This document shows positions 1 through 53,158 of a DNA stretch of 53,158 nt, piece after piece. Origin of the DNA: an uncultured Eubacterium sp. (GTDB lineage: Bacteria > Bacillota > Clostridia > Lachnospirales > Lachnospiraceae); contig CANDJC010000012.1 of NCBI GenBank assembly GCA_947384955.1, positions 1 through 53,158 on the forward strand, written 5' to 3'. Numbering within the stretch: the stretch's first letter is position 1; the number at the start of each line of letters is the position of its first letter. The translations under genes and the position numbers were made by a program. The notes under the pieces are model-generated. The model made no database searches. It was given only the letters and a program-made list of their open reading frames with translations, and had not been told where the DNA came from.

Positions 1-1
1 G

Positions 2-973
2 GCAGATGCCATCAGTGACGGAAATCATGCGTTTGTCCCGGCTGTCATGGAGCATATCGAGCTGGCGGGCGTTCACTCCGGGGATTCTGCCTGCATTATT
101 CCGTCAAAGCATATTTCGGAGGAAAATGTAGAAACGATAAAAGAATATACGCGCAAAATTGCAGAAGAAATGCATGTCAAAGGACTGATGAACATGCAGT
201 ATGCGATAGAAAAAGGCAGAGTATTTGTACTGGAAGCCAATCCAAGGGCATCGCGTACGGTGCCGCTGGTATCCAAAGTCTGCAATATCCGCATGGTGCC
301 GCTGGCCATTGACATTATTACGGCAGAGCTGACAGGAAGGCCGTCTCCGGTGCCGCAGCTTAAGCATCAGCATATTCCGTATTACGGGGTAAAAGAATCG
401 GTGTTCCCGTTTAACATGTTCCAGGAAGTTGACCCGGTGCTTGGGCCGGAAATGCGTTCCACTGGAGAAGTGCTCGGACTTTCCGCTTCATACGGCGAAG
501 CCTTTTACAAAGCGCAGGAAGCAGCCCAGCTGAAACTGCCGCTGGACGGGACCGTGCTGATTTCTGTCAGCGACAGAGACAAAGAGGAAGCGGCGGAAGT
601 GGCCGGACAGTTTGCAAAAGCCGGGTTTCATATTATTGCATCGAAACATACCTGCAAAGTTATCCGGGAAGCGGGTATTGAGGCTGAAATGGTCTGCAAG
701 CTTCACGAGGGAAGGCCGGATATGCGCGACCTGATTATGAATGGAAAAATCGACCTGATTGTGAATACGCCGGTGGGAAGAGAGTGGCATATCGACGACA
801 GCTATCTGCGTAAGGCAGCTATTAAAAAGAAGGTGCCATATATGACGACGATGGCGGCGGCTAAGGCTACGGTGAGCGGGATTCTTTCTTTGAAAAAGCA
901 TGGCAGCAGTGAAGTGCAGTCACTGCAGAAGCTGCATGCGGGAATTGCACCTTTGGCGGAGCAAGAGTCTTAA
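2..973 (+). CDS. carB: Carbamoyl phosphate synthase large subunit, C-terminal part
   Basis: The frame is open from base 2, so the gene is cut by the left edge. The first visible residues (ADAISDG, then EHIELAGVHSGDSACI) match the second ATP-grasp half of CarB, which makes carbamoyl phosphate from bicarbonate, glutamine-derived ammonia and two ATP for pyrimidines and arginine. After the ATP-grasp remainder (EANPRASRTVP) comes the C-terminal MGS-like allosteric domain (GTVLISVSDRDKEEA to about the end), the site of UMP/ornithine control in characterised CarB proteins. About 323 residues are visible of the roughly 1,070 usual. A terminator hairpin follows at 1039-1067. Identity is secure; nothing odd is seen in the visible part. 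Confidence 0.96.
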   Translation, partial: ADAISDGNHAFVPAVMEHIELAGVHSGDSACIIPSKHISEENVETIKEYTRKIAEEMHVKGLMNMQYAIEKGRVFVLEANPRASRTVPLVSKVCNIRMVPLAIDIITAELTGRPSPVPQLKHQHIPYYGVKESVFPFNMFQEVDPVLGPEMRSTGEVLGLSASYGEAFYKAQEAAQLKLPLDGTVLISVSDRDKEEAAEVAGQFAKAGFHIIASKHTCKVIREAGIEAEMVCKLHEGRPDMRDLIMNGKIDLIVNTPVGREWHIDDSYLRKAAIKKKVPYMTTMAAAKATVSGILSLKKHGSSEVQSLQKLHAGIAPLAEQES

Positions 974-1038
974 TCTCAGAATGTGGAAGAGATGCTGAAA
1001 TAAAAGCAGTTACAAAGAAATTGAGATACGATATATGC

Positions 1039-1067
1039 GGGGAAGTGCAGGTCACTTCCCCGTTTTT
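1039..1067 (+). terminator. Rho-independent terminator after carB
   Basis: A nine-base stem (GGGGAAGTG / CACTTCCCC) with a five-base loop is followed by GTTTTT. It sits 66 bases after the carB stop and just before the 3' end of the convergent chemoreceptor gene. The T-run is only on the plus strand side, so it should mainly stop carB transcription. Confidence 0.88.
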
Positions 1068-1074
1068 AAAATAC

Positions 1075-3078
1075 TTATTCCTTTATCTGAAATCCAGCTA
1101 CCAGCTCCTTTAACGCGGCGGCCTGGCCGGAGAGCTCTTCGCTGGCAGCAGCGCTGGACTCTGCGGTTTCCACATTGCTTTGTACCACAGTGGAAATCTG
1201 GCTGATTCCGCGGCTGATTTCCGCGGCTGTAGCAGCCTGCTGCCTGGTGCTGTCTGCGATATGCTCAATCAGACCGCCCATTTTTTCTGCCAGCTGCGCT
1301 GCCGCTAACATAGACTGTGACGTATCATCCGCTGCACTGACGCCTTCCTCCATAGAGAGAATGGTTTCTCCTAAAAGCTCCGTCGTTTCCTGTGCAGCAT
1401 CTGCGGATTTTCCTGCCAGAGTCCGGACTTCTTCGGCTACAACAGCAAAGCCTTTCCCGGCATCTCCGGCACGGGCTGCTTCCACTGCTGCATTCAGGGC
1501 GAGGATATTTGTCTGGAATGCGATATCGTCAATGGTCTTTACAATTTTATGAATCTCATTTGATTTGTCACTGATTTTTTGAATCACTTCCGTCATGTTT
1601 TTCATTTTTGTATTGCTCTCTAAAAGGCCTTCACGGACTTCTTTTGAGAAGATACTGGTCTGCTGCGCATCCTGAGCGATGCTTTGCACGCCGTTTGAAA
1701 CCTCGCTGATATGGCCTGCCAGTGATTCTACTTCAGCGGCCTGCTCCGCGGAACCCTGGGACAGGCTTACGGCGCTCTGGGAAACCTGCGCTGCTCCGGC
1801 GGCAACTTCTCTGGAAGAGGTTTTCAGCTGCTTCATGGCTCCGTTCAGTTCAACCGCGATATCTTCCAGTGAGCTTTTAATTTTTGCAAATTCACCCGTA
1901 TATTCACTTTTTAATTCAAAAGCCAGATTTCCTTTGGCAATTTCCTTCAAAGTGTCTGATATTTCATTGATGTACTTTATGTAATCGCGCAGTCTTATGG
2001 TAACTCTGTTAAAGTTATGTGCAAGAAGACCCAGCTCATCCCTTGATTTATAACGGATTGACAAATCCAGCTCACCCTCTGCAATCCGGGTAGCTGCCTG
2101 GCTCAGCTCTTTTACCGGCCTTCCGATAATCCGTCTGGCCTGTATGGTTACAAGAACCGTCATCAGCAATACAGCCAGAACCGATGCCGCAGCCAGAATA
2201 CGTGTCAGGTCGTAGAGTTCGGATAATACTTCTGCCTTGGATACATAAGCAACCGCTATCCAGCTGCTTCCCTCGACTTTTTCAATCTGGATATAATTAT
2301 TTTTATACATGCTCAGGCCCGTTTTCCCGGCCTGTATCTGTTCGTCGGCATAGGCATACATGCCGCCTGACTCGCTCAGTTTTTTTCCGGCCATTTCTTC
2401 GTCCTTGTGGCCGATGATGGTATCGGTGCGCGTATCTGCAAGGAAAATGCCCCCGGTATCTTCAATCTGGATGCCGCTTACAATATCAGAAATCGAATCC
2501 AGGTACACATCTGCGGCCGCAACACCGCGCACTGTGCCGTCTTTAGCCTTCAGCACACCGGATGCCCCTACGACATAAGACTGGCTGTCTTCGTCGAAAT
2601 ATACATCTCCCAGCAGGAAATCTTCAGATTCGATTCCGTCCAGATACCAGCTTTTGACCAGCGCGTTGAAATCCGGTCCCGGTACGAAAGACGCATGGTA
2701 TAAGGAGCCGTCTGTCAGCGCTACGTACAGCCCGGCCGGATAGGCATCGTTCTGTCCGGCTGTATGTTTGATGTATTCTGTCATTTCGGGGATGTCCATG
2801 TCCTCGTATTCTATCGTGTCTCTCTGGGTTTTCAGCATGGTGAGCGTCTGGTTCATCCATGCCCTGGTTTCCTGAAGCGTTTTGCCGGTGGTGATGCGCA
2901 GCATTTCTTCGCTTTTGCTGAGCAGGGTTTTGGACATCTGGTCGTATACAGCTGCCAGCAGCGCCGAACCGGCAATGATAACACTGGCAACAATAGCCGC
3001 CACCAGCTTTACCGTGATTCCCATACCCCGGTGTCTGGCAGCACTTGTTTTGATAGCTGATTCTTTTGTCTGGTTCAT
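1075..3078 (-). CDS. Methyl-accepting chemotaxis protein with extracellular Cache-type sensor
   Basis: A 667-residue transmembrane chemoreceptor. Transmembrane segments are near residues 20-45 ([15 protein letters not shown]) and 290-315 ([16 protein letters not shown]), enclosing a roughly 240-residue outside domain that looks like a double Cache ligand sensor. A HAMP linker follows ([16 protein letters not shown]), then a long coiled coil with the highly conserved signalling hairpin tip ([20 protein letters not shown]), which contacts CheA/CheW. The start is supported by AGAGGAAG just upstream. The ligand cannot be told from sequence. The gene is monocistronic, convergent to carB and divergent from the small ORF at 3271. 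No C-terminal CheR-tethering pentapeptide is seen. Confidence 0.93.
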
Positions 3079-3270
3079 CTGTGCTTCCTCTTTCTTTTCA
3101 AAATCTTATTTATACCAAAGATATCATTACTTTTATGAAAATTGTACCATAATCTGAAAAAAATGAAAATCCTTTTTTTTATTTAGATAGCGGACGGCAT
3201 TCAGTTGTGATAAAATATAGGAACAGCAGAGCAGCACAGAGGAATATTTAAGAAAAGAAAGGACACTCTT

Positions 3271-3387
3271 ATGAAGCACTGCAAAATGAAGTATGAGGGA
3301 ACTTTGCGCAGTTCGGACCGGAATAATCAGGGAATATGCGACGCCTGCTATTACGCGGTTTTAAAGACGGAGCGGGAACATTCCTGA
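3271..3387 (+). CDS. Small cysteine-containing protein of unknown function (38 aa)
   Basis: I do not recognise this protein. The ORF begins with MKHCKMKYEGTLRSSD and contains a CDACYYA stretch, giving three cysteines in 38 residues, and is strongly charged. An AAAGGA-type ribosome binding site lies about eight bases before the ATG, and the ORF ends 30 bases before the response regulator start, so it could be the first gene of that operon or a leader peptide. Support is the ribosome binding site and position only; it may be non-coding. Confidence 0.35.
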   Translation: MKHCKMKYEGTLRSSDRNNQGICDACYYAVLKTEREHS

Positions 3388-3417
3388 GAAACAGTTTTGA
3401 AAGAAAAAGGTGATAGG

Positions 3418-4083
3418 ATGGCAAGAATTCTGGTAGCTGAAGATGAAAAAAACATGCAGGATATTATCGCGGAATACATGCACAGGGGCGGGCATGAATG
3501 TCTGAGAGCTGACGACGGGGCGGATGCTGTTATGATATTAAAAAATAACCCGGTGGATTTAATGATTCTGGATATCAGGATGCCGTACCTGGACGGATTT
3601 TCCGTATGCAGAATGGCGAGGGAGTTAAGCGGCATGCCCATTATCCTGCTGTCTGCAAAGAGTGAGGAACAGGATAAATTAAAGGGTTATGATTACGGGG
3701 CCGACGATTATATGACAAAACCTTTCAGCCCGAAGGTGCTGCTCGCAAAGGTAAATGCTCTGCTGCGCCGCTTTTCCGTCTGTCCCGCGGATTCATTAAG
3801 CGCGGGAAAAATAACGCTGATTCCTTCGGCTCATAAAGTATTTCTGGACGGTCAGGAAATTGCTCTGACGCATAAGGAATATGAGCTGCTGCATTTTTTT
3901 ATGACGAATCCGGAACAGGTCTTTTCCCGTGAGCAGCTGTTAAACCGAATCTGGGGCTATGATTTTGGAGGAACTACACGGACGGTAGACACGCATATCA
4001 AAACTCTGCGCCAGAAATTAGGCAGTGAGGGCAGACATATTGTAACGCTGATTCGCTCCGGGTATAAATTTGAGACAGAATAA
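3418..4083 (+). CDS. OmpR/PhoB-family response regulator
   Basis: A 221-residue DNA-binding response regulator. The receiver domain (about 1-115) has the acidic pair in VAEDE, the phosphoacceptor Asp52 in ILDIRMP and the conserved Lys101 in MTKPF. The C-terminal winged helix (about 125-221) carries the usual LTHKEYELL, RTVDTHI and RSGYKFE signatures. I chose the ATG at 3418 because an AAGGTG site precedes it; an upstream TTG at 3397 would add seven unlikely residues. The histidine kinase gene follows after 26 bases, so the two should form one two-component system. The signal is unknown. Confidence 0.95.
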   Translation: MARILVAEDEKNMQDIIAEYMHRGGHECLRADDGADAVMILKNNPVDLMILDIRMPYLDGFSVCRMARELSGMPIILLSAKSEEQDKLKGYDYGADDYMTKPFSPKVLLAKVNALLRRFSVCPADSLSAGKITLIPSAHKVFLDGQEIALTHKEYELLHFFMTNPEQVFSREQLLNRIWGYDFGGTTRTVDTHIKTLRQKLGSEGRHIVTLIRSGYKFETE

Positions 4084-4109
4084 AGGATAACAAATGGAAA
4101 GGCAGCAGA

Positions 4110-5180
4110 ATGAAAGAACAGTTTTACATGCATACGGTACAGAAAAAAATCGTTTTCTCTTTAAAAATAGCGGGATTTCTTTTGGTTGTTTCTTATGCGG
4201 CCGCCGCCAGGCTGCCGGTGCAGCGGGATATTTCCCTGTTAATCTGGATGGGGTTCGTGGTTTTTCTTGTGCTGACGGCGGATTACCTGTTAAAATGCTT
4301 TATTACAAATCCGGTATCTAAAATATGCAGGGAGGCAGAAAAAATTGCCGGACTGGATTTTTCTTCGGTCTGTGATATCCGCTCAAAGGATGAATTCGGT
4401 GATATTGCGAAATATCTGAATACGATGTCCGAAAATCTGCAGCATGCGTTTGAAAAGCTGGAAAAGACGAATGCCATGCTTGAAAATGAGGTGCAGAAGG
4501 AACGCCGGCTCTTAAAGGAGCGCAGAGAACTGACAGACCGCCTTTCTCATGAAATGAAAACGCCGTTAGGGATAATCCGCGCTTATGCCGAAGGGCTGCA
4601 GGATGAAACAGGAGAAGACAGGAAGCAGAAATATTCGCAGATTATCATATCGGAAACGGAGCGGATGAGTGCGCTGATTACGACGCTGTTAGATTTGTCG
4701 GCTCTGGAAAGCGGAGCGGAGCGCCTGAAGTCCGAGCGGTTTGATTTTATAGAATTATTAGAAACGGCGGCCGGACGGCTGTTAATGGATTTGCCGGATG
4801 CAGATTTTAAGCTGTGCTGTAAGCTCCCGGAACAGAAACTGTTTGTCCGCAGCGATAAAGCGCGCATGGAGCAGGTTTTGAATAATCTGATTGTCAATGC
4901 GAAAAAGAATGTATCGCCGGGCGGCATCATCCGGCTGTCAGTAACCGGACAGGACGGTATGCTGCGCTTTTCGATTTCGAATCAGGGCGCCTGCATACCG
5001 AAGGAGAAGCTGCCGAAGGTTTTTGAAAAATTTTACCGGGATGAGCATGCAGGCTACAGCGGCTCAGGGCTGGGGCTTGCAATTGCCGCTCAGGTTTTAT
5101 CGATGCAGAATTTTGAATACGGTGTAAAAAATGTGTCAGACGGCGTTATGTTTTTCTTTTCGATGCCTGTGATAAAATAA
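4110..5180 (+). CDS. Sensor histidine kinase partner of the upstream regulator
   Basis: A 356-residue membrane kinase with two transmembrane segments near residues 16-34 and 45-65, separated by only about ten residues, so there is almost no extracellular sensor. A HAMP linker, a coiled coil (about 110-145) and a HisKA domain with phosphoacceptor motif SHEMKTPLG follow. The ATPase domain has an N box (NNLIVNAKK) and a GSGLGLAI G2 box. Small-loop kinases of this design often sense the membrane or a partner transporter, which is inference here. It ends 17 bases from the convergent LysR gene. Confidence 0.94.
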   Translation: MKEQFYMHTVQKKIVFSLKIAGFLLVVSYAAAARLPVQRDISLLIWMGFVVFLVLTADYLLKCFITNPVSKICREAEKIAGLDFSSVCDIRSKDEFGDIAKYLNTMSENLQHAFEKLEKTNAMLENEVQKERRLLKERRELTDRLSHEMKTPLGIIRAYAEGLQDETGEDRKQKYSQIIISETERMSALITTLLDLSALESGAERLKSERFDFIELLETAAGRLLMDLPDADFKLCCKLPEQKLFVRSDKARMEQVLNNLIVNAKKNVSPGGIIRLSVTGQDGMLRFSISNQGACIPKEKLPKVFEKFYRDEHAGYSGSGLGLAIAAQVLSMQNFEYGVKNVSDGVMFFFSMPVIK

Positions 5181-5197
5181 ATATCATTGGCAGATTT

Positions 5198-6097
5198 TCA
5201 CTGGTCTGCGTAAAACTGCAGGATGTATGAGGTAAAATTCTGCAGATAGGAATTCTGGATATAATTTTTGGGATAAATCAGGTACAGGCTGCGTCTGGAA
5301 GCAGTTTCCGGGAGTTCAAAGATTAGCACACGCTTTTCCTTTCCAAAATTCCTGGCTGCCCGTTCAGACAGAATGGAGATGCCCAGCCCTTGTGCCACAA
5401 GGTTTTTAATGGCTTCCTGGTCGTTGATGCGGGCGGCTACCTGCAGGTCTTCTTCGCGGATGTTCATGCTCTCTAAAAAACGCTCGGCACTCTTGCGGCT
5501 GCCGCTTTGTTTTTCGCGCAGAATGACCGGGGAGCGCAGCAGTGTTTTCACCGGAAACGGCTCCCCGTGTTTCAGAGACAGAAAATAGTCATTTACCGGT
5601 GTAATAATTACCATGCGGTCTGAGTAAAATGGAATGCTTGCAATGGCGGCATCCGGGGCAGGCATTCCAATCAGGCCGATATCAAAATCTCCCTGCATCA
5701 GCCGGCTGATAATATCCTGGCTGTTACTCTGGTGAATCGAAAAATAAATTCCGGGATGTTCTTTTCCGTAAGCGGGCAGCAGCTCCGGCAGAATATAGGC
5801 AGAGGGAATCGTCGAAGCGCCCAGCCGGATAATCTTTTTCGTCTCGCTGTCCCAGTGCTGCAGCAGATTATCCCAGCGTTTCATAATTTCACAGGCACAT
5901 TCGTACAGCTCCATGCCGCGCGGCGTGACTTCAATATTTTTCGTTGTGCGGATAATGAGCCTTGAATGCAGCTCTTCCTCCAGCTTTTGTACATGGGTGC
6001 TGACGGAAGGCTGGGACAGAAAGAGATTTCTGGCTGCTTTTGTAAAGCTTTTGCATTCTACAACAGCGATAAAAGACTGCAGCTGTTTAAATTCCAT
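5198..6097 (-). CDS. LysR-family regulator, probably selenium-metabolism associated
   Basis: A 299-residue LysR regulator with the N-terminal winged helix (MEFKQLQSFIAVVE, then a helix around SQPSVSTHVQKLEEEL) and a C-terminal effector-binding domain from about residue 90. The start at 6097 is preferred over the ATG at 6109 because the AAGGA site directly abuts the latter. It lies downstream of, and in the same direction as, the cysteine-desulfurase-like gene, with 53 bases between the genes. That pairing and the N-terminal sequence resemble the selenium-metabolism LysR group found with YedE/YedF/SelD genes; this family assignment is from memory of the group, so the effector is unproven. Confidence 0.85.
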   Translation of the reverse strand: MEFKQLQSFIAVVECKSFTKAARNLFLSQPSVSTHVQKLEEELHSRLIIRTTKNIEVTPRGMELYECACEIMKRWDNLLQHWDSETKKIIRLGASTIPSAYILPELLPAYGKEHPGIYFSIHQSNSQDIISRLMQGDFDIGLIGMPAPDAAIASIPFYSDRMVIITPVNDYFLSLKHGEPFPVKTLLRSPVILREKQSGSRKSAERFLESMNIREEDLQVAARINDQEAIKNLVAQGLGISILSERAARNFGKEKRVLIFELPETASRRSLYLIYPKNYIQNSYLQNFTSYILQFYADQ

Positions 6098-6150
6098 AAA
6101 AATATGCATTCCTTTCTTTGTCAGGCATGAATTTTATTCCGGCAGGCAAT

Positions 6151-7314
6151 TTACTTTACAATATCCGTTAATGCCTGAAGCGCCGTATCGATTTCCTGTT
6201 TCGTATTCTTCCAGCCGAAGGAAAAGCGTATGGTTCCCGTCGGGAAGGTGCCCAGTGTTTTGTGGGCATATGGGGCGCAGTGCAGTCCGGTACGTGTCAT
6301 AATGCCGTAGTTTTCGTCCAGCTCCCAGGCGGCCTGTGCGATATCTTTTGTAAGTGTCTGCAGGGAGACAACGCCGGTGCGCTCCCGGATACCCTTCTGC
6401 CCGGCATCCGTTTGCCCGATAATACGTATATTCGGAATTTCCTTAAGACCTTCCAGAAAATGTGCAGTCAGTTCCAGCTCATGTGCGCGGATATTATCAA
6501 TACCGGTCTTTTCCAGCCATTTCAGCGCCGCGTTCAGGCCGAAAATGCCAGGCAGATTCATGGTGCCCGGTTCAAAACGGTCCGGCATAAAGGAAGGAAT
6601 TTCTTCTGTATGGCTGATGCTGCCTGTACCGCCGGATAAAAGCGGCTCTATTTCATTTATGAAATCCTCGCGAAGCAGAAATCCCCCGATTCCCTGAGGG
6701 CCTAAGAGGCCTTTGTGTCCGGTAAATGCCAGGGCGTCTAAATGCATTTCTTCCATATTAACAGGCCAGATACCTGCAGTCTGGGAAACATCGGCAAAAA
6801 AACGCAGACCGTGTCTGGCACAGAACTGTCCGGTTTCACGAAGCGGAAGCAGTGTGCCGCATACATTGCTGGCGTGCGTCATGACAACTGCTTTTGTATC
6901 TGCTGTCAGCAGTTTTTCCAGGTATTCACACTGCAGCTGTCCGTCTGGCAGACAGGGAATGCGCGAAAAGGTTATGCCCTGGCGCTGCAGCTGTACCAGG
7001 GGACGCATGACGGCATTGTGCTCTACGGATGATACAAGTATATGGTCACCTGGCTTGAGATAGCCTTTGAGCAGAATGTTCAGGCTTTCTGTCGCATTTT
7101 TGGTGAATATTACGTTTTTGCAGTCGGTGCCTGCGAACATGCGGCAGAGAAGCTCGCGTGTTTCAAATACGGTTTCTTCTGTCTGATAGGCTTTTTGGTA
7201 GCCGCCGCGGCTGATGTTGCAGCCGTTTTCGGTTAGATAGCGGGTGACAGCGTCGGCGACGGAGGGGGGTTTTGGGAAGGTGGTGCTGGCGTTGTCGAAG
7301 TAGATTCTTTTCAT
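6151..7314 (-). CDS. Cysteine desulfurase-like class V aminotransferase, selenium-cluster type
   Basis: A 387-residue PLP enzyme. It opens with IYFDNASTTFPKP, carries the PLP lysine Lys201 in TGHKGLLGPQG, and has a candidate catalytic cysteine Cys346 in GLHCAPYAH, the pattern of desulfurases that mobilise sulfur or selenium from (seleno)cysteine. The sequence resembles the subfamily that co-occurs with selenium-dependent molybdenum hydroxylases, and here the window also carries selD, yedE-like and yedF-like genes. It probably supplies selenium or sulfur for the hydroxylase cofactor; that role is inference. The ribosome binding site GGAGCACCCC lies right beside a homopolymer tract of nine C and seven A on its own strand. 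Confidence 0.9.
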   Translation of the reverse strand: MKRIYFDNASTTFPKPPSVADAVTRYLTENGCNISRGGYQKAYQTEETVFETRELLCRMFAGTDCKNVIFTKNATESLNILLKGYLKPGDHILVSSVEHNAVMRPLVQLQRQGITFSRIPCLPDGQLQCEYLEKLLTADTKAVVMTHASNVCGTLLPLRETGQFCARHGLRFFADVSQTAGIWPVNMEEMHLDALAFTGHKGLLGPQGIGGFLLREDFINEIEPLLSGGTGSISHTEEIPSFMPDRFEPGTMNLPGIFGLNAALKWLEKTGIDNIRAHELELTAHFLEGLKEIPNIRIIGQTDAGQKGIRERTGVVSLQTLTKDIAQAAWELDENYGIMTRTGLHCAPYAHKTLGTFPTGTIRFSFGWKNTKQEIDTALQALTDIVK

Positions 7315-7331
7315 GGGGTGCTCCTTTTTTT

Positions 7332-7340
7332 GGGGGGGGG
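7332..7340. repeat. Nine-base G tract upstream of the desulfurase-like gene
   Basis: On the plus strand seven T are followed by nine G. Read on the gene's strand this is nine C then seven A, ending at the ribosome binding site of the gene that starts at 7314. Such tracts change length by slippage and can alter promoter or leader spacing. No measured variation is available here. Confidence 0.7.
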
Positions 7341-7350
7341 AGGGGTGGTG

Positions 7351-7622
7351 GCGTACGGACGCCGGGAGAGGGGATTTGCCCGGTCTTCCCGGGGCGCTCC
7401 AGAATGTTAAGAAGCCCTAGGCATTCTGCATCTGCGCAGTGGCTGCGGACGGTCGCGGCACCTAGTTCGCCCTGGCCTGCAGCCAGCAGCTAAAGGTGCC
7501 GCTTCGGCTTCGCCGCCTGGTTATAGGGCAGAATGCCAAGGGCTTCTAAACATTCTTCCAATGCCCCGGGAAGACCGGGCAAATCCCCTCTCCCGGCTGG
7601 CTGTTGAGGAACGCTGCGTACG
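7351..7622. repeat. Very long intergenic hairpin, copy A
   Basis: A 272-base structure. Bases 7362-7395 are the exact reverse complement of 7563-7596 (34 bp, no mismatch). Inside, 7396-7429 pairs almost fully with 7529-7562. The centre holds a nested hairpin GCGGCACCT / AGGTGCCGC around a CTGGC/GCCAG stem. The central 74 bp (7448-7521) recurs in inverted orientation at 8366-8439 with one mismatch. I see no ORF. It could be a structured RNA, a palindromic mobile repeat or a bidirectional terminator. Confidence 0.85.
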
Positions 7623-7762
7623 TGGGATGTGCTGAAGGCAGTGGATGGGTTAACAGTGGCTGCGGGCGTTTATTTGGCAGTGTAAAGGTTAAGTGCGGGT
7701 TTTTAGGTTTTTAGGTAAAGAACTGTGAAGACAGAGCAAACCCGAAACAGAAAATTTTTCAG

Positions 7763-8067
7763 TGTGTGATGAACGTCAAGCACTATGTTGCATATGCGGA
7801 ATGCGGTGTGAGGAGTAACAGTTACAGTCAGCATTCATGTGTGAAGAAAGTAAAGCAGCGTCTGGCATATGCAGAATGCAGTATATAGCGTAACAGTTAC
7901 AGTCAGCATTTATGTGTGATGAACGTCAAGCACAGTCTGACATATGCAGAATGCAGTGTGAAGCGTAACAGTTATAGTCAGCATTCATGTGTGATGAACA
8001 TAAAGCAGCGTCTGGCATATGCAGAATGCAGAGAATAATAAAATAGTGACGGTCAGTCAGCATTTAT
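7763..8067. repeat. Four tandem repeats of about 75 bp
   Basis: Units start at 7763, 7838, 7913 and 7988. The first three are exactly 75 bases; the last is diverged at its end. Each begins TGTGTGATGAAC or a close variant, has CATATGCAGAATGCAG in the middle and GTAACAGTTACAGTCAG near the end. No reading frame runs through. Flanking segments around 7669-7762 and 8066-8150 also resemble each other (AGAGCAA, CGAAAC, TTTCAG), so a larger degenerate duplication encloses the array. Confidence 0.85.
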
Positions 8068-8287
8068 TTTGCAGTACAAAAATATAGTGCAAGCTGTCAG
8101 GTTTTCAGGTAAATCACAGCAAAGATAGAGCAAGTCTCGAAACCTTTCAGCATTTGATTATCGTATATCAACTTCGTAAAATATGCTAAACGCAGCATAA
8201 ATCCCAAACGCTGCAGTCATCCCTTATTCCGCAATAAAAATTAAACGCAGTACATACAGCTTTTTCATGTAAAACCAGAGAAAACCA

Positions 8288-8525
8288 GCCGGATGACGGG
8301 AAGATGTCCTGGCTTCCGCGACATTGGAGGAATGTTTAGAAGCCCTTAGCATGCTGCTCAGCAGCCAGGCGGCGAAGCCGAAGCGGCACCTTTAGCTGCT
8401 GGCTGCAGGCCAGGGCGAACCAGGTGCCGCGACCGTCCGGGGCCACAGCCTTGATGCAGAATGCTTAGGGCTTCTTAACATTCCGGAGCCGGAGCAGAAG
8501 CCAGGACATCTTCCCGTCATCCGGC
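8288..8525. repeat. Very long intergenic hairpin, copy B (inverted relative to A)
   Basis: Bases 8288-8316 are the exact reverse complement of 8497-8525 (29 bp). The inner stem pairs GGAATGTTTAGAAGCCC with GGGCTTCTTAACATTCC. The core 8366-8439 is the reverse complement of copy A's core with one mismatch, but the outer stem sequence differs from that of copy A while remaining perfectly paired. No gene lies inside. Together with copy A it brackets the tandem repeats in the 1.5-kb gene-free stretch 7315-8839. Confidence 0.85.
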
Positions 8526-8741
8526 GTCCGGGAGGCCAAAATCCCCCCCTTATCTAAACTGTTATTAAATTTTCAATGTATAATTAAATTTTATCACGAG
8601 TTCCCCCACAAATCAAATAAATATTACACTTCTTCAACCCGCAGAATTTATTACATTGTGCAAAATACACAAAAATGCACCCCTCAAATTGTAGAAATAG
8701 CAGAAATAAAGAATCCCGCAAGGATTACGACAAATGCCGTA

Positions 8742-8768
8742 TTGCATAGAAAAAATATTTTGTATAAT
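8742..8768 (+). promoter_or_regulatory. Candidate promoter for the purine phosphorylase gene
   Basis: TTGCAT at 8742 and a perfect TATAAT at 8763 are separated by 15 bases, slightly short of the ideal 17. It lies 72 bases before the start codon. A small AATCC/GGATT hairpin sits just upstream at about 8712-8726. The -10 is convincing, the -35 less so. Confidence 0.5.
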
Positions 8769-8839
8769 ACTGATATCAGAAAAAATCGTACCCGCTGCAG
8801 GGGATAGCGGCGATGCATGAAAGAAAGGGAGGGAACAGA

Positions 8840-9652
8840 ATGTACGATAAATTAATGAAATGTCTGTCAAGTGTAAAGGAGAAAACCAGTTTTAAGCCGA
8901 AGGCAGCGCTTATTTTAGGTTCCGGTCTGGGGGATTATGCGGACGGGATTCAGGTGGAGCAGACGGTCGATTACACAGAGATTGAAGGATTTCCGGTTTC
9001 TACGGTGAAGGGGCATAAAGGAAGGTTTGTGTTTGGATATGTCGCAGATACGCCGGTGGTAATTATGCAGGGACGGGTACATTATTATGAAGGATACCAG
9101 ATGTCAGATGTAGTGCTGCCGACGCGGCTGATGGGGCTGCTTGGGGCAGAGAAGCTGATTCTGACAAATGCTGCGGGCGGTATTAACGAGTCGTTTCAGC
9201 CGGGAGATTTTATGATGATTACGGACCATGTTGCGACAGGCGTGCCAAGTCCGCTGATTGGGCCGAATATGGACAAGCTCGGGCCGCGGTTCCCGGATAT
9301 GAGCGAGGTGTACAGCCGCCGCTTGCAGGATGTGATTCGGGAATGCGCTAAAAAATGCCAGATTGCGCTGAAAGAAGGCACCTATGTGCAGTTTACCGGT
9401 CCGGCTTATGAAACTCCGGCTGAGGTACGCCTTGCCAGAACCTGGGGAGGAGATGCGGTCGGCATGAGCACGGCATGTGAAGCTGTAGCAGCACGGCATA
9501 TGGGGCTTGAGGTATGCGGCATTTCCTGTATTACAAATATGGCTGCGGGCATTTCGAAGGTACAGCTTGACCATAAAGAAGTGCAGGAAACAGCGGACCG
9601 TGTTGCAAAATCGTTTAAAGAGCTTGTGACGGAGGTTGTAACGAATATATAA
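8840..9652 (+). CDS. punA: Purine nucleoside phosphorylase, trimeric type
   Basis: A 270-residue cytosolic enzyme that splits guanosine or inosine with phosphate to the base and ribose 1-phosphate. It has the phosphate loop GSGLGDY near residue 28, the HKGRF motif, LTNAAGGIN, and the substrate region FTGPAYETPAE followed by GMSTACEAVAARH, all typical of the trimeric PNP family. The ATG at 8840 follows an AAGGGAGGG site; a frame extension to 8813 lacks one. The guanine deaminase gene follows after 131 bases, consistent with guanosine to guanine to xanthine salvage or degradation. Confidence 0.95.
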   Translation: MYDKLMKCLSSVKEKTSFKPKAALILGSGLGDYADGIQVEQTVDYTEIEGFPVSTVKGHKGRFVFGYVADTPVVIMQGRVHYYEGYQMSDVVLPTRLMGLLGAEKLILTNAAGGINESFQPGDFMMITDHVATGVPSPLIGPNMDKLGPRFPDMSEVYSRRLQDVIRECAKKCQIALKEGTYVQFTGPAYETPAEVRLARTWGGDAVGMSTACEAVAARHMGLEVCGISCITNMAAGISKVQLDHKEVQETADRVAKSFKELVTEVVTNI

Positions 9653-9783
9653 AAACCATTCGGGCGGATTTTTTGAAGGATACATGAGTCAGTGCGCGTA
9701 ACAGTGCATGTGTCTGAATGATTATGACGGACTGCTCAGGCTGTCAGAGGGATGGATGTGTGGAAACAGGGGGTAATGAAAGA

Positions 9784-11076
9784 ATGAAGAAGTTTGTGAT
9801 TAAAGGGGATATCTGCTACAGTGAAACAAGCGATAAGCTGTATACAGCGAAAGACAGTTATGCTGTCTGTGAGGATGGAATCTGTGCGGGTGTATATCAA
9901 AAGCTGCCGGAGCGCTATGAAGCATTTCCCTGCTATGATTATACCGGGCATTTGGTAATTCCGGGGCTTACAGACCTGCATGTGCATGCGCCGCAGTATC
10001 CGTTCCGCGGGCTTGGAATGGATTTGGAGCTGATTGACTGGCTGAATACTCATACGTTTGTGGAAGAAGCAAAGTATGCGGAGCTTTCTTATGCCGAAAA
10101 AGCATATGAGATTTTTACAGAAGATTTGCGAAACAGCGCGACGGCCAGGGCTTGTATTTTTGGCACGATTCATACGAAGGCGACGCTGCTTTTGATGGAA
10201 AAGCTGGAAGAGTCCGGTATTATTGCATATGCCGGAAGGGTGAACATGGACCGCAACAGCCCGGAAAATCTTTGTGAAAAAGACGCTGTAACAGCTGCCC
10301 GGGATACGGAGGAATGGATTTTGGAATGCGGCAGGTTTCAAAATGTCAGGCCGATGCTGACTCCGCGGTTTATTCCGGTCTGTTCGGATGCGCTTATGGA
10401 GGAACTGTCCAGGCTTCAGAAAAAATATCACCTGCCGCTGCAGTCTCATCTTTCGGAGAATCTGGGAGAAATCGAATGGGTGAAAGAACTCTGCCCGGAT
10501 GCTGCTTTTTATGGGGCAGCTTATGATAAATACGGACTGTTTGGGAATGACTGTCCAACGATTATGGCACACTGTGTACACAGTTCGGAAGATGAAATCC
10601 GTATGATGAAGGAGCAGAATGTATTTGTGGCACACTGCCCGGAATCGAATACGAATCTGTCATCCGGGATTGCTCCGGTCAGAAAATATCTGGAGCTTGG
10701 CGTGCATGCCGGACTTGGAAGCGATATTGCCGCGGGCAGCGGTCTGTCGATATTTAAGGCAATGGCGATGGCAGTTCAGTGTTCGAAGCTTCGCTGGAGG
10801 CTGACGGACCAGTCGCTGGTTCCGCTTCGGATAGAAGAAGCTTTTTATCTGGGCACGAAGGGCGGCGGAGCGTTTTTCGGAAAGGCGGGAAGCTTTGAAA
10901 AAGGCTATGAATTTGACGCGATTGTCCTTGACGAGTCTTCTCTGCGCCATCCTCAGGAACTGGATATGAAAGAACGGCTGGAACGGTTTATTTATCTTGC
11001 GGATGACAGATGCATAGCGGCTAAATTTGTGGGCGGAGTCCGGCTGTTTGAAAAAAATCAGCGGCATGTTTTCTAA
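9784..11076 (+). CDS. guaD: Guanine deaminase (amidohydrolase superfamily)
   Basis: A 430-residue zinc hydrolase expected to convert guanine to xanthine and ammonia. Metal ligands are visible as His66 and His68 in DLHVHAPQ, a later SHLSEN histidine, MAHCVHSSEDE, and the aspartate in GLGSDIAAGSG. The HAPQ extension is characteristic of guanine deaminases. I chose ATG 9784 with AGGGGG ten bases upstream. An in-frame extension to 9718 would add a cysteine-rich leader (DCSGCQRDGC) that is probably untranslated. It is flanked by PNP and a Crp/Fnr regulator and supplies xanthine to the pathway whose later genes lie at the right of the window. Confidence 0.93.
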   Translation: MKKFVIKGDICYSETSDKLYTAKDSYAVCEDGICAGVYQKLPERYEAFPCYDYTGHLVIPGLTDLHVHAPQYPFRGLGMDLELIDWLNTHTFVEEAKYAELSYAEKAYEIFTEDLRNSATARACIFGTIHTKATLLLMEKLEESGIIAYAGRVNMDRNSPENLCEKDAVTAARDTEEWILECGRFQNVRPMLTPRFIPVCSDALMEELSRLQKKYHLPLQSHLSENLGEIEWVKELCPDAAFYGAAYDKYGLFGNDCPTIMAHCVHSSEDEIRMMKEQNVFVAHCPESNTNLSSGIAPVRKYLELGVHAGLGSDIAAGSGLSIFKAMAMAVQCSKLRWRLTDQSLVPLRIEEAFYLGTKGGGAFFGKAGSFEKGYEFDAIVLDESSLRHPQELDMKERLERFIYLADDRCIAAKFVGGVRLFEKNQRHVF

Positions 11077-11109
11077 AAAACCGATGGGGTACAGGACAGA
11101 GGAGAGCAG

Positions 11110-11823
11110 ATGAATTCAAAACAGGAACTGGCAGATATTATCAGCAGGGCTGAGCGCGGAAGATACGAATATCTGAGGGCGTTATTCCGGTATGTGCCAG
11201 ACGCCGTTATCAAACAGATGTCATACAGACAGTATCAAAGGGATGAATACGTAATTCATGCAAAAACGCTGTGTGATACGATTTATATCATTGTTTTTGG
11301 AAATGTAGCCGGCATGGATTATCAAAAACAGGGGCACGTTTACTGCTTTATGGATTTTGCACATATGCCGGTTGTGGGGGATTTTGAGGTATTTGGAGAC
11401 ATTCCGGAGTATACGGTGTCTATCTGTGCCACACAGGACAGCGGGATGCTGCTGCTTCCGGCCGGGCTGTATCTGCAGTGGATACAGCATGATGAAAATG
11501 CGCTGTTTCTGCGAATCAGGAATATTATTTCTATGCTTACGCTTGAAAAAAAGAGTGAGCGGGAGTATTTGTTTATGAACTGTAAGGAAAGGCTTATCCG
11601 GTATATGGTAAGTTCGTATGAGAACCAAAAGGGCGGCGGAGCTGAAAAGTACAGGCTGGATAAAACGCAGCTGGAGCTGTCTGACAGGACAGGCTATAAT
11701 ATCCGCAGCGTGCAGAGAAGCATTGCGGCGCTGGAAAAAGAAGGACTTATTTCGGTTGAAAACGGGAAGATACTGATTTCGCGGGAGCAGTTTTTGCGGA
11801 TGAAAGAATATGAAGATAAATAA
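11110..11823 (+). CDS. Crp/Fnr-family transcriptional regulator
   Basis: A 237-residue regulator with an N-terminal cupin-like effector domain (about 20-140) and a C-terminal winged helix (about 165-230, TQLELSDRTGYNIRSVQRSIAALEK style). No cluster of cysteines like that of oxygen-sensing Fnr is present, and the cyclic-nucleotide phosphate-binding arginine motif is not evident, so the effector is unknown. A GAGGAG site precedes the ATG. It starts 34 bases after the guanine deaminase gene, so it is probably co-transcribed and may control purine genes; that role is inference. Confidence 0.9.
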   Translation: MNSKQELADIISRAERGRYEYLRALFRYVPDAVIKQMSYRQYQRDEYVIHAKTLCDTIYIIVFGNVAGMDYQKQGHVYCFMDFAHMPVVGDFEVFGDIPEYTVSICATQDSGMLLLPAGLYLQWIQHDENALFLRIRNIISMLTLEKKSEREYLFMNCKERLIRYMVSSYENQKGGGAEKYRLDKTQLELSDRTGYNIRSVQRSIAALEKEGLISVENGKILISREQFLRMKEYEDK

Positions 11824-12027
11824 ACGGGGATGCAGACGGGCAGTTTAGCGCCCAAACAGGCAAGGGCAGATTTTTTCAGACAGCTTTCGGGACTGAAACA
11901 CTGGCAGGGCGCACAGGCAGTTCAAACAGAAGAAACGCTGCATCCTGAAAGCAGCATAAGCTGGGGCTGCTGCATTAAGAAAAATACAGCAAAATATAGC
12001 AGTATGAAGTTTTTGTATCTGCGATAT

Positions 12028-12193
12028 CTCGTATAACCCGCCTTAAATAAGCATGTGTTTGACTGAGAATCATTTTTCGAGAGTACATGGCAAAAACCGG
12101 GGGCGCAGTGTTCCTGCGCTGAGGATTTTTGCTATGTGCTATCGGAAGTTCAGGCCAGTCAAACGCATGCTTTTTTAAGGCGGGTTATACGAG
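12028..12193. repeat. Long intergenic hairpin, element C
   Basis: Bases 12028-12065 pair with 12156-12193 over 38 positions with two non-Watson-Crick positions, one of which would be G-U in the plus-strand RNA. Inside, ACATGGCAAAAACC (12085-12098) pairs with 12123-12137, and the tip is GCGCAG-TGTTC-CTGCGC (12103-12119). It follows the Crp/Fnr gene and could act as a terminator, but no terminal T-run of the usual type follows. Confidence 0.8.
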
Positions 12194-12295
12194 TATATAT
12201 TTTGCTTAGTGCGGCAGACTCCAATATGGATGCTGTCTGGAATGCTGATTTATAAGAAATATAAATAAATAACAATGGATTATTAATAAATAGAA

Positions 12296-12325
12296 TTGGA
12301 TATATCTCAGGCTGCATGTTATACT
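12296..12325 (+). promoter_or_regulatory. Candidate promoter of the selenium transport/SelD genes
   Basis: TTGGAT at 12296 and TATACT at 12320 are separated by 18 bases. It lies about 75 bases upstream of the yedE-like gene, in an A+T-rich segment after the long hairpin. Confidence 0.45.
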
Positions 12326-12400
12326 GAATTTATAAAAAAAATCTTATTATAAGAATAAATTCTCATGAGAAAAATTTGTAAGGAAAGAAGGAACATGACA

Positions 12401-13486
12401 ATGGATTTCAAAAGAGAAAAGATTAGCATTATAGCTGCAGGCCTTCTTATCGGCATAATTTCGTCTGTGCTTGTTTTGCTTGGCAATCCGGCAAATATGG
12501 GATTTTGTATTGCCTGTTTTCTGCGTGATACGGCAGGAGCCCTGGGACTGCATTCCGCGGCAGCTGTACAGTATGCCCGGCCGGAAATTATCGGGCTGGT
12601 GCTTGGAAGCTTTTTGATTGCACTGGGCCGTAAGGAGTTGGTTTCGAGAGGCGGGAGTTCGCCGCTCACCCGCTTTGTGCTGAGTTTTTTTGTTATGACT
12701 GGATGCCTGATGTTTTTAGGATGTCCGTTTCGCATGATTCTGCGTCTGGCAGGCGGCGATATGAATGCGGTGTTCGGGCTGGCGGGATTTGTCTGCGGGA
12801 TTCTGGCGGGAGTTTTTTTCCTGAATCAGGGGTATTCCCTCGGGCGTACATACCGTCTGCCGGTTCTGGAAGGAAGGCTGCTTCCGGTGATACAGGTAAT
12901 TGTTCTGGTGCTTCTTATCGGGGTGCCTTCGCTGCTGCATTTTACGGAAGCTGACGGCGGGCCTGGCGCAAAGCATGCGGCGGTTTTTGTGAGCCTGGCT
13001 GCCGGACTGATTGTGGGCGCGCTGGCTCAGCGAACCAGGCTGTGCATGGCAGGCGGTATCCGTGATATGGTGCTGTTTCGTGAATCAAAGCTGCTTTTGG
13101 GATTTGCGGCGATTGCCGTCAGTGCGCTTATCTGTAATTTAGTGCTGAATGCAGTTACGCAGGGAAGCTATTTTACACTTGGCATGGCAGGCCAGCCGGT
13201 GGCCCATACCGACGGATTGTGGAATTTCCTCGGCATGCTGTTAGCCGGATTTGGATGTGTGCTTCTGGGCGGCTGTCCGCTGCGGCAGCTGGTACTTGCA
13301 GGCGAGGGCAATTCAGACAGCGCGGTTACGGTAATCGGACTGATGGCCGGGGCGGCTTTTGCACATAATTTCGGGCTGGCATCGAGTGCGGAAGGGCCTT
13401 CTGCAAACGGGAAAATTGCTGTAATCATAGGAATTGCCGTGGTGTCAGTCATTGCATATATGAATACATATCAAAAGAAGGAATGA
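12401..13486 (+). CDS. yedE: YedE-like putative selenium transporter
   Basis: A 361-residue integral membrane protein with about nine or ten hydrophobic segments. It belongs to the YeeE/YedE (sulfur transport) superfamily: two repeats each carry a conserved cysteine motif, FLGCPFRM and LLGGCPLRQL, and glycine-rich helices (NMGFCIACF, RTRLCMAGGIRDM). The selenium-associated YedE group sits next to yedF, DUF3343 and selD genes exactly as here, so it probably imports a reduced selenium species; substrate is inference. Start choice is between 12395 and 12401; AAGGA lies eight bases before 12401. The stop overlaps the ribosome binding site of the next gene. Confidence 0.88.
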   Translation: MDFKREKISIIAAGLLIGIISSVLVLLGNPANMGFCIACFLRDTAGALGLHSAAAVQYARPEIIGLVLGSFLIALGRKELVSRGGSSPLTRFVLSFFVMTGCLMFLGCPFRMILRLAGGDMNAVFGLAGFVCGILAGVFFLNQGYSLGRTYRLPVLEGRLLPVIQVIVLVLLIGVPSLLHFTEADGGPGAKHAAVFVSLAAGLIVGALAQRTRLCMAGGIRDMVLFRESKLLLGFAAIAVSALICNLVLNAVTQGSYFTLGMAGQPVAHTDGLWNFLGMLLAGFGCVLLGGCPLRQLVLAGEGNSDSAVTVIGLMAGAAFAHNFGLASSAEGPSANGKIAVIIGIAVVSVIAYMNTYQKKE

Positions 13487-13500
13487 GGAGGATACAGCAG

Positions 13501-13707
13501 ATGAATCAGATAGACGCACGCGGGCTTTCCTGCCCGGAACCGGTTGTCATGCTGCGCAAGGCTATGATGACGAAAGAAAACGCTTACGAGATTATTGTGG
13601 ATAATAAGGCTTCGAGGGAAAATGTAACCCGCTATGCAGGAAATCAGGGATACAAGGTAAGCTGTACGGAGGAAAATGGAGAATTTACGCTCTCCATTAC
13701 TAAATAA
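13501..13707 (+). CDS. yedF: TusA/YedF-like sulfur or selenium carrier, single-domain
   Basis: A 68-residue protein with the TusA signature DARGLSCPEPVVMLRKA; the cysteine in CPEP is the carrier residue in TusA proteins. Selenium-associated YedF proteins usually have an additional C-terminal DsrE-like half (about 200 residues in total); here only the TusA half is present. AGGAGG at 13486 gives ideal spacing to this ATG. Its position between the YedE-like gene and the DUF3343 gene supports a role in handing selenium to SelD or the hydroxylase cofactor, which is inference. Confidence 0.88.
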   Translation: MNQIDARGLSCPEPVVMLRKAMMTKENAYEIIVDNKASRENVTRYAGNQGYKVSCTEENGEFTLSITK

Positions 13708-13708
13708 T

Positions 13709-13954
13709 ATGGTTTATATTATGACATTTTATTCGCATTTTGGCGCGGTCCGTTTTAAACGGATATGTGATGAAAAACAGATACCTGCCCGCATGATGCC
13801 GGTTCCGCGTAATTTAAGCAGCAGCTGCGGCACCTGTGTCAGATATGAGAGCGCAGATGCCTGCCCGGCGGATAAATGGCCAGAGGAAGCGGAGCAGGCG
13901 GTGGAAGTACAGGATGACGGATATCATATCTGTTACAGGGCCAAAAACAGTTAG
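13709..13954 (+). CDS. DUF3343 family protein
   Basis: An 81-residue small protein beginning MVYIMTFYSHFGAVRFKRI, with the family pattern of a short ferredoxin-like fold and a PVPRNLSSSCGTCVRYE segment. DUF3343 proteins recur in selenium gene clusters, and the SSCGTC cysteines suggest thiol or selenium chemistry. The ATG is two bases after the preceding stop and no good ribosome binding site is visible, so translation is probably coupled; ATG 13721 is an alternative start. Function is unknown experimentally as far as I know. Confidence 0.83.
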   Translation: MVYIMTFYSHFGAVRFKRICDEKQIPARMMPVPRNLSSSCGTCVRYESADACPADKWPEEAEQAVEVQDDGYHICYRAKNS

Positions 13955-14096
13955 CGCTTCGTCCGGCAGGAAATCTGAGGCTGTCCGCACGAAACGATGG
14001 TTTCCGAATGGATGGAGCATTTGAATTAAAAATCAGGATTAGCTGTCAGTATAGAATCAGTAACAGAGCAGTCCGGAAATTGATAAGGAGAACAGA

Positions 14097-15161
14097 ATGG
14101 AAACGGATGTGAAACTGACCAAAATGGCGTCCTGTGCCGGATGCGGGGCGAAAGCAGGCGCGGGGACGCTGGTACATATGCTGGAGGGATTCCGCTCGCA
14201 TGAGGATGCGCGGCTTCTCGTAGGGTATGATAAGAGCGACGATGCCAGCGTGTATCTGCTGGACGAACAGACAGCGCTGGTACAGACGACGGATTTTTTT
14301 CCGCCGATTGTGGACGACCCGTTTTTGTACGGGCAGATTGCAGCGGCGAATGCGCTCAGCGATGTCTATGCGATGGGCGGCGAGCCGAAGCTGGCGCTGA
14401 ATATTATGTGCGTCCCGGATAAAATGGAAGCGGATGCAGTCAGAGAGATTCTGCGGGGAGGATATGAAAAAGCGTATGAAGCCGGGGTGATTATTACCGG
14501 AGGGCATACGATTCACGGTGCGGAGCCGATTTACGGCCTGGCGGTGTCCGGGTTTGTGCATCCTAAAAAGGTGCTGAAAAACTGCGGAGCCATGCCGGGG
14601 GATGTGCTGATTCTGACTAAACCGCTTGGTATCGGGATACTGACAACGGCTGCCAGGGCGGATATGGCGGATGGAGATGTTATGGAGCGTATTTACAGGC
14701 AGATGACAGTGCTGAATAAGACAGCAAGGGATATTATGGTGCGTTATCCGGTGCACAGCTGTACGGATGTCACTGGGTTTGCGCTGCTCGGGCACAGCCT
14801 GGAGATGGCGCAGGGGAGTGAGTGTACGATTCATATTCAGACAGAATGCGTGCCTTATCATAAAGAGGCGTATCCGTTAGCGGAGATGGGACTGATTCCG
14901 GCGGGCGCATACCGCAACCGGGAATTTGCGGAAGCGGGCGTGAGGGTGCAGGGAGCTGTCAGTCTGGCGATGCAGGATATTTTATATGACCCTCAGACAA
15001 GCGGCGGGCTTTTGATGGCTCTGCCGCAGGATGCGGCGAAGGAGTGCCTGGAAGAACTGAAGGAAAAAATTCCGTCTGCGGCTGTTATCGGATATGTAAC
15101 GCAGCGGGAGGAGGCGTGGATTGTGCTGGAGGGAAGAGGCTGTACCGCATTGACTCAATAG
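14097..15161 (+). CDS. selD: Selenide, water dikinase (selenophosphate synthase)
   Basis: A 354-residue enzyme that makes selenophosphate from selenide and ATP for selenocysteine, selenouridine or the selenium cofactor of molybdenum hydroxylases. The active-site pair is Cys16 and Lys19 in CAGCGAK, so this is the cysteine rather than the selenocysteine form common in Clostridia. Other hallmarks are VQTTDFFPPIVDDP, ANALSDVYAMGG, GGHTIHGAEP and YDPQTSGGLLMAL. A GATAAGGAG site precedes the ATG. It follows the DUF3343 gene after 142 bases. Neither selA, selB nor tRNA-Sec is in this window. Confidence 0.97.
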   Translation: METDVKLTKMASCAGCGAKAGAGTLVHMLEGFRSHEDARLLVGYDKSDDASVYLLDEQTALVQTTDFFPPIVDDPFLYGQIAAANALSDVYAMGGEPKLALNIMCVPDKMEADAVREILRGGYEKAYEAGVIITGGHTIHGAEPIYGLAVSGFVHPKKVLKNCGAMPGDVLILTKPLGIGILTTAARADMADGDVMERIYRQMTVLNKTARDIMVRYPVHSCTDVTGFALLGHSLEMAQGSECTIHIQTECVPYHKEAYPLAEMGLIPAGAYRNREFAEAGVRVQGAVSLAMQDILYDPQTSGGLLMALPQDAAKECLEELKEKIPSAAVIGYVTQREEAWIVLEGRGCTALTQ

Positions 15162-15173
15162 CTGGGCTGTGCT

Positions 15174-15322
15174 CCATCCGGACAGAAATCAGAGTTTAAT
15201 ACAGCCTGATTCACGCCATTGCCGCGTTAAGATTTCTAGCCGATGGGAACCATCGCCGTCGAAATTTTGCCTTGTACTGACGCAAACCAGACTGCACTAA
15301 ATTCTGATTTCTGCCCGGATGG
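15174..15322. repeat. Long intergenic hairpin, element D
   Basis: CCATCCGG at 15174 pairs with CCGGATGG ending at 15322, and the stem continues through CAGAAATCAGA / TCTGATTTCTG and beyond. The tip is CGATGG-GAA-CCATCG (15241-15255). Most of the few mismatches are transitions, several of which would be G-U pairs if the minus strand were the RNA. It begins 13 bases after the selD stop and may double as its terminator. Confidence 0.78.
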
Positions 15323-15378
15323 TGTACCAGACTTTTGCGAAAATTGGAACTGTTGAATTTTTTGACTGATACGATTGA

Positions 15379-16028
15379 TTATGCAGACTGCATTGACTGG
15401 CTTGTTAATTCCTTTATCATATCAAGAGATAATTTTGTATAGTCGGCGATATCTTCCAATGACATTTTTCCTGCTTTAATCATGCGAATAGCTATTTTTT
15501 TGCTTTGTTTAACTCAGCTTTATTTCTCATATCTTCCATAATTTTGCACGTAACCGGTACTCCTTTCTCGTACTGCTTAAAATATCTGGCTTTTTTAGCA
15601 AGTGCTTCATAAATTATATCATTTTCTGTTATAAAAATTACATAGCTGTCGGGAATACCCACAGTATCATCCCCATACTTTAATATGTGTGCGTCCAACA
15701 GGCTGCTGTTATGCACTGTACTCTTTGTGCCAGCTTCGGCATCCTTCCTCTGAATTTCTACATCAAATTCCTTATCGGTGATGTCAATCGCATGAACATC
15801 TAAAATAGCCGAACGTCCCTGCAAATTCTTCAGAGGCTCTTGTATTCTGACTGATTTAATTTTTATATCTTCTTGTCCTAGAACAATTCGCAGTATTAGT
15901 TCCACACCCTCAAAATTTTGAAATTTTGCAGCTGGTACAGTGCTGTAAGGGTTTCTGAGATTAGGAATGGGGTGATATGCTGTAAGTGGAAGATGAGGAG
16001 ATGCAGAAAATCTTCTAACAGATAACAT
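15379..16028 (-). pseudogene. Decayed Rpn/PD-(D/E)XK nuclease family gene
   Basis: The main frame (16028 to 15492) reads ILDVHAIDITDKEFDVEIQ, matching the nuclease core of the recombination-promoting nuclease / PD-(D/E)XK transposase-like family, then YVIFITEND and ARYFKQYEKGV. The stretch expected between the last two is missing, so there is an internal deletion. A stop follows at a run of seven A (seven T on plus, 15495-15501). One extra A restores the family C-terminus, IAIRMIKAGKMSLEDIADY to the stop at 15379. Both lesions point to a dead remnant of a multicopy family. Confidence 0.78.
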
Positions 16029-16046
16029 TTTATATCAAAATGTTAT
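16022..16046 (+). promoter_or_regulatory. Left member of an inverted 25-bp site pair
   Basis: Two ten-base inverted arms (ATAACATTTT / AAAATGTTAT) flank the asymmetric core ATATC. It is the exact reverse complement of the site at 16318-16342. Arms extend to 12 bases here (16020-16048). The start codon of the decayed nuclease frame lies just beside it. Confidence 0.75.
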
Positions 16047-16317
16047 CTAAAAGTATTCTATATCAATTCTTTTGCATTTTCAACCCTAAAGAAAAAATTG
16101 TCTGTATTTCCATTTTTAATCTGATTTTATTATATATTTATTCGGTTTCTTTGTAAAAATTGTACAAAATTTTGAAAAAATATGATGATATAAATAGTTT
16201 AAATATTTGCAGCGGATATGTATTAATTGGATAAAAATATCTTGCGTGATTTGTTCACATATTTGTTCTAATCCTTATAAATAAAGGGTTTACGGAATTT
16301 TAGGCTTGGCTTTAAAC
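16047..16317. other. A+T-rich segment between the inverted sites
   Basis: 271 bases with no ORF of note. It has several A+T-rich hexamers that could be -10 elements, for example TATGAT at 16181 and GATAAA at 16230 (TTGCAG 17 bases before it), but no promoter I would call with confidence. It may be the invertible part of a switch. Confidence 0.5.
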
Positions 16318-16342
16318 ATAACATTTTGATATAAAATGTTAT
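16318..16342 (-). promoter_or_regulatory. Right member of the inverted 25-bp site pair
   Basis: Same ten-base arms as the left site, but the five-base core reads GATAT, the reverse complement of ATATC. Here the arms extend to 16 perfect bases (16312-16348). It lies 173 bases before the XRE regulator gene that opens the polysaccharide locus. Confidence 0.75.
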
Positions 16343-16515
16343 GTTTAATGAGCGTCCTGTATTTAAAGTGTTTTGTGTGATGGGAATACGGGATATTCAA
16401 AAGGTATTCTGCAGGAAGGGTGTGGAATGTTTATTTGAATGTAAGGATATGGCGGACATTTGTCTGCTCAGTGTCAAAACAGCAGTTTTTACGATAGAAG
16501 TACAGGAGAGAGTAT

Positions 16516-16902
16516 ATGTATGAGCTGGACTATGAAAAGGTGGGAATGAGAATCCGCCAGGTAAGGAAAGCAAAAGGCTGGTCACAGAGTGAGCTGGCAA
16601 AAAAGTGCGGTATCAGTATGTCGTTTCTGGGACATATTGAGCGCGGGTCGAGAATTATGAGTATGGAGACTTTTGTGAATATCTGTACAGCGCTGGATGC
16701 TGGGGCGGATGAACTGCTCTGGGGTGTGGCAAATCCGTCGGATGCGGTACTGGATATGTGGAACCGGCCGGATAAGAAGAAAGAAAAGAAAAAATCCGGC
16801 GGAAAAACGGCGGATGGAGAAGCAGAGCATGCAAAGGCGGACAGCTATGCAATGTATGTCAGGATTATGAAGTCGGTGGCTGAGATTATGAATGAAAACT
16901 GA
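16516..16902 (+). CDS. XRE-family helix-turn-helix regulator
   Basis: A 128-residue protein whose first 65 residues form a Cro/CI-type helix-turn-helix (GMRIRQVRKAKGWSQSELAK, then SMSFLGHIERGSR). A lysine-rich linker (KKKEKKKSGG) and a short C-terminal helix follow, with no peptidase or sensor domain. An AGGAGAG site precedes the ATG. It is the first gene before the polysaccharide locus and may regulate it; the palindromic sites upstream are candidate operators. Both ideas are inference. Confidence 0.9.
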   Translation: MYELDYEKVGMRIRQVRKAKGWSQSELAKKCGISMSFLGHIERGSRIMSMETFVNICTALDAGADELLWGVANPSDAVLDMWNRPDKKKEKKKSGGKTADGEAEHAKADSYAMYVRIMKSVAEIMNEN

Positions 16903-17040
16903 TACGGCAGATGACAGGAACCAGGCAGAGCTGTACAGGCTCTGTGTGTTGAAAACCAGAAGTCTGATAAGGCTGACATAGGATTTATGCAGTGAAAAAT
17001 ACTGCGCATTCAGTCTGAAAGTGAAAGGATAAAGTACAGG

Positions 17041-18522
17041 GTGGAGAGACAGAATTCTTGGAAAAGAACAGAGGAAATAGAAATAGATTTGGCAGATTTG
17101 CTGAGAAAGCTTTGCCTGCAATGGAAGCAGATAGCAGCCTGTATGCTGGTATTTGCGGTGATTTTAGGTGTATATGGGTGGAAGAAGGCAAGAGATATAT
17201 CTGAGACGGAAGTCATAAAGACAGAAGAAATGACAGAATCAGAAGCACAGGCTGTTTCGGATGCCGTTTGTCTAAAAGAGGAAATCGATGGACAGGCAGC
17301 ATATCTGGAACATTCAGTTCTTATGCAGACGGACCCATATCATAAATCGAAATGCATCATGCTTTATGCCATTGACCATGCAGAAAGAAAAGAACTGCCG
17401 AAAATTGCAGAAAGCTATTTAAATTTTGTAATGAATGGCGGGGCTGCAGATATTCTGGCAGAATCTAAAAGCAGCTGGAATATGGAAAAGATTTATATAG
17501 CAGAGCTGATATCAGCATATCAGAAAACATATAGCTCACCTTATCAGATTGTTGTGGATAGCGTGACGGACAGCGGCATATGGTCAGAAGCTTTATTTTA
17601 TATAGAAATAACGGGCAAAGATGTCCAGACAGCAAAAACGATGGCACTGGATATGCAGGATGTCCTGGAAAAATATTCTGCACAAATAAAGCGGTCCGCG
17701 GGCAGCCACAGGCTGGAACTTGTCAGCAGCGTAGAAAGCGTGACTTCTGACAGCGGTTTGCAGACGCAGCAGCGGGATAAAAAAGCATCGCTTTCAGCAA
17801 ACAGGACAAGTTTAAAAAACATGACAGATGCTTTCAATGCAGTGCAGCTGGCAGCTTATCAAAAAGCTGCTGGTGTGAAAGAAGCAGGATGGCAGGAAGA
17901 AACGGAATCTGATGCAGAAGAAGAGCAAATGGAAGTATCGCAAGTGAAATACACAGTGCTGGGAGCTGCGGGAGGGATTTTTGTATATTGCTGTATGTTT
18001 ATATGCTGTTATATTTTTCGGGATACGGTAAAAAGTACCGAAGAAATGAGAAGAATGTACACATTTCCGGTTTATGGCAGAATTCTGTTAAAAAGAAGCA
18101 CTGGAAAAAATAGAAAAATGCTGTCAGATATACAGACAGATGCGTTTGGCTGTACAAAGGCACAAGTGTTTCACAGAGTCAGATTTGCCTGTCAGAAGCA
18201 GTGTGTTACAAGGTTATGTGCAGCATCCGGTTTTCCGCTTACTGTGCTGGAAAGAGAGTGTCTGGACAGCATGGCGCAACAGCTTAGAAAATACGGAATT
18301 GAGCTGATTATTGCTGAAAGTGTCAGTGCGAATACAGGTTTATGGGAGCATTTAGCAGAAATTGGAAATGTTCTGATGATATGCAGACTGGGTACGACAA
18401 CAAGGCGGATGATTGATGATGCTATGTATTTTTATGTAGAAAACAAAATTGCTGTTATAGGTGCAGCCGTGTTTTCAAAAAAGGATAAAAAGATAAAACC
18501 GGATATGGCTGTGAGAGTCTGA
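17041..18522 (+). CDS. Wzz-like polysaccharide chain-length protein with a degenerate kinase-like tail
   Basis: A 493-residue membrane protein starting at GTG. It has transmembrane segments near residues 31-46 (ACMLVFAVILGVYGW) and 303-325 (LGAAGGIFVYCCMFICC) with a mostly helical outside region between them, the layout of Wzz/polysaccharide co-polymerases. The 170-residue cytoplasmic tail is placed like a BY-kinase domain, but I see no Walker A GxxGxGKT/S motif and no tyrosine cluster, so it would lack kinase activity. Homology is weak and the call rests on topology and position at the head of the locus. Confidence 0.68.
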   Translation: MERQNSWKRTEEIEIDLADLLRKLCLQWKQIAACMLVFAVILGVYGWKKARDISETEVIKTEEMTESEAQAVSDAVCLKEEIDGQAAYLEHSVLMQTDPYHKSKCIMLYAIDHAERKELPKIAESYLNFVMNGGAADILAESKSSWNMEKIYIAELISAYQKTYSSPYQIVVDSVTDSGIWSEALFYIEITGKDVQTAKTMALDMQDVLEKYSAQIKRSAGSHRLELVSSVESVTSDSGLQTQQRDKKASLSANRTSLKNMTDAFNAVQLAAYQKAAGVKEAGWQEETESDAEEEQMEVSQVKYTVLGAAGGIFVYCCMFICCYIFRDTVKSTEEMRRMYTFPVYGRILLKRSTGKNRKMLSDIQTDAFGCTKAQVFHRVRFACQKQCVTRLCAASGFPLTVLERECLDSMAQQLRKYGIELIIAESVSANTGLWEHLAEIGNVLMICRLGTTTRRMIDDAMYFYVENKIAVIGAAVFSKKDKKIKPDMAVRV

Positions 18523-18667
18523 AGGCTGCATAGACGTGGAAGGGGTTATAAAAGCTATGCAAAAGCATGGAAAATGCCTGTGCAGGATATGCTGCGGGGA
18601 TGGCGGAGCCGGCCTTTTTATTCGAAATGCAGCGAAATATGCTGTCAGCGGCGGATAAGGAGATAAA

Positions 18668-19789
18668 ATGCGGAAATGTGTTCTTATGCTTGTGAATCAT
18701 GATGTGGTTATTTATAATTTCCGGCTGGAACTGGTGGAAAAACTCCTGAATGACGGCTATGAGGTTCACATATCAAGTCCTTATGGAGAACGTATTGGTG
18801 AGCTGGTTTCTCTGGGTGCGGTATATCATGAAACCGTTATAGAGCGTCATGGAATGAATCCTCTGAATGAGGTGAAAATTCTAAGCAGGTATCGAAAAAT
18901 AATTGCAGCTATTCATCCGTTTATCGTTCTTGGCTACACGATTAAGCCCAATATTTATGGAGCAGTTGCTGCAAGGAGTGCAGGTATTCCATTTGTAGCG
19001 AATATTACCGGACTTGGAACAGCTGCTGGAAACAGCGGGGCAGGACAGTGGCTGGCTGTTTTGCTTTATAAAGCAGCATTCACCCATATACAGCGTGTAT
19101 TTTTTCAAAATGAAGAAAATAGGAAATTTTTTCTTGCAAATAATATTGCTGCAGACAGATACAGGATGCTTCCTGGCAGCGGCGTTAACCTGGAACGATA
19201 TCCGTTTACACTGCTTCCGCAGTGCGGAGATGGAAAAACAGGAAAGCCTGTAAAGTTTGCGTTTATTTCCCGCATTATGAAAGAAAAAGGAATTGAGCAG
19301 TTTCTTGCAGCAGCAGAATGTGTATGTGCCCGTTATCCAGCTGTTGAATTTCATGTCTGCGGGTTTTGTGAAAATGAGTATGAAGGAAGACTGGAAGAAA
19401 TGAATGCAGCCGGTGTAGTTACCTATCATGGGATGATTCGGGACGTTGCGGGTTTTATGAGCAGTATTCACTGTGTTGTACATCCTACGTTCTATCCAGA
19501 GGGACTCAGTAATGTGCTTCTGGAAGCATGCAGCAGCGGCAGAGCAGTTATAACGACAGACCGGCCAGGATGCCGGGAAGCGGTAGAGAATGGAGTAAAT
19601 GGATACATAGTTCCGCAGAAGGATATAAAAAGTCTGACAGCCGCGATAGAAAGATTTATAGGGCTCACACAGAAAGAGAAAGAACAGATGGGACAGGCAG
19701 GCAGAAAAATCGCAGAAAAAAGATTTGACCGTAAGATTGTGGTTAGCGCTTATATGGATGAAATCTGGCAGGCCGAAGCTATACAGTAA
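18668..19789 (+). CDS. GT4-type glycosyltransferase
   Basis: A 373-residue GT-B glycosyltransferase. The N-terminal half reads MLVNHDVVIYNFRLELVEKL and YTIKPNIYGAVAARSAGIP, typical of CapM/PglA-type enzymes that add the second sugar to an undecaprenyl-diphosphate sugar. The C-terminal half has the donor-binding FISRIMKEKGIEQF and the E(x7)E-like region HPTFYPEGLSNVLLEACSSG. It acts at the inner membrane face. No initiating phosphosugar transferase (WcaJ/PglC type) is present in the window, so the lipid-linked first sugar must be made elsewhere. AAGGAGAT precedes the ATG. Confidence 0.93.
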   Translation: MRKCVLMLVNHDVVIYNFRLELVEKLLNDGYEVHISSPYGERIGELVSLGAVYHETVIERHGMNPLNEVKILSRYRKIIAAIHPFIVLGYTIKPNIYGAVAARSAGIPFVANITGLGTAAGNSGAGQWLAVLLYKAAFTHIQRVFFQNEENRKFFLANNIAADRYRMLPGSGVNLERYPFTLLPQCGDGKTGKPVKFAFISRIMKEKGIEQFLAAAECVCARYPAVEFHVCGFCENEYEGRLEEMNAAGVVTYHGMIRDVAGFMSSIHCVVHPTFYPEGLSNVLLEACSSGRAVITTDRPGCREAVENGVNGYIVPQKDIKSLTAAIERFIGLTQKEKEQMGQAGRKIAEKRFDRKIVVSAYMDEIWQAEAIQ

Positions 19790-19804
19790 AGGAATCATAT
19801 TTAT

Positions 19805-20812
19805 ATGAGTTTGAAATATAAAATAGTAATTATAGTTACGTGGTTTGGAGAACTTCCGGCATATTTTCCGGCATGGCTGATGAGTGCAGAATATAATAAG
19901 GACGTGGATTTTTTAATATTCAGCGACCATAAGATATCGTCCAAATCAGAAAATATTCAGTTTCAGTATATGACACTGGAAGACAGTATCCGGCTGTTTG
20001 AAGAGAAACTTCATAGAAAAATATGGATAAAAAACAGTTATAAATTTTGTGACTGCAGAGCTTTTTTTGGAATTGCTTATGAGGATTTTCTTAAGGGATA
20101 TGATTTTTGGGGATACTGCGACATAGATTTGATGTTCGGGAATATCAGGCGATTTTTAACAGATGATGTTTTGGAACGTTATGACAGGTTTTATCCGTAT
20201 GGACATCTGAGTATTTTTAGAAATACAGAAAGAATAAACAGGCTGTATCAGCTGCCGGGTGCAAGATACAGCGAAAAGGAAGTTTTCGAAAAAGCGGCAA
20301 AGACAACATTTGAAGAACATCTCGGACTGAACAGAATCTGCCGCAAGAACGGTATAAAATGGTATGTTAAAACTGATTTTGCTGATTTTGCCATGCGATA
20401 TCCAGACAGACTGGAAATGAAACATGGAAAGAAAAATTATGAAAAACAGATATTTGTCTGGGATGGCGGGGAAGCATTTTTGGTGTTTGAGAAAAAAGGC
20501 CGGGTAAAAAAAAGGCCATTAGTTTACATGCACTGGCAGAAACGGAAGCCGGTATTTATAGCAGATAGCGAAAGCCGCCAGTATGCAGTTTTTGCAGACA
20601 GAATTACATCTGCAAATATAAAAGAAATGTCCGATATCGAAGAACTGTTTCTGTCAAACAAAGCGCTGACTGGGAAAGAAAAGCAGAAATTTTCCAGAAA
20701 GTATTATATTCGCAAAATGAAAGATTTTTTTAGAAGCGATGCGGGTACAAAGTGCATGTGGCTCAGGCAGAAGCTTGATATGATTTTTGAACGGGATAAA
20801 GGGTATAGATAA
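19805..20812 (+). CDS. DUF6625-type putative glycosyltransferase, first copy
   Basis: A 335-residue protein beginning with a hydrophobic strand (YKIVIIVTWFGELP) and carrying YDFWGYCDIDLMFGNI, whose DID looks like a metal-binding DxD motif of a GT-A fold. The family is annotated as a domain of unknown function often found in polysaccharide loci; an enzymatic glycosyltransferase role is inference. A related gene lies at 21900. It follows the GT4 gene after 15 bases. The ribosome binding site is weak. Confidence 0.8.
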   Translation: MSLKYKIVIIVTWFGELPAYFPAWLMSAEYNKDVDFLIFSDHKISSKSENIQFQYMTLEDSIRLFEEKLHRKIWIKNSYKFCDCRAFFGIAYEDFLKGYDFWGYCDIDLMFGNIRRFLTDDVLERYDRFYPYGHLSIFRNTERINRLYQLPGARYSEKEVFEKAAKTTFEEHLGLNRICRKNGIKWYVKTDFADFAMRYPDRLEMKHGKKNYEKQIFVWDGGEAFLVFEKKGRVKKRPLVYMHWQKRKPVFIADSESRQYAVFADRITSANIKEMSDIEELFLSNKALTGKEKQKFSRKYYIRKMKDFFRSDAGTKCMWLRQKLDMIFERDKGYR

Positions 20813-20835
20813 CAAAAAGAGACAGGAAGGGCAGA

Positions 20836-21873
20836 ATGCAAAAACCTTATTTTAGTATTATTGTTCCGGTATATATGGTAGAAAAATATGTTTCTCATTG
20901 TATAGAAGATATACTGAAACAGACATTTCAAAGCTATGAATTAATACTTGTAGATGATGGCTCTGCTGACAGCAGCGGTGCGATATGTGACCGGTATTCG
21001 AAAGCGTATAAACAGATTAAAGCGATTCATACGAAAAACCAGGGACTGCCGGCGGCACGGAATAACGGGATTAAGGCTGCCAGTGGAGAATGGTTCGTTT
21101 TTATAGATTCGGATGATAGAATTGATTCACGGTATTTTTTGAAAGCGATATACGAAAAAACAAAGAACAGGAGTATAGATATTTTGACATATGGATGTAT
21201 ACAGGCCAGCGAAAAAACAGGCATGGCGCTTAAGAGAATGTATGCAGATATGGGAACTATGAATCAGTTTGCTTCTGTAAAAGAGAAAGTGAGATGGTGT
21301 GTCACTTATTCCAGGCTTTCTGTATCTGCGTGGCTTCATGCGTGTTCAAAACGTTTTTTGATTCAAAATCAGCTTTATTTTAATGAAGATTTAAAGACGG
21401 CGGAGGACATTGAGTGGTTTTTCCGTGCATTAAGCTGTGAACCAGAGATATGCGGAATGAACGGGACACCATACCGCTATATCATAAGAGAAAATTCTAT
21501 CTGTACCGGAGTAAAAAAAAGCGGATTTTGGAAATACAGGGAAGAAGCTGTACGGCTGTCCGTGAATGCAGTAAAAAATGCCAGGACAGACAGGGAATAT
21601 AAGAAAATTTTATATTCGGCACTGGCATATCATTATTATGTTCAGCTTGCAGACATTGGAAGTGAGCCGGTAAAGGAAAAAAAGAGGGAAGCCTTTGACA
21701 GGATGAAAGATTTAGAACCTCTGCAGCGTTATGCATGTGGCAGAAAATCGAAAATCAGCAGATGTATTGTCCGTATGTTTGGTATAGAAAAAGGAGCGGA
21801 GATATTAAGCAGTTATGTAAAAGCCAGAGCACTTTTAAATGGGTATCCCGTCCGTTCAATGGCTTGTAAATAA
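20836..21873 (+). CDS. GT2 family glycosyltransferase
   Basis: A 345-residue GT-A enzyme opening with YFSIIVPVYMVEKYVSHCI, then LILVDDGSADSSGAICDRY and IDSDDRID, the nucleotide and metal-binding motifs of family 2, and AEDIEWFFRAL as the catalytic-acid region. The sugar donor cannot be told. A GACAGGAAGG site precedes the ATG by seven or eight bases; the gene fits the run of closely spaced transferase genes. Confidence 0.94.
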   Translation: MQKPYFSIIVPVYMVEKYVSHCIEDILKQTFQSYELILVDDGSADSSGAICDRYSKAYKQIKAIHTKNQGLPAARNNGIKAASGEWFVFIDSDDRIDSRYFLKAIYEKTKNRSIDILTYGCIQASEKTGMALKRMYADMGTMNQFASVKEKVRWCVTYSRLSVSAWLHACSKRFLIQNQLYFNEDLKTAEDIEWFFRALSCEPEICGMNGTPYRYIIRENSICTGVKKSGFWKYREEAVRLSVNAVKNARTDREYKKILYSALAYHYYVQLADIGSEPVKEKKREAFDRMKDLEPLQRYACGRKSKISRCIVRMFGIEKGAEILSSYVKARALLNGYPVRSMACK

Positions 21874-21899
21874 AACAGGTTCAATTGGAGGAGCATGCT

Positions 21900-22883
21900 T
21901 TGAAAATAGTTTTTATTGTACCGTATTTCGGAACATTTCCTGACGGTTTTAATCTTTTATTAAAGTCAATCGAAAAAAATAAAGAGAATTATACATGGCT
22001 TTTTTTCACAGATGACAGGCGTGATTATGACTGGCCTTCGAATACGATTGTGAAATACGGTTCTTTTTCTTCATTGAAAAAGCAGATACAGAAAAGATTC
22101 GATTTTCCGGTCAGTCTGGAACGTCCGTATAAACTCTGCGATTATAAGCCGGCTTACGGATATATTTTTGAAAAATTCATAGAAGGTTATGATTTTTGGG
22201 GACACTGTGACATAGACTGCATTTATGGAAAACTGGATCATTTTTTTACGGATGAAGAGTTTAAATCCGATAAAATCCTGCGTCTGGGCCATATGACTTT
22301 ATATAGAAATACAAAGCAGAACAATCGCAGATTTATGGATACAGCAGACGGGCGGAAGCGATATAAAGAAGTATATACAACAGAAGCATCCTGTGCATTT
22401 GATGAAAATAACAGTATGAAGAATCTGAATATATGCGATATATGGCGGGAACACGGGTATTCAGAATGTCTTATGGATGAAGCTTTTGCTAACATATGGG
22501 CAAAAGGAAATACATTTCGTCTTACAGTTCAGAAAAATGGTGCAGATTATGAAATAGAGAAGAAAAAAAGAAGCCTGTTTATCTGGAAGAACGGAATTTT
22601 AAAACGGTTATGTATTGAGGATGGGAAGCTGACGGAACGGGAATATCTGTACATACACATGATGGGAAGAGTTATGAAAAATCTTGTGACTGGCTCGGAT
22701 ATATCACAGTTTAAAATAATACCAAACCAGTATAGGAATCTTAAGCATGTGCCAGAGAATGTGCATGAATTTTATTGTGAAAAATGGCGCACAGTTAATT
22801 GTCAGTATGTAAGACTCAGGACGAAATATCTGTGGATAAAGTTAAAAAGGTTTTCAGATAACAGGAAGAAAAATAAACACTGA
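21900..22883 (+). CDS. DUF6625-type putative glycosyltransferase, second copy
   Basis: A 327-residue homologue of the gene at 19805: it starts KIVFIVPYFGTFPDGF and has YDFWGHCDIDCIYGKL with the same DID motif, followed by a similar order of motifs (LGHMTLYRNT, then SLFIWKNG, then YIHM). The TTG at 21900 is preferred because GGAGGAG lies six bases upstream and the intervening ATG runs into a stop. Two diverged copies imply two different linkages or sugars rather than redundancy; this is inference. Confidence 0.82.
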   Translation: MKIVFIVPYFGTFPDGFNLLLKSIEKNKENYTWLFFTDDRRDYDWPSNTIVKYGSFSSLKKQIQKRFDFPVSLERPYKLCDYKPAYGYIFEKFIEGYDFWGHCDIDCIYGKLDHFFTDEEFKSDKILRLGHMTLYRNTKQNNRRFMDTADGRKRYKEVYTTEASCAFDENNSMKNLNICDIWREHGYSECLMDEAFANIWAKGNTFRLTVQKNGADYEIEKKKRSLFIWKNGILKRLCIEDGKLTEREYLYIHMMGRVMKNLVTGSDISQFKIIPNQYRNLKHVPENVHEFYCEKWRTVNCQYVRLRTKYLWIKLKRFSDNRKKNKH

Positions 22884-22893
22884 TAGGAGTTTT

Positions 22894-23934
22894 ATGATTT
22901 ATATAATGGCAGCCCTGCTGTTTCCGGGGTTCTGTTTTCCGAAGTCAAAATTTTGCTTTTATACAGAGTCGATGGCGCTTGCTGCAGTTCTGGGCGGATT
23001 TAACGGGGATCTTGATTTAAATAATTACAGGCATAGGTATGAATTAGAATTGATACCGTTTGAATTTGAACAGCTCATGTATTCAGGAGTATCTTCTTTT
23101 TTTCACAGAATAGGAGTGAGCTTTGAATGGTATCATTTTATACTTACAGCAATTACGGTTTTTATAATAGCGATATGTGTGCGAAGTCTGACTGAACATT
23201 CTGCATATGCAATGTCGCTGATTAGTACATTTGCCCTTCTTGAAACAGCATGGCAGTTAAAGACACTGACTGCAATGGGAATGTCGGTGCTTGCATTATG
23301 GTGGCATTACCAAAAAATATATGTTTCAGATAATCCGGGAGCAATGCATAAAGCAGTATTTCTTATGCTGGTACTGGCGGCAGCGCAGTTTCATTATCTT
23401 GCGTTATTTTTTGTTCTTTTTCTATTTGTGAAAAAAAAGAATCATGTTTTTGTAATGATTAAAAATATGCTGCTCTTTGATCTGATTTTCTTTTGTTTTT
23501 CAGATGTAGTAATAAAAACCGCGGCGAAATTTTTGTATTCGCTGCACAGGTACACGCAGCCTATGTCAATTCCGAGTATTATGATTACAATTGCGTGGCA
23601 GGTATCCGCAATTGCTGTGGTTTACTGTGCACAAAGATATCATAAAGATGAATTCAGCGGGTGGATATTACAGGGGACGCTCTTGTTTTTGCTTCTCATT
23701 CCAATGTATAAGTATACGGTTGTTGCTACCCGTATATTCAGAATCTGGATGGTTTTTACTGCCATATATATTTCAAAATTACACAGGCAGGGGATGCGGG
23801 TCAGTTTATACCGTATTCTGTATGATGCATATAATTTTGGCTCTCTGGGGTACTGGTTTGTTTTCATTAATGTATACAATGGTACAGAATCATCTGTTAA
23901 GTATCTGCTTACGAATCATATTTTAAATGGATAA
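22894..23934 (+). CDS. EpsG-family O-antigen/exopolysaccharide polymerase-like membrane protein
   Basis: A 346-residue protein with about nine or ten hydrophobic segments. The N-terminal part has the EpsG-like pattern of an acidic and tyrosine-rich loop (DLDLNNYRHRYE) followed by PFEFEQLMYSG, and a large loop near the C-terminus (YKYTVVATRIFRIWM). EpsG/Wzy proteins join repeat units on the outer face of the membrane. It is the only polymerase candidate in the locus. TAGGAG lies close to the ATG. Confidence 0.8.
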   Translation: MIYIMAALLFPGFCFPKSKFCFYTESMALAAVLGGFNGDLDLNNYRHRYELELIPFEFEQLMYSGVSSFFHRIGVSFEWYHFILTAITVFIIAICVRSLTEHSAYAMSLISTFALLETAWQLKTLTAMGMSVLALWWHYQKIYVSDNPGAMHKAVFLMLVLAAAQFHYLALFFVLFLFVKKKNHVFVMIKNMLLFDLIFFCFSDVVIKTAAKFLYSLHRYTQPMSIPSIMITIAWQVSAIAVVYCAQRYHKDEFSGWILQGTLLFLLLIPMYKYTVVATRIFRIWMVFTAIYISKLHRQGMRVSLYRILYDAYNFGSLGYWFVFINVYNGTESSVKYLLTNHILNG

Positions 23935-23978
23935 ATGGACTCGCATTATAATATAGACAGTTAACGGAGGATGATGAA

Positions 23979-24782
23979 TTGAAAATAGCTGTCATCAGTA
24001 TCAACATTGGAAAGTACATAGATTTCTGGGAAGATTTTTATAAAAGTGCAAAAAAGAATTTTTTGCCGGAACATATAAGACATTTTTTTGTATTTACAGA
24101 CCAAAAGCAGATTCTTTTTCAGCATCGGAAGGATGTATCGGTAATACAGCAGAAAAACCTGGGCTGGCCAGGGAATACACTGATGCGTTATGAGATGTTT
24201 TGCAGGATTGAAAATAAACTTAAGGATTTTGATTATATCTTTTTTGCAAATGCAAATCTGTATTTTTTCAAGCCTGTCGGAGATGAGATTCTGCCAAAGG
24301 GAAATGAAAGGCTTGTTTTTGTGCAGCGGCAGACATCATACATATGGAAAAAACCGAAGATGCCGTATGAAACAAATCCGCGGAGCACGGCATATGTAAG
24401 ACCAGGAGAAAGCAGTCTGTATGTTCGCGGCGGATTTAATGGCGGCTGTGCAGAAGCTTTTCTGGAAATGAGCAGAATTTTGCGTAATCAGATTGAAACG
24501 GACAGGAAAAATGGAATTACTGCAGTCTGGCATGATGAATCGCATCTTGCCAGATATGTGATAGGAAGAAAGGACGTTAAAATTCTTTCCCCGGGATATT
24601 TGTATCCAGAGGGCTTGGTTATGCCTTATCCTAAAATGATATTAATCCGTCCGAAAGATAATCAGGCGGTCAGGTTTGGCACAGAGAAGGGAAGAATTTT
24701 GATTATGAAAGATAAGGCCTTTTTAACATTTCGAAATCTGATATACATCATATTGATACGTCTGCGTGTCATTAAATTTTAA
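23979..24782 (+). CDS. GT6-family glycosyltransferase (ABO blood-group enzyme family)
   Basis: A 267-residue protein covering the full catalytic domain of CAZy family GT6. Visible family motifs are HFFVFTD (35-41), GWPGNTLMRYEMF (62-74), FFANANLYFF (88-97), MPYETNPRSTAYV (128-140), GGFNGG (151-156), WHDESHL (184-190) and LSPGYLYPEG (203-212). The mammalian metal-binding DxD is NAN (91-93) here, as in described bacterial GT6 enzymes that do not need metal. Mammalian members transfer alpha-1,3-linked Gal or GalNAc. The protein has no membrane anchor. The start is TTG with GGAGG eight bases upstream. The donor sugar is not determined by sequence alone. Confidence 0.9.
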   Translation: MKIAVISINIGKYIDFWEDFYKSAKKNFLPEHIRHFFVFTDQKQILFQHRKDVSVIQQKNLGWPGNTLMRYEMFCRIENKLKDFDYIFFANANLYFFKPVGDEILPKGNERLVFVQRQTSYIWKKPKMPYETNPRSTAYVRPGESSLYVRGGFNGGCAEAFLEMSRILRNQIETDRKNGITAVWHDESHLARYVIGRKDVKILSPGYLYPEGLVMPYPKMILIRPKDNQAVRFGTEKGRILIMKDKAFLTFRNLIYIILIRLRVIKF

Positions 24783-24807
24783 GTGCTCTGGGGAGGAAGA
24801 TGCTTTT

Positions 24808-25833
24808 ATGTGTAAAATATCTGTTGTTACCAGCGTTTGGAATGGTGAAAAATACATTGGCGAGACAATAATGAGAGTTAGAAACCAGACTTTTACGGAC
24901 TGGGAATACATTATTATAGATAACTGTTCCGATGACAGAACAGCAGAAATTGTTCAAAAGCATGTAAAAAAGGACAGCAGAATTAAATTTATTCAAAATG
25001 ACAGGAATCTTGGAATATCACCCAATTTAAATAAAGGAATACGGTTAGCAAAAGGCAGATATATTGCAAGGCTGGATCATGATGACCTTTGTTATCCCAG
25101 ACGGCTTGAAGTACAGTATCAATATATGGAAACACATCCTGAAATACTGCTGTCCGGGTGTGGTGCGGATCAGTGGATAAAAGGAAAGATATATCCTGGC
25201 ACAAATGCCGTAAAAGCTGCAGATGAAAAAGAAGTGCGGTTTGCAATGGTATTTGCTTTTTTTTCAATTATGGCACATTCAACATTCTTTTTCCGCAGAC
25301 AGGAAATCATAGATAAAGGAATCTGGTATCGGGATTTAAAGTATGTTGAAGATCTGGCATTTATTTTTGACACGTTAAGAGCAGGAAAAGCCGGATATTT
25401 ACCGGAACCTCTCATTGCTTATCGGATACATGGCGCCCAGGTCACGAAAAATCTGTCTGCTGCACTGAAATTTACGGAACAGAAGGATGTTTTTTTTGAA
25501 TATCTGAATGCAATAGATGTCAGAGATAAAGAAATTGTCAGAAAAGCATTTCTTGGCAGCATAGAAGGTGAAAAGGACATGCGGCGTTATGCGAAAGCAA
25601 TGGCGGATTATGCAGAGACATGCGGTATCAAAGGAAATCTGGCTGAAAATGCGTGTGTCAGACAGATGTATCGCAGAGTATTTGACAGACAGCGGTGCGG
25701 GCTGAAAATGCTATCCGTATATGGGCGCAGTCCTTTGAGAGAACCTGTATGGTTTTTCAAACGAAGAGGATTATCTTTGATCAGGCAGTGTGTGCTGAAA
25801 GAAGATAAAATGGAAATAAGGCTGTCGGACTGA
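24808..25833 (+). CDS. GT2 family glycosyltransferase
   Basis: A 341-residue GT-A enzyme with CKISVVTSVWNGEKYIGETI, IIIDNCSDDRTAEIVQ and ARLDHDDLCYP, the family 2 donor and metal motifs, and YVEDLAFIFDTL as the acceptor/catalytic-acid region. The C-terminal 100 residues are basic and may sit at the membrane. GGGAGGAA lies nine bases before the ATG at 24808, which I prefer over the in-frame upstream start overlapping the GT6 gene. The acceptor and donor are unknown. Confidence 0.93.
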   Translation: MCKISVVTSVWNGEKYIGETIMRVRNQTFTDWEYIIIDNCSDDRTAEIVQKHVKKDSRIKFIQNDRNLGISPNLNKGIRLAKGRYIARLDHDDLCYPRRLEVQYQYMETHPEILLSGCGADQWIKGKIYPGTNAVKAADEKEVRFAMVFAFFSIMAHSTFFFRRQEIIDKGIWYRDLKYVEDLAFIFDTLRAGKAGYLPEPLIAYRIHGAQVTKNLSAALKFTEQKDVFFEYLNAIDVRDKEIVRKAFLGSIEGEKDMRRYAKAMADYAETCGIKGNLAENACVRQMYRRVFDRQRCGLKMLSVYGRSPLREPVWFFKRRGLSLIRQCVLKEDKMEIRLSD

Positions 25834-25849
25834 AACAGGGAGGATTATA

Positions 25850-26620
25850 TTGAAAACAGTGATTTTAGCCGGGGGATTCGGTACCAGAATATCAGAGGAA
25901 AGCCAGTTTATCCCAAAGCCAATGATACAGATTGGAGGAATGCCTGTAATCTGGCATATTATGAAGCATTATTCTTATTATGGGTTTCATGATTTTATTA
26001 TATGCGCCGGATATAAGCAGGAGGTAATTAAAAAGTGGTTTTCGGAGTATTATATGTGCAGAAATGATGTAACGTTTGATTTTAAGAAAGATGGCAGGAT
26101 GACAGTTTACCAGAAAAGCATAGAGCCGTGGACCGTTACAATTGCTGATACAGGGCTGCATACGCTGACTGGGGGACGCATGGCGGCAGTAAAAGATTAT
26201 ATTGGCAAAGAGACGTTTCTGATGACATATGGGGATGGTGTTTCGAATGTGAATCTGGAAGAACTCTTAGATTTTCATAAGAAAGAAGGAAAACTTGTTA
26301 CGCTGACTGCTGTACAGCCAGGGAGCAGGTTTGGAGTATTAAAGCTAAATGAGAAACAGGTTCTGTCGTTTCAGGAAAAGAAAATGGAAGATTCTGACTG
26401 GGTTAATACAGGGTATATGGTGCTGGAACCGGATGTGTTTGATTATATCGTAACTGACTGCATGTTTGAGCAAAAACCATTGGAGGATATTGTAAAAGAC
26501 GGAGAACTTGTCTGTTACCGGCATCATGGCTTCTGGCAGTGTATGGATACGATGCGGGATAAAGAACATCTGGAAAAACTGTGGACAGGCGGTGATGCGC
26601 CATGGAAGCTGTGGGAGTAA
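25850..26620 (+). CDS. rfbF: Glucose-1-phosphate cytidylyltransferase-like nucleotidyltransferase
   Basis: A 256-residue sugar nucleotidyltransferase. LAGGFGTRISEE (6-17), FIPKPMIQIGGMP and TYGDGVSN are the activation, phosphate and metal motifs; IWHIMKHYSYYGFHDFIIC and EYYMCRNDVTFDF match glucose-1-phosphate cytidylyltransferase (RfbF), which makes CDP-glucose from CTP. The start is TTG with AGGGAGG about six bases upstream. In known pathways CDP-glucose then meets a 4,6-dehydratase (RfbG), which is not found in this window, so the product here may be used directly or completed elsewhere. Confidence 0.9.
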   Translation: MKTVILAGGFGTRISEESQFIPKPMIQIGGMPVIWHIMKHYSYYGFHDFIICAGYKQEVIKKWFSEYYMCRNDVTFDFKKDGRMTVYQKSIEPWTVTIADTGLHTLTGGRMAAVKDYIGKETFLMTYGDGVSNVNLEELLDFHKKEGKLVTLTAVQPGSRFGVLKLNEKQVLSFQEKKMEDSDWVNTGYMVLEPDVFDYIVTDCMFEQKPLEDIVKDGELVCYRHHGFWQCMDTMRDKEHLEKLWTGGDAPWKLWE

Positions 26621-26646
26621 TCAGTTACAGAAATGAGGATATGGTG

Positions 26647-27765
26647 ATGATTAAATTATCAAGAGGATGCTGCGAAGAAGAAGAATTACAGCAGGTAAAG
26701 GAAGCATTTGATTACGGGTATTTTGGACTTGCTTATAAGACAGATGAATTTGAACAGGAAATAGGCAGATATCTAAATACACCGCGAAGCGTGATTGTGA
26801 CAAATACAGGAACGACAGCACTTCATCTGGCACTTGACACAATCGGGGTATCACAGGGCGATGAAGTGATTATGCCTTCATTTACATTCGCAGCTACTGC
26901 ACAGGCAGTCAAGATGTGCGGTGCAAAACCTGTATTTTGTGAAGTTCATTCTGATACATTTCTTATGGATACAGATGATGTAAAGAGAAAAATATCGGAT
27001 AGAACAAAGGCTGTTATACCGGTTCATTATGCCGGGAGGCCCTGTGATATGGATATTCTGATGGAAATACACAGTAAGACGGGAATCCGGATTGTGGAAG
27101 ACGCAGCACATGCTTTTGGGTCAGAATATAAAGGGCGTAAAATAGGAGCGTTTGGGGACATTACCTGCTTTAGCTTTGATTCAATCAAAGTCATTACCTG
27201 CGGCGACGGCGGTGCTGTTATTACAGATGATCCCTTGTTTGAGGAGCTGTCCAGGAAGAAACGGCTGCTTGGCATTGACCGTAAAACGATGGTGACAAAA
27301 GACTGGAAGAAGCGTTCATGGATGTATGATGTAACGGTTCCCGGATATCGGTATCATCTTGGGAATATCAATGCGGCAATCGGGCTTGCACAGATTAAAA
27401 AAACAGACAGGTTTATACAAAGGCGCCGGGAAATCTGTCATTTATATGATAAGGAACTGCATGGGATAAAAGGCATTGAACGAACGCCGGATGATTATGA
27501 CACGATTACTCCTTTTATGTATGCAGTGAGGGTAAAAGAGGGGAAAAGGAATCTGCTGAAAGATTATCTGATGGGTTATGATATTGAAACAGGAATCAGC
27601 TATATTCCCTGCCATACGTTTCAGCTATTCCACGAAGAGGAAATACAGCTTCCGATAACGGATGAGATATTTAAGGAAATCCTCTGTCTGCCAGTTCACC
27701 CAGAGCTTGCAGACGAAGAGGTTATAGAGGTTTCCAGAAGAATCAGGGAGTTTATGGAGTTATGA
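26647..27765 (+). CDS. DegT/DnrJ/EryC1-family sugar aminotransferase
   Basis: A 372-residue PLP enzyme. NTGTTALHLAL, MPSFTFAATAQAV and VEDAAHAFGSEYKGR are family motifs; the PLP lysine is Lys181 in FDSIKVITCGDGGA. Because lysine is retained it should be a true nucleotide-sugar aminotransferase rather than the His-type 3-dehydratase (RfbH). The ATG at 26647 has GAGG eight bases upstream; an extension to 26602 overlaps rfbF. It overlaps the next gene by ATGA. It would transfer an amino group to a keto-sugar made by another enzyme. Confidence 0.92.
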   Translation: MIKLSRGCCEEEELQQVKEAFDYGYFGLAYKTDEFEQEIGRYLNTPRSVIVTNTGTTALHLALDTIGVSQGDEVIMPSFTFAATAQAVKMCGAKPVFCEVHSDTFLMDTDDVKRKISDRTKAVIPVHYAGRPCDMDILMEIHSKTGIRIVEDAAHAFGSEYKGRKIGAFGDITCFSFDSIKVITCGDGGAVITDDPLFEELSRKKRLLGIDRKTMVTKDWKKRSWMYDVTVPGYRYHLGNINAAIGLAQIKKTDRFIQRRREICHLYDKELHGIKGIERTPDDYDTITPFMYAVRVKEGKRNLLKDYLMGYDIETGISYIPCHTFQLFHEEEIQLPITDEIFKEILCLPVHPELADEEVIEVSRRIREFMEL

Positions 27766-28331
27766 CAGAGATGTTTCAGTTTGAAGAATCGGAATTAAAA
27801 GGCGCATATATGATTCAGCCGTTTTATGCTGCGGATGAACGCGGCGGACTAATTAAAGATTACCATATAAATGAGTTTAAAAGTCATGGCATTGAACATG
27901 AACTGAAAGAAGTATTTTATACAATTTCCCGCAAAGGGGTTATCCGGGCACTTCATTTTCAGTCAGGTCATCAGCAGGCAAAACTTGTAAGATGCGTAGC
28001 GGGAAAAATCTATGATGTCATTGCAGACCTTCGGAAAGGCTCTGAAACATTTGGACAGTGGCGGGGATATGAACTAAGCGCAGAAAATCGCAGGGAAATA
28101 TATGTTCCGCAGCATTTTGGCCACGGATATCTGGTTCTTGAAGAATCGGTAGTCAGTTATAAATGCAGCGATGTGTTTTACTCGAAAGAGGATTCTGGAA
28201 TTATTTACAGTGATCCTGATTTAGGGATTGACTGGCCGTTTAATTTAATCGGAGGAGCAGAAAACCTTATAATCAGCGATAAGGACAGAAATCTTATGAG
28301 TTTTCGGGAATTTCAGCAGCAGGGGGACTGA
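27762..28331 (+). CDS. RfbC-like nucleotide-keto-sugar 3,5-epimerase (cupin)
   Basis: A 189-residue cupin-fold protein of the dTDP-4-dehydrorhamnose 3,5-epimerase family. DERGGLIKDY, the catalytic-base motif RALHFQ (His65), the adjacent QQAKLVRCVAG, and FGHGYLVLEE with VVSYKCSDVFY (position of the catalytic tyrosine) are visible, ending with IIYSDPDLGIDWPF as in the family. The start overlaps the aminotransferase stop, so they are translationally coupled. No RmlA/B/D genes are nearby, so the substrate may be a CDP- or other keto-sugar; related QdtA-like isomerases are less likely because the RfbC motifs are intact. Confidence 0.88.
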   Translation: MTEMFQFEESELKGAYMIQPFYAADERGGLIKDYHINEFKSHGIEHELKEVFYTISRKGVIRALHFQSGHQQAKLVRCVAGKIYDVIADLRKGSETFGQWRGYELSAENRREIYVPQHFGHGYLVLEESVVSYKCSDVFYSKEDSGIIYSDPDLGIDWPFNLIGGAENLIISDKDRNLMSFREFQQQGD

Positions 28332-28332
28332 T

Positions 28333-29353
28333 ATGGCAAAAAAACATATACTATTAATCGGCGGATATACTTCTACAAATATAGGGAATGGTTTTTATGA
28401 AATGGGAGTTAAATATATGCTTTCGAATATATCAGATGAATTTGTAGTTCACTGTACATCAGATCTGTCTTTGTATTACTGGGATAAATTCAGAGCAGAA
28501 CAGGATGGATTTGAGCCGGCGGAGCATTTTCGAGGACTCGACTATATTGTATGGATGGGGCCGGTATTTGACGCGGTTTCCATGAAGAAGTGGAAAGATG
28601 TGCTGGAGAGAGCCGGAAATCAGGGCAGCAGAATCATGTGTTTAGGTGCCGGAAGCAGCCAGTATACAAAAGAGGAAGTGGCAGAGTGTAAAAAAATTCT
28701 AAAAAAATATCCGTTTTATATTCTAATAAGCAGGGATACCTGGACTTATAAGGCTTATAAGGATGATTTTACATATGCATATGATGGAATCTGTCCGGCA
28801 TTTTTCTCATCTCTTTGTTTTCAGAAATGGAAGCTGGATATGCCTCCATTTGCAGTATTTGATTTCGAACAGTATACAGAACCGGATTTTATAAGAGACA
28901 GTTCAGGTTTTGCATTTCATGGCGGAAACTGGCAAGGGGGGGGGGCTGAAGAAAAGAACTGTCGTTACAGAAATGATACAGAAATATCCCAAAGAGCAGT
29001 TTGACGGTCTCATGATAATCAGGACAAAAAATACTTGTATCAGACCGGAGAATATAGGCGGTAAATACAGAGGCAGAAACATATATCTTTCGGATGTGCC
29101 CGAGGATTATTTAAACATCTATGCGAATGCCCAGGCTGTTTTTTCTGACCGTGTCCATGCCTGTGCAGGTGCACTGGCACAGGGAACGCCGGCAATGTTT
29201 TTTGGCAGAACGCCGAGAGCGAAATTGTTTGAACGCTTTTTTAAAAATCATTCCGCTGCATTATACAGCAAGCCGGTAAGCCTGGATATGAATATGCTTG
29301 ATAATGAAAGAAACAGACAATTAGATTTTCTGCGGAAAGTTCTTATGAAATAG
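28333..29353 (+). CDS. Polysaccharide pyruvyl transferase, out of frame at a ten-G tract (probable phase-variable gene)
   Basis: The first frame (28333-29004) begins KHILLIGGYTSTNIGNGFYE and has YIVWMGPVFDAV, MCLGAGSSQY and YILISRDTWTYK. It goes out of frame at ten G (28936-28945) and stops at residue 223. The missing family C-terminus is in the next frame: VPEDYLNIYANAQAVFSDRVH, then ACAGALAQGTPAMFF, ending at 29353. With nine G the two parts join into a 339-residue protein that reads Q-GGG-LKKRTVV across the join. Members add ketal-linked pyruvate, or act on related acceptors, in surface polysaccharides. A sequencing error in the tract is the alternative. Confidence 0.85.
28936..28945 (+). 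repeat. Poly-G slippage tract inside the pyruvyl transferase gene
   Basis: Ten consecutive G lie in the coding region. Loss of one base (or gain of two) restores the full frame. Homopolymer G/C tracts of this length inside surface-structure genes are a classic phase-variation device in other bacteria. Confidence 0.85.
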
Positions 29354-29386
29354 CAGATTTATTATAACAAATAGAGGGTAGCAAAT

Positions 29387-31135
29387 ATGTCGGTCACCAG
29401 AGTATTAAAAAAATACAGGGCTGTTTTATCAAAACATCAAAAAATAAGAGTTGTCGAGCTGGGCATTCTTATGCTGCTTGGAGGGATACTGGAAACCTGT
29501 TCCGTGTCTCTTGTACTGCCGTTTATAGATGCAGTCATGAATCCCGGCGCGCTTATGGAAAAGCAGTATGCCAAAGGAATTTGTAATATGCTGAACATAC
29601 ATGATTCCAGAATTTTTTTAATGCTGATGGCTGCTTTGCTTGCGGCAGTATATATATTGAAAAATATGTATTTGTTATTTGAATACAGCATACAGTACAG
29701 ATTTGTCTATGCAAATATGTTTCAGATGCAGAAACGGCTGCTGCATGACTTTATTAACAGACCGTATGAATATTTTCTAAAGGTAAATTCAGGAGAAATG
29801 ATCCGGCTGCTGAACAATGATATACCGGCTGTATATGAGACACTGATGGTTGTGCTTACGCTGTTTACGGAATCCATTGTATCAATGATGCTGATAGCTG
29901 TCATTTTTATGATTGCACCGGCAGTCACTGTGGCAGTGGCATTTGTACTTCTGGCACTTTTAATTACAGTAAATACAATCATAAAACCGGCACTGAGAAA
30001 CTGCGGACTGAAAGACCAGCGGGCACTGGCGGGAATGAATAAGTGGCTGCTTCAGTCGATACAGGGTATTAAAGAAGTGAAGGTGATGCAGTCAGAAGTA
30101 TTTTTTCAGGAAAGATTTGATAGTTATGGAAGCGTGCATATAAACAGTCTTCGCAAGAGCCGCATCTTAAACTTAATGCCGAGATTTTTGATTGAAGGAA
30201 TCTGTATGGCGGCTATGTTTATAGTCATTGGATTTTTGATTTACCTTGGTGAAAATTTGGAGAAAGTCATTCCGGTTGTTTCGGCTGTTGCAGCAGCCGC
30301 TGTCAGGCTGCTGCCTTCGGTAAACAGGATTTCCAGTGCCATGGCATCGGTATCATATAATGAACCGATGCTGGATAAACTGATTGAAAATCTGGACAGT
30401 CTGGATGAAAGCGGAAGAGATGCAGGAAGCGGAAAGAGCAGCAGTTTTTGTTTAAACCATGACCTGTGCTTCAGGCAGGTGCTGTATCGGTATCCGGATT
30501 CAGAACATACAGTTTTAAGCGGTGCAGACATGAGGATTCAAAAAGGAGAGTCGATTGGAATAGCGGGAGCTTCCGGGGCAGGAAAGACAACACTGACAGA
30601 TATTATGCTTGGATTATTAAAGCCGCAGCAGGGTCAGGTGCTTGCTGACGGAAAAGATATTTCAGATGATATACAGGGATGGTACCGCTGTGCGGGCTAT
30701 ATACCGCAGACAATTTTTATGCTGGATGGAACGATACGAGAAAATATAACATTTGGGATGGAAAATGCGAACGGAGATGCAGATAATACAGATGCCAGGA
30801 TTATAGAAGCTCTGGAAGAGGCATCGTTAGGTGAATTTTTGGCGGGACTTCCAGACGGGCTGGATACCGAAATAGGAGAACGCGGTATGCGCCTGTCTGG
30901 AGGGCAGAGGCAGAGAATTGGTATTGCAAGGGTACTGTTTCGAAATCCGGAAGTATTATTTTTTGATGAAGCTACTTCTGCTCTGGATCATGAAACAGAA
31001 GCGGCTATCATGGATTCTATATACCGGCTGCATAGAAAGAAAACAATGGTTATAATTGCGCACAGACTTTCAACACTGGAAAAGTGTGATCATGTTTACA
31101 GGGTTGAAAATGGAAAAATTGTTGTACAGAGATAG
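29387..31135 (+). CDS. PglK/MsbA-type ABC flippase for lipid-linked oligosaccharide
   Basis: A 582-residue half-transporter: six transmembrane helices in the first ~320 residues (LMLLGGILETCSVSLVLPF etc.) followed by an ATPase domain with Walker A GASGAGKTT near residue 391, a Q-loop YIPQTIFM, the signature LSGGQRQRIG near 503, Walker B VLFFDEATSALD and the H-loop IIAHRLST. The arrangement and N-terminus resemble PglK-like flippases that move undecaprenyl-diphosphate glycans. No Wzx-type (MOP) flippase is in the locus, so this is the likely exporter. AGAGGGTAG precedes the ATG. Confidence 0.92.
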   Translation: MSVTRVLKKYRAVLSKHQKIRVVELGILMLLGGILETCSVSLVLPFIDAVMNPGALMEKQYAKGICNMLNIHDSRIFLMLMAALLAAVYILKNMYLLFEYSIQYRFVYANMFQMQKRLLHDFINRPYEYFLKVNSGEMIRLLNNDIPAVYETLMVVLTLFTESIVSMMLIAVIFMIAPAVTVAVAFVLLALLITVNTIIKPALRNCGLKDQRALAGMNKWLLQSIQGIKEVKVMQSEVFFQERFDSYGSVHINSLRKSRILNLMPRFLIEGICMAAMFIVIGFLIYLGENLEKVIPVVSAVAAAAVRLLPSVNRISSAMASVSYNEPMLDKLIENLDSLDESGRDAGSGKSSSFCLNHDLCFRQVLYRYPDSEHTVLSGADMRIQKGESIGIAGASGAGKTTLTDIMLGLLKPQQGQVLADGKDISDDIQGWYRCAGYIPQTIFMLDGTIRENITFGMENANGDADNTDARIIEALEEASLGEFLAGLPDGLDTEIGERGMRLSGGQRQRIGIARVLFRNPEVLFFDEATSALDHETEAAIMDSIYRLHRKKTMVIIAHRLSTLEKCDHVYRVENGKIVVQR

Positions 31136-31186
31136 TGCGATGGATATCAGACAAAACTGGAACTGAGATATAGAAAAGGAAGATTT

Positions 31187-32011
31187 ATGAGAAATCCTAA
31201 AGTAACGGAATACATAAGACGTGACATGAAAGGTTACAGACTTATGAGTTATACAGAAGAATATTCAGACGCTGCAAAAAAGACGGCAGGCCGTCAGCCG
31301 GTACTTCTGACAGCGGAAGAGCATAGTAAAATGTCGGAAACAGACTTTGCCAGATATTACAAAAGCAGAGATGAATTAATGAAATGGTATTATCAGTATA
31401 TCTCAAACATAGACAAACTGGAACTGCTTCCAATCGTAGTGAAAGAAGTTTATAACAGTCATATAGAACGGATTGTTTCTTTTGGAGCAGGTCCGGGTGT
31501 GCTGGAATATTTTCTTTCATTAATATTGGGAAAATCTGTATATATACTGGCTGCAGATTATGATCAGTTTTTAGTTCATAATGGTACGAAAATATTTACA
31601 GAAGAAAATAAGTATCTGGAATTTAAAGTATTTGATTTCTATAAAGATTCCGTTCAAGAACTGGTTCATAAATATCAGCCACAAATGGCAGTTTTTTTCG
31701 GAAGTGCCTGCAGTATGGATAATAAGACATACCTGGCATTTTTAAAACAGTTAAGGAAAGCAGGAATAAGGAAAATTATTACATTTGAGGCTGGGGTATT
31801 AGAGCCGGGAAAAATGTTTTTATCGGGAATCCGGCTTTTTGCACATGCAGCAGTCAGATATATTTTACGATATCCAAATCGAGATATTTATGCATGCCAT
31901 GCGTGGAAAAGGAGTTATTTTGAACTAAAGGATATTTACAGAAAATCAGGATATAGAGAAAGGCGGCTTAAAAACAGCATTTATCAGTATGCATATGTTT
32001 TAGAAATATAA
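31187..32011 (+). CDS. Putative class I SAM-dependent methyltransferase
   Basis: A 274-residue protein, A+T-rich and basic. IVSFGAGPGVLEYFL (about 100-114) looks like the glycine-rich SAM-binding motif I, with ILAADYDQF as the acidic motif II strand and FDFYKDSV further on. The first 90 residues are a helical cap. Its position between flippase and LicD suggests it decorates the polysaccharide, but fold-level similarity is all I can support. An AAGGAAG site is five bases from the ATG. Confidence 0.68.
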   Translation: MRNPKVTEYIRRDMKGYRLMSYTEEYSDAAKKTAGRQPVLLTAEEHSKMSETDFARYYKSRDELMKWYYQYISNIDKLELLPIVVKEVYNSHIERIVSFGAGPGVLEYFLSLILGKSVYILAADYDQFLVHNGTKIFTEENKYLEFKVFDFYKDSVQELVHKYQPQMAVFFGSACSMDNKTYLAFLKQLRKAGIRKIITFEAGVLEPGKMFLSGIRLFAHAAVRYILRYPNRDIYACHAWKRSYFELKDIYRKSGYRERRLKNSIYQYAYVLEI

Positions 32012-32044
32012 GCCGTAAAGACGTTTATTAGGAGTATTTATAGA

Positions 32045-32794
32045 ATGGTTAGAGAGAAGTGTTACAGGCTGTTAAAAAATCGGTTCCCGCATATGTATTC
32101 TTATTTAAAAAAGAATAAAGTTTTTCCCTGTTTATATCATATACCGGATTCTGTTTATATGCATAAGAGGAAAAAGGCAGTGCAAAAGCATGGATATTAT
32201 GTGGTCAGAAAAATGTACGATATTTCAAAATATCTTGGAATTCCCGTGTGGATTGACTGCGGAACTCTTCTTGGCTATTGCAGAGAAGGCATGCTGATGA
32301 AACATGATTATGATATTGATTTTGCTTCCTGGAGTCTGGATGAAGAAAAACGAAAAAGACTAATCGGAACGTTAAAAAAAGAGAAGATGCTGAGAGTGAG
32401 AGGAGTGTCGCTGGACGGGGTTCCGTACACAGATTCTTTTGAATATAAAGGAGTGATTTTTGACATTAATTATTATTTTGGCAGTCAGAAACTAGCTTAT
32501 TATTTTGAACATAATACAAATGAGCAAAAAGGAATGAGATTTTATAAAGGGAAGATAAGGTATGAAGAGGGATTTGACATTTATAAATATACTACAGCAA
32601 ACCTAAAGCCTGTGAAAGGTGTTTTTTTAAATGGGTGTCCCTGTATCATTCCCCAAAATCCAGTCCGAAGGACTGTAGAAATGTATGGTGAAAACTGGAT
32701 GGTTCCGATAATCGAAGATTATGACTGGACTATACATACAGATTCAGAGTATATGGGCTTTAACTGTAAGGTAAGGGGATGGAGCCGGAAGTAA
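32045..32794 (+). CDS. LicD-family phosphotransferase
   Basis: A 249-residue protein with the LicD/fukutin nucleotidyltransferase-fold signature: IPVWIDCGTLLGYCREG (66-82) followed by KHDYDIDFASW (86-96), where DYDID carries metal-binding aspartates. LicD proteins move phosphocholine or a similar phospho-alcohol from its CDP carrier to a glycan, or install related phosphodiesters. The cytidylyltransferase fusion at 37509 in the same locus could make its CDP donor (inference). No choline kinase gene is present here. TAGGAGT lies about ten bases before the ATG. Confidence 0.85.
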   Translation: MVREKCYRLLKNRFPHMYSYLKKNKVFPCLYHIPDSVYMHKRKKAVQKHGYYVVRKMYDISKYLGIPVWIDCGTLLGYCREGMLMKHDYDIDFASWSLDEEKRKRLIGTLKKEKMLRVRGVSLDGVPYTDSFEYKGVIFDINYYFGSQKLAYYFEHNTNEQKGMRFYKGKIRYEEGFDIYKYTTANLKPVKGVFLNGCPCIIPQNPVRRTVEMYGENWMVPIIEDYDWTIHTDSEYMGFNCKVRGWSRK

Positions 32795-32832
32795 GAAGAA
32801 TAAAAATTTAAAGATTTTGGCAGGGATGAACA

Positions 32833-34608
32833 GTGAAAAAAATATATTTAGGATTTACAGACGGCCAGGATATTCCCCCGAATTACGATAAATATATATG
32901 GGCGGATAAGGGATGTCTGGAAGGGATTTCCTATTGTAAGGAAAATCAGATTGAATATGAAATTCTTCAAAATAACTGGAAGACAGATATGGATATTGAT
33001 AATACCCAGAATTATTTAGAAGAACTGCGAAAGAAGAGCATTGCATACTGTTCCCGATTATTAAATACTTATCATCAGAAGAAATATGCTGAGCCACAGT
33101 GGAATATTCTGCTTGGGGGATGGACTGGTTTATATCTATCATCTTTTTATGATAAGTATTTGAAATTAAAACAGATTGAAAAAATGGATATAGAAGCGGA
33201 ATGTGTTTTGTATGACGTGAGGGAAAATCTATCTGTATATGATTATTCTGCATATGCAGAGCTGCTGTTTTCTTCAGGATGGTTTCATTTATTTCAATAT
33301 TCTTTGCTATACCGCTCTATGGGTCATGTGGGAAAATTAAAGTGTGTGAGGCGGCAGAAACCTCCCGTGTATCGTATGGAAATTAGAAAGCACAAAAATG
33401 CTTTAAAACCCGTAATGCTGCAGACTTTTTTAAATATATACAAAAAAGTTACAGGGCAGAAGAATGCGGTAACGGTGAAAGGCAGTTATCTTCCTGCAGG
33501 ATTTTTATTTCAAATTATGAAAAAAAGCAGATTTAAGACGGTGAATTACTTCTATGATTCTCAGCTGCACCGCGAAATAAAAGTTAAATCTGCAGATAAC
33601 GTATGGAGGAACCGTGCCGGAGAAGCCCCAGAGAGCGGGGATGAGTTTGAGAAAATTATTTATAGAAATATAAAGATAAATATTCCGGTTTTATATGTAG
33701 AAGGCTTTACGGAACTAGAGAAAAAAGCGGTACAAAAGTATAATTATGCATTTGATTCTGAAAGGATTTATTTTTCCTGTGAACAGACTGAGAGTGATGA
33801 ACTATTTAAAATTTATCTGATGCAGATGAAAGCAAGAGGAGCGAAATTACTCTGCATACAGCATGGCGGAGATTATGGTATTGAAAAAAATATGATCAGT
33901 CATCATGAATATTCGGTCTGTGATGAGTTTATTACATGGGGCTGGAGGAGTGAGGGTATTTATTCATGTGGTTTTAAGCCGATGCCGGCTGCAAAACTGT
34001 TAAATCAGATGCTGCACAGCCAGCGGGCCGGCAGAAAAGGTGAATATATTCTGTATGTAAGCTATACACTGCCGAAGAATATTTCCAGATTCAGAGGCAG
34101 TGAAGTCTTATATGAAAATGACAGAGAGGAAGAGATTCAGTTTTTACAGAGTCTTCCAGAGTACATGATAGAAAATATGGTGGTCAGGCCTTATATGTGT
34201 GATTATGGCTGGAATACTGCTGAAAATATCAGAAACAGGATTCCAAAAGTCAATATAGATCAGACAATGAGGTACTATGACGCTTTGAAAAACGCGAAAC
34301 TGGTTGTTGCTTTTAACTGGTCGACGACTGTGATAGAAGCCTTATTTGAGAACATACCGGTTATTGTCAGACGGAGAGATTTTGGCATAGAGGATTTTGC
34401 AAGGGATGATTTCATGGAAATGAAGGATGCAGGAATGATAGTATCCTCGTTTGATGAACTGGGAACGGCCCTGCAAGAAATATATAAGGATATCGGAGGA
34501 TGGTGGAATGAGCCGAAGAGGCAGAGGACAGTAAGGAAAATTAAAAATAAGTATTTGTATTTTCCGAAAAACGCACTGGAATTATGGGAAAAAGAATTGA
34601 TTTTATAA
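32833..34608 (+). CDS. LIC12162-family putative transferase
   Basis: A 591-residue protein starting at GTG. NILLGGWTGLYLSSFYDKY in the N-terminal third, IQHGGDYGIEKNMISHHEY in the middle and VVAFNWSTTVIEALFENIP near the C-terminus match the LIC12162 family of putative surface-antigen transferases, with a GT-B-like C-terminal half. The family is known next to nonulosonic (sialic-like) acid genes, as here where NeuB- and NeuA-like genes follow directly, so it may transfer the CMP-activated sugar. Biochemistry of the family is, to my knowledge, not established. Confidence 0.8.
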   Translation: MKKIYLGFTDGQDIPPNYDKYIWADKGCLEGISYCKENQIEYEILQNNWKTDMDIDNTQNYLEELRKKSIAYCSRLLNTYHQKKYAEPQWNILLGGWTGLYLSSFYDKYLKLKQIEKMDIEAECVLYDVRENLSVYDYSAYAELLFSSGWFHLFQYSLLYRSMGHVGKLKCVRRQKPPVYRMEIRKHKNALKPVMLQTFLNIYKKVTGQKNAVTVKGSYLPAGFLFQIMKKSRFKTVNYFYDSQLHREIKVKSADNVWRNRAGEAPESGDEFEKIIYRNIKINIPVLYVEGFTELEKKAVQKYNYAFDSERIYFSCEQTESDELFKIYLMQMKARGAKLLCIQHGGDYGIEKNMISHHEYSVCDEFITWGWRSEGIYSCGFKPMPAAKLLNQMLHSQRAGRKGEYILYVSYTLPKNISRFRGSEVLYENDREEEIQFLQSLPEYMIENMVVRPYMCDYGWNTAENIRNRIPKVNIDQTMRYYDALKNAKLVVAFNWSTTVIEALFENIPVIVRRRDFGIEDFARDDFMEMKDAGMIVSSFDELGTALQEIYKDIGGWWNEPKRQRTVRKIKNKYLYFPKNALELWEKELIL

Positions 34609-34632
34609 ATGAAAAAGTTTGAAAGGCTGGTT

Positions 34633-35514
34633 ATGGCAAGAGAAAAAATTATTTTAGGCGACAGAACGATAGACGAGACGAGTACGCCGTATTTTATTGC
34701 TGAAATAGGTATTAATCATAATGGCGATATTCAGACAGCGAAAAGGCTGATAGATGCCGCTTTTGCTATTGGGTGGGACTGTGTGAAGTTTCAGAAACGT
34801 GAGCCTGATATTTCAGTTCCAGATGTGCAGAAAGAGATACTGCGCGACACACCCTGGGGAAAGATGACATATTTAGAATATAAAAAAAGAATAGAGTTTG
34901 GACAAAAAGAGTATGATTTGATTGACAAATACTGCAGGGAAAAACCGTTATCCTGGACAGCGTCTCCATGGGATATGCCAAGCCTGGAATTTATCATGCA
35001 GTATGATGTCCCGTTTATTAAGCTGGCTTCAGCTGCAAATGGTAATGAGGAACTGATAAAAGCAGCATGCGTATATAAAAAGCCTATTATTCTTTCAACA
35101 GGGATGTGTACCCAGGATGAACTGGATAAAACAGTGTCTCTGCTTGAAGATTTCAGCGATGGCAGGTACATTCTGATGCATACGAATTCAACATATCCTG
35201 CATCAAATGACCGGCTGAATTTAAGGTATATCCAGACGATAAAGGAACGTTATCATTGTCTTGCCGGCTATAGCGGGCATGAACAGAATCTGGAGCCTAC
35301 TGTTGCAGCGGTTGCACTGGGAGCAAAGGTAATTGAGCGGCATGTAACTGTTTCACATGAATTGTGGGGAACAGATCAGAAAGCGAGCCTGGAAATTAGC
35401 GCTATGAATATGGTTTATAAAAGATGCTGCGGTATTATAGAAGCAATCGGGTCCGGGCAAAAGACTTTAGAAGAGGATGAGCTGCAGATAAGAATGAAAC
35501 TGAGGGGGAATTAG
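34633..35514 (+). CDS. NeuB-family nonulosonic acid synthase lacking the SAF domain
   Basis: A 293-residue TIM-barrel enzyme of the N-acetylneuraminate synthase family, which condenses phosphoenolpyruvate with an aldose. YFIAEIGINHNGD, WDCVKFQKRE, LSTGMCTQDEL, AGYSGHE and ALGAKVIERHVT are family motifs. Typical NeuB proteins are about 340-350 residues with a C-terminal SAF (antifreeze-like) domain that caps the partner's active site; this protein ends at RMKLRGN without it. GAAAGG six bases upstream supports ATG 34633 over 34609. The activating gene follows after four bases. The aldose substrate is unknown; no NeuC-type epimerase is nearby. Confidence 0.88.
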   Translation: MAREKIILGDRTIDETSTPYFIAEIGINHNGDIQTAKRLIDAAFAIGWDCVKFQKREPDISVPDVQKEILRDTPWGKMTYLEYKKRIEFGQKEYDLIDKYCREKPLSWTASPWDMPSLEFIMQYDVPFIKLASAANGNEELIKAACVYKKPIILSTGMCTQDELDKTVSLLEDFSDGRYILMHTNSTYPASNDRLNLRYIQTIKERYHCLAGYSGHEQNLEPTVAAVALGAKVIERHVTVSHELWGTDQKASLEISAMNMVYKRCCGIIEAIGSGQKTLEEDELQIRMKLRGN

Positions 35515-35518
35515 ACAA

Positions 35519-36706
35519 ATGATAAATGCTGCATTTATTCCTGTCCGCGGAGGCAGCAAGTCTGTGCCGCTTAAAAATACAAAAGAGATTGCCGGACATC
35601 CTTTACTATACTGGACGGCAAAGGCAGCACAGGACTGTAAAGAGATTGACAGAATATATATAGCAACAGACTGTGATATTATCAGACAGGCTGCGGAATC
35701 TTTTGGCTTTTCAAAAATAAAAGTGACAGGCAGAAGCCCGGAGACGGCAACCGATACAGCATCGACAGAATCAGCAATGCTGGAATTCGCACAGGAGCAT
35801 GAATTTGATAATATAGTTTTGATACAGGCGACGTCACCCTTGCTGACGGCAGATGATTTAAACGGCGGTTTTCATGTTTTTTACAGAAATAATATAGACA
35901 GTGTTCTGTCTGTTGTTGTACAGAAAAGATTTTTATGGAAGTATAAAAACGGCATGGAAGCAGAGCCGTTAAACTATGATATTTATCACCGTCCTAGACG
36001 TCAGGAGTTTGAAGGATATCTTGTTGAGAATGGAGCTTTTTATATAACAGGCCGCAGCAGTCTTCTTTCATCACGCAGCAGGCTGTCAGGAAGAATTGGC
36101 GTTTATGAGATGCCGCCTGAAACTTATCTGGAAATTGATGAGCCGGATGACTGGGAAATTGTCAGCGAGCTGCTGAAAAGACGGGAACATTTTAAAAGAA
36201 AAAGCAGAAAAGATACGGATAAAGATATGAATCTGAACTATATTAAAATGTTTCTGACAGACTGTGACGGATGTCTGACAGATGGAGGAATGTATTATTC
36301 TGAATCGGGTGATGAGCTTAAAAAATTTAATACCAGAGATGGTTATGCATTTCAGATGCTTCGGGAGAAAGGTATTATTACAGGAATTATTACTGGAGAA
36401 GATCAAAAGCTTAACCTCCGCAGAGCAGAAAAAATGCAGCTGAATGAGATTATTTCAGGTTCGAAAGATAAGTTAGCGGATGTTCAAAAATTATGCTGTA
36501 AGTACGGTATTGAGCTTGAACAGGTAGCATATGTCGGCGATGATTTGAACGATATAGAAGTAATTAGAATGGCAGGATTTGGATGTGCTCCATCAGATGC
36601 CTGTGATGAAGTAAAAGAAGCTGCTGGTTATATCACATCGCAAAAAGGCGGACAGGGAGTTATCAGGGAAGCTGTTGATGTGCTGATGAAGGACAACAGA
36701 TTGTAA
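35519..36706 (+). CDS. neuA: Fusion of CMP-sialic-type cytidylyltransferase and KdsC-like HAD phosphatase
   Basis: A 395-residue two-domain protein. Residues 1-225 are an acylneuraminate cytidylyltransferase: IPVRGGSKSVPLKNTKEI, IYIATDCD, LIQATSPLLTADD and YLVENGAFYITGR. Residues about 240-395 are a KdsC/YrbI-type HAD phosphatase: FLTDCDGCLTDGG (motif I), GIITGEDQ and YVGDDLNDIEV. The same order occurs in animal CMP-sialic acid synthetases. The fused phosphatase suggests that the upstream synthase makes a phosphorylated ulosonic acid (for example a 9-phosphate) that is dephosphorylated before activation; this is inference. Confidence 0.93.
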   Translation: MINAAFIPVRGGSKSVPLKNTKEIAGHPLLYWTAKAAQDCKEIDRIYIATDCDIIRQAAESFGFSKIKVTGRSPETATDTASTESAMLEFAQEHEFDNIVLIQATSPLLTADDLNGGFHVFYRNNIDSVLSVVVQKRFLWKYKNGMEAEPLNYDIYHRPRRQEFEGYLVENGAFYITGRSSLLSSRSRLSGRIGVYEMPPETYLEIDEPDDWEIVSELLKRREHFKRKSRKDTDKDMNLNYIKMFLTDCDGCLTDGGMYYSESGDELKKFNTRDGYAFQMLREKGIITGIITGEDQKLNLRRAEKMQLNEIISGSKDKLADVQKLCCKYGIELEQVAYVGDDLNDIEVIRMAGFGCAPSDACDEVKEAAGYITSQKGGQGVIREAVDVLMKDNRL

Positions 36707-36756
36707 CAGAAGAGTATGTAGTTAAATTTGATGAAAAAGGGAGATAAAATTAAAGA

Positions 36757-37482
36757 ATGCCGAACGGGTGGAAAGATATATGGTGCACGAAACAGACTGT
36801 CTGTTCTGATAATGGAACGGATGAATTTGCCAGATTTTGTGAATTGAAAAAGGCGAATGGATTTGATGTGGCTGTAGGAAATGAAAAGCTGTATTTTGAA
36901 CTGTTTTATCAGGAATGGATGAGCTTCTTTCATAAGATTGCAGAACTTCTTGGGGAAGGTATAGGGGATATAAAAAGTGTCTATGAGGCAGGGTGTGGAA
37001 GCGGAGTAAATCTTTATATGTTTCAAAACCGTTTGCAATGTAAAACAGGAGGATGTGATTATTCACCGGCAATGGCTGAAAGCGCTAGAATCGTGACAGG
37101 ATGTGAAGATTTTAGATGCTGCAGTGCAGATGAAATATCCATTGAGCCACAGTATGATATTGTAATGGCAGAAAGTGTTTTTCAATATTTTGAATCACAT
37201 GTATACGCAGAAGAAGTTTTAAGAAAGATGATCAAAAAGAGCCGGAAAATAACGTATGTGGGAGAAATACATAATGCGGTTTATGAACAGGAACTTATGG
37301 AATGCAGAAGGAAATCAATTGACAATTATGAGACAAAGTATGAAGGACTTTCCAAGCTGTTTTTTTATAAAGAGTGGTTTCACAGGATTGCCAGTGATTA
37401 TGGAAGGAAAGTCGTTTATATGGATGTGAAAAATCCAGAGTATATTAATGCAAAATATTTATTCAACTGTTTTATATTTTAG
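36757..37482 (+). CDS. SAM-dependent methyltransferase
   Basis: A 241-residue class I methyltransferase. SVYEAGCGSGVNLYMF is SAM motif I, GGCDYSPAMAESAR the acidic loop after strand 2, and YDIVMAESVFQYFES the motif IV region. The N-terminus (NGWKDIW, CELKKANGFDVAVG) resembles methyltransferases of surface-sugar loci. An AAGGGAG site lies about 12 bases upstream. It is likely to methylate a sugar or sugar precursor; the target is unknown. Confidence 0.82.
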   Translation: MPNGWKDIWCTKQTVCSDNGTDEFARFCELKKANGFDVAVGNEKLYFELFYQEWMSFFHKIAELLGEGIGDIKSVYEAGCGSGVNLYMFQNRLQCKTGGCDYSPAMAESARIVTGCEDFRCCSADEISIEPQYDIVMAESVFQYFESHVYAEEVLRKMIKKSRKITYVGEIHNAVYEQELMECRRKSIDNYETKYEGLSKLFFYKEWFHRIASDYGRKVVYMDVKNPEYINAKYLFNCFIF

Positions 37483-37508
37483 AAGCGGACAGGAGGAAAC
37501 AATATAAT

Positions 37509-39335
37509 ATGCAAGCAATAATTCTGGCCGCGGGAATGGGAAAACGGCTGAAAGAACGAACACAAAGCAACACAAAATGCATGGTCAGAGTGAACCGGAC
37601 AACCTTGATAGAAAGAATGCTGCGACAGCTGGACAAAAGAAGTCTGTCGAGAATTATAATCGTAACCGGTTATGAAAGAAAGAAGCTGCAAGAGCATGTT
37701 AATATGATTGAAGTTAAAACACCGGTTATTTTTGTAGAAAATCCTATATATGATAAAACAAATAATATTTATTCTTTATCGCTTGCCAAAAAATACCTTC
37801 TTCAAGAAAATACTCTTTTGTTTGAATCAGACATTATATTTGAAGACGCTGTTCTGGATGAGATTATCAGAGACAAAAGAGATAGCCTGGCATTGGTAGA
37901 CAGATACGAATCCTGGATGGATGGAACCTGTGTCAGGCTGGATAGTCAGGACAGAATTACAGACTTTATATCCCGGAAAAATTTTGATTTTAAAAATACG
38001 GCTGGATGTTACAAAACAGTTAATATTTATAAGTTTAGCAGAGAATTTTCTGAAACATATTATGTACCGTTCTTGGAAGCGTACTTAAAAGCTCTTGGTG
38101 AAAATGAATATTATGAACAGGTACTCTGTGTAATCATCATGCTTGATGATGTGCAGATACGTGGAAAACGGCTGAATGGCCAGAGATGGTATGAAATTGA
38201 TGATGAGCAGGATCTGGATATCGCATCAGTAATTTTTTGTGATAATTCTGAAAGAGTTTCGAAGCTGGAAGAACGTTATGGAGGATATTGGAGATTTTCT
38301 GAATTGCTGGATTTCTGCTATTTGGTAAATCCTTATTATCCTCCGCAGAAGATGGTTGATGAAATGAAGGCATCGTTTGACAAAATGCTTATGCAGTATC
38401 CGTCTGGAATAAACATCAATTCGCTATTGGCGGCGAAAAATTTTAGTATCCGTAAGGAAAATATAGTGGTTGGGAATGGTGCTTCTGAATTGATCAGAGC
38501 TTTTATGAGCAGGCTTCAAGGAAAAACAGGATTTATCAGGCCGGCATTTGAAGAATACCTAAATAGATATGATTTAGATGATGCCGTGATTTTTGATGTG
38601 GGAGAGCGTGACTGCCGTTATACGGCAGATGATTTGATGGAATATTACAGAGGTACAGATATATCAGCGCTTGTGCTTGTAAATCCAGATAATCCTTCTG
38701 GCAATTATATTAAAAAAGCAGATATACAAAGGCTGGCGGACTGGTGTATGGAGCATGAAATAACGCTGCTTCTTGATGAATCATTTGCTGATTTTTCGGA
38801 GGAACCGGACAATACATGTATCCGTCAGAATATACTGGATGAGAACCCGTATCTATACGTGATGAAAAGTATATCAAAGTCGTATGGGGTTCCAGGATTG
38901 CGTATTGGGGTGCTGGCATCCGGTGATACAAAGATGATTGCTGAACTGAAGAAAGATGCTGCCATTTGGAATATAAATTCTTTTGCAGAATTTTATATGC
39001 AGATAGAAGAAAAATATATAAAAGAATATGCAAAAGCTATGGATAAATTCCGTCAAGAGAGAAAGAGATTTATCGAAGAACTAAACCAGCTGGAATATCT
39101 AAGGGTGCTGCCTACACAGGCTAATTTCGTAATGGCTGAACTGCAAAACGGTATGTCAGCGAAAGAACTGGTTTCTGATATTCTTATAAATTATAATATT
39201 CTGATTAAAGATCTGTCAAATAAAATGCAAGGAAGGCCTTTTATCCGCATTGCAATCAGGAACGAAGATGATAACAGAATTCTGGCTAAAGCTTTGAAAG
39301 TCTGTCTGAAAAAAGAAGAAAAGAAGGATGTGTAA
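37509..39335 (+). CDS. Fusion of LicC-like cytidylyltransferase and CobD/HisC-like PLP enzyme
   Basis: A 608-residue two-domain protein. The N-terminal ~235 residues are a nucleotidyltransferase of the LicC/PntC type: IILAAGMGKRLKERT, NTKCMVRVN, NPIYDKTNNIYSLSLA and LFESDIIFED. The C-terminal ~340 residues are a fold-type I PLP enzyme: VVGNGASELI, LVNPDNPSGNY, LLLDESFADF and ISKSYGVPGLRIG with the PLP lysine near residue 456. GNGA-ELI, DESFADF and VPGLR are closest to threonine-phosphate decarboxylase (CobD) and HisC. One reading is that it makes a phospho-amine and activates it as a CDP derivative for LicD. A perfect AGGAGG site precedes the ATG. It closes the locus. Confidence 0.85.
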   Translation: MQAIILAAGMGKRLKERTQSNTKCMVRVNRTTLIERMLRQLDKRSLSRIIIVTGYERKKLQEHVNMIEVKTPVIFVENPIYDKTNNIYSLSLAKKYLLQENTLLFESDIIFEDAVLDEIIRDKRDSLALVDRYESWMDGTCVRLDSQDRITDFISRKNFDFKNTAGCYKTVNIYKFSREFSETYYVPFLEAYLKALGENEYYEQVLCVIIMLDDVQIRGKRLNGQRWYEIDDEQDLDIASVIFCDNSERVSKLEERYGGYWRFSELLDFCYLVNPYYPPQKMVDEMKASFDKMLMQYPSGININSLLAAKNFSIRKENIVVGNGASELIRAFMSRLQGKTGFIRPAFEEYLNRYDLDDAVIFDVGERDCRYTADDLMEYYRGTDISALVLVNPDNPSGNYIKKADIQRLADWCMEHEITLLLDESFADFSEEPDNTCIRQNILDENPYLYVMKSISKSYGVPGLRIGVLASGDTKMIAELKKDAAIWNINSFAEFYMQIEEKYIKEYAKAMDKFRQERKRFIEELNQLEYLRVLPTQANFVMAELQNGMSAKELVSDILINYNILIKDLSNKMQGRPFIRIAIRNEDDNRILAKALKVCLKKEEKKDV

Positions 39336-39435
39336 TGACCGAATCGTGTTATCGGCGTAATCATAATAGTATTGCATTTTTCTGCCTTATCGAATATAAT
39401 TCAGTTCATACGGATTTCATAAGGAGATGAGACAC

Positions 39436-41125
39436 ATGCCCAGAACAGCCGGAATCGGAATACAGAATTTTGAAAAAATCATTACTATCCACAATTTCTA
39501 CGTAGACAAAACACTCTTTATCAAAGAATGGTGGGAAAGCCAGGATGAGGTAACGCTGATTACCCGCCCGAGAAGATTCGGCAAAACACTGAACTTAAAC
39601 ATGACAGAACGCTTTTTTTCTGTGGAATATGCCGGACAGGGAGAGATTTTTAAAGACCTGAATATCTGGAAGGAAGAAAAATACCGCAGGCTTCAGGGAA
39701 CATTTCCGGTTATCAGTCTTTCGTTTGCCCCGGTAAAAGGAACGGGAGATTTCAGACAGATGAAAAGGCTGCTGTGCCAGGTGATTGCCGGGTGCTGCAG
39801 CCATTATCAGTTTCTGCAGGAAGCGGGGCTGATGAACGAAAAAGAAAGGGAGTTTTTTTCGGCTGTTTCAAGGGATATGGACGATGATATTGCTGCGATG
39901 TCGCTGCATATGCTTTCAAAGCTGCTGATGCGGTACTATAATAAGAAGGTACTGATTTTTCTGGATGAATATGATACGCCGCTACAGGAAGCATATGTCT
40001 GCGGGTACTGGGATGAAGCGGCGGCGTTTTTAAGAAGTTTTTTGAATATTACATTTAAGACGAATCCGTATCTGGACCGGGCAGTTATGACAGGCATTAC
40101 CAGAATCAGTAAAGAGAGCATATTTTCTGATTTGAACAATCTGAGCGTAGTAACTGCAGGTTCTGATAAATACGCAGAAGCCTTTGGATTTACACAGGAA
40201 GAAGTTACGGCTGCGCTGCAGGAATACGGTCTGTCGGATATGGAAGAATGTGTCAGAGACTGGTATGACGGTTTTATATTTGGGACGAAGGAGGATATTT
40301 ATAATCCGTGGTCCATTATCAGTTTTCTAAATGAAAAGAAGCTGGCATGCTACTGGGCGAATACAAGCAGCAACGGACTTGTAAACAAGCTGGTACAGGA
40401 AGGAAGCAGGGATGTGAAAACTGCGATGGAAGACTTGCTTGCGGGCGGGACTATCTGCACGGGCATGGATGAACAGATAGTGTTCAGCCAGCTTGATGAA
40501 AATGAAAGCGCTGTATGGAGCTTTCTGCTGGCAGGCGGGTATCTGAAGGCAGTAAAACATACGTTTGACCCGGATACCGGAAATGAAAAGTATGTGCTGA
40601 AGCTGACGAATAAAGAAGTAAGGATGATGTTTTGCAGTATGATACAAGTCTGGTTTAAAGGCAGGGGGCCGGCATACAATGATTTCATCAGGGCGCTGTT
40701 ATCAGATGATAAAAAAGCAATGAATTATTATATGAATCAGGTTGCATTGAATACGTTCAGCAGCTTTGATACCGGGAACAGGCCTTCTGCTTTTGCTGAA
40801 CCAGAACAGTTTTATCATGGGTTTGTGCTCGGGCTGCTTGTGGAGCTTTCGGGCCGGTATGTGATGACTTCCAATCGGGAGAGCGGCTTTCGGACGTTAT
40901 GATGTGATGCTCAAACCGCTGAATGAAACGGATGATGCGGTAATTATAGAATTTAAAGTGCATGATAAGGAGGAGGAGAAAACGCTGGAGGATACGGCGA
41001 AAGCGGCGCTTCTTCAGATTGAAGAAAAACGTTATGCAGCAGCGCTTGAGGCGGAGGGGATTCCGGCCGGGCGCATTCGAAGGTATGGGTTTGCGTTTGA
41101 AGGGAAGAAGGTGCTGATTAAATGA
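39436..41125 (+). pseudogene. AAA-ATPase-like / PD-(D/E)XK nuclease-like gene, frameshifted
   Basis: The first frame (39436-40902) has an AAA-ATPase-like domain with RPRRFGKTLNLNM as the P-loop region and KVLIFLDEYDTPLQEAY as Walker B, typical of the large family that ends in a DUF1703 nuclease-like domain. It shifts at 40888-40891 (GGCTTTCGGACG); removing one base there gives [12 protein letters not shown] and continues in the next frame as [20 protein letters not shown] to the stop at 41125, the expected C-terminal nuclease core. The intact protein would be about 562 residues. AAGGAG is nine bases before ATG 39436. These genes are multicopy in gut anaerobes and are often broken; their function is unclear. 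Confidence 0.86.
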
Positions 41126-41141
41126 GATGTCAGCTTACAGG

Positions 41142-41179
41142 CCAGGCTGACCTGTTATCAGAAGTTCAGCCTGGTTTTT
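41142..41179 (+). terminator. Rho-independent terminator
   Basis: CCAGGCTGA (41142-41150) pairs with TCAGCCTGG (41166-41174), followed by TTTTT. It lies 17 bases after the frameshifted ATPase-like gene and stops rightward transcription. Confidence 0.88.
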
Positions 41180-41215
41180 AAATTTCCAAATGACAGGCAA
41201 TACAAATACAGCCGG

Positions 41216-41611
41216 TTATATTGTGCCCGTAAGATAAATTGGGTATTTTTGTGTCCAGATTTCGTCATAACACTGGGCGCCGATGCCATCAAAACGTATC
41301 CAGTATTCATCTAAATGATTACTTCCGTTGTTTCGTTTTACCAGCTCTTCAAAATTATAGCAGGACAGCCCCATGCCTTCCAGATAATCTGACAGCCACA
41401 TTGCATAATCCTGTACTACCCGTCTTCTGAAAAAATCATTCAAAGAACGGTAAGACATGCCAAATTCTTTCGGCTCCATTGGCCACCACTTCTGATTGCT
41501 TAAATCATGGCAGGATATCAGCTGGCGGTCTTTGATTTCAAATTCAAATAGTGCAAGGTTCTGGTGATACATCGTTCCCTTTAGGTTTTTAATGAAGTGT
41601 TCTTTTGACAT
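41216..41611 (-). CDS. Unrecognised 131-residue protein
   Basis: I do not recognise a characterised family. The protein is soluble, rich in aromatic residues, and reads like a compact globular domain (LALFEFEIKDRQLISCHDL, then SLNDFFRRRVVQDYAMWLSD). An AAGGAAG site lies nine bases upstream of the ATG, and codon use is like that of real genes. It is isolated between the ATPase-like remnant and the carbamate kinase operon, on the same strand as the latter but upstream-to-downstream separated from it by a terminator. Confidence 0.65.
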   Translation of the reverse strand: MSKEHFIKNLKGTMYHQNLALFEFEIKDRQLISCHDLSNQKWWPMEPKEFGMSYRSLNDFFRRRVVQDYAMWLSDYLEGMGLSCYNFEELVKRNNGSNHLDEYWIRFDGIGAQCYDEIWTQKYPIYLTGTI

Positions 41612-41709
41612 ATGAATCAGCTTCCTTTTATGATTTTCCCCTGTCTTTTTAAATTATTTTGAGTATAATCGAAAACAGCACTGGCTGCAAGAATTTTCGC
41701 AAAGAAAAT

Positions 41710-41751
41710 AAAACCGCCCTCGACAGCTCTGATGCTGTCTTCGGCGGTTTT
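41710..41751 (-). terminator. Terminator of the ygeX-ygeY-ygeW-carbamate kinase operon
   Basis: AAAACCGCC pairs with GGCGGTTTT around a second stem GACAGC/GCTGTC. Read leftward the stem is followed by a T-rich stretch (TTTTATTTTCTTT). It lies 45 bases after the carbamate kinase stop and probably works in both directions. Confidence 0.88.
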
Positions 41752-41795
41752 ATCATTTTTATACAGTACAGTCCGGTTCTTGCTGCGTCATGCGG

Positions 41796-42740
41796 CTATT
41801 TATGAAACATTGTCCCGGTTTTTCCCTGTATCGCATCTCTGGATTTTTCCAGCAGCGTTATCAAAGCGGTACGTCCCGGCTTCGAATCAGCGAAATCAAC
41901 CGCTGCTTCGACCTTCGGCAGCATAGAGCCTGCAGCGAAATGGCCTTCTTTTATATACTGCTCAGCTTCTTTGACAGATACATCTTCCAGCCATTTTTCA
42001 TCCGGCTTTCCAAAGTTCAGCGCCACTTTTTCCACAGCTGTTAAAATAATCAGATAATCCGCATCCAGCTCTTTTGCGAGCAGGCAGCTGGCGAAGTCTT
42101 TGTCAATCACGGCGCTTGCGCCTTTTAAATGATTGCCCTGTCTGGTAACCGGGATTCCGCCGCCGCCGCAGGCGATGACCAGATTGCCGGAATTTACCAT
42201 GGTGCGGATGGTGCCGATTTCAACGATTTCGACTGGTTTTGGGGAGGCAACGACACGGCGCCAGCCTCTCCCGGAGTCTTCCTTCATGACATAATGGAAA
42301 TTTTCTTCCATCATTTTTGCCTGTGCTTCGTCTACGAATTTGCCAATCGGTTTGGACGGCGACTGGAATGCCGGGTCGTTTTCGTCGACGCGTACCTGAG
42401 TAATCATGGTAGCTACCGGAATGTCGTCGATGCCGCGGTTCAGCAGTTCTTCACGCAGAGCGTTCTGTAGGTCGTAGCCGATGTAAGCCTGGCTCATGGC
42501 TACACAGACAGAAAGCGGTGTATTCGGCTGCTGTGCGTCTTCGTGGGTCAGGGCAATCATGGCATTGTTTACCATGCCGACCTGCGGGCCGTTGCCGTGC
42601 GCTACGACGACTTCGCAGCCTTCTTCGATTAAATCTACAATGGCTTTTGCTGTAATTTTGACGGCAGCCATCTGTTCCGGCAGTGTATTTCCAAGCGCAT
42701 TGCCGCCGAGGGCAATGACGATTCTTCTTTTTTCGGACAT
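41796..42740 (-). CDS. arcC: Carbamate kinase
   Basis: A 314-residue kinase that makes ATP from ADP and carbamoyl phosphate. IVIALGGNALG at the N-terminus, VVVAHGNGPQVGMVNN, VIACGGGGIPV and ALITLLEKSRDAIQGKTGT at the C-terminus are family motifs. AGGGGG lies nine bases before ATG 42740; the longer frame to 42803 has no site. As last gene after ygeX, ygeY and ygeW it matches YqeA/ArcC of the purine degradation cluster, where it would harvest energy from carbamoyl phosphate released by the transcarbamoylase-like enzyme. Confidence 0.95.
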   Translation of the reverse strand: MSEKRRIVIALGGNALGNTLPEQMAAVKITAKAIVDLIEEGCEVVVAHGNGPQVGMVNNAMIALTHEDAQQPNTPLSVCVAMSQAYIGYDLQNALREELLNRGIDDIPVATMITQVRVDENDPAFQSPSKPIGKFVDEAQAKMMEENFHYVMKEDSGRGWRRVVASPKPVEIVEIGTIRTMVNSGNLVIACGGGGIPVTRQGNHLKGASAVIDKDFASCLLAKELDADYLIILTAVEKVALNFGKPDEKWLEDVSVKEAEQYIKEGHFAAGSMLPKVEAAVDFADSKPGRTALITLLEKSRDAIQGKTGTMFHK

Positions 42741-42863
42741 ATGTGAAATCCCCCTGTAATGATTCAGAAAGGCCTGCGCGGAGTCTGCCAGTCTGGCATT
42801 CACTGTGCAGGCCGTAAGAAAAAGTAAAATAAACAGGCAAATGCTTTCGTCCTGCGTGTTATT

Positions 42864-44066
42864 TTATTTCAGTATTCTCGGAGTGCTCTTTTCTTCCAGC
42901 TTCTTTAAGATATCAGCCGGGTCTGCAAATTTTGCAAGGAAAATCATGGCAGCAATAATGTATGGCTTGAAGCTGGCTTCTTTGTAAAGCGGATTGCGGT
43001 AACGGTCAAATACGGAAGCGTCTACTTCGCCTTCTTCGCAGCTTACGCCGGTGATGTCAGCAGGCAGGCAGTGCATGTAAAGCGCTTTGCCGTCTTTGGT
43101 TGTTTTCATCAGTTCTTCGGTGCATGCCCAGTCTTTGTGCTGTGCATTCTGTGCAAGCAGTTCTTTTTCGAGCGCTTTGATGCCTTCGGTGTCGCCGTTT
43201 CCGTACAGCTCGGTACGTTTTTCCATTGCGGCGAACGGAGCCCAGCTCTTCGGATATACGATGTCTGCGTCTTTGAAGGCTTCTGCCATATTATTTGTCT
43301 TTGTAAAGGTACCGCCGGATTTCTTTGCATTTTCAGCAGCGACTGCTTCTACCTCCGGGAAGATTTCATAGCCTTCCGGATGTGCTAATACAACGTCCAT
43401 GCCGAAACGGCTCATCAGGCCGATGATTCCTTGCGGAACGGACAGCGGCTTGCCGTAAGACGGAGAGTAAGCCCATGTCATAGCGATTTTTTTGCCTTTT
43501 AAGTTTTCTACGCCGCCGAATTCGTGAATAATGTGCAGCATATCAGCCATTGCCTGTGTCGGGTGGTCGATATCGCACTGCAGGTTTACGAGGGTAGGCT
43601 TCTGCTCTAAGATGCCGTCTTTATTTCCCTGTGTCACAGCATCTACGACTTCATGCATGTATTTGTTGCCTTTGCCGATGTACATATCGTCGCGGATGCC
43701 GATGACGTCTGCCATAAAGGAAATCATGTTTGCGGTCTCGCGGACAGTTTCGCCGTGTGCAACCTGTGATTTGCCTTCGTCTAAGTCCTGTACCTCTAAG
43801 CCGAGCAGGTTGCAGGCAGAAGCGAAGGAGAAGCGGGTACGGGTGGAGTTGTCGCGGAATAAAGAAATTCCCAGGCCGCTTTCAAATACTTTGGTGGAAA
43901 TGTTGTTCTCACGCATAAAACGCAGCGCGTCTGCAACCGTAAAGACAGCTTCGATTTCATCGTCCGTCTTTTCCCATGTAAGGAAAAAATCCCCGTTATA
44001 CATTTCTTTGAAGTTTAAAGCGTTTAATTTGTCAATGTAATCCTGTAATGTTTTCATTGTTCCCAT
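42864..44066 (-). CDS. ygeW: YgeW-type transcarbamoylase-like protein
   Basis: A 400-residue member of the knotted aspartate/ornithine transcarbamoylase superfamily. The carbamoyl phosphate loop is DNSTRTRFSF (72-81), with VQDLDEGKSQVAHGETVRET, DIDHPTQAMADM and MHCLPAD further on. The extended insert and sequence correspond to YgeW, found with YgeX/YgeY. It probably runs in the phosphorolytic direction on a carbamoylated purine-ring fragment (inference from pathway). AGGAGG nine bases upstream fixes the start at 44066; the 60-codon upstream extension is not translated. Confidence 0.93.
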   Translation of the reverse strand: MGTMKTLQDYIDKLNALNFKEMYNGDFFLTWEKTDDEIEAVFTVADALRFMRENNISTKVFESGLGISLFRDNSTRTRFSFASACNLLGLEVQDLDEGKSQVAHGETVRETANMISFMADVIGIRDDMYIGKGNKYMHEVVDAVTQGNKDGILEQKPTLVNLQCDIDHPTQAMADMLHIIHEFGGVENLKGKKIAMTWAYSPSYGKPLSVPQGIIGLMSRFGMDVVLAHPEGYEIFPEVEAVAAENAKKSGGTFTKTNNMAEAFKDADIVYPKSWAPFAAMEKRTELYGNGDTEGIKALEKELLAQNAQHKDWACTEELMKTTKDGKALYMHCLPADITGVSCEEGEVDASVFDRYRNPLYKEASFKPYIIAAMIFLAKFADPADILKKLEEKSTPRILK

Positions 44067-44392
44067 AGTAAGAATCCTCCTATTATATAATGCAGTGTTT
44101 TTCTGTTCATGCCTAAAATGTGTGATGAGGCTGTTCCGTGCAATGTGAATCAGGTATATTTCTTCACATCTGTACTGAATCAGAATAACTGGCGGTTTCT
44201 GCTGCAATACAGATGGATTGTCTGGTTCAAGAGATAAAATAGTCAAATCAGCAGTTTTCGTTTAGCCGGCTATGCATTTGAGAAACCGGTATGCTTTATG
44301 TAAAATAACATGTGTTTTCTGTAAAAGGCATGTATTTTATATCAAATGGTATGTGTTTTATTTTAAATGTACGGTGCTGTCAGGTGCTTTTT
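44067..44392. other. Intergenic gap between ygeY and ygeW
   Basis: 326 bases without a gene. It contains short repeats of ATGTATTTTATAT/ATGTGTTTTAT type (about 44309-44360) and the ygeW ribosome binding site. A second promoter for ygeW-carbamate kinase may lie here, but I cannot point to one. Confidence 0.4.
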
Positions 44393-45706
44393 CTATTTAA
44401 AGTATTCAGAAGGCAGAGCTGCATAGACAGCCGCGCAGGTAACAAGGTCCTGCTTCCATGTTTTTTCGTTCGGTGCATGTGCCTGTGCTTCTGCGCCCGG
44501 GCCGAAGCCGATGCAAGGGATGCCGTTTCTGCCCATAATCGAAACGCCGTTTGTAGAGAAGGTCCACTTGTCGGTCAGCGGGCGTGCCTGGCGCATTTCG
44601 AGCGTATCCGGCGCGCCGATGCGTTTGTCGCCGTAAAGTCCCTTATAAGCTGCTTCTAAGGACTGGGTTACTTTGTGGTCCTTTGGAATTGCCCAGGTAG
44701 GGAAGTAGCACTCGATTTCGTAAACGCATCCGGTATAGGACGGACGGTCATAATTGTACATTGATACTTTTACATCGTCGCCGTATTTCTTTACGCTTGG
44801 AAGAGCGCGGATTTCATCGAGGCAGCTTTCCCATGTTTCGCCGAATGTCATGCGCCTGTCTAAGGAAATCGAGCAGGAGTCAGCAACCGCACAGCGGCTT
44901 GGCGAAGTATAGAAAATCTGGGATACGGTCACGGTGCCGCGTCCTAAAAATCTGGCTTCTTCCCAGTCTTTGTTGTATTTTTCATCCAGCATTTTTACAA
45001 GGCCTTTGATTTCGGTGCCGTCCTGCGCGTCATTTTCATTTAAGGAACGGATGTCCTGTAAAATGTCGGCCATTTTGTAAATCGCATTGTCGCCGCGTTC
45101 CGGTGCGGAGCCGTGGCAGGAAACGCCTCTGACATCGACACGGATTTCCATGCGTCCGCGCTGTCCGCGGTAAATGCCGCCGTCGGTAGGCTCGGTGGAT
45201 ACGACAAATTCCGGGCGTACTTTGTCTTCGTTAATGATGTACTGCCAGCACAGGCCGTCGCAGTCTTCTTCCTGAACGGTGCCGACAACCATGATTTTGC
45301 AGTCTTCCGGTATCAGGTTTAAGTCTTTCATAATTCTTGCGCCGTATACAGAAGATACGATGCCGCCGCACTGGTCAGATACGCCGCGTCCGCCGATTTC
45401 GGTATCATTTTCATAGCCTTCGTATGGGTCAAAGTCCCAGTTTTCCAGGTTGCCGATGCCTACCGTATCAATATGCGCATCGTATGCAATAATCCGGCTG
45501 CCGGTTCCCATATATCCAATGACATTGCCCTGCGGATCAATCTGCACTTCGTCGAATCCGACTTTTTTCATCTCAGCCGCAATCGTATCGATATGTGCTT
45601 TTTCGTCGCAGCTTTCTCCCGGGTTTTTTACGATAGCGCGTAAAAATGCGTTCATATCTTTGCTGTATCCTTCTGCTGCTGCTTTAATTTTTTCAAAATC
45701 TGACAT
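44393..45706 (-). CDS. ygeY: YgeY family M20 metallohydrolase
   Basis: A 437-residue zinc hydrolase of the M20 (ArgE/DapE) family: [11 protein letters not shown] and [10 protein letters not shown] provide metal ligands, [12 protein letters not shown] the catalytic glutamates, and a dimerisation domain starts near [17 protein letters not shown]. It matches the selenium-metabolism hydrolase YgeY. In the purine degradation cluster it should cleave an amide or carbamoyl intermediate; the exact substrate is not readable from sequence. AAAGGAGGAAC precedes the ATG. It is 49 bases downstream of ygeX, and the longer 326-base gap to ygeW holds no gene. Confidence 0.94.
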
Positions 45707-45755
45707 GGCCTGTTCCTCCTTTGATTTAGCCGTTATATGATGAATTTATGTATGT

Positions 45756-47003
45756 TTACTGAATATCTGCAAACGGTTCTTTATCCGTGCCGCACAATCC
45801 TTCCCAGGTAATCTCGCGGAAGCGGTCCGGGTCGGTATCGCCTTCGGAAGAGACGAGAAGCACTCTGGAATTTTTATCCAGCTTCAGCGCGTCTTTTAAC
45901 TCTTTGTATTCCGGCATGGTCATTACAGCATGCAGAAGGCCCATAGTAACAGAGCCGGATTCCCCGGAAATGACTCTTTCGTCGCCGCGCATCGGAGAGC
46001 TGTAGATGCGTGTGCCGTTTGCGCTTACCCAGTCTGGGCAGGATACAAACACATCCACATGGTTTTTCAGAATATCCCAGGATACGGTATTTGCTTCTCC
46101 GCAGGCAAGCCCTGCCATGATAGTCAGCATATCGCCGGTTACATTTACACGGCTTCCGTCAGCCTTTCGCGCAGACTGGTACAGGCAGTCAGCCTCGCCT
46201 GCTTCCACAACAGCCATAACCGGAGGATTATCTGCAAAGCGGTTGGAAAAATAACCGACTACAGCGCCTGCCAGAGAACCTACGCCGGCCTGGATAAAGA
46301 TATGGGTAGGACGGCAGCCGTCTGCTTCTAACTGGTTATCTGCTTCTAAAGCAAGTGTTCCGTAACCCTGCATAATCCAGGTCGGAATTTCTTCATAACC
46401 TTCCCAGGCTGTATCCTGTATAATAATGCCGCGCTCTGCTTCCTGTGCTTCTTTTGCGGCAAGGCGCACACAGTCGTCATAGTTCATATCTTCAATTGTC
46501 ACGGTCGCATTTTCTTTTGCAATATTCTCAAGACGTGTCTGTGTGGAGCCTTTCGGCATGCGGACAACACATTTCTGGCCGAGCTTATTTGCTGCCCATG
46601 CAACGCCGCGTCCATGGTTTCCGTCGGTAGCTGTAAAAAAGGTCGCCTGGCCGAACGTATCGCGCAGCTGGCTGGAGGTCAGGAAATTGTAATCGGTATC
46701 GGTTACGTCTCTTCCGGTTTCTTTTGCGATGTACCGGGCAATGGCATAAGAGCCTCCGAGCACTTTAAAGGCATTCAGGCCGAAACGGTAGGATTCGTCT
46801 TTGACATAGACGCGGTCTAAACCAAGCTGTCCTGCCAGTCCGCTCAGACGGGTCAGAGGCGTTACGGCATACTGCGGAAAACTTTTATGGAAACGGCTTG
46901 CTTTCTGCATTTCCTCCAAAGACATGTTTGCAAGCTGTCTGTCATCGCTTTTGGTAATGTTGTTTGGAACCCACTTAATCGGGGCTCCGGATGATTTGCT
47001 CAT
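45756..47003 (-). CDS. ygeX: Diaminopropionate ammonia-lyase
   Basis: A 415-residue PLP enzyme of fold type II that converts 2,3-diaminopropionate to pyruvate and two ammonia. The PLP lysine is Lys80 in LNAFKVLGGSYA; TDGNHGRGVAWAA, IFIQAGVGSLAGAV and VSGESGSVTMG are family motifs. GGAGGAG upstream supports ATG 47003; a longer frame to 47048 adds an unlikely leader. First gene of the leftward operon. In anaerobic purine degradation, diaminopropionate is a product of ring opening, so this step yields ammonia and pyruvate. Confidence 0.95.
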   Translation of the reverse strand: MSKSSGAPIKWVPNNITKSDDRQLANMSLEEMQKASRFHKSFPQYAVTPLTRLSGLAGQLGLDRVYVKDESYRFGLNAFKVLGGSYAIARYIAKETGRDVTDTDYNFLTSSQLRDTFGQATFFTATDGNHGRGVAWAANKLGQKCVVRMPKGSTQTRLENIAKENATVTIEDMNYDDCVRLAAKEAQEAERGIIIQDTAWEGYEEIPTWIMQGYGTLALEADNQLEADGCRPTHIFIQAGVGSLAGAVVGYFSNRFADNPPVMAVVEAGEADCLYQSARKADGSRVNVTGDMLTIMAGLACGEANTVSWDILKNHVDVFVSCPDWVSANGTRIYSSPMRGDERVISGESGSVTMGLLHAVMTMPEYKELKDALKLDKNSRVLLVSSEGDTDPDRFREITWEGLCGTDKEPFADIQ

Positions 47004-47472
47004 GATATGCTCCTCCTTCGCTTGAAATGATACTGATGTGCGGCACATTGTTATGTGACGGTTGATTTGCAGATTCGTTAATTGTCTCCCTTGGTAACCA
47101 TTATAGCAGCAGTTTTGAAAAAAGCAATATGAAAATGAAAAAAATTTATTATTATGCGAAAAAATTTTTAGATTCCTGTGAATACTGGGCGATTGTCAGT
47201 AAAATAAAAAAATTTTCTCATAAAAAAAATTTTTTCACAAAAACCATTGCAATTTAGCAATAAGGATGATAATATGGACTCAATGAAAGCGGCATTTGTT
47301 AATAATGCACGAGAAATGCAGAGGAACAGTAGTTCGTTTACTGTCAAAACGCATAGCAAATCACTTTCCAGGCTGGCAGGCTCTCCCTTATTTTTAAGCC
47401 GGCCGGAACAGTATTTTTGGGGAGCTTTGGAAAAGCGGCAGGCTGGTTCCGGCTCCGAAGGAAGGAGGAATT
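47004..47472. promoter_or_regulatory. Divergent control region between ygeX and the purine permease operon
   Basis: 469 bases without a credible gene. It holds three related A/T boxes: TATGCGAAAAAATTTTT at 47154 (plus), and reverse-strand copies at 47207-47223 (TATGAGAAAATTTTTTT) and 47221-47240 (TGTGAAAAAATTTTTTT). A leader hairpin lies at 47397-47454 (AGCCGG..GGAACAG with CTGGTTCCGGCT), just before the permease ribosome binding site. The boxes sit where both operons would start, so they may be operators; A-tract bending is the simpler alternative. Confidence 0.5.
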
Positions 47473-48843
47473 ATGGACAGACAGGCAGGAAATGCACCGG
47501 CGGGGGAACTATTCCGTTTAGACGGCAGGCCTTCGCTCAGCCAGGCGCTTCCGCTTGCGCTGCAGCATGTAGTAGCGATGATTGTCGGATGCGTAACGCC
47601 TGCGATTATCGTAGCAGGGGCGGGAGGCCTTTCGGATGAGGATTCGGTCATACTGATACAGGCGGCTCTTGTAGTGTCTGCAGTTACGACGCTGATTCAG
47701 CTGTATCCCATTCTGCGCGGGAAGAAGTTATCGATTGGTTCAGGACTGCCGGTTATTATGGGCATCAGTTTTGCATATGTGCCTACAATGCAAGCCATTG
47801 CCGGAGATTTCGGAGCTGCCACAATTTTCGGGGCTCAGATCATAGGCGGTATCGTTGCTGTGACTGTAGGAGTTTTTATCAGGCAGATTCGGAAGTTTTT
47901 CCCGCCGTTAATTACCGGAACGGTTGTATTTGCCATCGGGCTTTCTTTATATCCTACGGCGATTAATTATATGGCAGGCGGTACAGGGAGCAAAGATTAC
48001 GGCTCCTGGCAGAACTGGCTGGTTGCGCTGATTACGCTGACGATTGTTACGGCACTGAATCATTACGGCAAAGGAATACTGAAGCTGTCTTCGATTCTGA
48101 TTGGCATTATTGCGGGATATATTGTATCGCTGTTTTTCCATATGGTGGATTTTACATCGGTATCTCAGGCTTCCTTTTTCCAGCTTCCGCTTCCGCTGCA
48201 TTTTGGAGTGGAGTTTGAGATTTCATCCTGTGTGGCAATCGGAGTTTTGTTTGCGATAAATTCCATTCAGGCAATCGGCGATTTTACGGCGACGACAACC
48301 GGCGGAATGGACCGGATGCCCTTAGATGAAGAGTTAAACGGCGGAATTGTGGCTTACGGTATCTGCAATATTATCTGTCCGCTGTTCGGCGGTCTTCCGA
48401 CGGCGACGTTCAGCCAGAATGTAGGTATTGTAGCTTCGACAAAGGTGGTGGCAAAAAGGGTATTCGGGCTGGCGGCAGGAATTCTGCTGATAGCCGGGCT
48501 GATTCCGAAATTTTCTTCGATACTGACGACGATTCCAAGCTGTGTGCTCGGAGGCGCTACGGTATCGGTATTCGCATCGATTGCGATGACAGGCGTTAAG
48601 CTGGTAACGGCTTCGCCGATGAATTTCAGAAATACAACGATTGTCGGGCTGGCTGTGGCGCTCGGCATGGGAATTACACAGGCGAATGCGGCGCTTGCAA
48701 GCTTTCCGGCATGGGTGACGACCATCTTTGGCAGGTCTCCGGTCGTGCTTGCTACAATCGTTGCGATTATTTTAAATCTGGTGCTTCCAAAAGAACAGGA
48801 AGACCAGGCAATTGAACTGATGAAAAAGGAGGGGGCAGGCTGA
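47473..48843 (+). CDS. NCS2 family purine (uric acid/xanthine) permease
   Basis: A 456-residue transporter with about 14 membrane segments. It carries the NAT/NCS2 signature SQNVGIVASTKV near residue 316, the QH motif in the first helix (LALQHVVAM), and the acidic region SIQAIGDFTATTTGGM. The family imports xanthine, uric acid or uracil with protons; context with ssnA and ygfK favours a purine. GAAGGAGG precedes the ATG. Its stop overlaps the ssnA start (TGATG), so they are coupled. Confidence 0.93.
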   Translation: MDRQAGNAPAGELFRLDGRPSLSQALPLALQHVVAMIVGCVTPAIIVAGAGGLSDEDSVILIQAALVVSAVTTLIQLYPILRGKKLSIGSGLPVIMGISFAYVPTMQAIAGDFGAATIFGAQIIGGIVAVTVGVFIRQIRKFFPPLITGTVVFAIGLSLYPTAINYMAGGTGSKDYGSWQNWLVALITLTIVTALNHYGKGILKLSSILIGIIAGYIVSLFFHMVDFTSVSQASFFQLPLPLHFGVEFEISSCVAIGVLFAINSIQAIGDFTATTTGGMDRMPLDEELNGGIVAYGICNIICPLFGGLPTATFSQNVGIVASTKVVAKRVFGLAAGILLIAGLIPKFSSILTTIPSCVLGGATVSVFASIAMTGVKLVTASPMNFRNTTIVGLAVALGMGITQANAALASFPAWVTTIFGRSPVVLATIVAIILNLVLPKEQEDQAIELMKKEGAG

Positions 48844-50174
48844 TGTTTATAATCGGAAACGGGAAACTTTTTACAAGAGACGAAAATTTACCATATATTG
48901 AAAACGGCGCGGTGGCGGTTTCGGGGACAAAAATAGCTGCTGCGGGCACTACGGAATCCATGAAAAATACATATAAAGACGCTGAATTTATAGATGCAAA
49001 AGGCGGTGTGATTATGCCGGCATTTATCAATACGCATGAGCATATTTACAGCGCCATGGCAAGGGGACTGAGCATTAAAGGATACAGTCCAAAGGGATTT
49101 TTGGATATTTTAGACGGACAGTGGTGGACGATTGACCGTCATCTGACGTTAGAGCAGACGAAATACAGCGCTATGGATACCATGATTTCCTGTATCCGAA
49201 ACGGCGTGACGACGATTTTTGACCACCATGCGAGCTTTGGACAGATTAAAGGCAGCCTGTTTACGATTGCGGACGCTGCGAAAGAGCTCGGCGTGCGTGC
49301 CTGCCTGTGCTATGAAATATCAGACCGTGACGGCATGGATAAGGCAAAAGAATCGGTGATGGAAAATGCGGAATTTATCCGTTATGCATTAAAAGACGAT
49401 ACGGATATGATAAAAGGCATGATGGGAATGCATGCACAGTTTACCATTTCGGATGCAACGATGGAGCTTGCGGCGGCAAATAAGCCGGAAGAAGCAGGAT
49501 ATCATATCCATGTGGCAGAAGGAATCGAAGACCTGCACGACTGCCTGAAAAAATACGGCAAGCGGATTACAGACCGGCTGATGGACTGCGGCATTCTTGG
49601 GGAGAAGACGCTGCTCGGGCACTGCATTTATATCAATCCGCATGAGATGGATTTAATCAAAGACACCGATACGATGGTGGTACATAATCCGGAGTCTAAT
49701 ATGGGAAATGCCTGCGGCTGCCCTCCGACAATGGAGCTTGTCCGGCGCGGCATTCTGACCGGGCTTGGAACCGACGGCTATACACATGATATGACAGAAT
49801 CGTTTAAGGTGGCAAACGTGCTGCACAAACACCATTTATGCGATGCAAATGCAGCATGGGGCGAGGTGCCGAAGATGCTGTTTGAAAATAATGCAAAAAT
49901 TGCAAACCGCTATTTTGAAGCGCCGCTCGGCGTGTTAAAGGAAGGCGCGGCAGCGGATGTGATTGTAGTGGATTATGACCCGCCGACACGGCTGGATGAA
50001 ACGAATATCAACGGACATATTCTGTTTGGCATGACCGGACGGGATGTTGTGACAACGGTCGGAAACGGAAAAGTGCTGATGCAGGACCGGGAAGTGAAAG
50101 TGGCGGATGTAAAGGAAGTTATGGCGAAGTGCAGGGAGGAATCTGCAAAACTGTGGAAGAGCATTAACGGATAA
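48843..50174 (+). CDS. ssnA: SsnA-type amidohydrolase
   Basis: A 443-residue amidohydrolase: metal-binding His65 and His67 in FINTHEHIYSAMARG, HIHVAEGIEDL, LLGHCIYINP and GLGTDGYTHDM. Length and sequence match SsnA, annotated as a putative aminohydrolase of the selenium/purine cluster. It probably deaminates or opens a ring in purine breakdown; substrate is not settled by sequence. It is sandwiched between permease and ygfK with coupled starts. Confidence 0.93.
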   Translation: MFIIGNGKLFTRDENLPYIENGAVAVSGTKIAAAGTTESMKNTYKDAEFIDAKGGVIMPAFINTHEHIYSAMARGLSIKGYSPKGFLDILDGQWWTIDRHLTLEQTKYSAMDTMISCIRNGVTTIFDHHASFGQIKGSLFTIADAAKELGVRACLCYEISDRDGMDKAKESVMENAEFIRYALKDDTDMIKGMMGMHAQFTISDATMELAAANKPEEAGYHIHVAEGIEDLHDCLKKYGKRITDRLMDCGILGEKTLLGHCIYINPHEMDLIKDTDTMVVHNPESNMGNACGCPPTMELVRRGILTGLGTDGYTHDMTESFKVANVLHKHHLCDANAAWGEVPKMLFENNAKIANRYFEAPLGVLKEGAAADVIVVDYDPPTRLDETNINGHILFGMTGRDVVTTVGNGKVLMQDREVKVADVKEVMAKCREESAKLWKSING

Positions 50175-50195
50175 ATGGGAAGGAGAGGTTTATTT

Positions 50196-53158
50196 ATGAG
50201 TGATGTTATGACATGCATGCCGTTTGCGCAGTTATTAAACTGGGTAAGGACAGAGCATGATACAAAGGGCACGGTTTTCGGCGTCCACAGACCATACCAG
50301 GCGGACGGAAAAGACTGGAATATTTTTGGAAGAAAGCTGGAAACACCGATAGGGCCGGCTGCGGGCCCGAACAGCCAGCTGGCGCAGAATATTGCAGCGG
50401 CTTATTATGCGGGCAGCCGTTTCTTCGAGCTGAAGACCGTGCAGATTATGGACGGCGCGGAGCTTGCGGCATGCGTCAATAAGCCTTGCATTAAAGCGGA
50501 CGACGAAGCTTACAACTGCGAGTGGTCGACGGAGCTGTATGTTCCGCAGGCGCAGGATGAATATATCAAAGCATGGTTTTTGCTTGCGTTTATGGCGAAA
50601 GAATACGGGCTTGGCAGCATGGACGGATTTCAGTTTAACATCAGCGTCGGATATGACCTGGCCGGGATTCAGTCGAAAAAAATTAATTCTTTTATTGAAA
50701 ATATGAAAAATGCCGCCGGTACGCCGATGTTTCAGGAATGCAGGGCGCAGCTTCTGGCACATGCGGACGAATACAAAAATATGACCAAAGAAGATATCGA
50801 ACAGATTCCGGCGCAGATTTGCAATTCGGCTACGATATCCACGCTGCACGGCTGTCCGCCGAAGGAGATTGAAAGCATTGCGAGCTATCTTTTGACAGAA
50901 AAGAAAATGCATACGTTTGTAAAATGCAATCCGACGCTGCTCGGCTATGAATTTGCAAGGGAAACACTGGATAAAATGGGATATGATTACATCGCGTTTG
51001 GAAGATTTCATTTTGACGACGACCTGCAGTACAAAGACGCCGTGCCGATGCTGCAGCGGCTGATGAAGCTGTCGGAGGAACTGGGACTGCAGTTTGGCGT
51101 TAAAATTACAAATACGTTTCCGGTAGATGTAAAAGCCGGGGAGCTCCCGAGCGAGGAAATGTATATGTCCGGCAAGTCCTTATTCCCGCTGTCGATTGCG
51201 TTAGCGGCAAAGCTGTCAAAGGAATTTGACGGAAAGCTGCGCATTTCCTATTCCGGCGGCGCCGATGCATTTAACATTGACCGGATTGTCCGCACAGGCG
51301 TATGGCCGGTGACGGTCGCAACGACGATATTAAAACCGGGCGGATACCAGCGTCTTGCGCAGATGGCAGAGCTTGTAAACAGTCTGGATAACCAGACATT
51401 TCAGGGTATCGATGCAGAAGCGCTGAGCAGGCTTGCACAGGAGGCAGTGACAGACCGTCATCATACGAAACCTGCGAAACTGCCGGGCTCCCGCAAATCC
51501 AATGAAAAAGTGCCGCTGATGTTCTGCTTTACCGCTCCGTGTGAAGATGCATGCCCGATTCACCAGGAAATTACGACTTATGTGAAGCTGGCCGGCGAAG
51601 AACGCTATGAGGACGCATTCAAAGTGATTTTAAACCGCAATGCACTGCCGTTTATCACAGGAACCATCTGCGCGCACGGATGCCAGAGCCACTGTACCCG
51701 CAATTTCTACGAAACACCGGTACAGATTCGCGATACGAAGCTGTTATGCGCACAGAAAGCGTTTGACCATGCAGCAGGCAGCATCAGGCCGTCGGGAACC
51801 TGCAGCAAAAAGACAGCCATCGTCGGAGGAGGCCCGTCCGGTATGGCAGCTGCATTCTATCTGGCAAGGCTTGGCGCAAAAGTGACGATTTATGAAAAAC
51901 GCGACAGGCTCGGCGGAATTGTCAGCGCAGTCATACCGGATTTCCGTATTGACGACAGTGTCATTGAAAAAGACGTATCCCTGTTAAAACAGCTTGGCGT
52001 GGAAATCCTATGCGGAACAGAAGCACCGCCTGTATCAGAACTCAGACAGTCCTATGATGCAGTCATTCTTGCTGTAGGCGCTTACAAACGCAGCCAGCTG
52101 AATCTCGAAGGAAAACAGGCAGTCAACGCACTCGAATTTTTAGAGCAGTTTAATCAAACAAAAGGAAAGCTGACACCTGGCAGAAATGTAGCCGTTATCG
52201 GCGGCGGCAATACCGCAATGGATACCGCAAGAGCCGCAAAACGCTGCGAAGGCGTAGAACACGTATACCTCGTATACCGCAGAACCAGACGCTACATGCC
52301 GGCAGACGAGCACGAGCTTCAGCTTGCAATCGAAGACGGCGTGGAATTCAAAGAACTGCTCGCTCCGGTGCGCATGGAAAACGGCGTGCTTGTCTGTGAC
52401 CAGATGGTTTTAGGCGAAATCGACGAATCCGGCAGGGCCAGCGTGATTCCATCTGGAAAGACAGAAGAAGTACCCGCAGATACCGTGATTGCGGCAGTCG
52501 GTGAAAAAGTACCGTCAGATTTCTACGAAGCATGCGGCATCCACACAGACAGCCGGGGACGCGCGCTCGTAAATGAAAACCTGGAAACAAATCTGCCAGG
52601 CGTTTATGTCATCGGCGACGGTCTGTACGGTCCGTCACTGGTAGTAAAAGGAATGGCACATGCAATTACAGCCGCAGAAGCAATCGCCGGACAGGAAATT
52701 ACAGCTGGAATGAGCCAGCCGGTATCTGCAGACGCTGTTTATGAAAGAAAGGGAATCCTGAAAGAGCCGGGAAGCGGCATGGAAGCACAAAGATGCCTTG
52801 CATGTTCTTCTGTATGCGAAAACTGTGCCGATGTCTGTCCGAACCGCGCAAATATTGCGGTACGCGTGCCGGGCATGGACAGTGCGCAGATTATCCACGT
52901 AGATTATATGTGCAACGAATGCGGCAACTGCAGGAGCTTCTGCCCGTATGCAAGCGCACCTTATCTGGATAAATTTACGCTGTTTGCAAATGAAAAGGAT
53001 ATGGCGGATAGCAGGAATGAAGGATTTACGGTGCTGGACCGCGATGCTGTGAGGTGCAGGGTGCGTTATCTGGGGGATGAATTTGTCTGGGAAAAAGGGC
53101 AGAATGATAAAATGTTTGAAGGACTGCGGATGCTGATTGAGACTGTGGTGAAGGATTA
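50196..53158 (+). CDS. ygfK: YgfK-type putative selenate reductase / flavin Fe-S oxidoreductase, cut at the right edge
   Basis: At least 987 codons, open to the window end (the family is about 1,000 residues or more). The N-terminal ~400 residues resemble a dihydropyrimidine dehydrogenase PreA-like barrel (NSATISTLHGCPPKEIE). A GltD-type Fe-S section follows (CEDACPIHQEITTYVK, ICAHGCQSHCTR), then FAD and NAD(P) folds (AIVGGGPSGMAAAFYL; VAVIGGGNTAMDTA; VYVIGDG). The C-terminus has two 4Fe-4S motifs (CLACSSVCENCADVCP and CNECGNCRSFCPY). Named a putative selenate reductase subunit, its role in purine clusters is probably reductive electron transfer to a ring-reducing step. AGGAGAGG is seven bases before the ATG. 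Confidence 0.95.
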   Translation, partial: MSDVMTCMPFAQLLNWVRTEHDTKGTVFGVHRPYQADGKDWNIFGRKLETPIGPAAGPNSQLAQNIAAAYYAGSRFFELKTVQIMDGAELAACVNKPCIKADDEAYNCEWSTELYVPQAQDEYIKAWFLLAFMAKEYGLGSMDGFQFNISVGYDLAGIQSKKINSFIENMKNAAGTPMFQECRAQLLAHADEYKNMTKEDIEQIPAQICNSATISTLHGCPPKEIESIASYLLTEKKMHTFVKCNPTLLGYEFARETLDKMGYDYIAFGRFHFDDDLQYKDAVPMLQRLMKLSEELGLQFGVKITNTFPVDVKAGELPSEEMYMSGKSLFPLSIALAAKLSKEFDGKLRISYSGGADAFNIDRIVRTGVWPVTVATTILKPGGYQRLAQMAELVNSLDNQTFQGIDAEALSRLAQEAVTDRHHTKPAKLPGSRKSNEKVPLMFCFTAPCEDACPIHQEITTYVKLAGEERYEDAFKVILNRNALPFITGTICAHGCQSHCTRNFYETPVQIRDTKLLCAQKAFDHAAGSIRPSGTCSKKTAIVGGGPSGMAAAFYLARLGAKVTIYEKRDRLGGIVSAVIPDFRIDDSVIEKDVSLLKQLGVEILCGTEAPPVSELRQSYDAVILAVGAYKRSQLNLEGKQAVNALEFLEQFNQTKGKLTPGRNVAVIGGGNTAMDTARAAKRCEGVEHVYLVYRRTRRYMPADEHELQLAIEDGVEFKELLAPVRMENGVLVCDQMVLGEIDESGRASVIPSGKTEEVPADTVIAAVGEKVPSDFYEACGIHTDSRGRALVNENLETNLPGVYVIGDGLYGPSLVVKGMAHAITAAEAIAGQEITAGMSQPVSADAVYERKGILKEPGSGMEAQRCLACSSVCENCADVCPNRANIAVRVPGMDSAQIIHVDYMCNECGNCRSFCPYASAPYLDKFTLFANEKDMADSRNEGFTVLDRDAVRCRVRYLGDEFVWEKGQNDKMFEGLRMLIETVVKD

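Follow-up and report, generated by a model that had tools for sequence, protein, structure and literature searches.

The ten-G tract and the split gene

We analyzed a 53,158-nucleotide stretch of DNA from an uncultured Eubacterium sp. of the Lachnospiraceae, referred to below as the window. The genes and features that bear on the tract are as follows.

18668..27765, + strand: upstream glycan genes, encoding a glycosyltransferase group 1, two DUF6625, two GT2, EpsG, GT6, a nucleotidyl transferase and a DegT aminotransferase
27762..28331, + strand: dTDP-sugar isomerase-type protein (PF00908), ending one base ahead of the start of the split gene
28333..29004, + strand: upstream frame, from ATG 28333 to the stop at 29004; N-terminal piece of 223 amino acids without a family match
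28910..29353, + strand: downstream frame; C-terminal piece of 147 amino acids counted from TTG 28910, with a PF04230 match
28936-28945, + strand: ten-G tract, the proposed slippage site
29387..31135, + strand: ABC transporter combining membrane and ATPase domains, located 3' of the split gene
34609..39335, + strand: downstream glycan genes, encoding NeuB, a cytidylyltransferase/HAD protein, a methyltransferase and a nucleotidyl transferase/aminotransferase

The run of ten G is exact in the window sequence and, as stated in the initial annotation, parts two reading frames. The upstream frame has 201 codons 5' of the tract followed by 22 to its stop, which agrees with the predicted truncation at 223 residues. 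The downstream piece comprises 135 codons past the tract in a different forward frame, which is open across the tract. The nine-G product of 339 residues that had been proposed agrees, by arithmetic alone, with 201 plus 135 codons plus the tract. No other stops were found inside either piece. Coding scores were based on the codon usage of 39 other window ORFs taken as genes. The upstream piece scored +19.3 in its own frame versus -41.5 or lower in the five others, and the downstream piece +11.8 versus -20.4 or lower elsewhere, with the stop penalty making up part of these frame gaps. Per codon, the upstream and downstream pieces scored 0.096 and 0.087, respectively (gene mean 0.136, range -0.113 to 0.240); the out-of-frame tail of 19 codons, which is too short for judgement, scored 0.045. 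Each piece thus looks coding, with a change of frame at the tract, and the earlier description of the sequence as intact on both sides was borne out. Because there is no other stop and both pieces are coding-like in their own frame, the further lesions or lost coding signal of a decayed pseudogene were not found at the split gene.

The downstream piece matched PF04230 (polysaccharide pyruvyl transferase) with a score of 32 bits, above the curated cut-off of 25.3, over profile positions 221-278 of 280; by this score, membership of the family applies to the downstream piece only. Against a profile built from the PF04230 proteins of the genus itself, the downstream piece scored 22 bits and the upstream piece 0.3 bits. 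The upstream piece had no match in Pfam or NCBIfam, and its sequence hits in the PDB were at chance level only. The downstream piece thus resembles the C-terminal end of the family, whereas the N-terminal half of the split gene is not recognised. In size and location, the upstream piece is what would be expected for the missing N-terminal half, and the two pieces may form one enzyme that would add a pyruvate ketal. The name pyruvyl transferase, given initially to the whole gene, is supported by the C-terminal piece, the only part with a family match. The locus is a probable sugar-decorating gene put out of frame by the ten-G run.

The gene had also been called conserved-looking, a description that was not borne out by homologue searches, which gave almost nothing. 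The DNA of the gene was found in the host genome only among 61 genomes; it was absent from the other 60, none of which provided a second strain. The downstream protein was detected in the host plus one weak match among 250 family genomes, and the upstream protein in the host plus two weak matches (E 0.004-0.007) among 397 genomes. No homologues were confirmed in two scans of genome contigs and one of viral contigs. The split gene is rare at the DNA level (1/61 genomes) and, since relatives lack it, dispensable in the genus.

The neighbourhood consists mostly of glycan genes, with no match for four ORFs of the run, and on these predicted functions the split gene sits in a glycan-synthesis cluster. 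Cells in the truncated (OFF) state would be without the C-terminal half of the enzyme, and early termination might also reduce expression of the downstream ABC transporter.

Long G runs in the genome, genus and family

A run-persistence model expected 0.05 runs of at least ten G per window, and synonymous shuffling of the window genes expected 0.18 runs of at least nine G and 0.03 of at least ten G. Two features of contingency loci were found at the split gene: a repeat tract exceeding chance length, and a tract length that sets the frame of an otherwise intact gene. In the host genome (5.06 Mb, 271 contigs), G runs counted on the two strands together included 116 of at least nine G, 49 of exactly seven and 14 of exactly ten. 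The spectrum in 289 kb of host sequence was 155 runs of G5, 11 of G6, 4 of G7, 1 of G8 and 69 of G9; these stretches were mostly picked for runs of at least nine G, and the claim of an excess therefore rests on the genome-wide counts. Across the family, 127 of 150 genomes had 0-5 runs of at least nine G and three had 26-33. Within the genus, represented by 13 genomes (one per species), the number ranged from 3 to 116. One of the 150 family genomes, from another genus (G181; 1.6 Mb, 68% complete), had 126 such runs, a density above that of the host.

Contig ends lay within 300 bases of 38 of the 116 long G runs of the host, which hints at either assembly breaks at a repeat or a read artefact. 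A repeat directly followed the tract in 28 of 95 host tracts that were fetched, and in 5 of 64 and 3 of 68 tracts in two other species of the genus (G005 and G008, respectively), so the long runs are not uniform in type. In the window, a nine-G run at 7332-7340 is located just 5' of a very long, near-perfect hairpin repeat (7355-7605), whose RNA fold had an energy of -179.8 kcal/mol (z -14.4, 0/200 shuffles). This is the downstream flank that the repeat-linked tracts of the three species have in common. An oppositely oriented copy was seen by eye at about 8290-8540; seven C are at 8543-8549. No Rfam family reached its gathering score on the hairpin repeat. Matches to MIR1144 and the HIV RRE at 7360-7600 were far under their gathering scores and were rejected as chance, given the long hairpin of the repeat.

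A MutS_I match was present in 12 of the 13 genus genomes, including the host. The exception, G009, had more runs of exactly seven G (77) than any other of the 13, and only 3 of at least nine. Missing MutS was rejected as the cause of long runs, since the host has a MutS_I match and the genome without one has only 3 long runs; slippage in the host would therefore not be eased by missing MutS.

Tract length, reading frame and tract-bearing genes

Stretches around 95 of the 116 host tracts were fetched, the remaining 21 lying no more than 162 bases from the start of a contig, together with 64/64 tracts of G005 and 68/97 of G008, for a total of 227 in three species of the genus. A first classifier based on codon scores was underpowered and called 2 tracts in frame and 2 broken among the 227. 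A tract was then scored if one frame was clearly the longest, with at least 60 codons, on each side; these open-frame thresholds were not blind, having been set once the result of the first classifier was seen. On the sense strand, and with repeat-linked tracts dropped, 64 of the 227 were scored. The other 163 were at an edge, were coding on one side or none, showed a strand change, or had been dropped. Two tracts called broken were among those dropped as repeat-adjacent, namely L081 in the host and one opposite-strand tract in G008.

The numbers of tracts in frame and broken were 21 and 6 in the host (window tract included), 7 and 11 in G005, and 16 and 3 in G008. Sorted by length, 42 nine-G tracts were in frame and 7 broken, compared with 1 and 12 for ten or eleven G (Fisher P 2.6e-7, nine versus ten-eleven G) and 1 and 1 for twelve G. 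Nine G is the usual in-frame length of the tracts of the genome. Frames were broken at 20 of the 64 scored tracts, versus 100 among 1765 random positions and 8 among 180 A7-8 runs, although a broken-frame call can be mimicked by gene borders. The excess is weaker when compared with G5-6 runs, of which 16 of 94 were broken. With L081 still included (21/65 broken), Fisher tests gave P values of 1.6e-10 when random positions were the reference, 4e-8 for A7-8 runs and 0.009 for sense-strand G5-6 runs.

All three codon phases were used by the 44 in-frame tracts (13, 20 and 11). A simple Gly-Gly-Gly motif was rejected as the explanation of the runs, because all three phases occur and tract positions differ among homologues. 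In their flanks, 24 of the 44 were preceded by C, and 23 were followed by TA.

A Pfam scan of 40 host ORFs with an in-frame tract assigned 10 to methyltransferases, 6 to glycosyltransferase or capsule proteins, 3 to acyltransferases, and 2 each to the FrhB type, binding proteins and regulators; 10 had no match. Single members were a sugar-nucleotide enzyme, TupA, a radical SAM protein, DUF6625 and an asparagine synthase. Our impression from these 40 hand-picked ORFs, taken without a background set, is that glycan functions are enriched among tract genes. Five split loci were also searched. In one, eleven G interrupt an acyltransferase domain, the break falling between profile positions 195 and 207; in another, eleven G parts two glycosyltransferase pieces, and a two-domain glycosyltransferase at another locus (L041) is continuous at nine G. 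The tract of the third lies between an acetyltransferase and a formyltransferase, which could be two genes, and the remaining two had no Pfam match.

Tract positions were compared among homologues, named here by the Pfam matches of their host members. Tracts were located at residues 205, 210, 241 and 442 in FrhB-type proteins, at residues 16, 67, 140 and 145 in MBOAT proteins (140 and 145 align at one place), and at residues 27, 40, 102, 140 and 214 in TupA-type proteins. This would fit an independent gain of tracts in homologous proteins. Some homologue pairs have the tract at a common place, and one such pair, with 30-38% identity, is split at ten G in G005 and continuous at nine G in G008.

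Long runs were also viewed without the classifier in a six-contig genome (G004). Most of the 16 runs viewed were without a long frame on at least one side, a few nine-G runs lay inside long open frames (for example, 135 codons 5' and 170 codons 3'), and one ten-G run parts frames of 206 and 130 codons. Two other PF04230 genes were seen in pieces. The pieces of a gene in L124 (G005:C3:161700-171184, about 879-1950), which by eye belongs to a different subfamily from the window gene, meet at a nine-G tract, and this gene is broken despite the nine G. The gene near position 2350 of L212 (G004:C1:6295000-6301000) is split without a run of at least nine G at the break. Separately, an ORF pair meeting at a nine-G run occurs in two copies in G008 (L186 and L187, contig C10), with identity over 117 and 99 residues; the pair may be a mobile element that carries a frame switch.

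Explanations of the split gene and known systems

The coding signal on both sides of the tract, the genome-wide excess of G runs and the link between length and frame in three species argue for a simple-sequence contingency site that would switch by slipped-strand mispairing, with the consensus caught OFF. We consider this the probable explanation. Further points in its favour are the differing tract positions among homologues, the distant pair that is split at ten G and continuous at nine G, the second PF04230 gene split at a G tract in G005, and the glycan functions of the cluster and of many tract genes. During replication, mispairing would add or remove a single G in the run, so that the frame of a surface-glycan enzyme would be open in one part of the cells and closed in the rest. 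The OFF state would be the one recorded in the assembly, and the locus would be one among several tens of such tracts in the genome. Both the slippage and its reversibility are what we infer from the pattern of sequences. The counterpoint is that 7/49 nine-G tracts are broken, including the pyruvyl transferase gene of L124 in G005. Other points against it are the single length seen at the window tract in the only genome with the gene, the smaller excess of breaks over G5-6 runs, the MutS_I match of the host, and the upstream piece with its lack of a family match. The initial proposal of a phase-variable gene is therefore upheld in part: the slippage-type tract in an otherwise open frame, the glycan cluster and the length-frame link across the genus support it, and variation in length and a change of surface charge would be predicted from it.

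A sequencing or assembly error, in which the real run is in frame and the gene intact, is unlikely but is the strongest of the alternatives. Homopolymers this long are prone to error, and at ten G the consensus may miscount by one. The host genome was assembled into 271 contigs, and the contig ends near long G runs hint at trouble with such runs; according to a Bifidobacterium breve paper, Illumina reads fail at G tracts (PMC9187656). However, the window tract is interior to a long contig, broken ten- or eleven-G tracts occur in three separate assemblies, and a ten-G split is also present in the six-contig G004. Moreover, a count that is off by one would still leave a long G run within coding sequence.

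Next in order, and also unlikely, is a recent fixed frameshift, which would make the gene a young and irreversible pseudogene. This would fit a consensus that is out of frame, a gene of which the single host sequence shows one length, and its dispensability in the genus. The absence of a second lesion and the coding signal kept on each side speak against it, as does the location of the break at a rare mutable tract with a like pattern at other tracts. Slippage on long runs is generally known, but it is very improbable that RNA polymerase slippage or ribosomal frameshifting on the G run yields some full-length protein, or that the pieces are two proteins: starts of the downstream frame exist 5' of the tract (TTG 28910 and ATG 28919) but have no clear ribosome-binding site ahead of them by eye, and recoding is unneeded at the 44 of 64 scored tracts that are already in frame.

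A contingency site of this type would have counterparts in other bacteria. Campylobacter jejuni belongs to another phylum and differs from the host genus, in which nine G is found in 42/44 in-frame tracts and a MutS_I match is present, and for which switching is a prediction. The likeness lies in intragenic G runs, roughly 8-12 long, that determine whether surface-glycan genes are in frame, with many per genome. In strain NCTC11168, 29 loci with tracts of at least 7 have been described (PMC4965091). The pilus gene bbr_1889 of B. breve is split by ten G and fused by nine G (PMC9187656), and this gut commensal shares with the window gene the ten-G split versus nine-G fusion. It differs in that the genes concerned are pilus genes, in one or two clusters per genome, rather than a large set of glycan genes. 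Switches at one or a few G tracts have thus already been described in commensals, as in the B. breve paper. The capsule cluster of Akkermansia muciniphila is likewise a gut-commensal cluster with a pyruvyl transferase gene; its phase variation is attributed to an invertible element, which is the switch shown there and sets it apart, and slip-strand mispairing at mononucleotide repeats of an acyltransferase is raised by the authors as a possibility (PMC13343947).

The mechanism is already known, mostly from pathogens, and its occurrence in the host lineage seems to be new. Among the matches listed in a search with most subscription journals outside its scope, none dealt with poly-G phase variation in Lachnospiraceae or other Clostridia. 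A phasome study covering commensal Neisseria exists (PMC5953494), and a review (section 8) regards it as a major question that multi-locus phase variation is confined to pathogens.

We put at about even the chance that this genus of Clostridia, probably from the gut, has a phasome at least the size of that of Campylobacter, with tens of independently gained nine-G tracts in genes for surface glycans, regulators and binding proteins, ON at one common length despite a MutS_I match, and with the window gene OFF. If true, this would be a multi-locus phase-variable genome beyond the known pathogens. The tract counts of 3 to 116 in 13 species of the genus would make the question of confinement to pathogens testable by comparison. 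If the genus is commensal, it would represent a gut bacterium reshuffling its coat via many small switches, which would bear on escape from phages and antibodies in the healthy gut.
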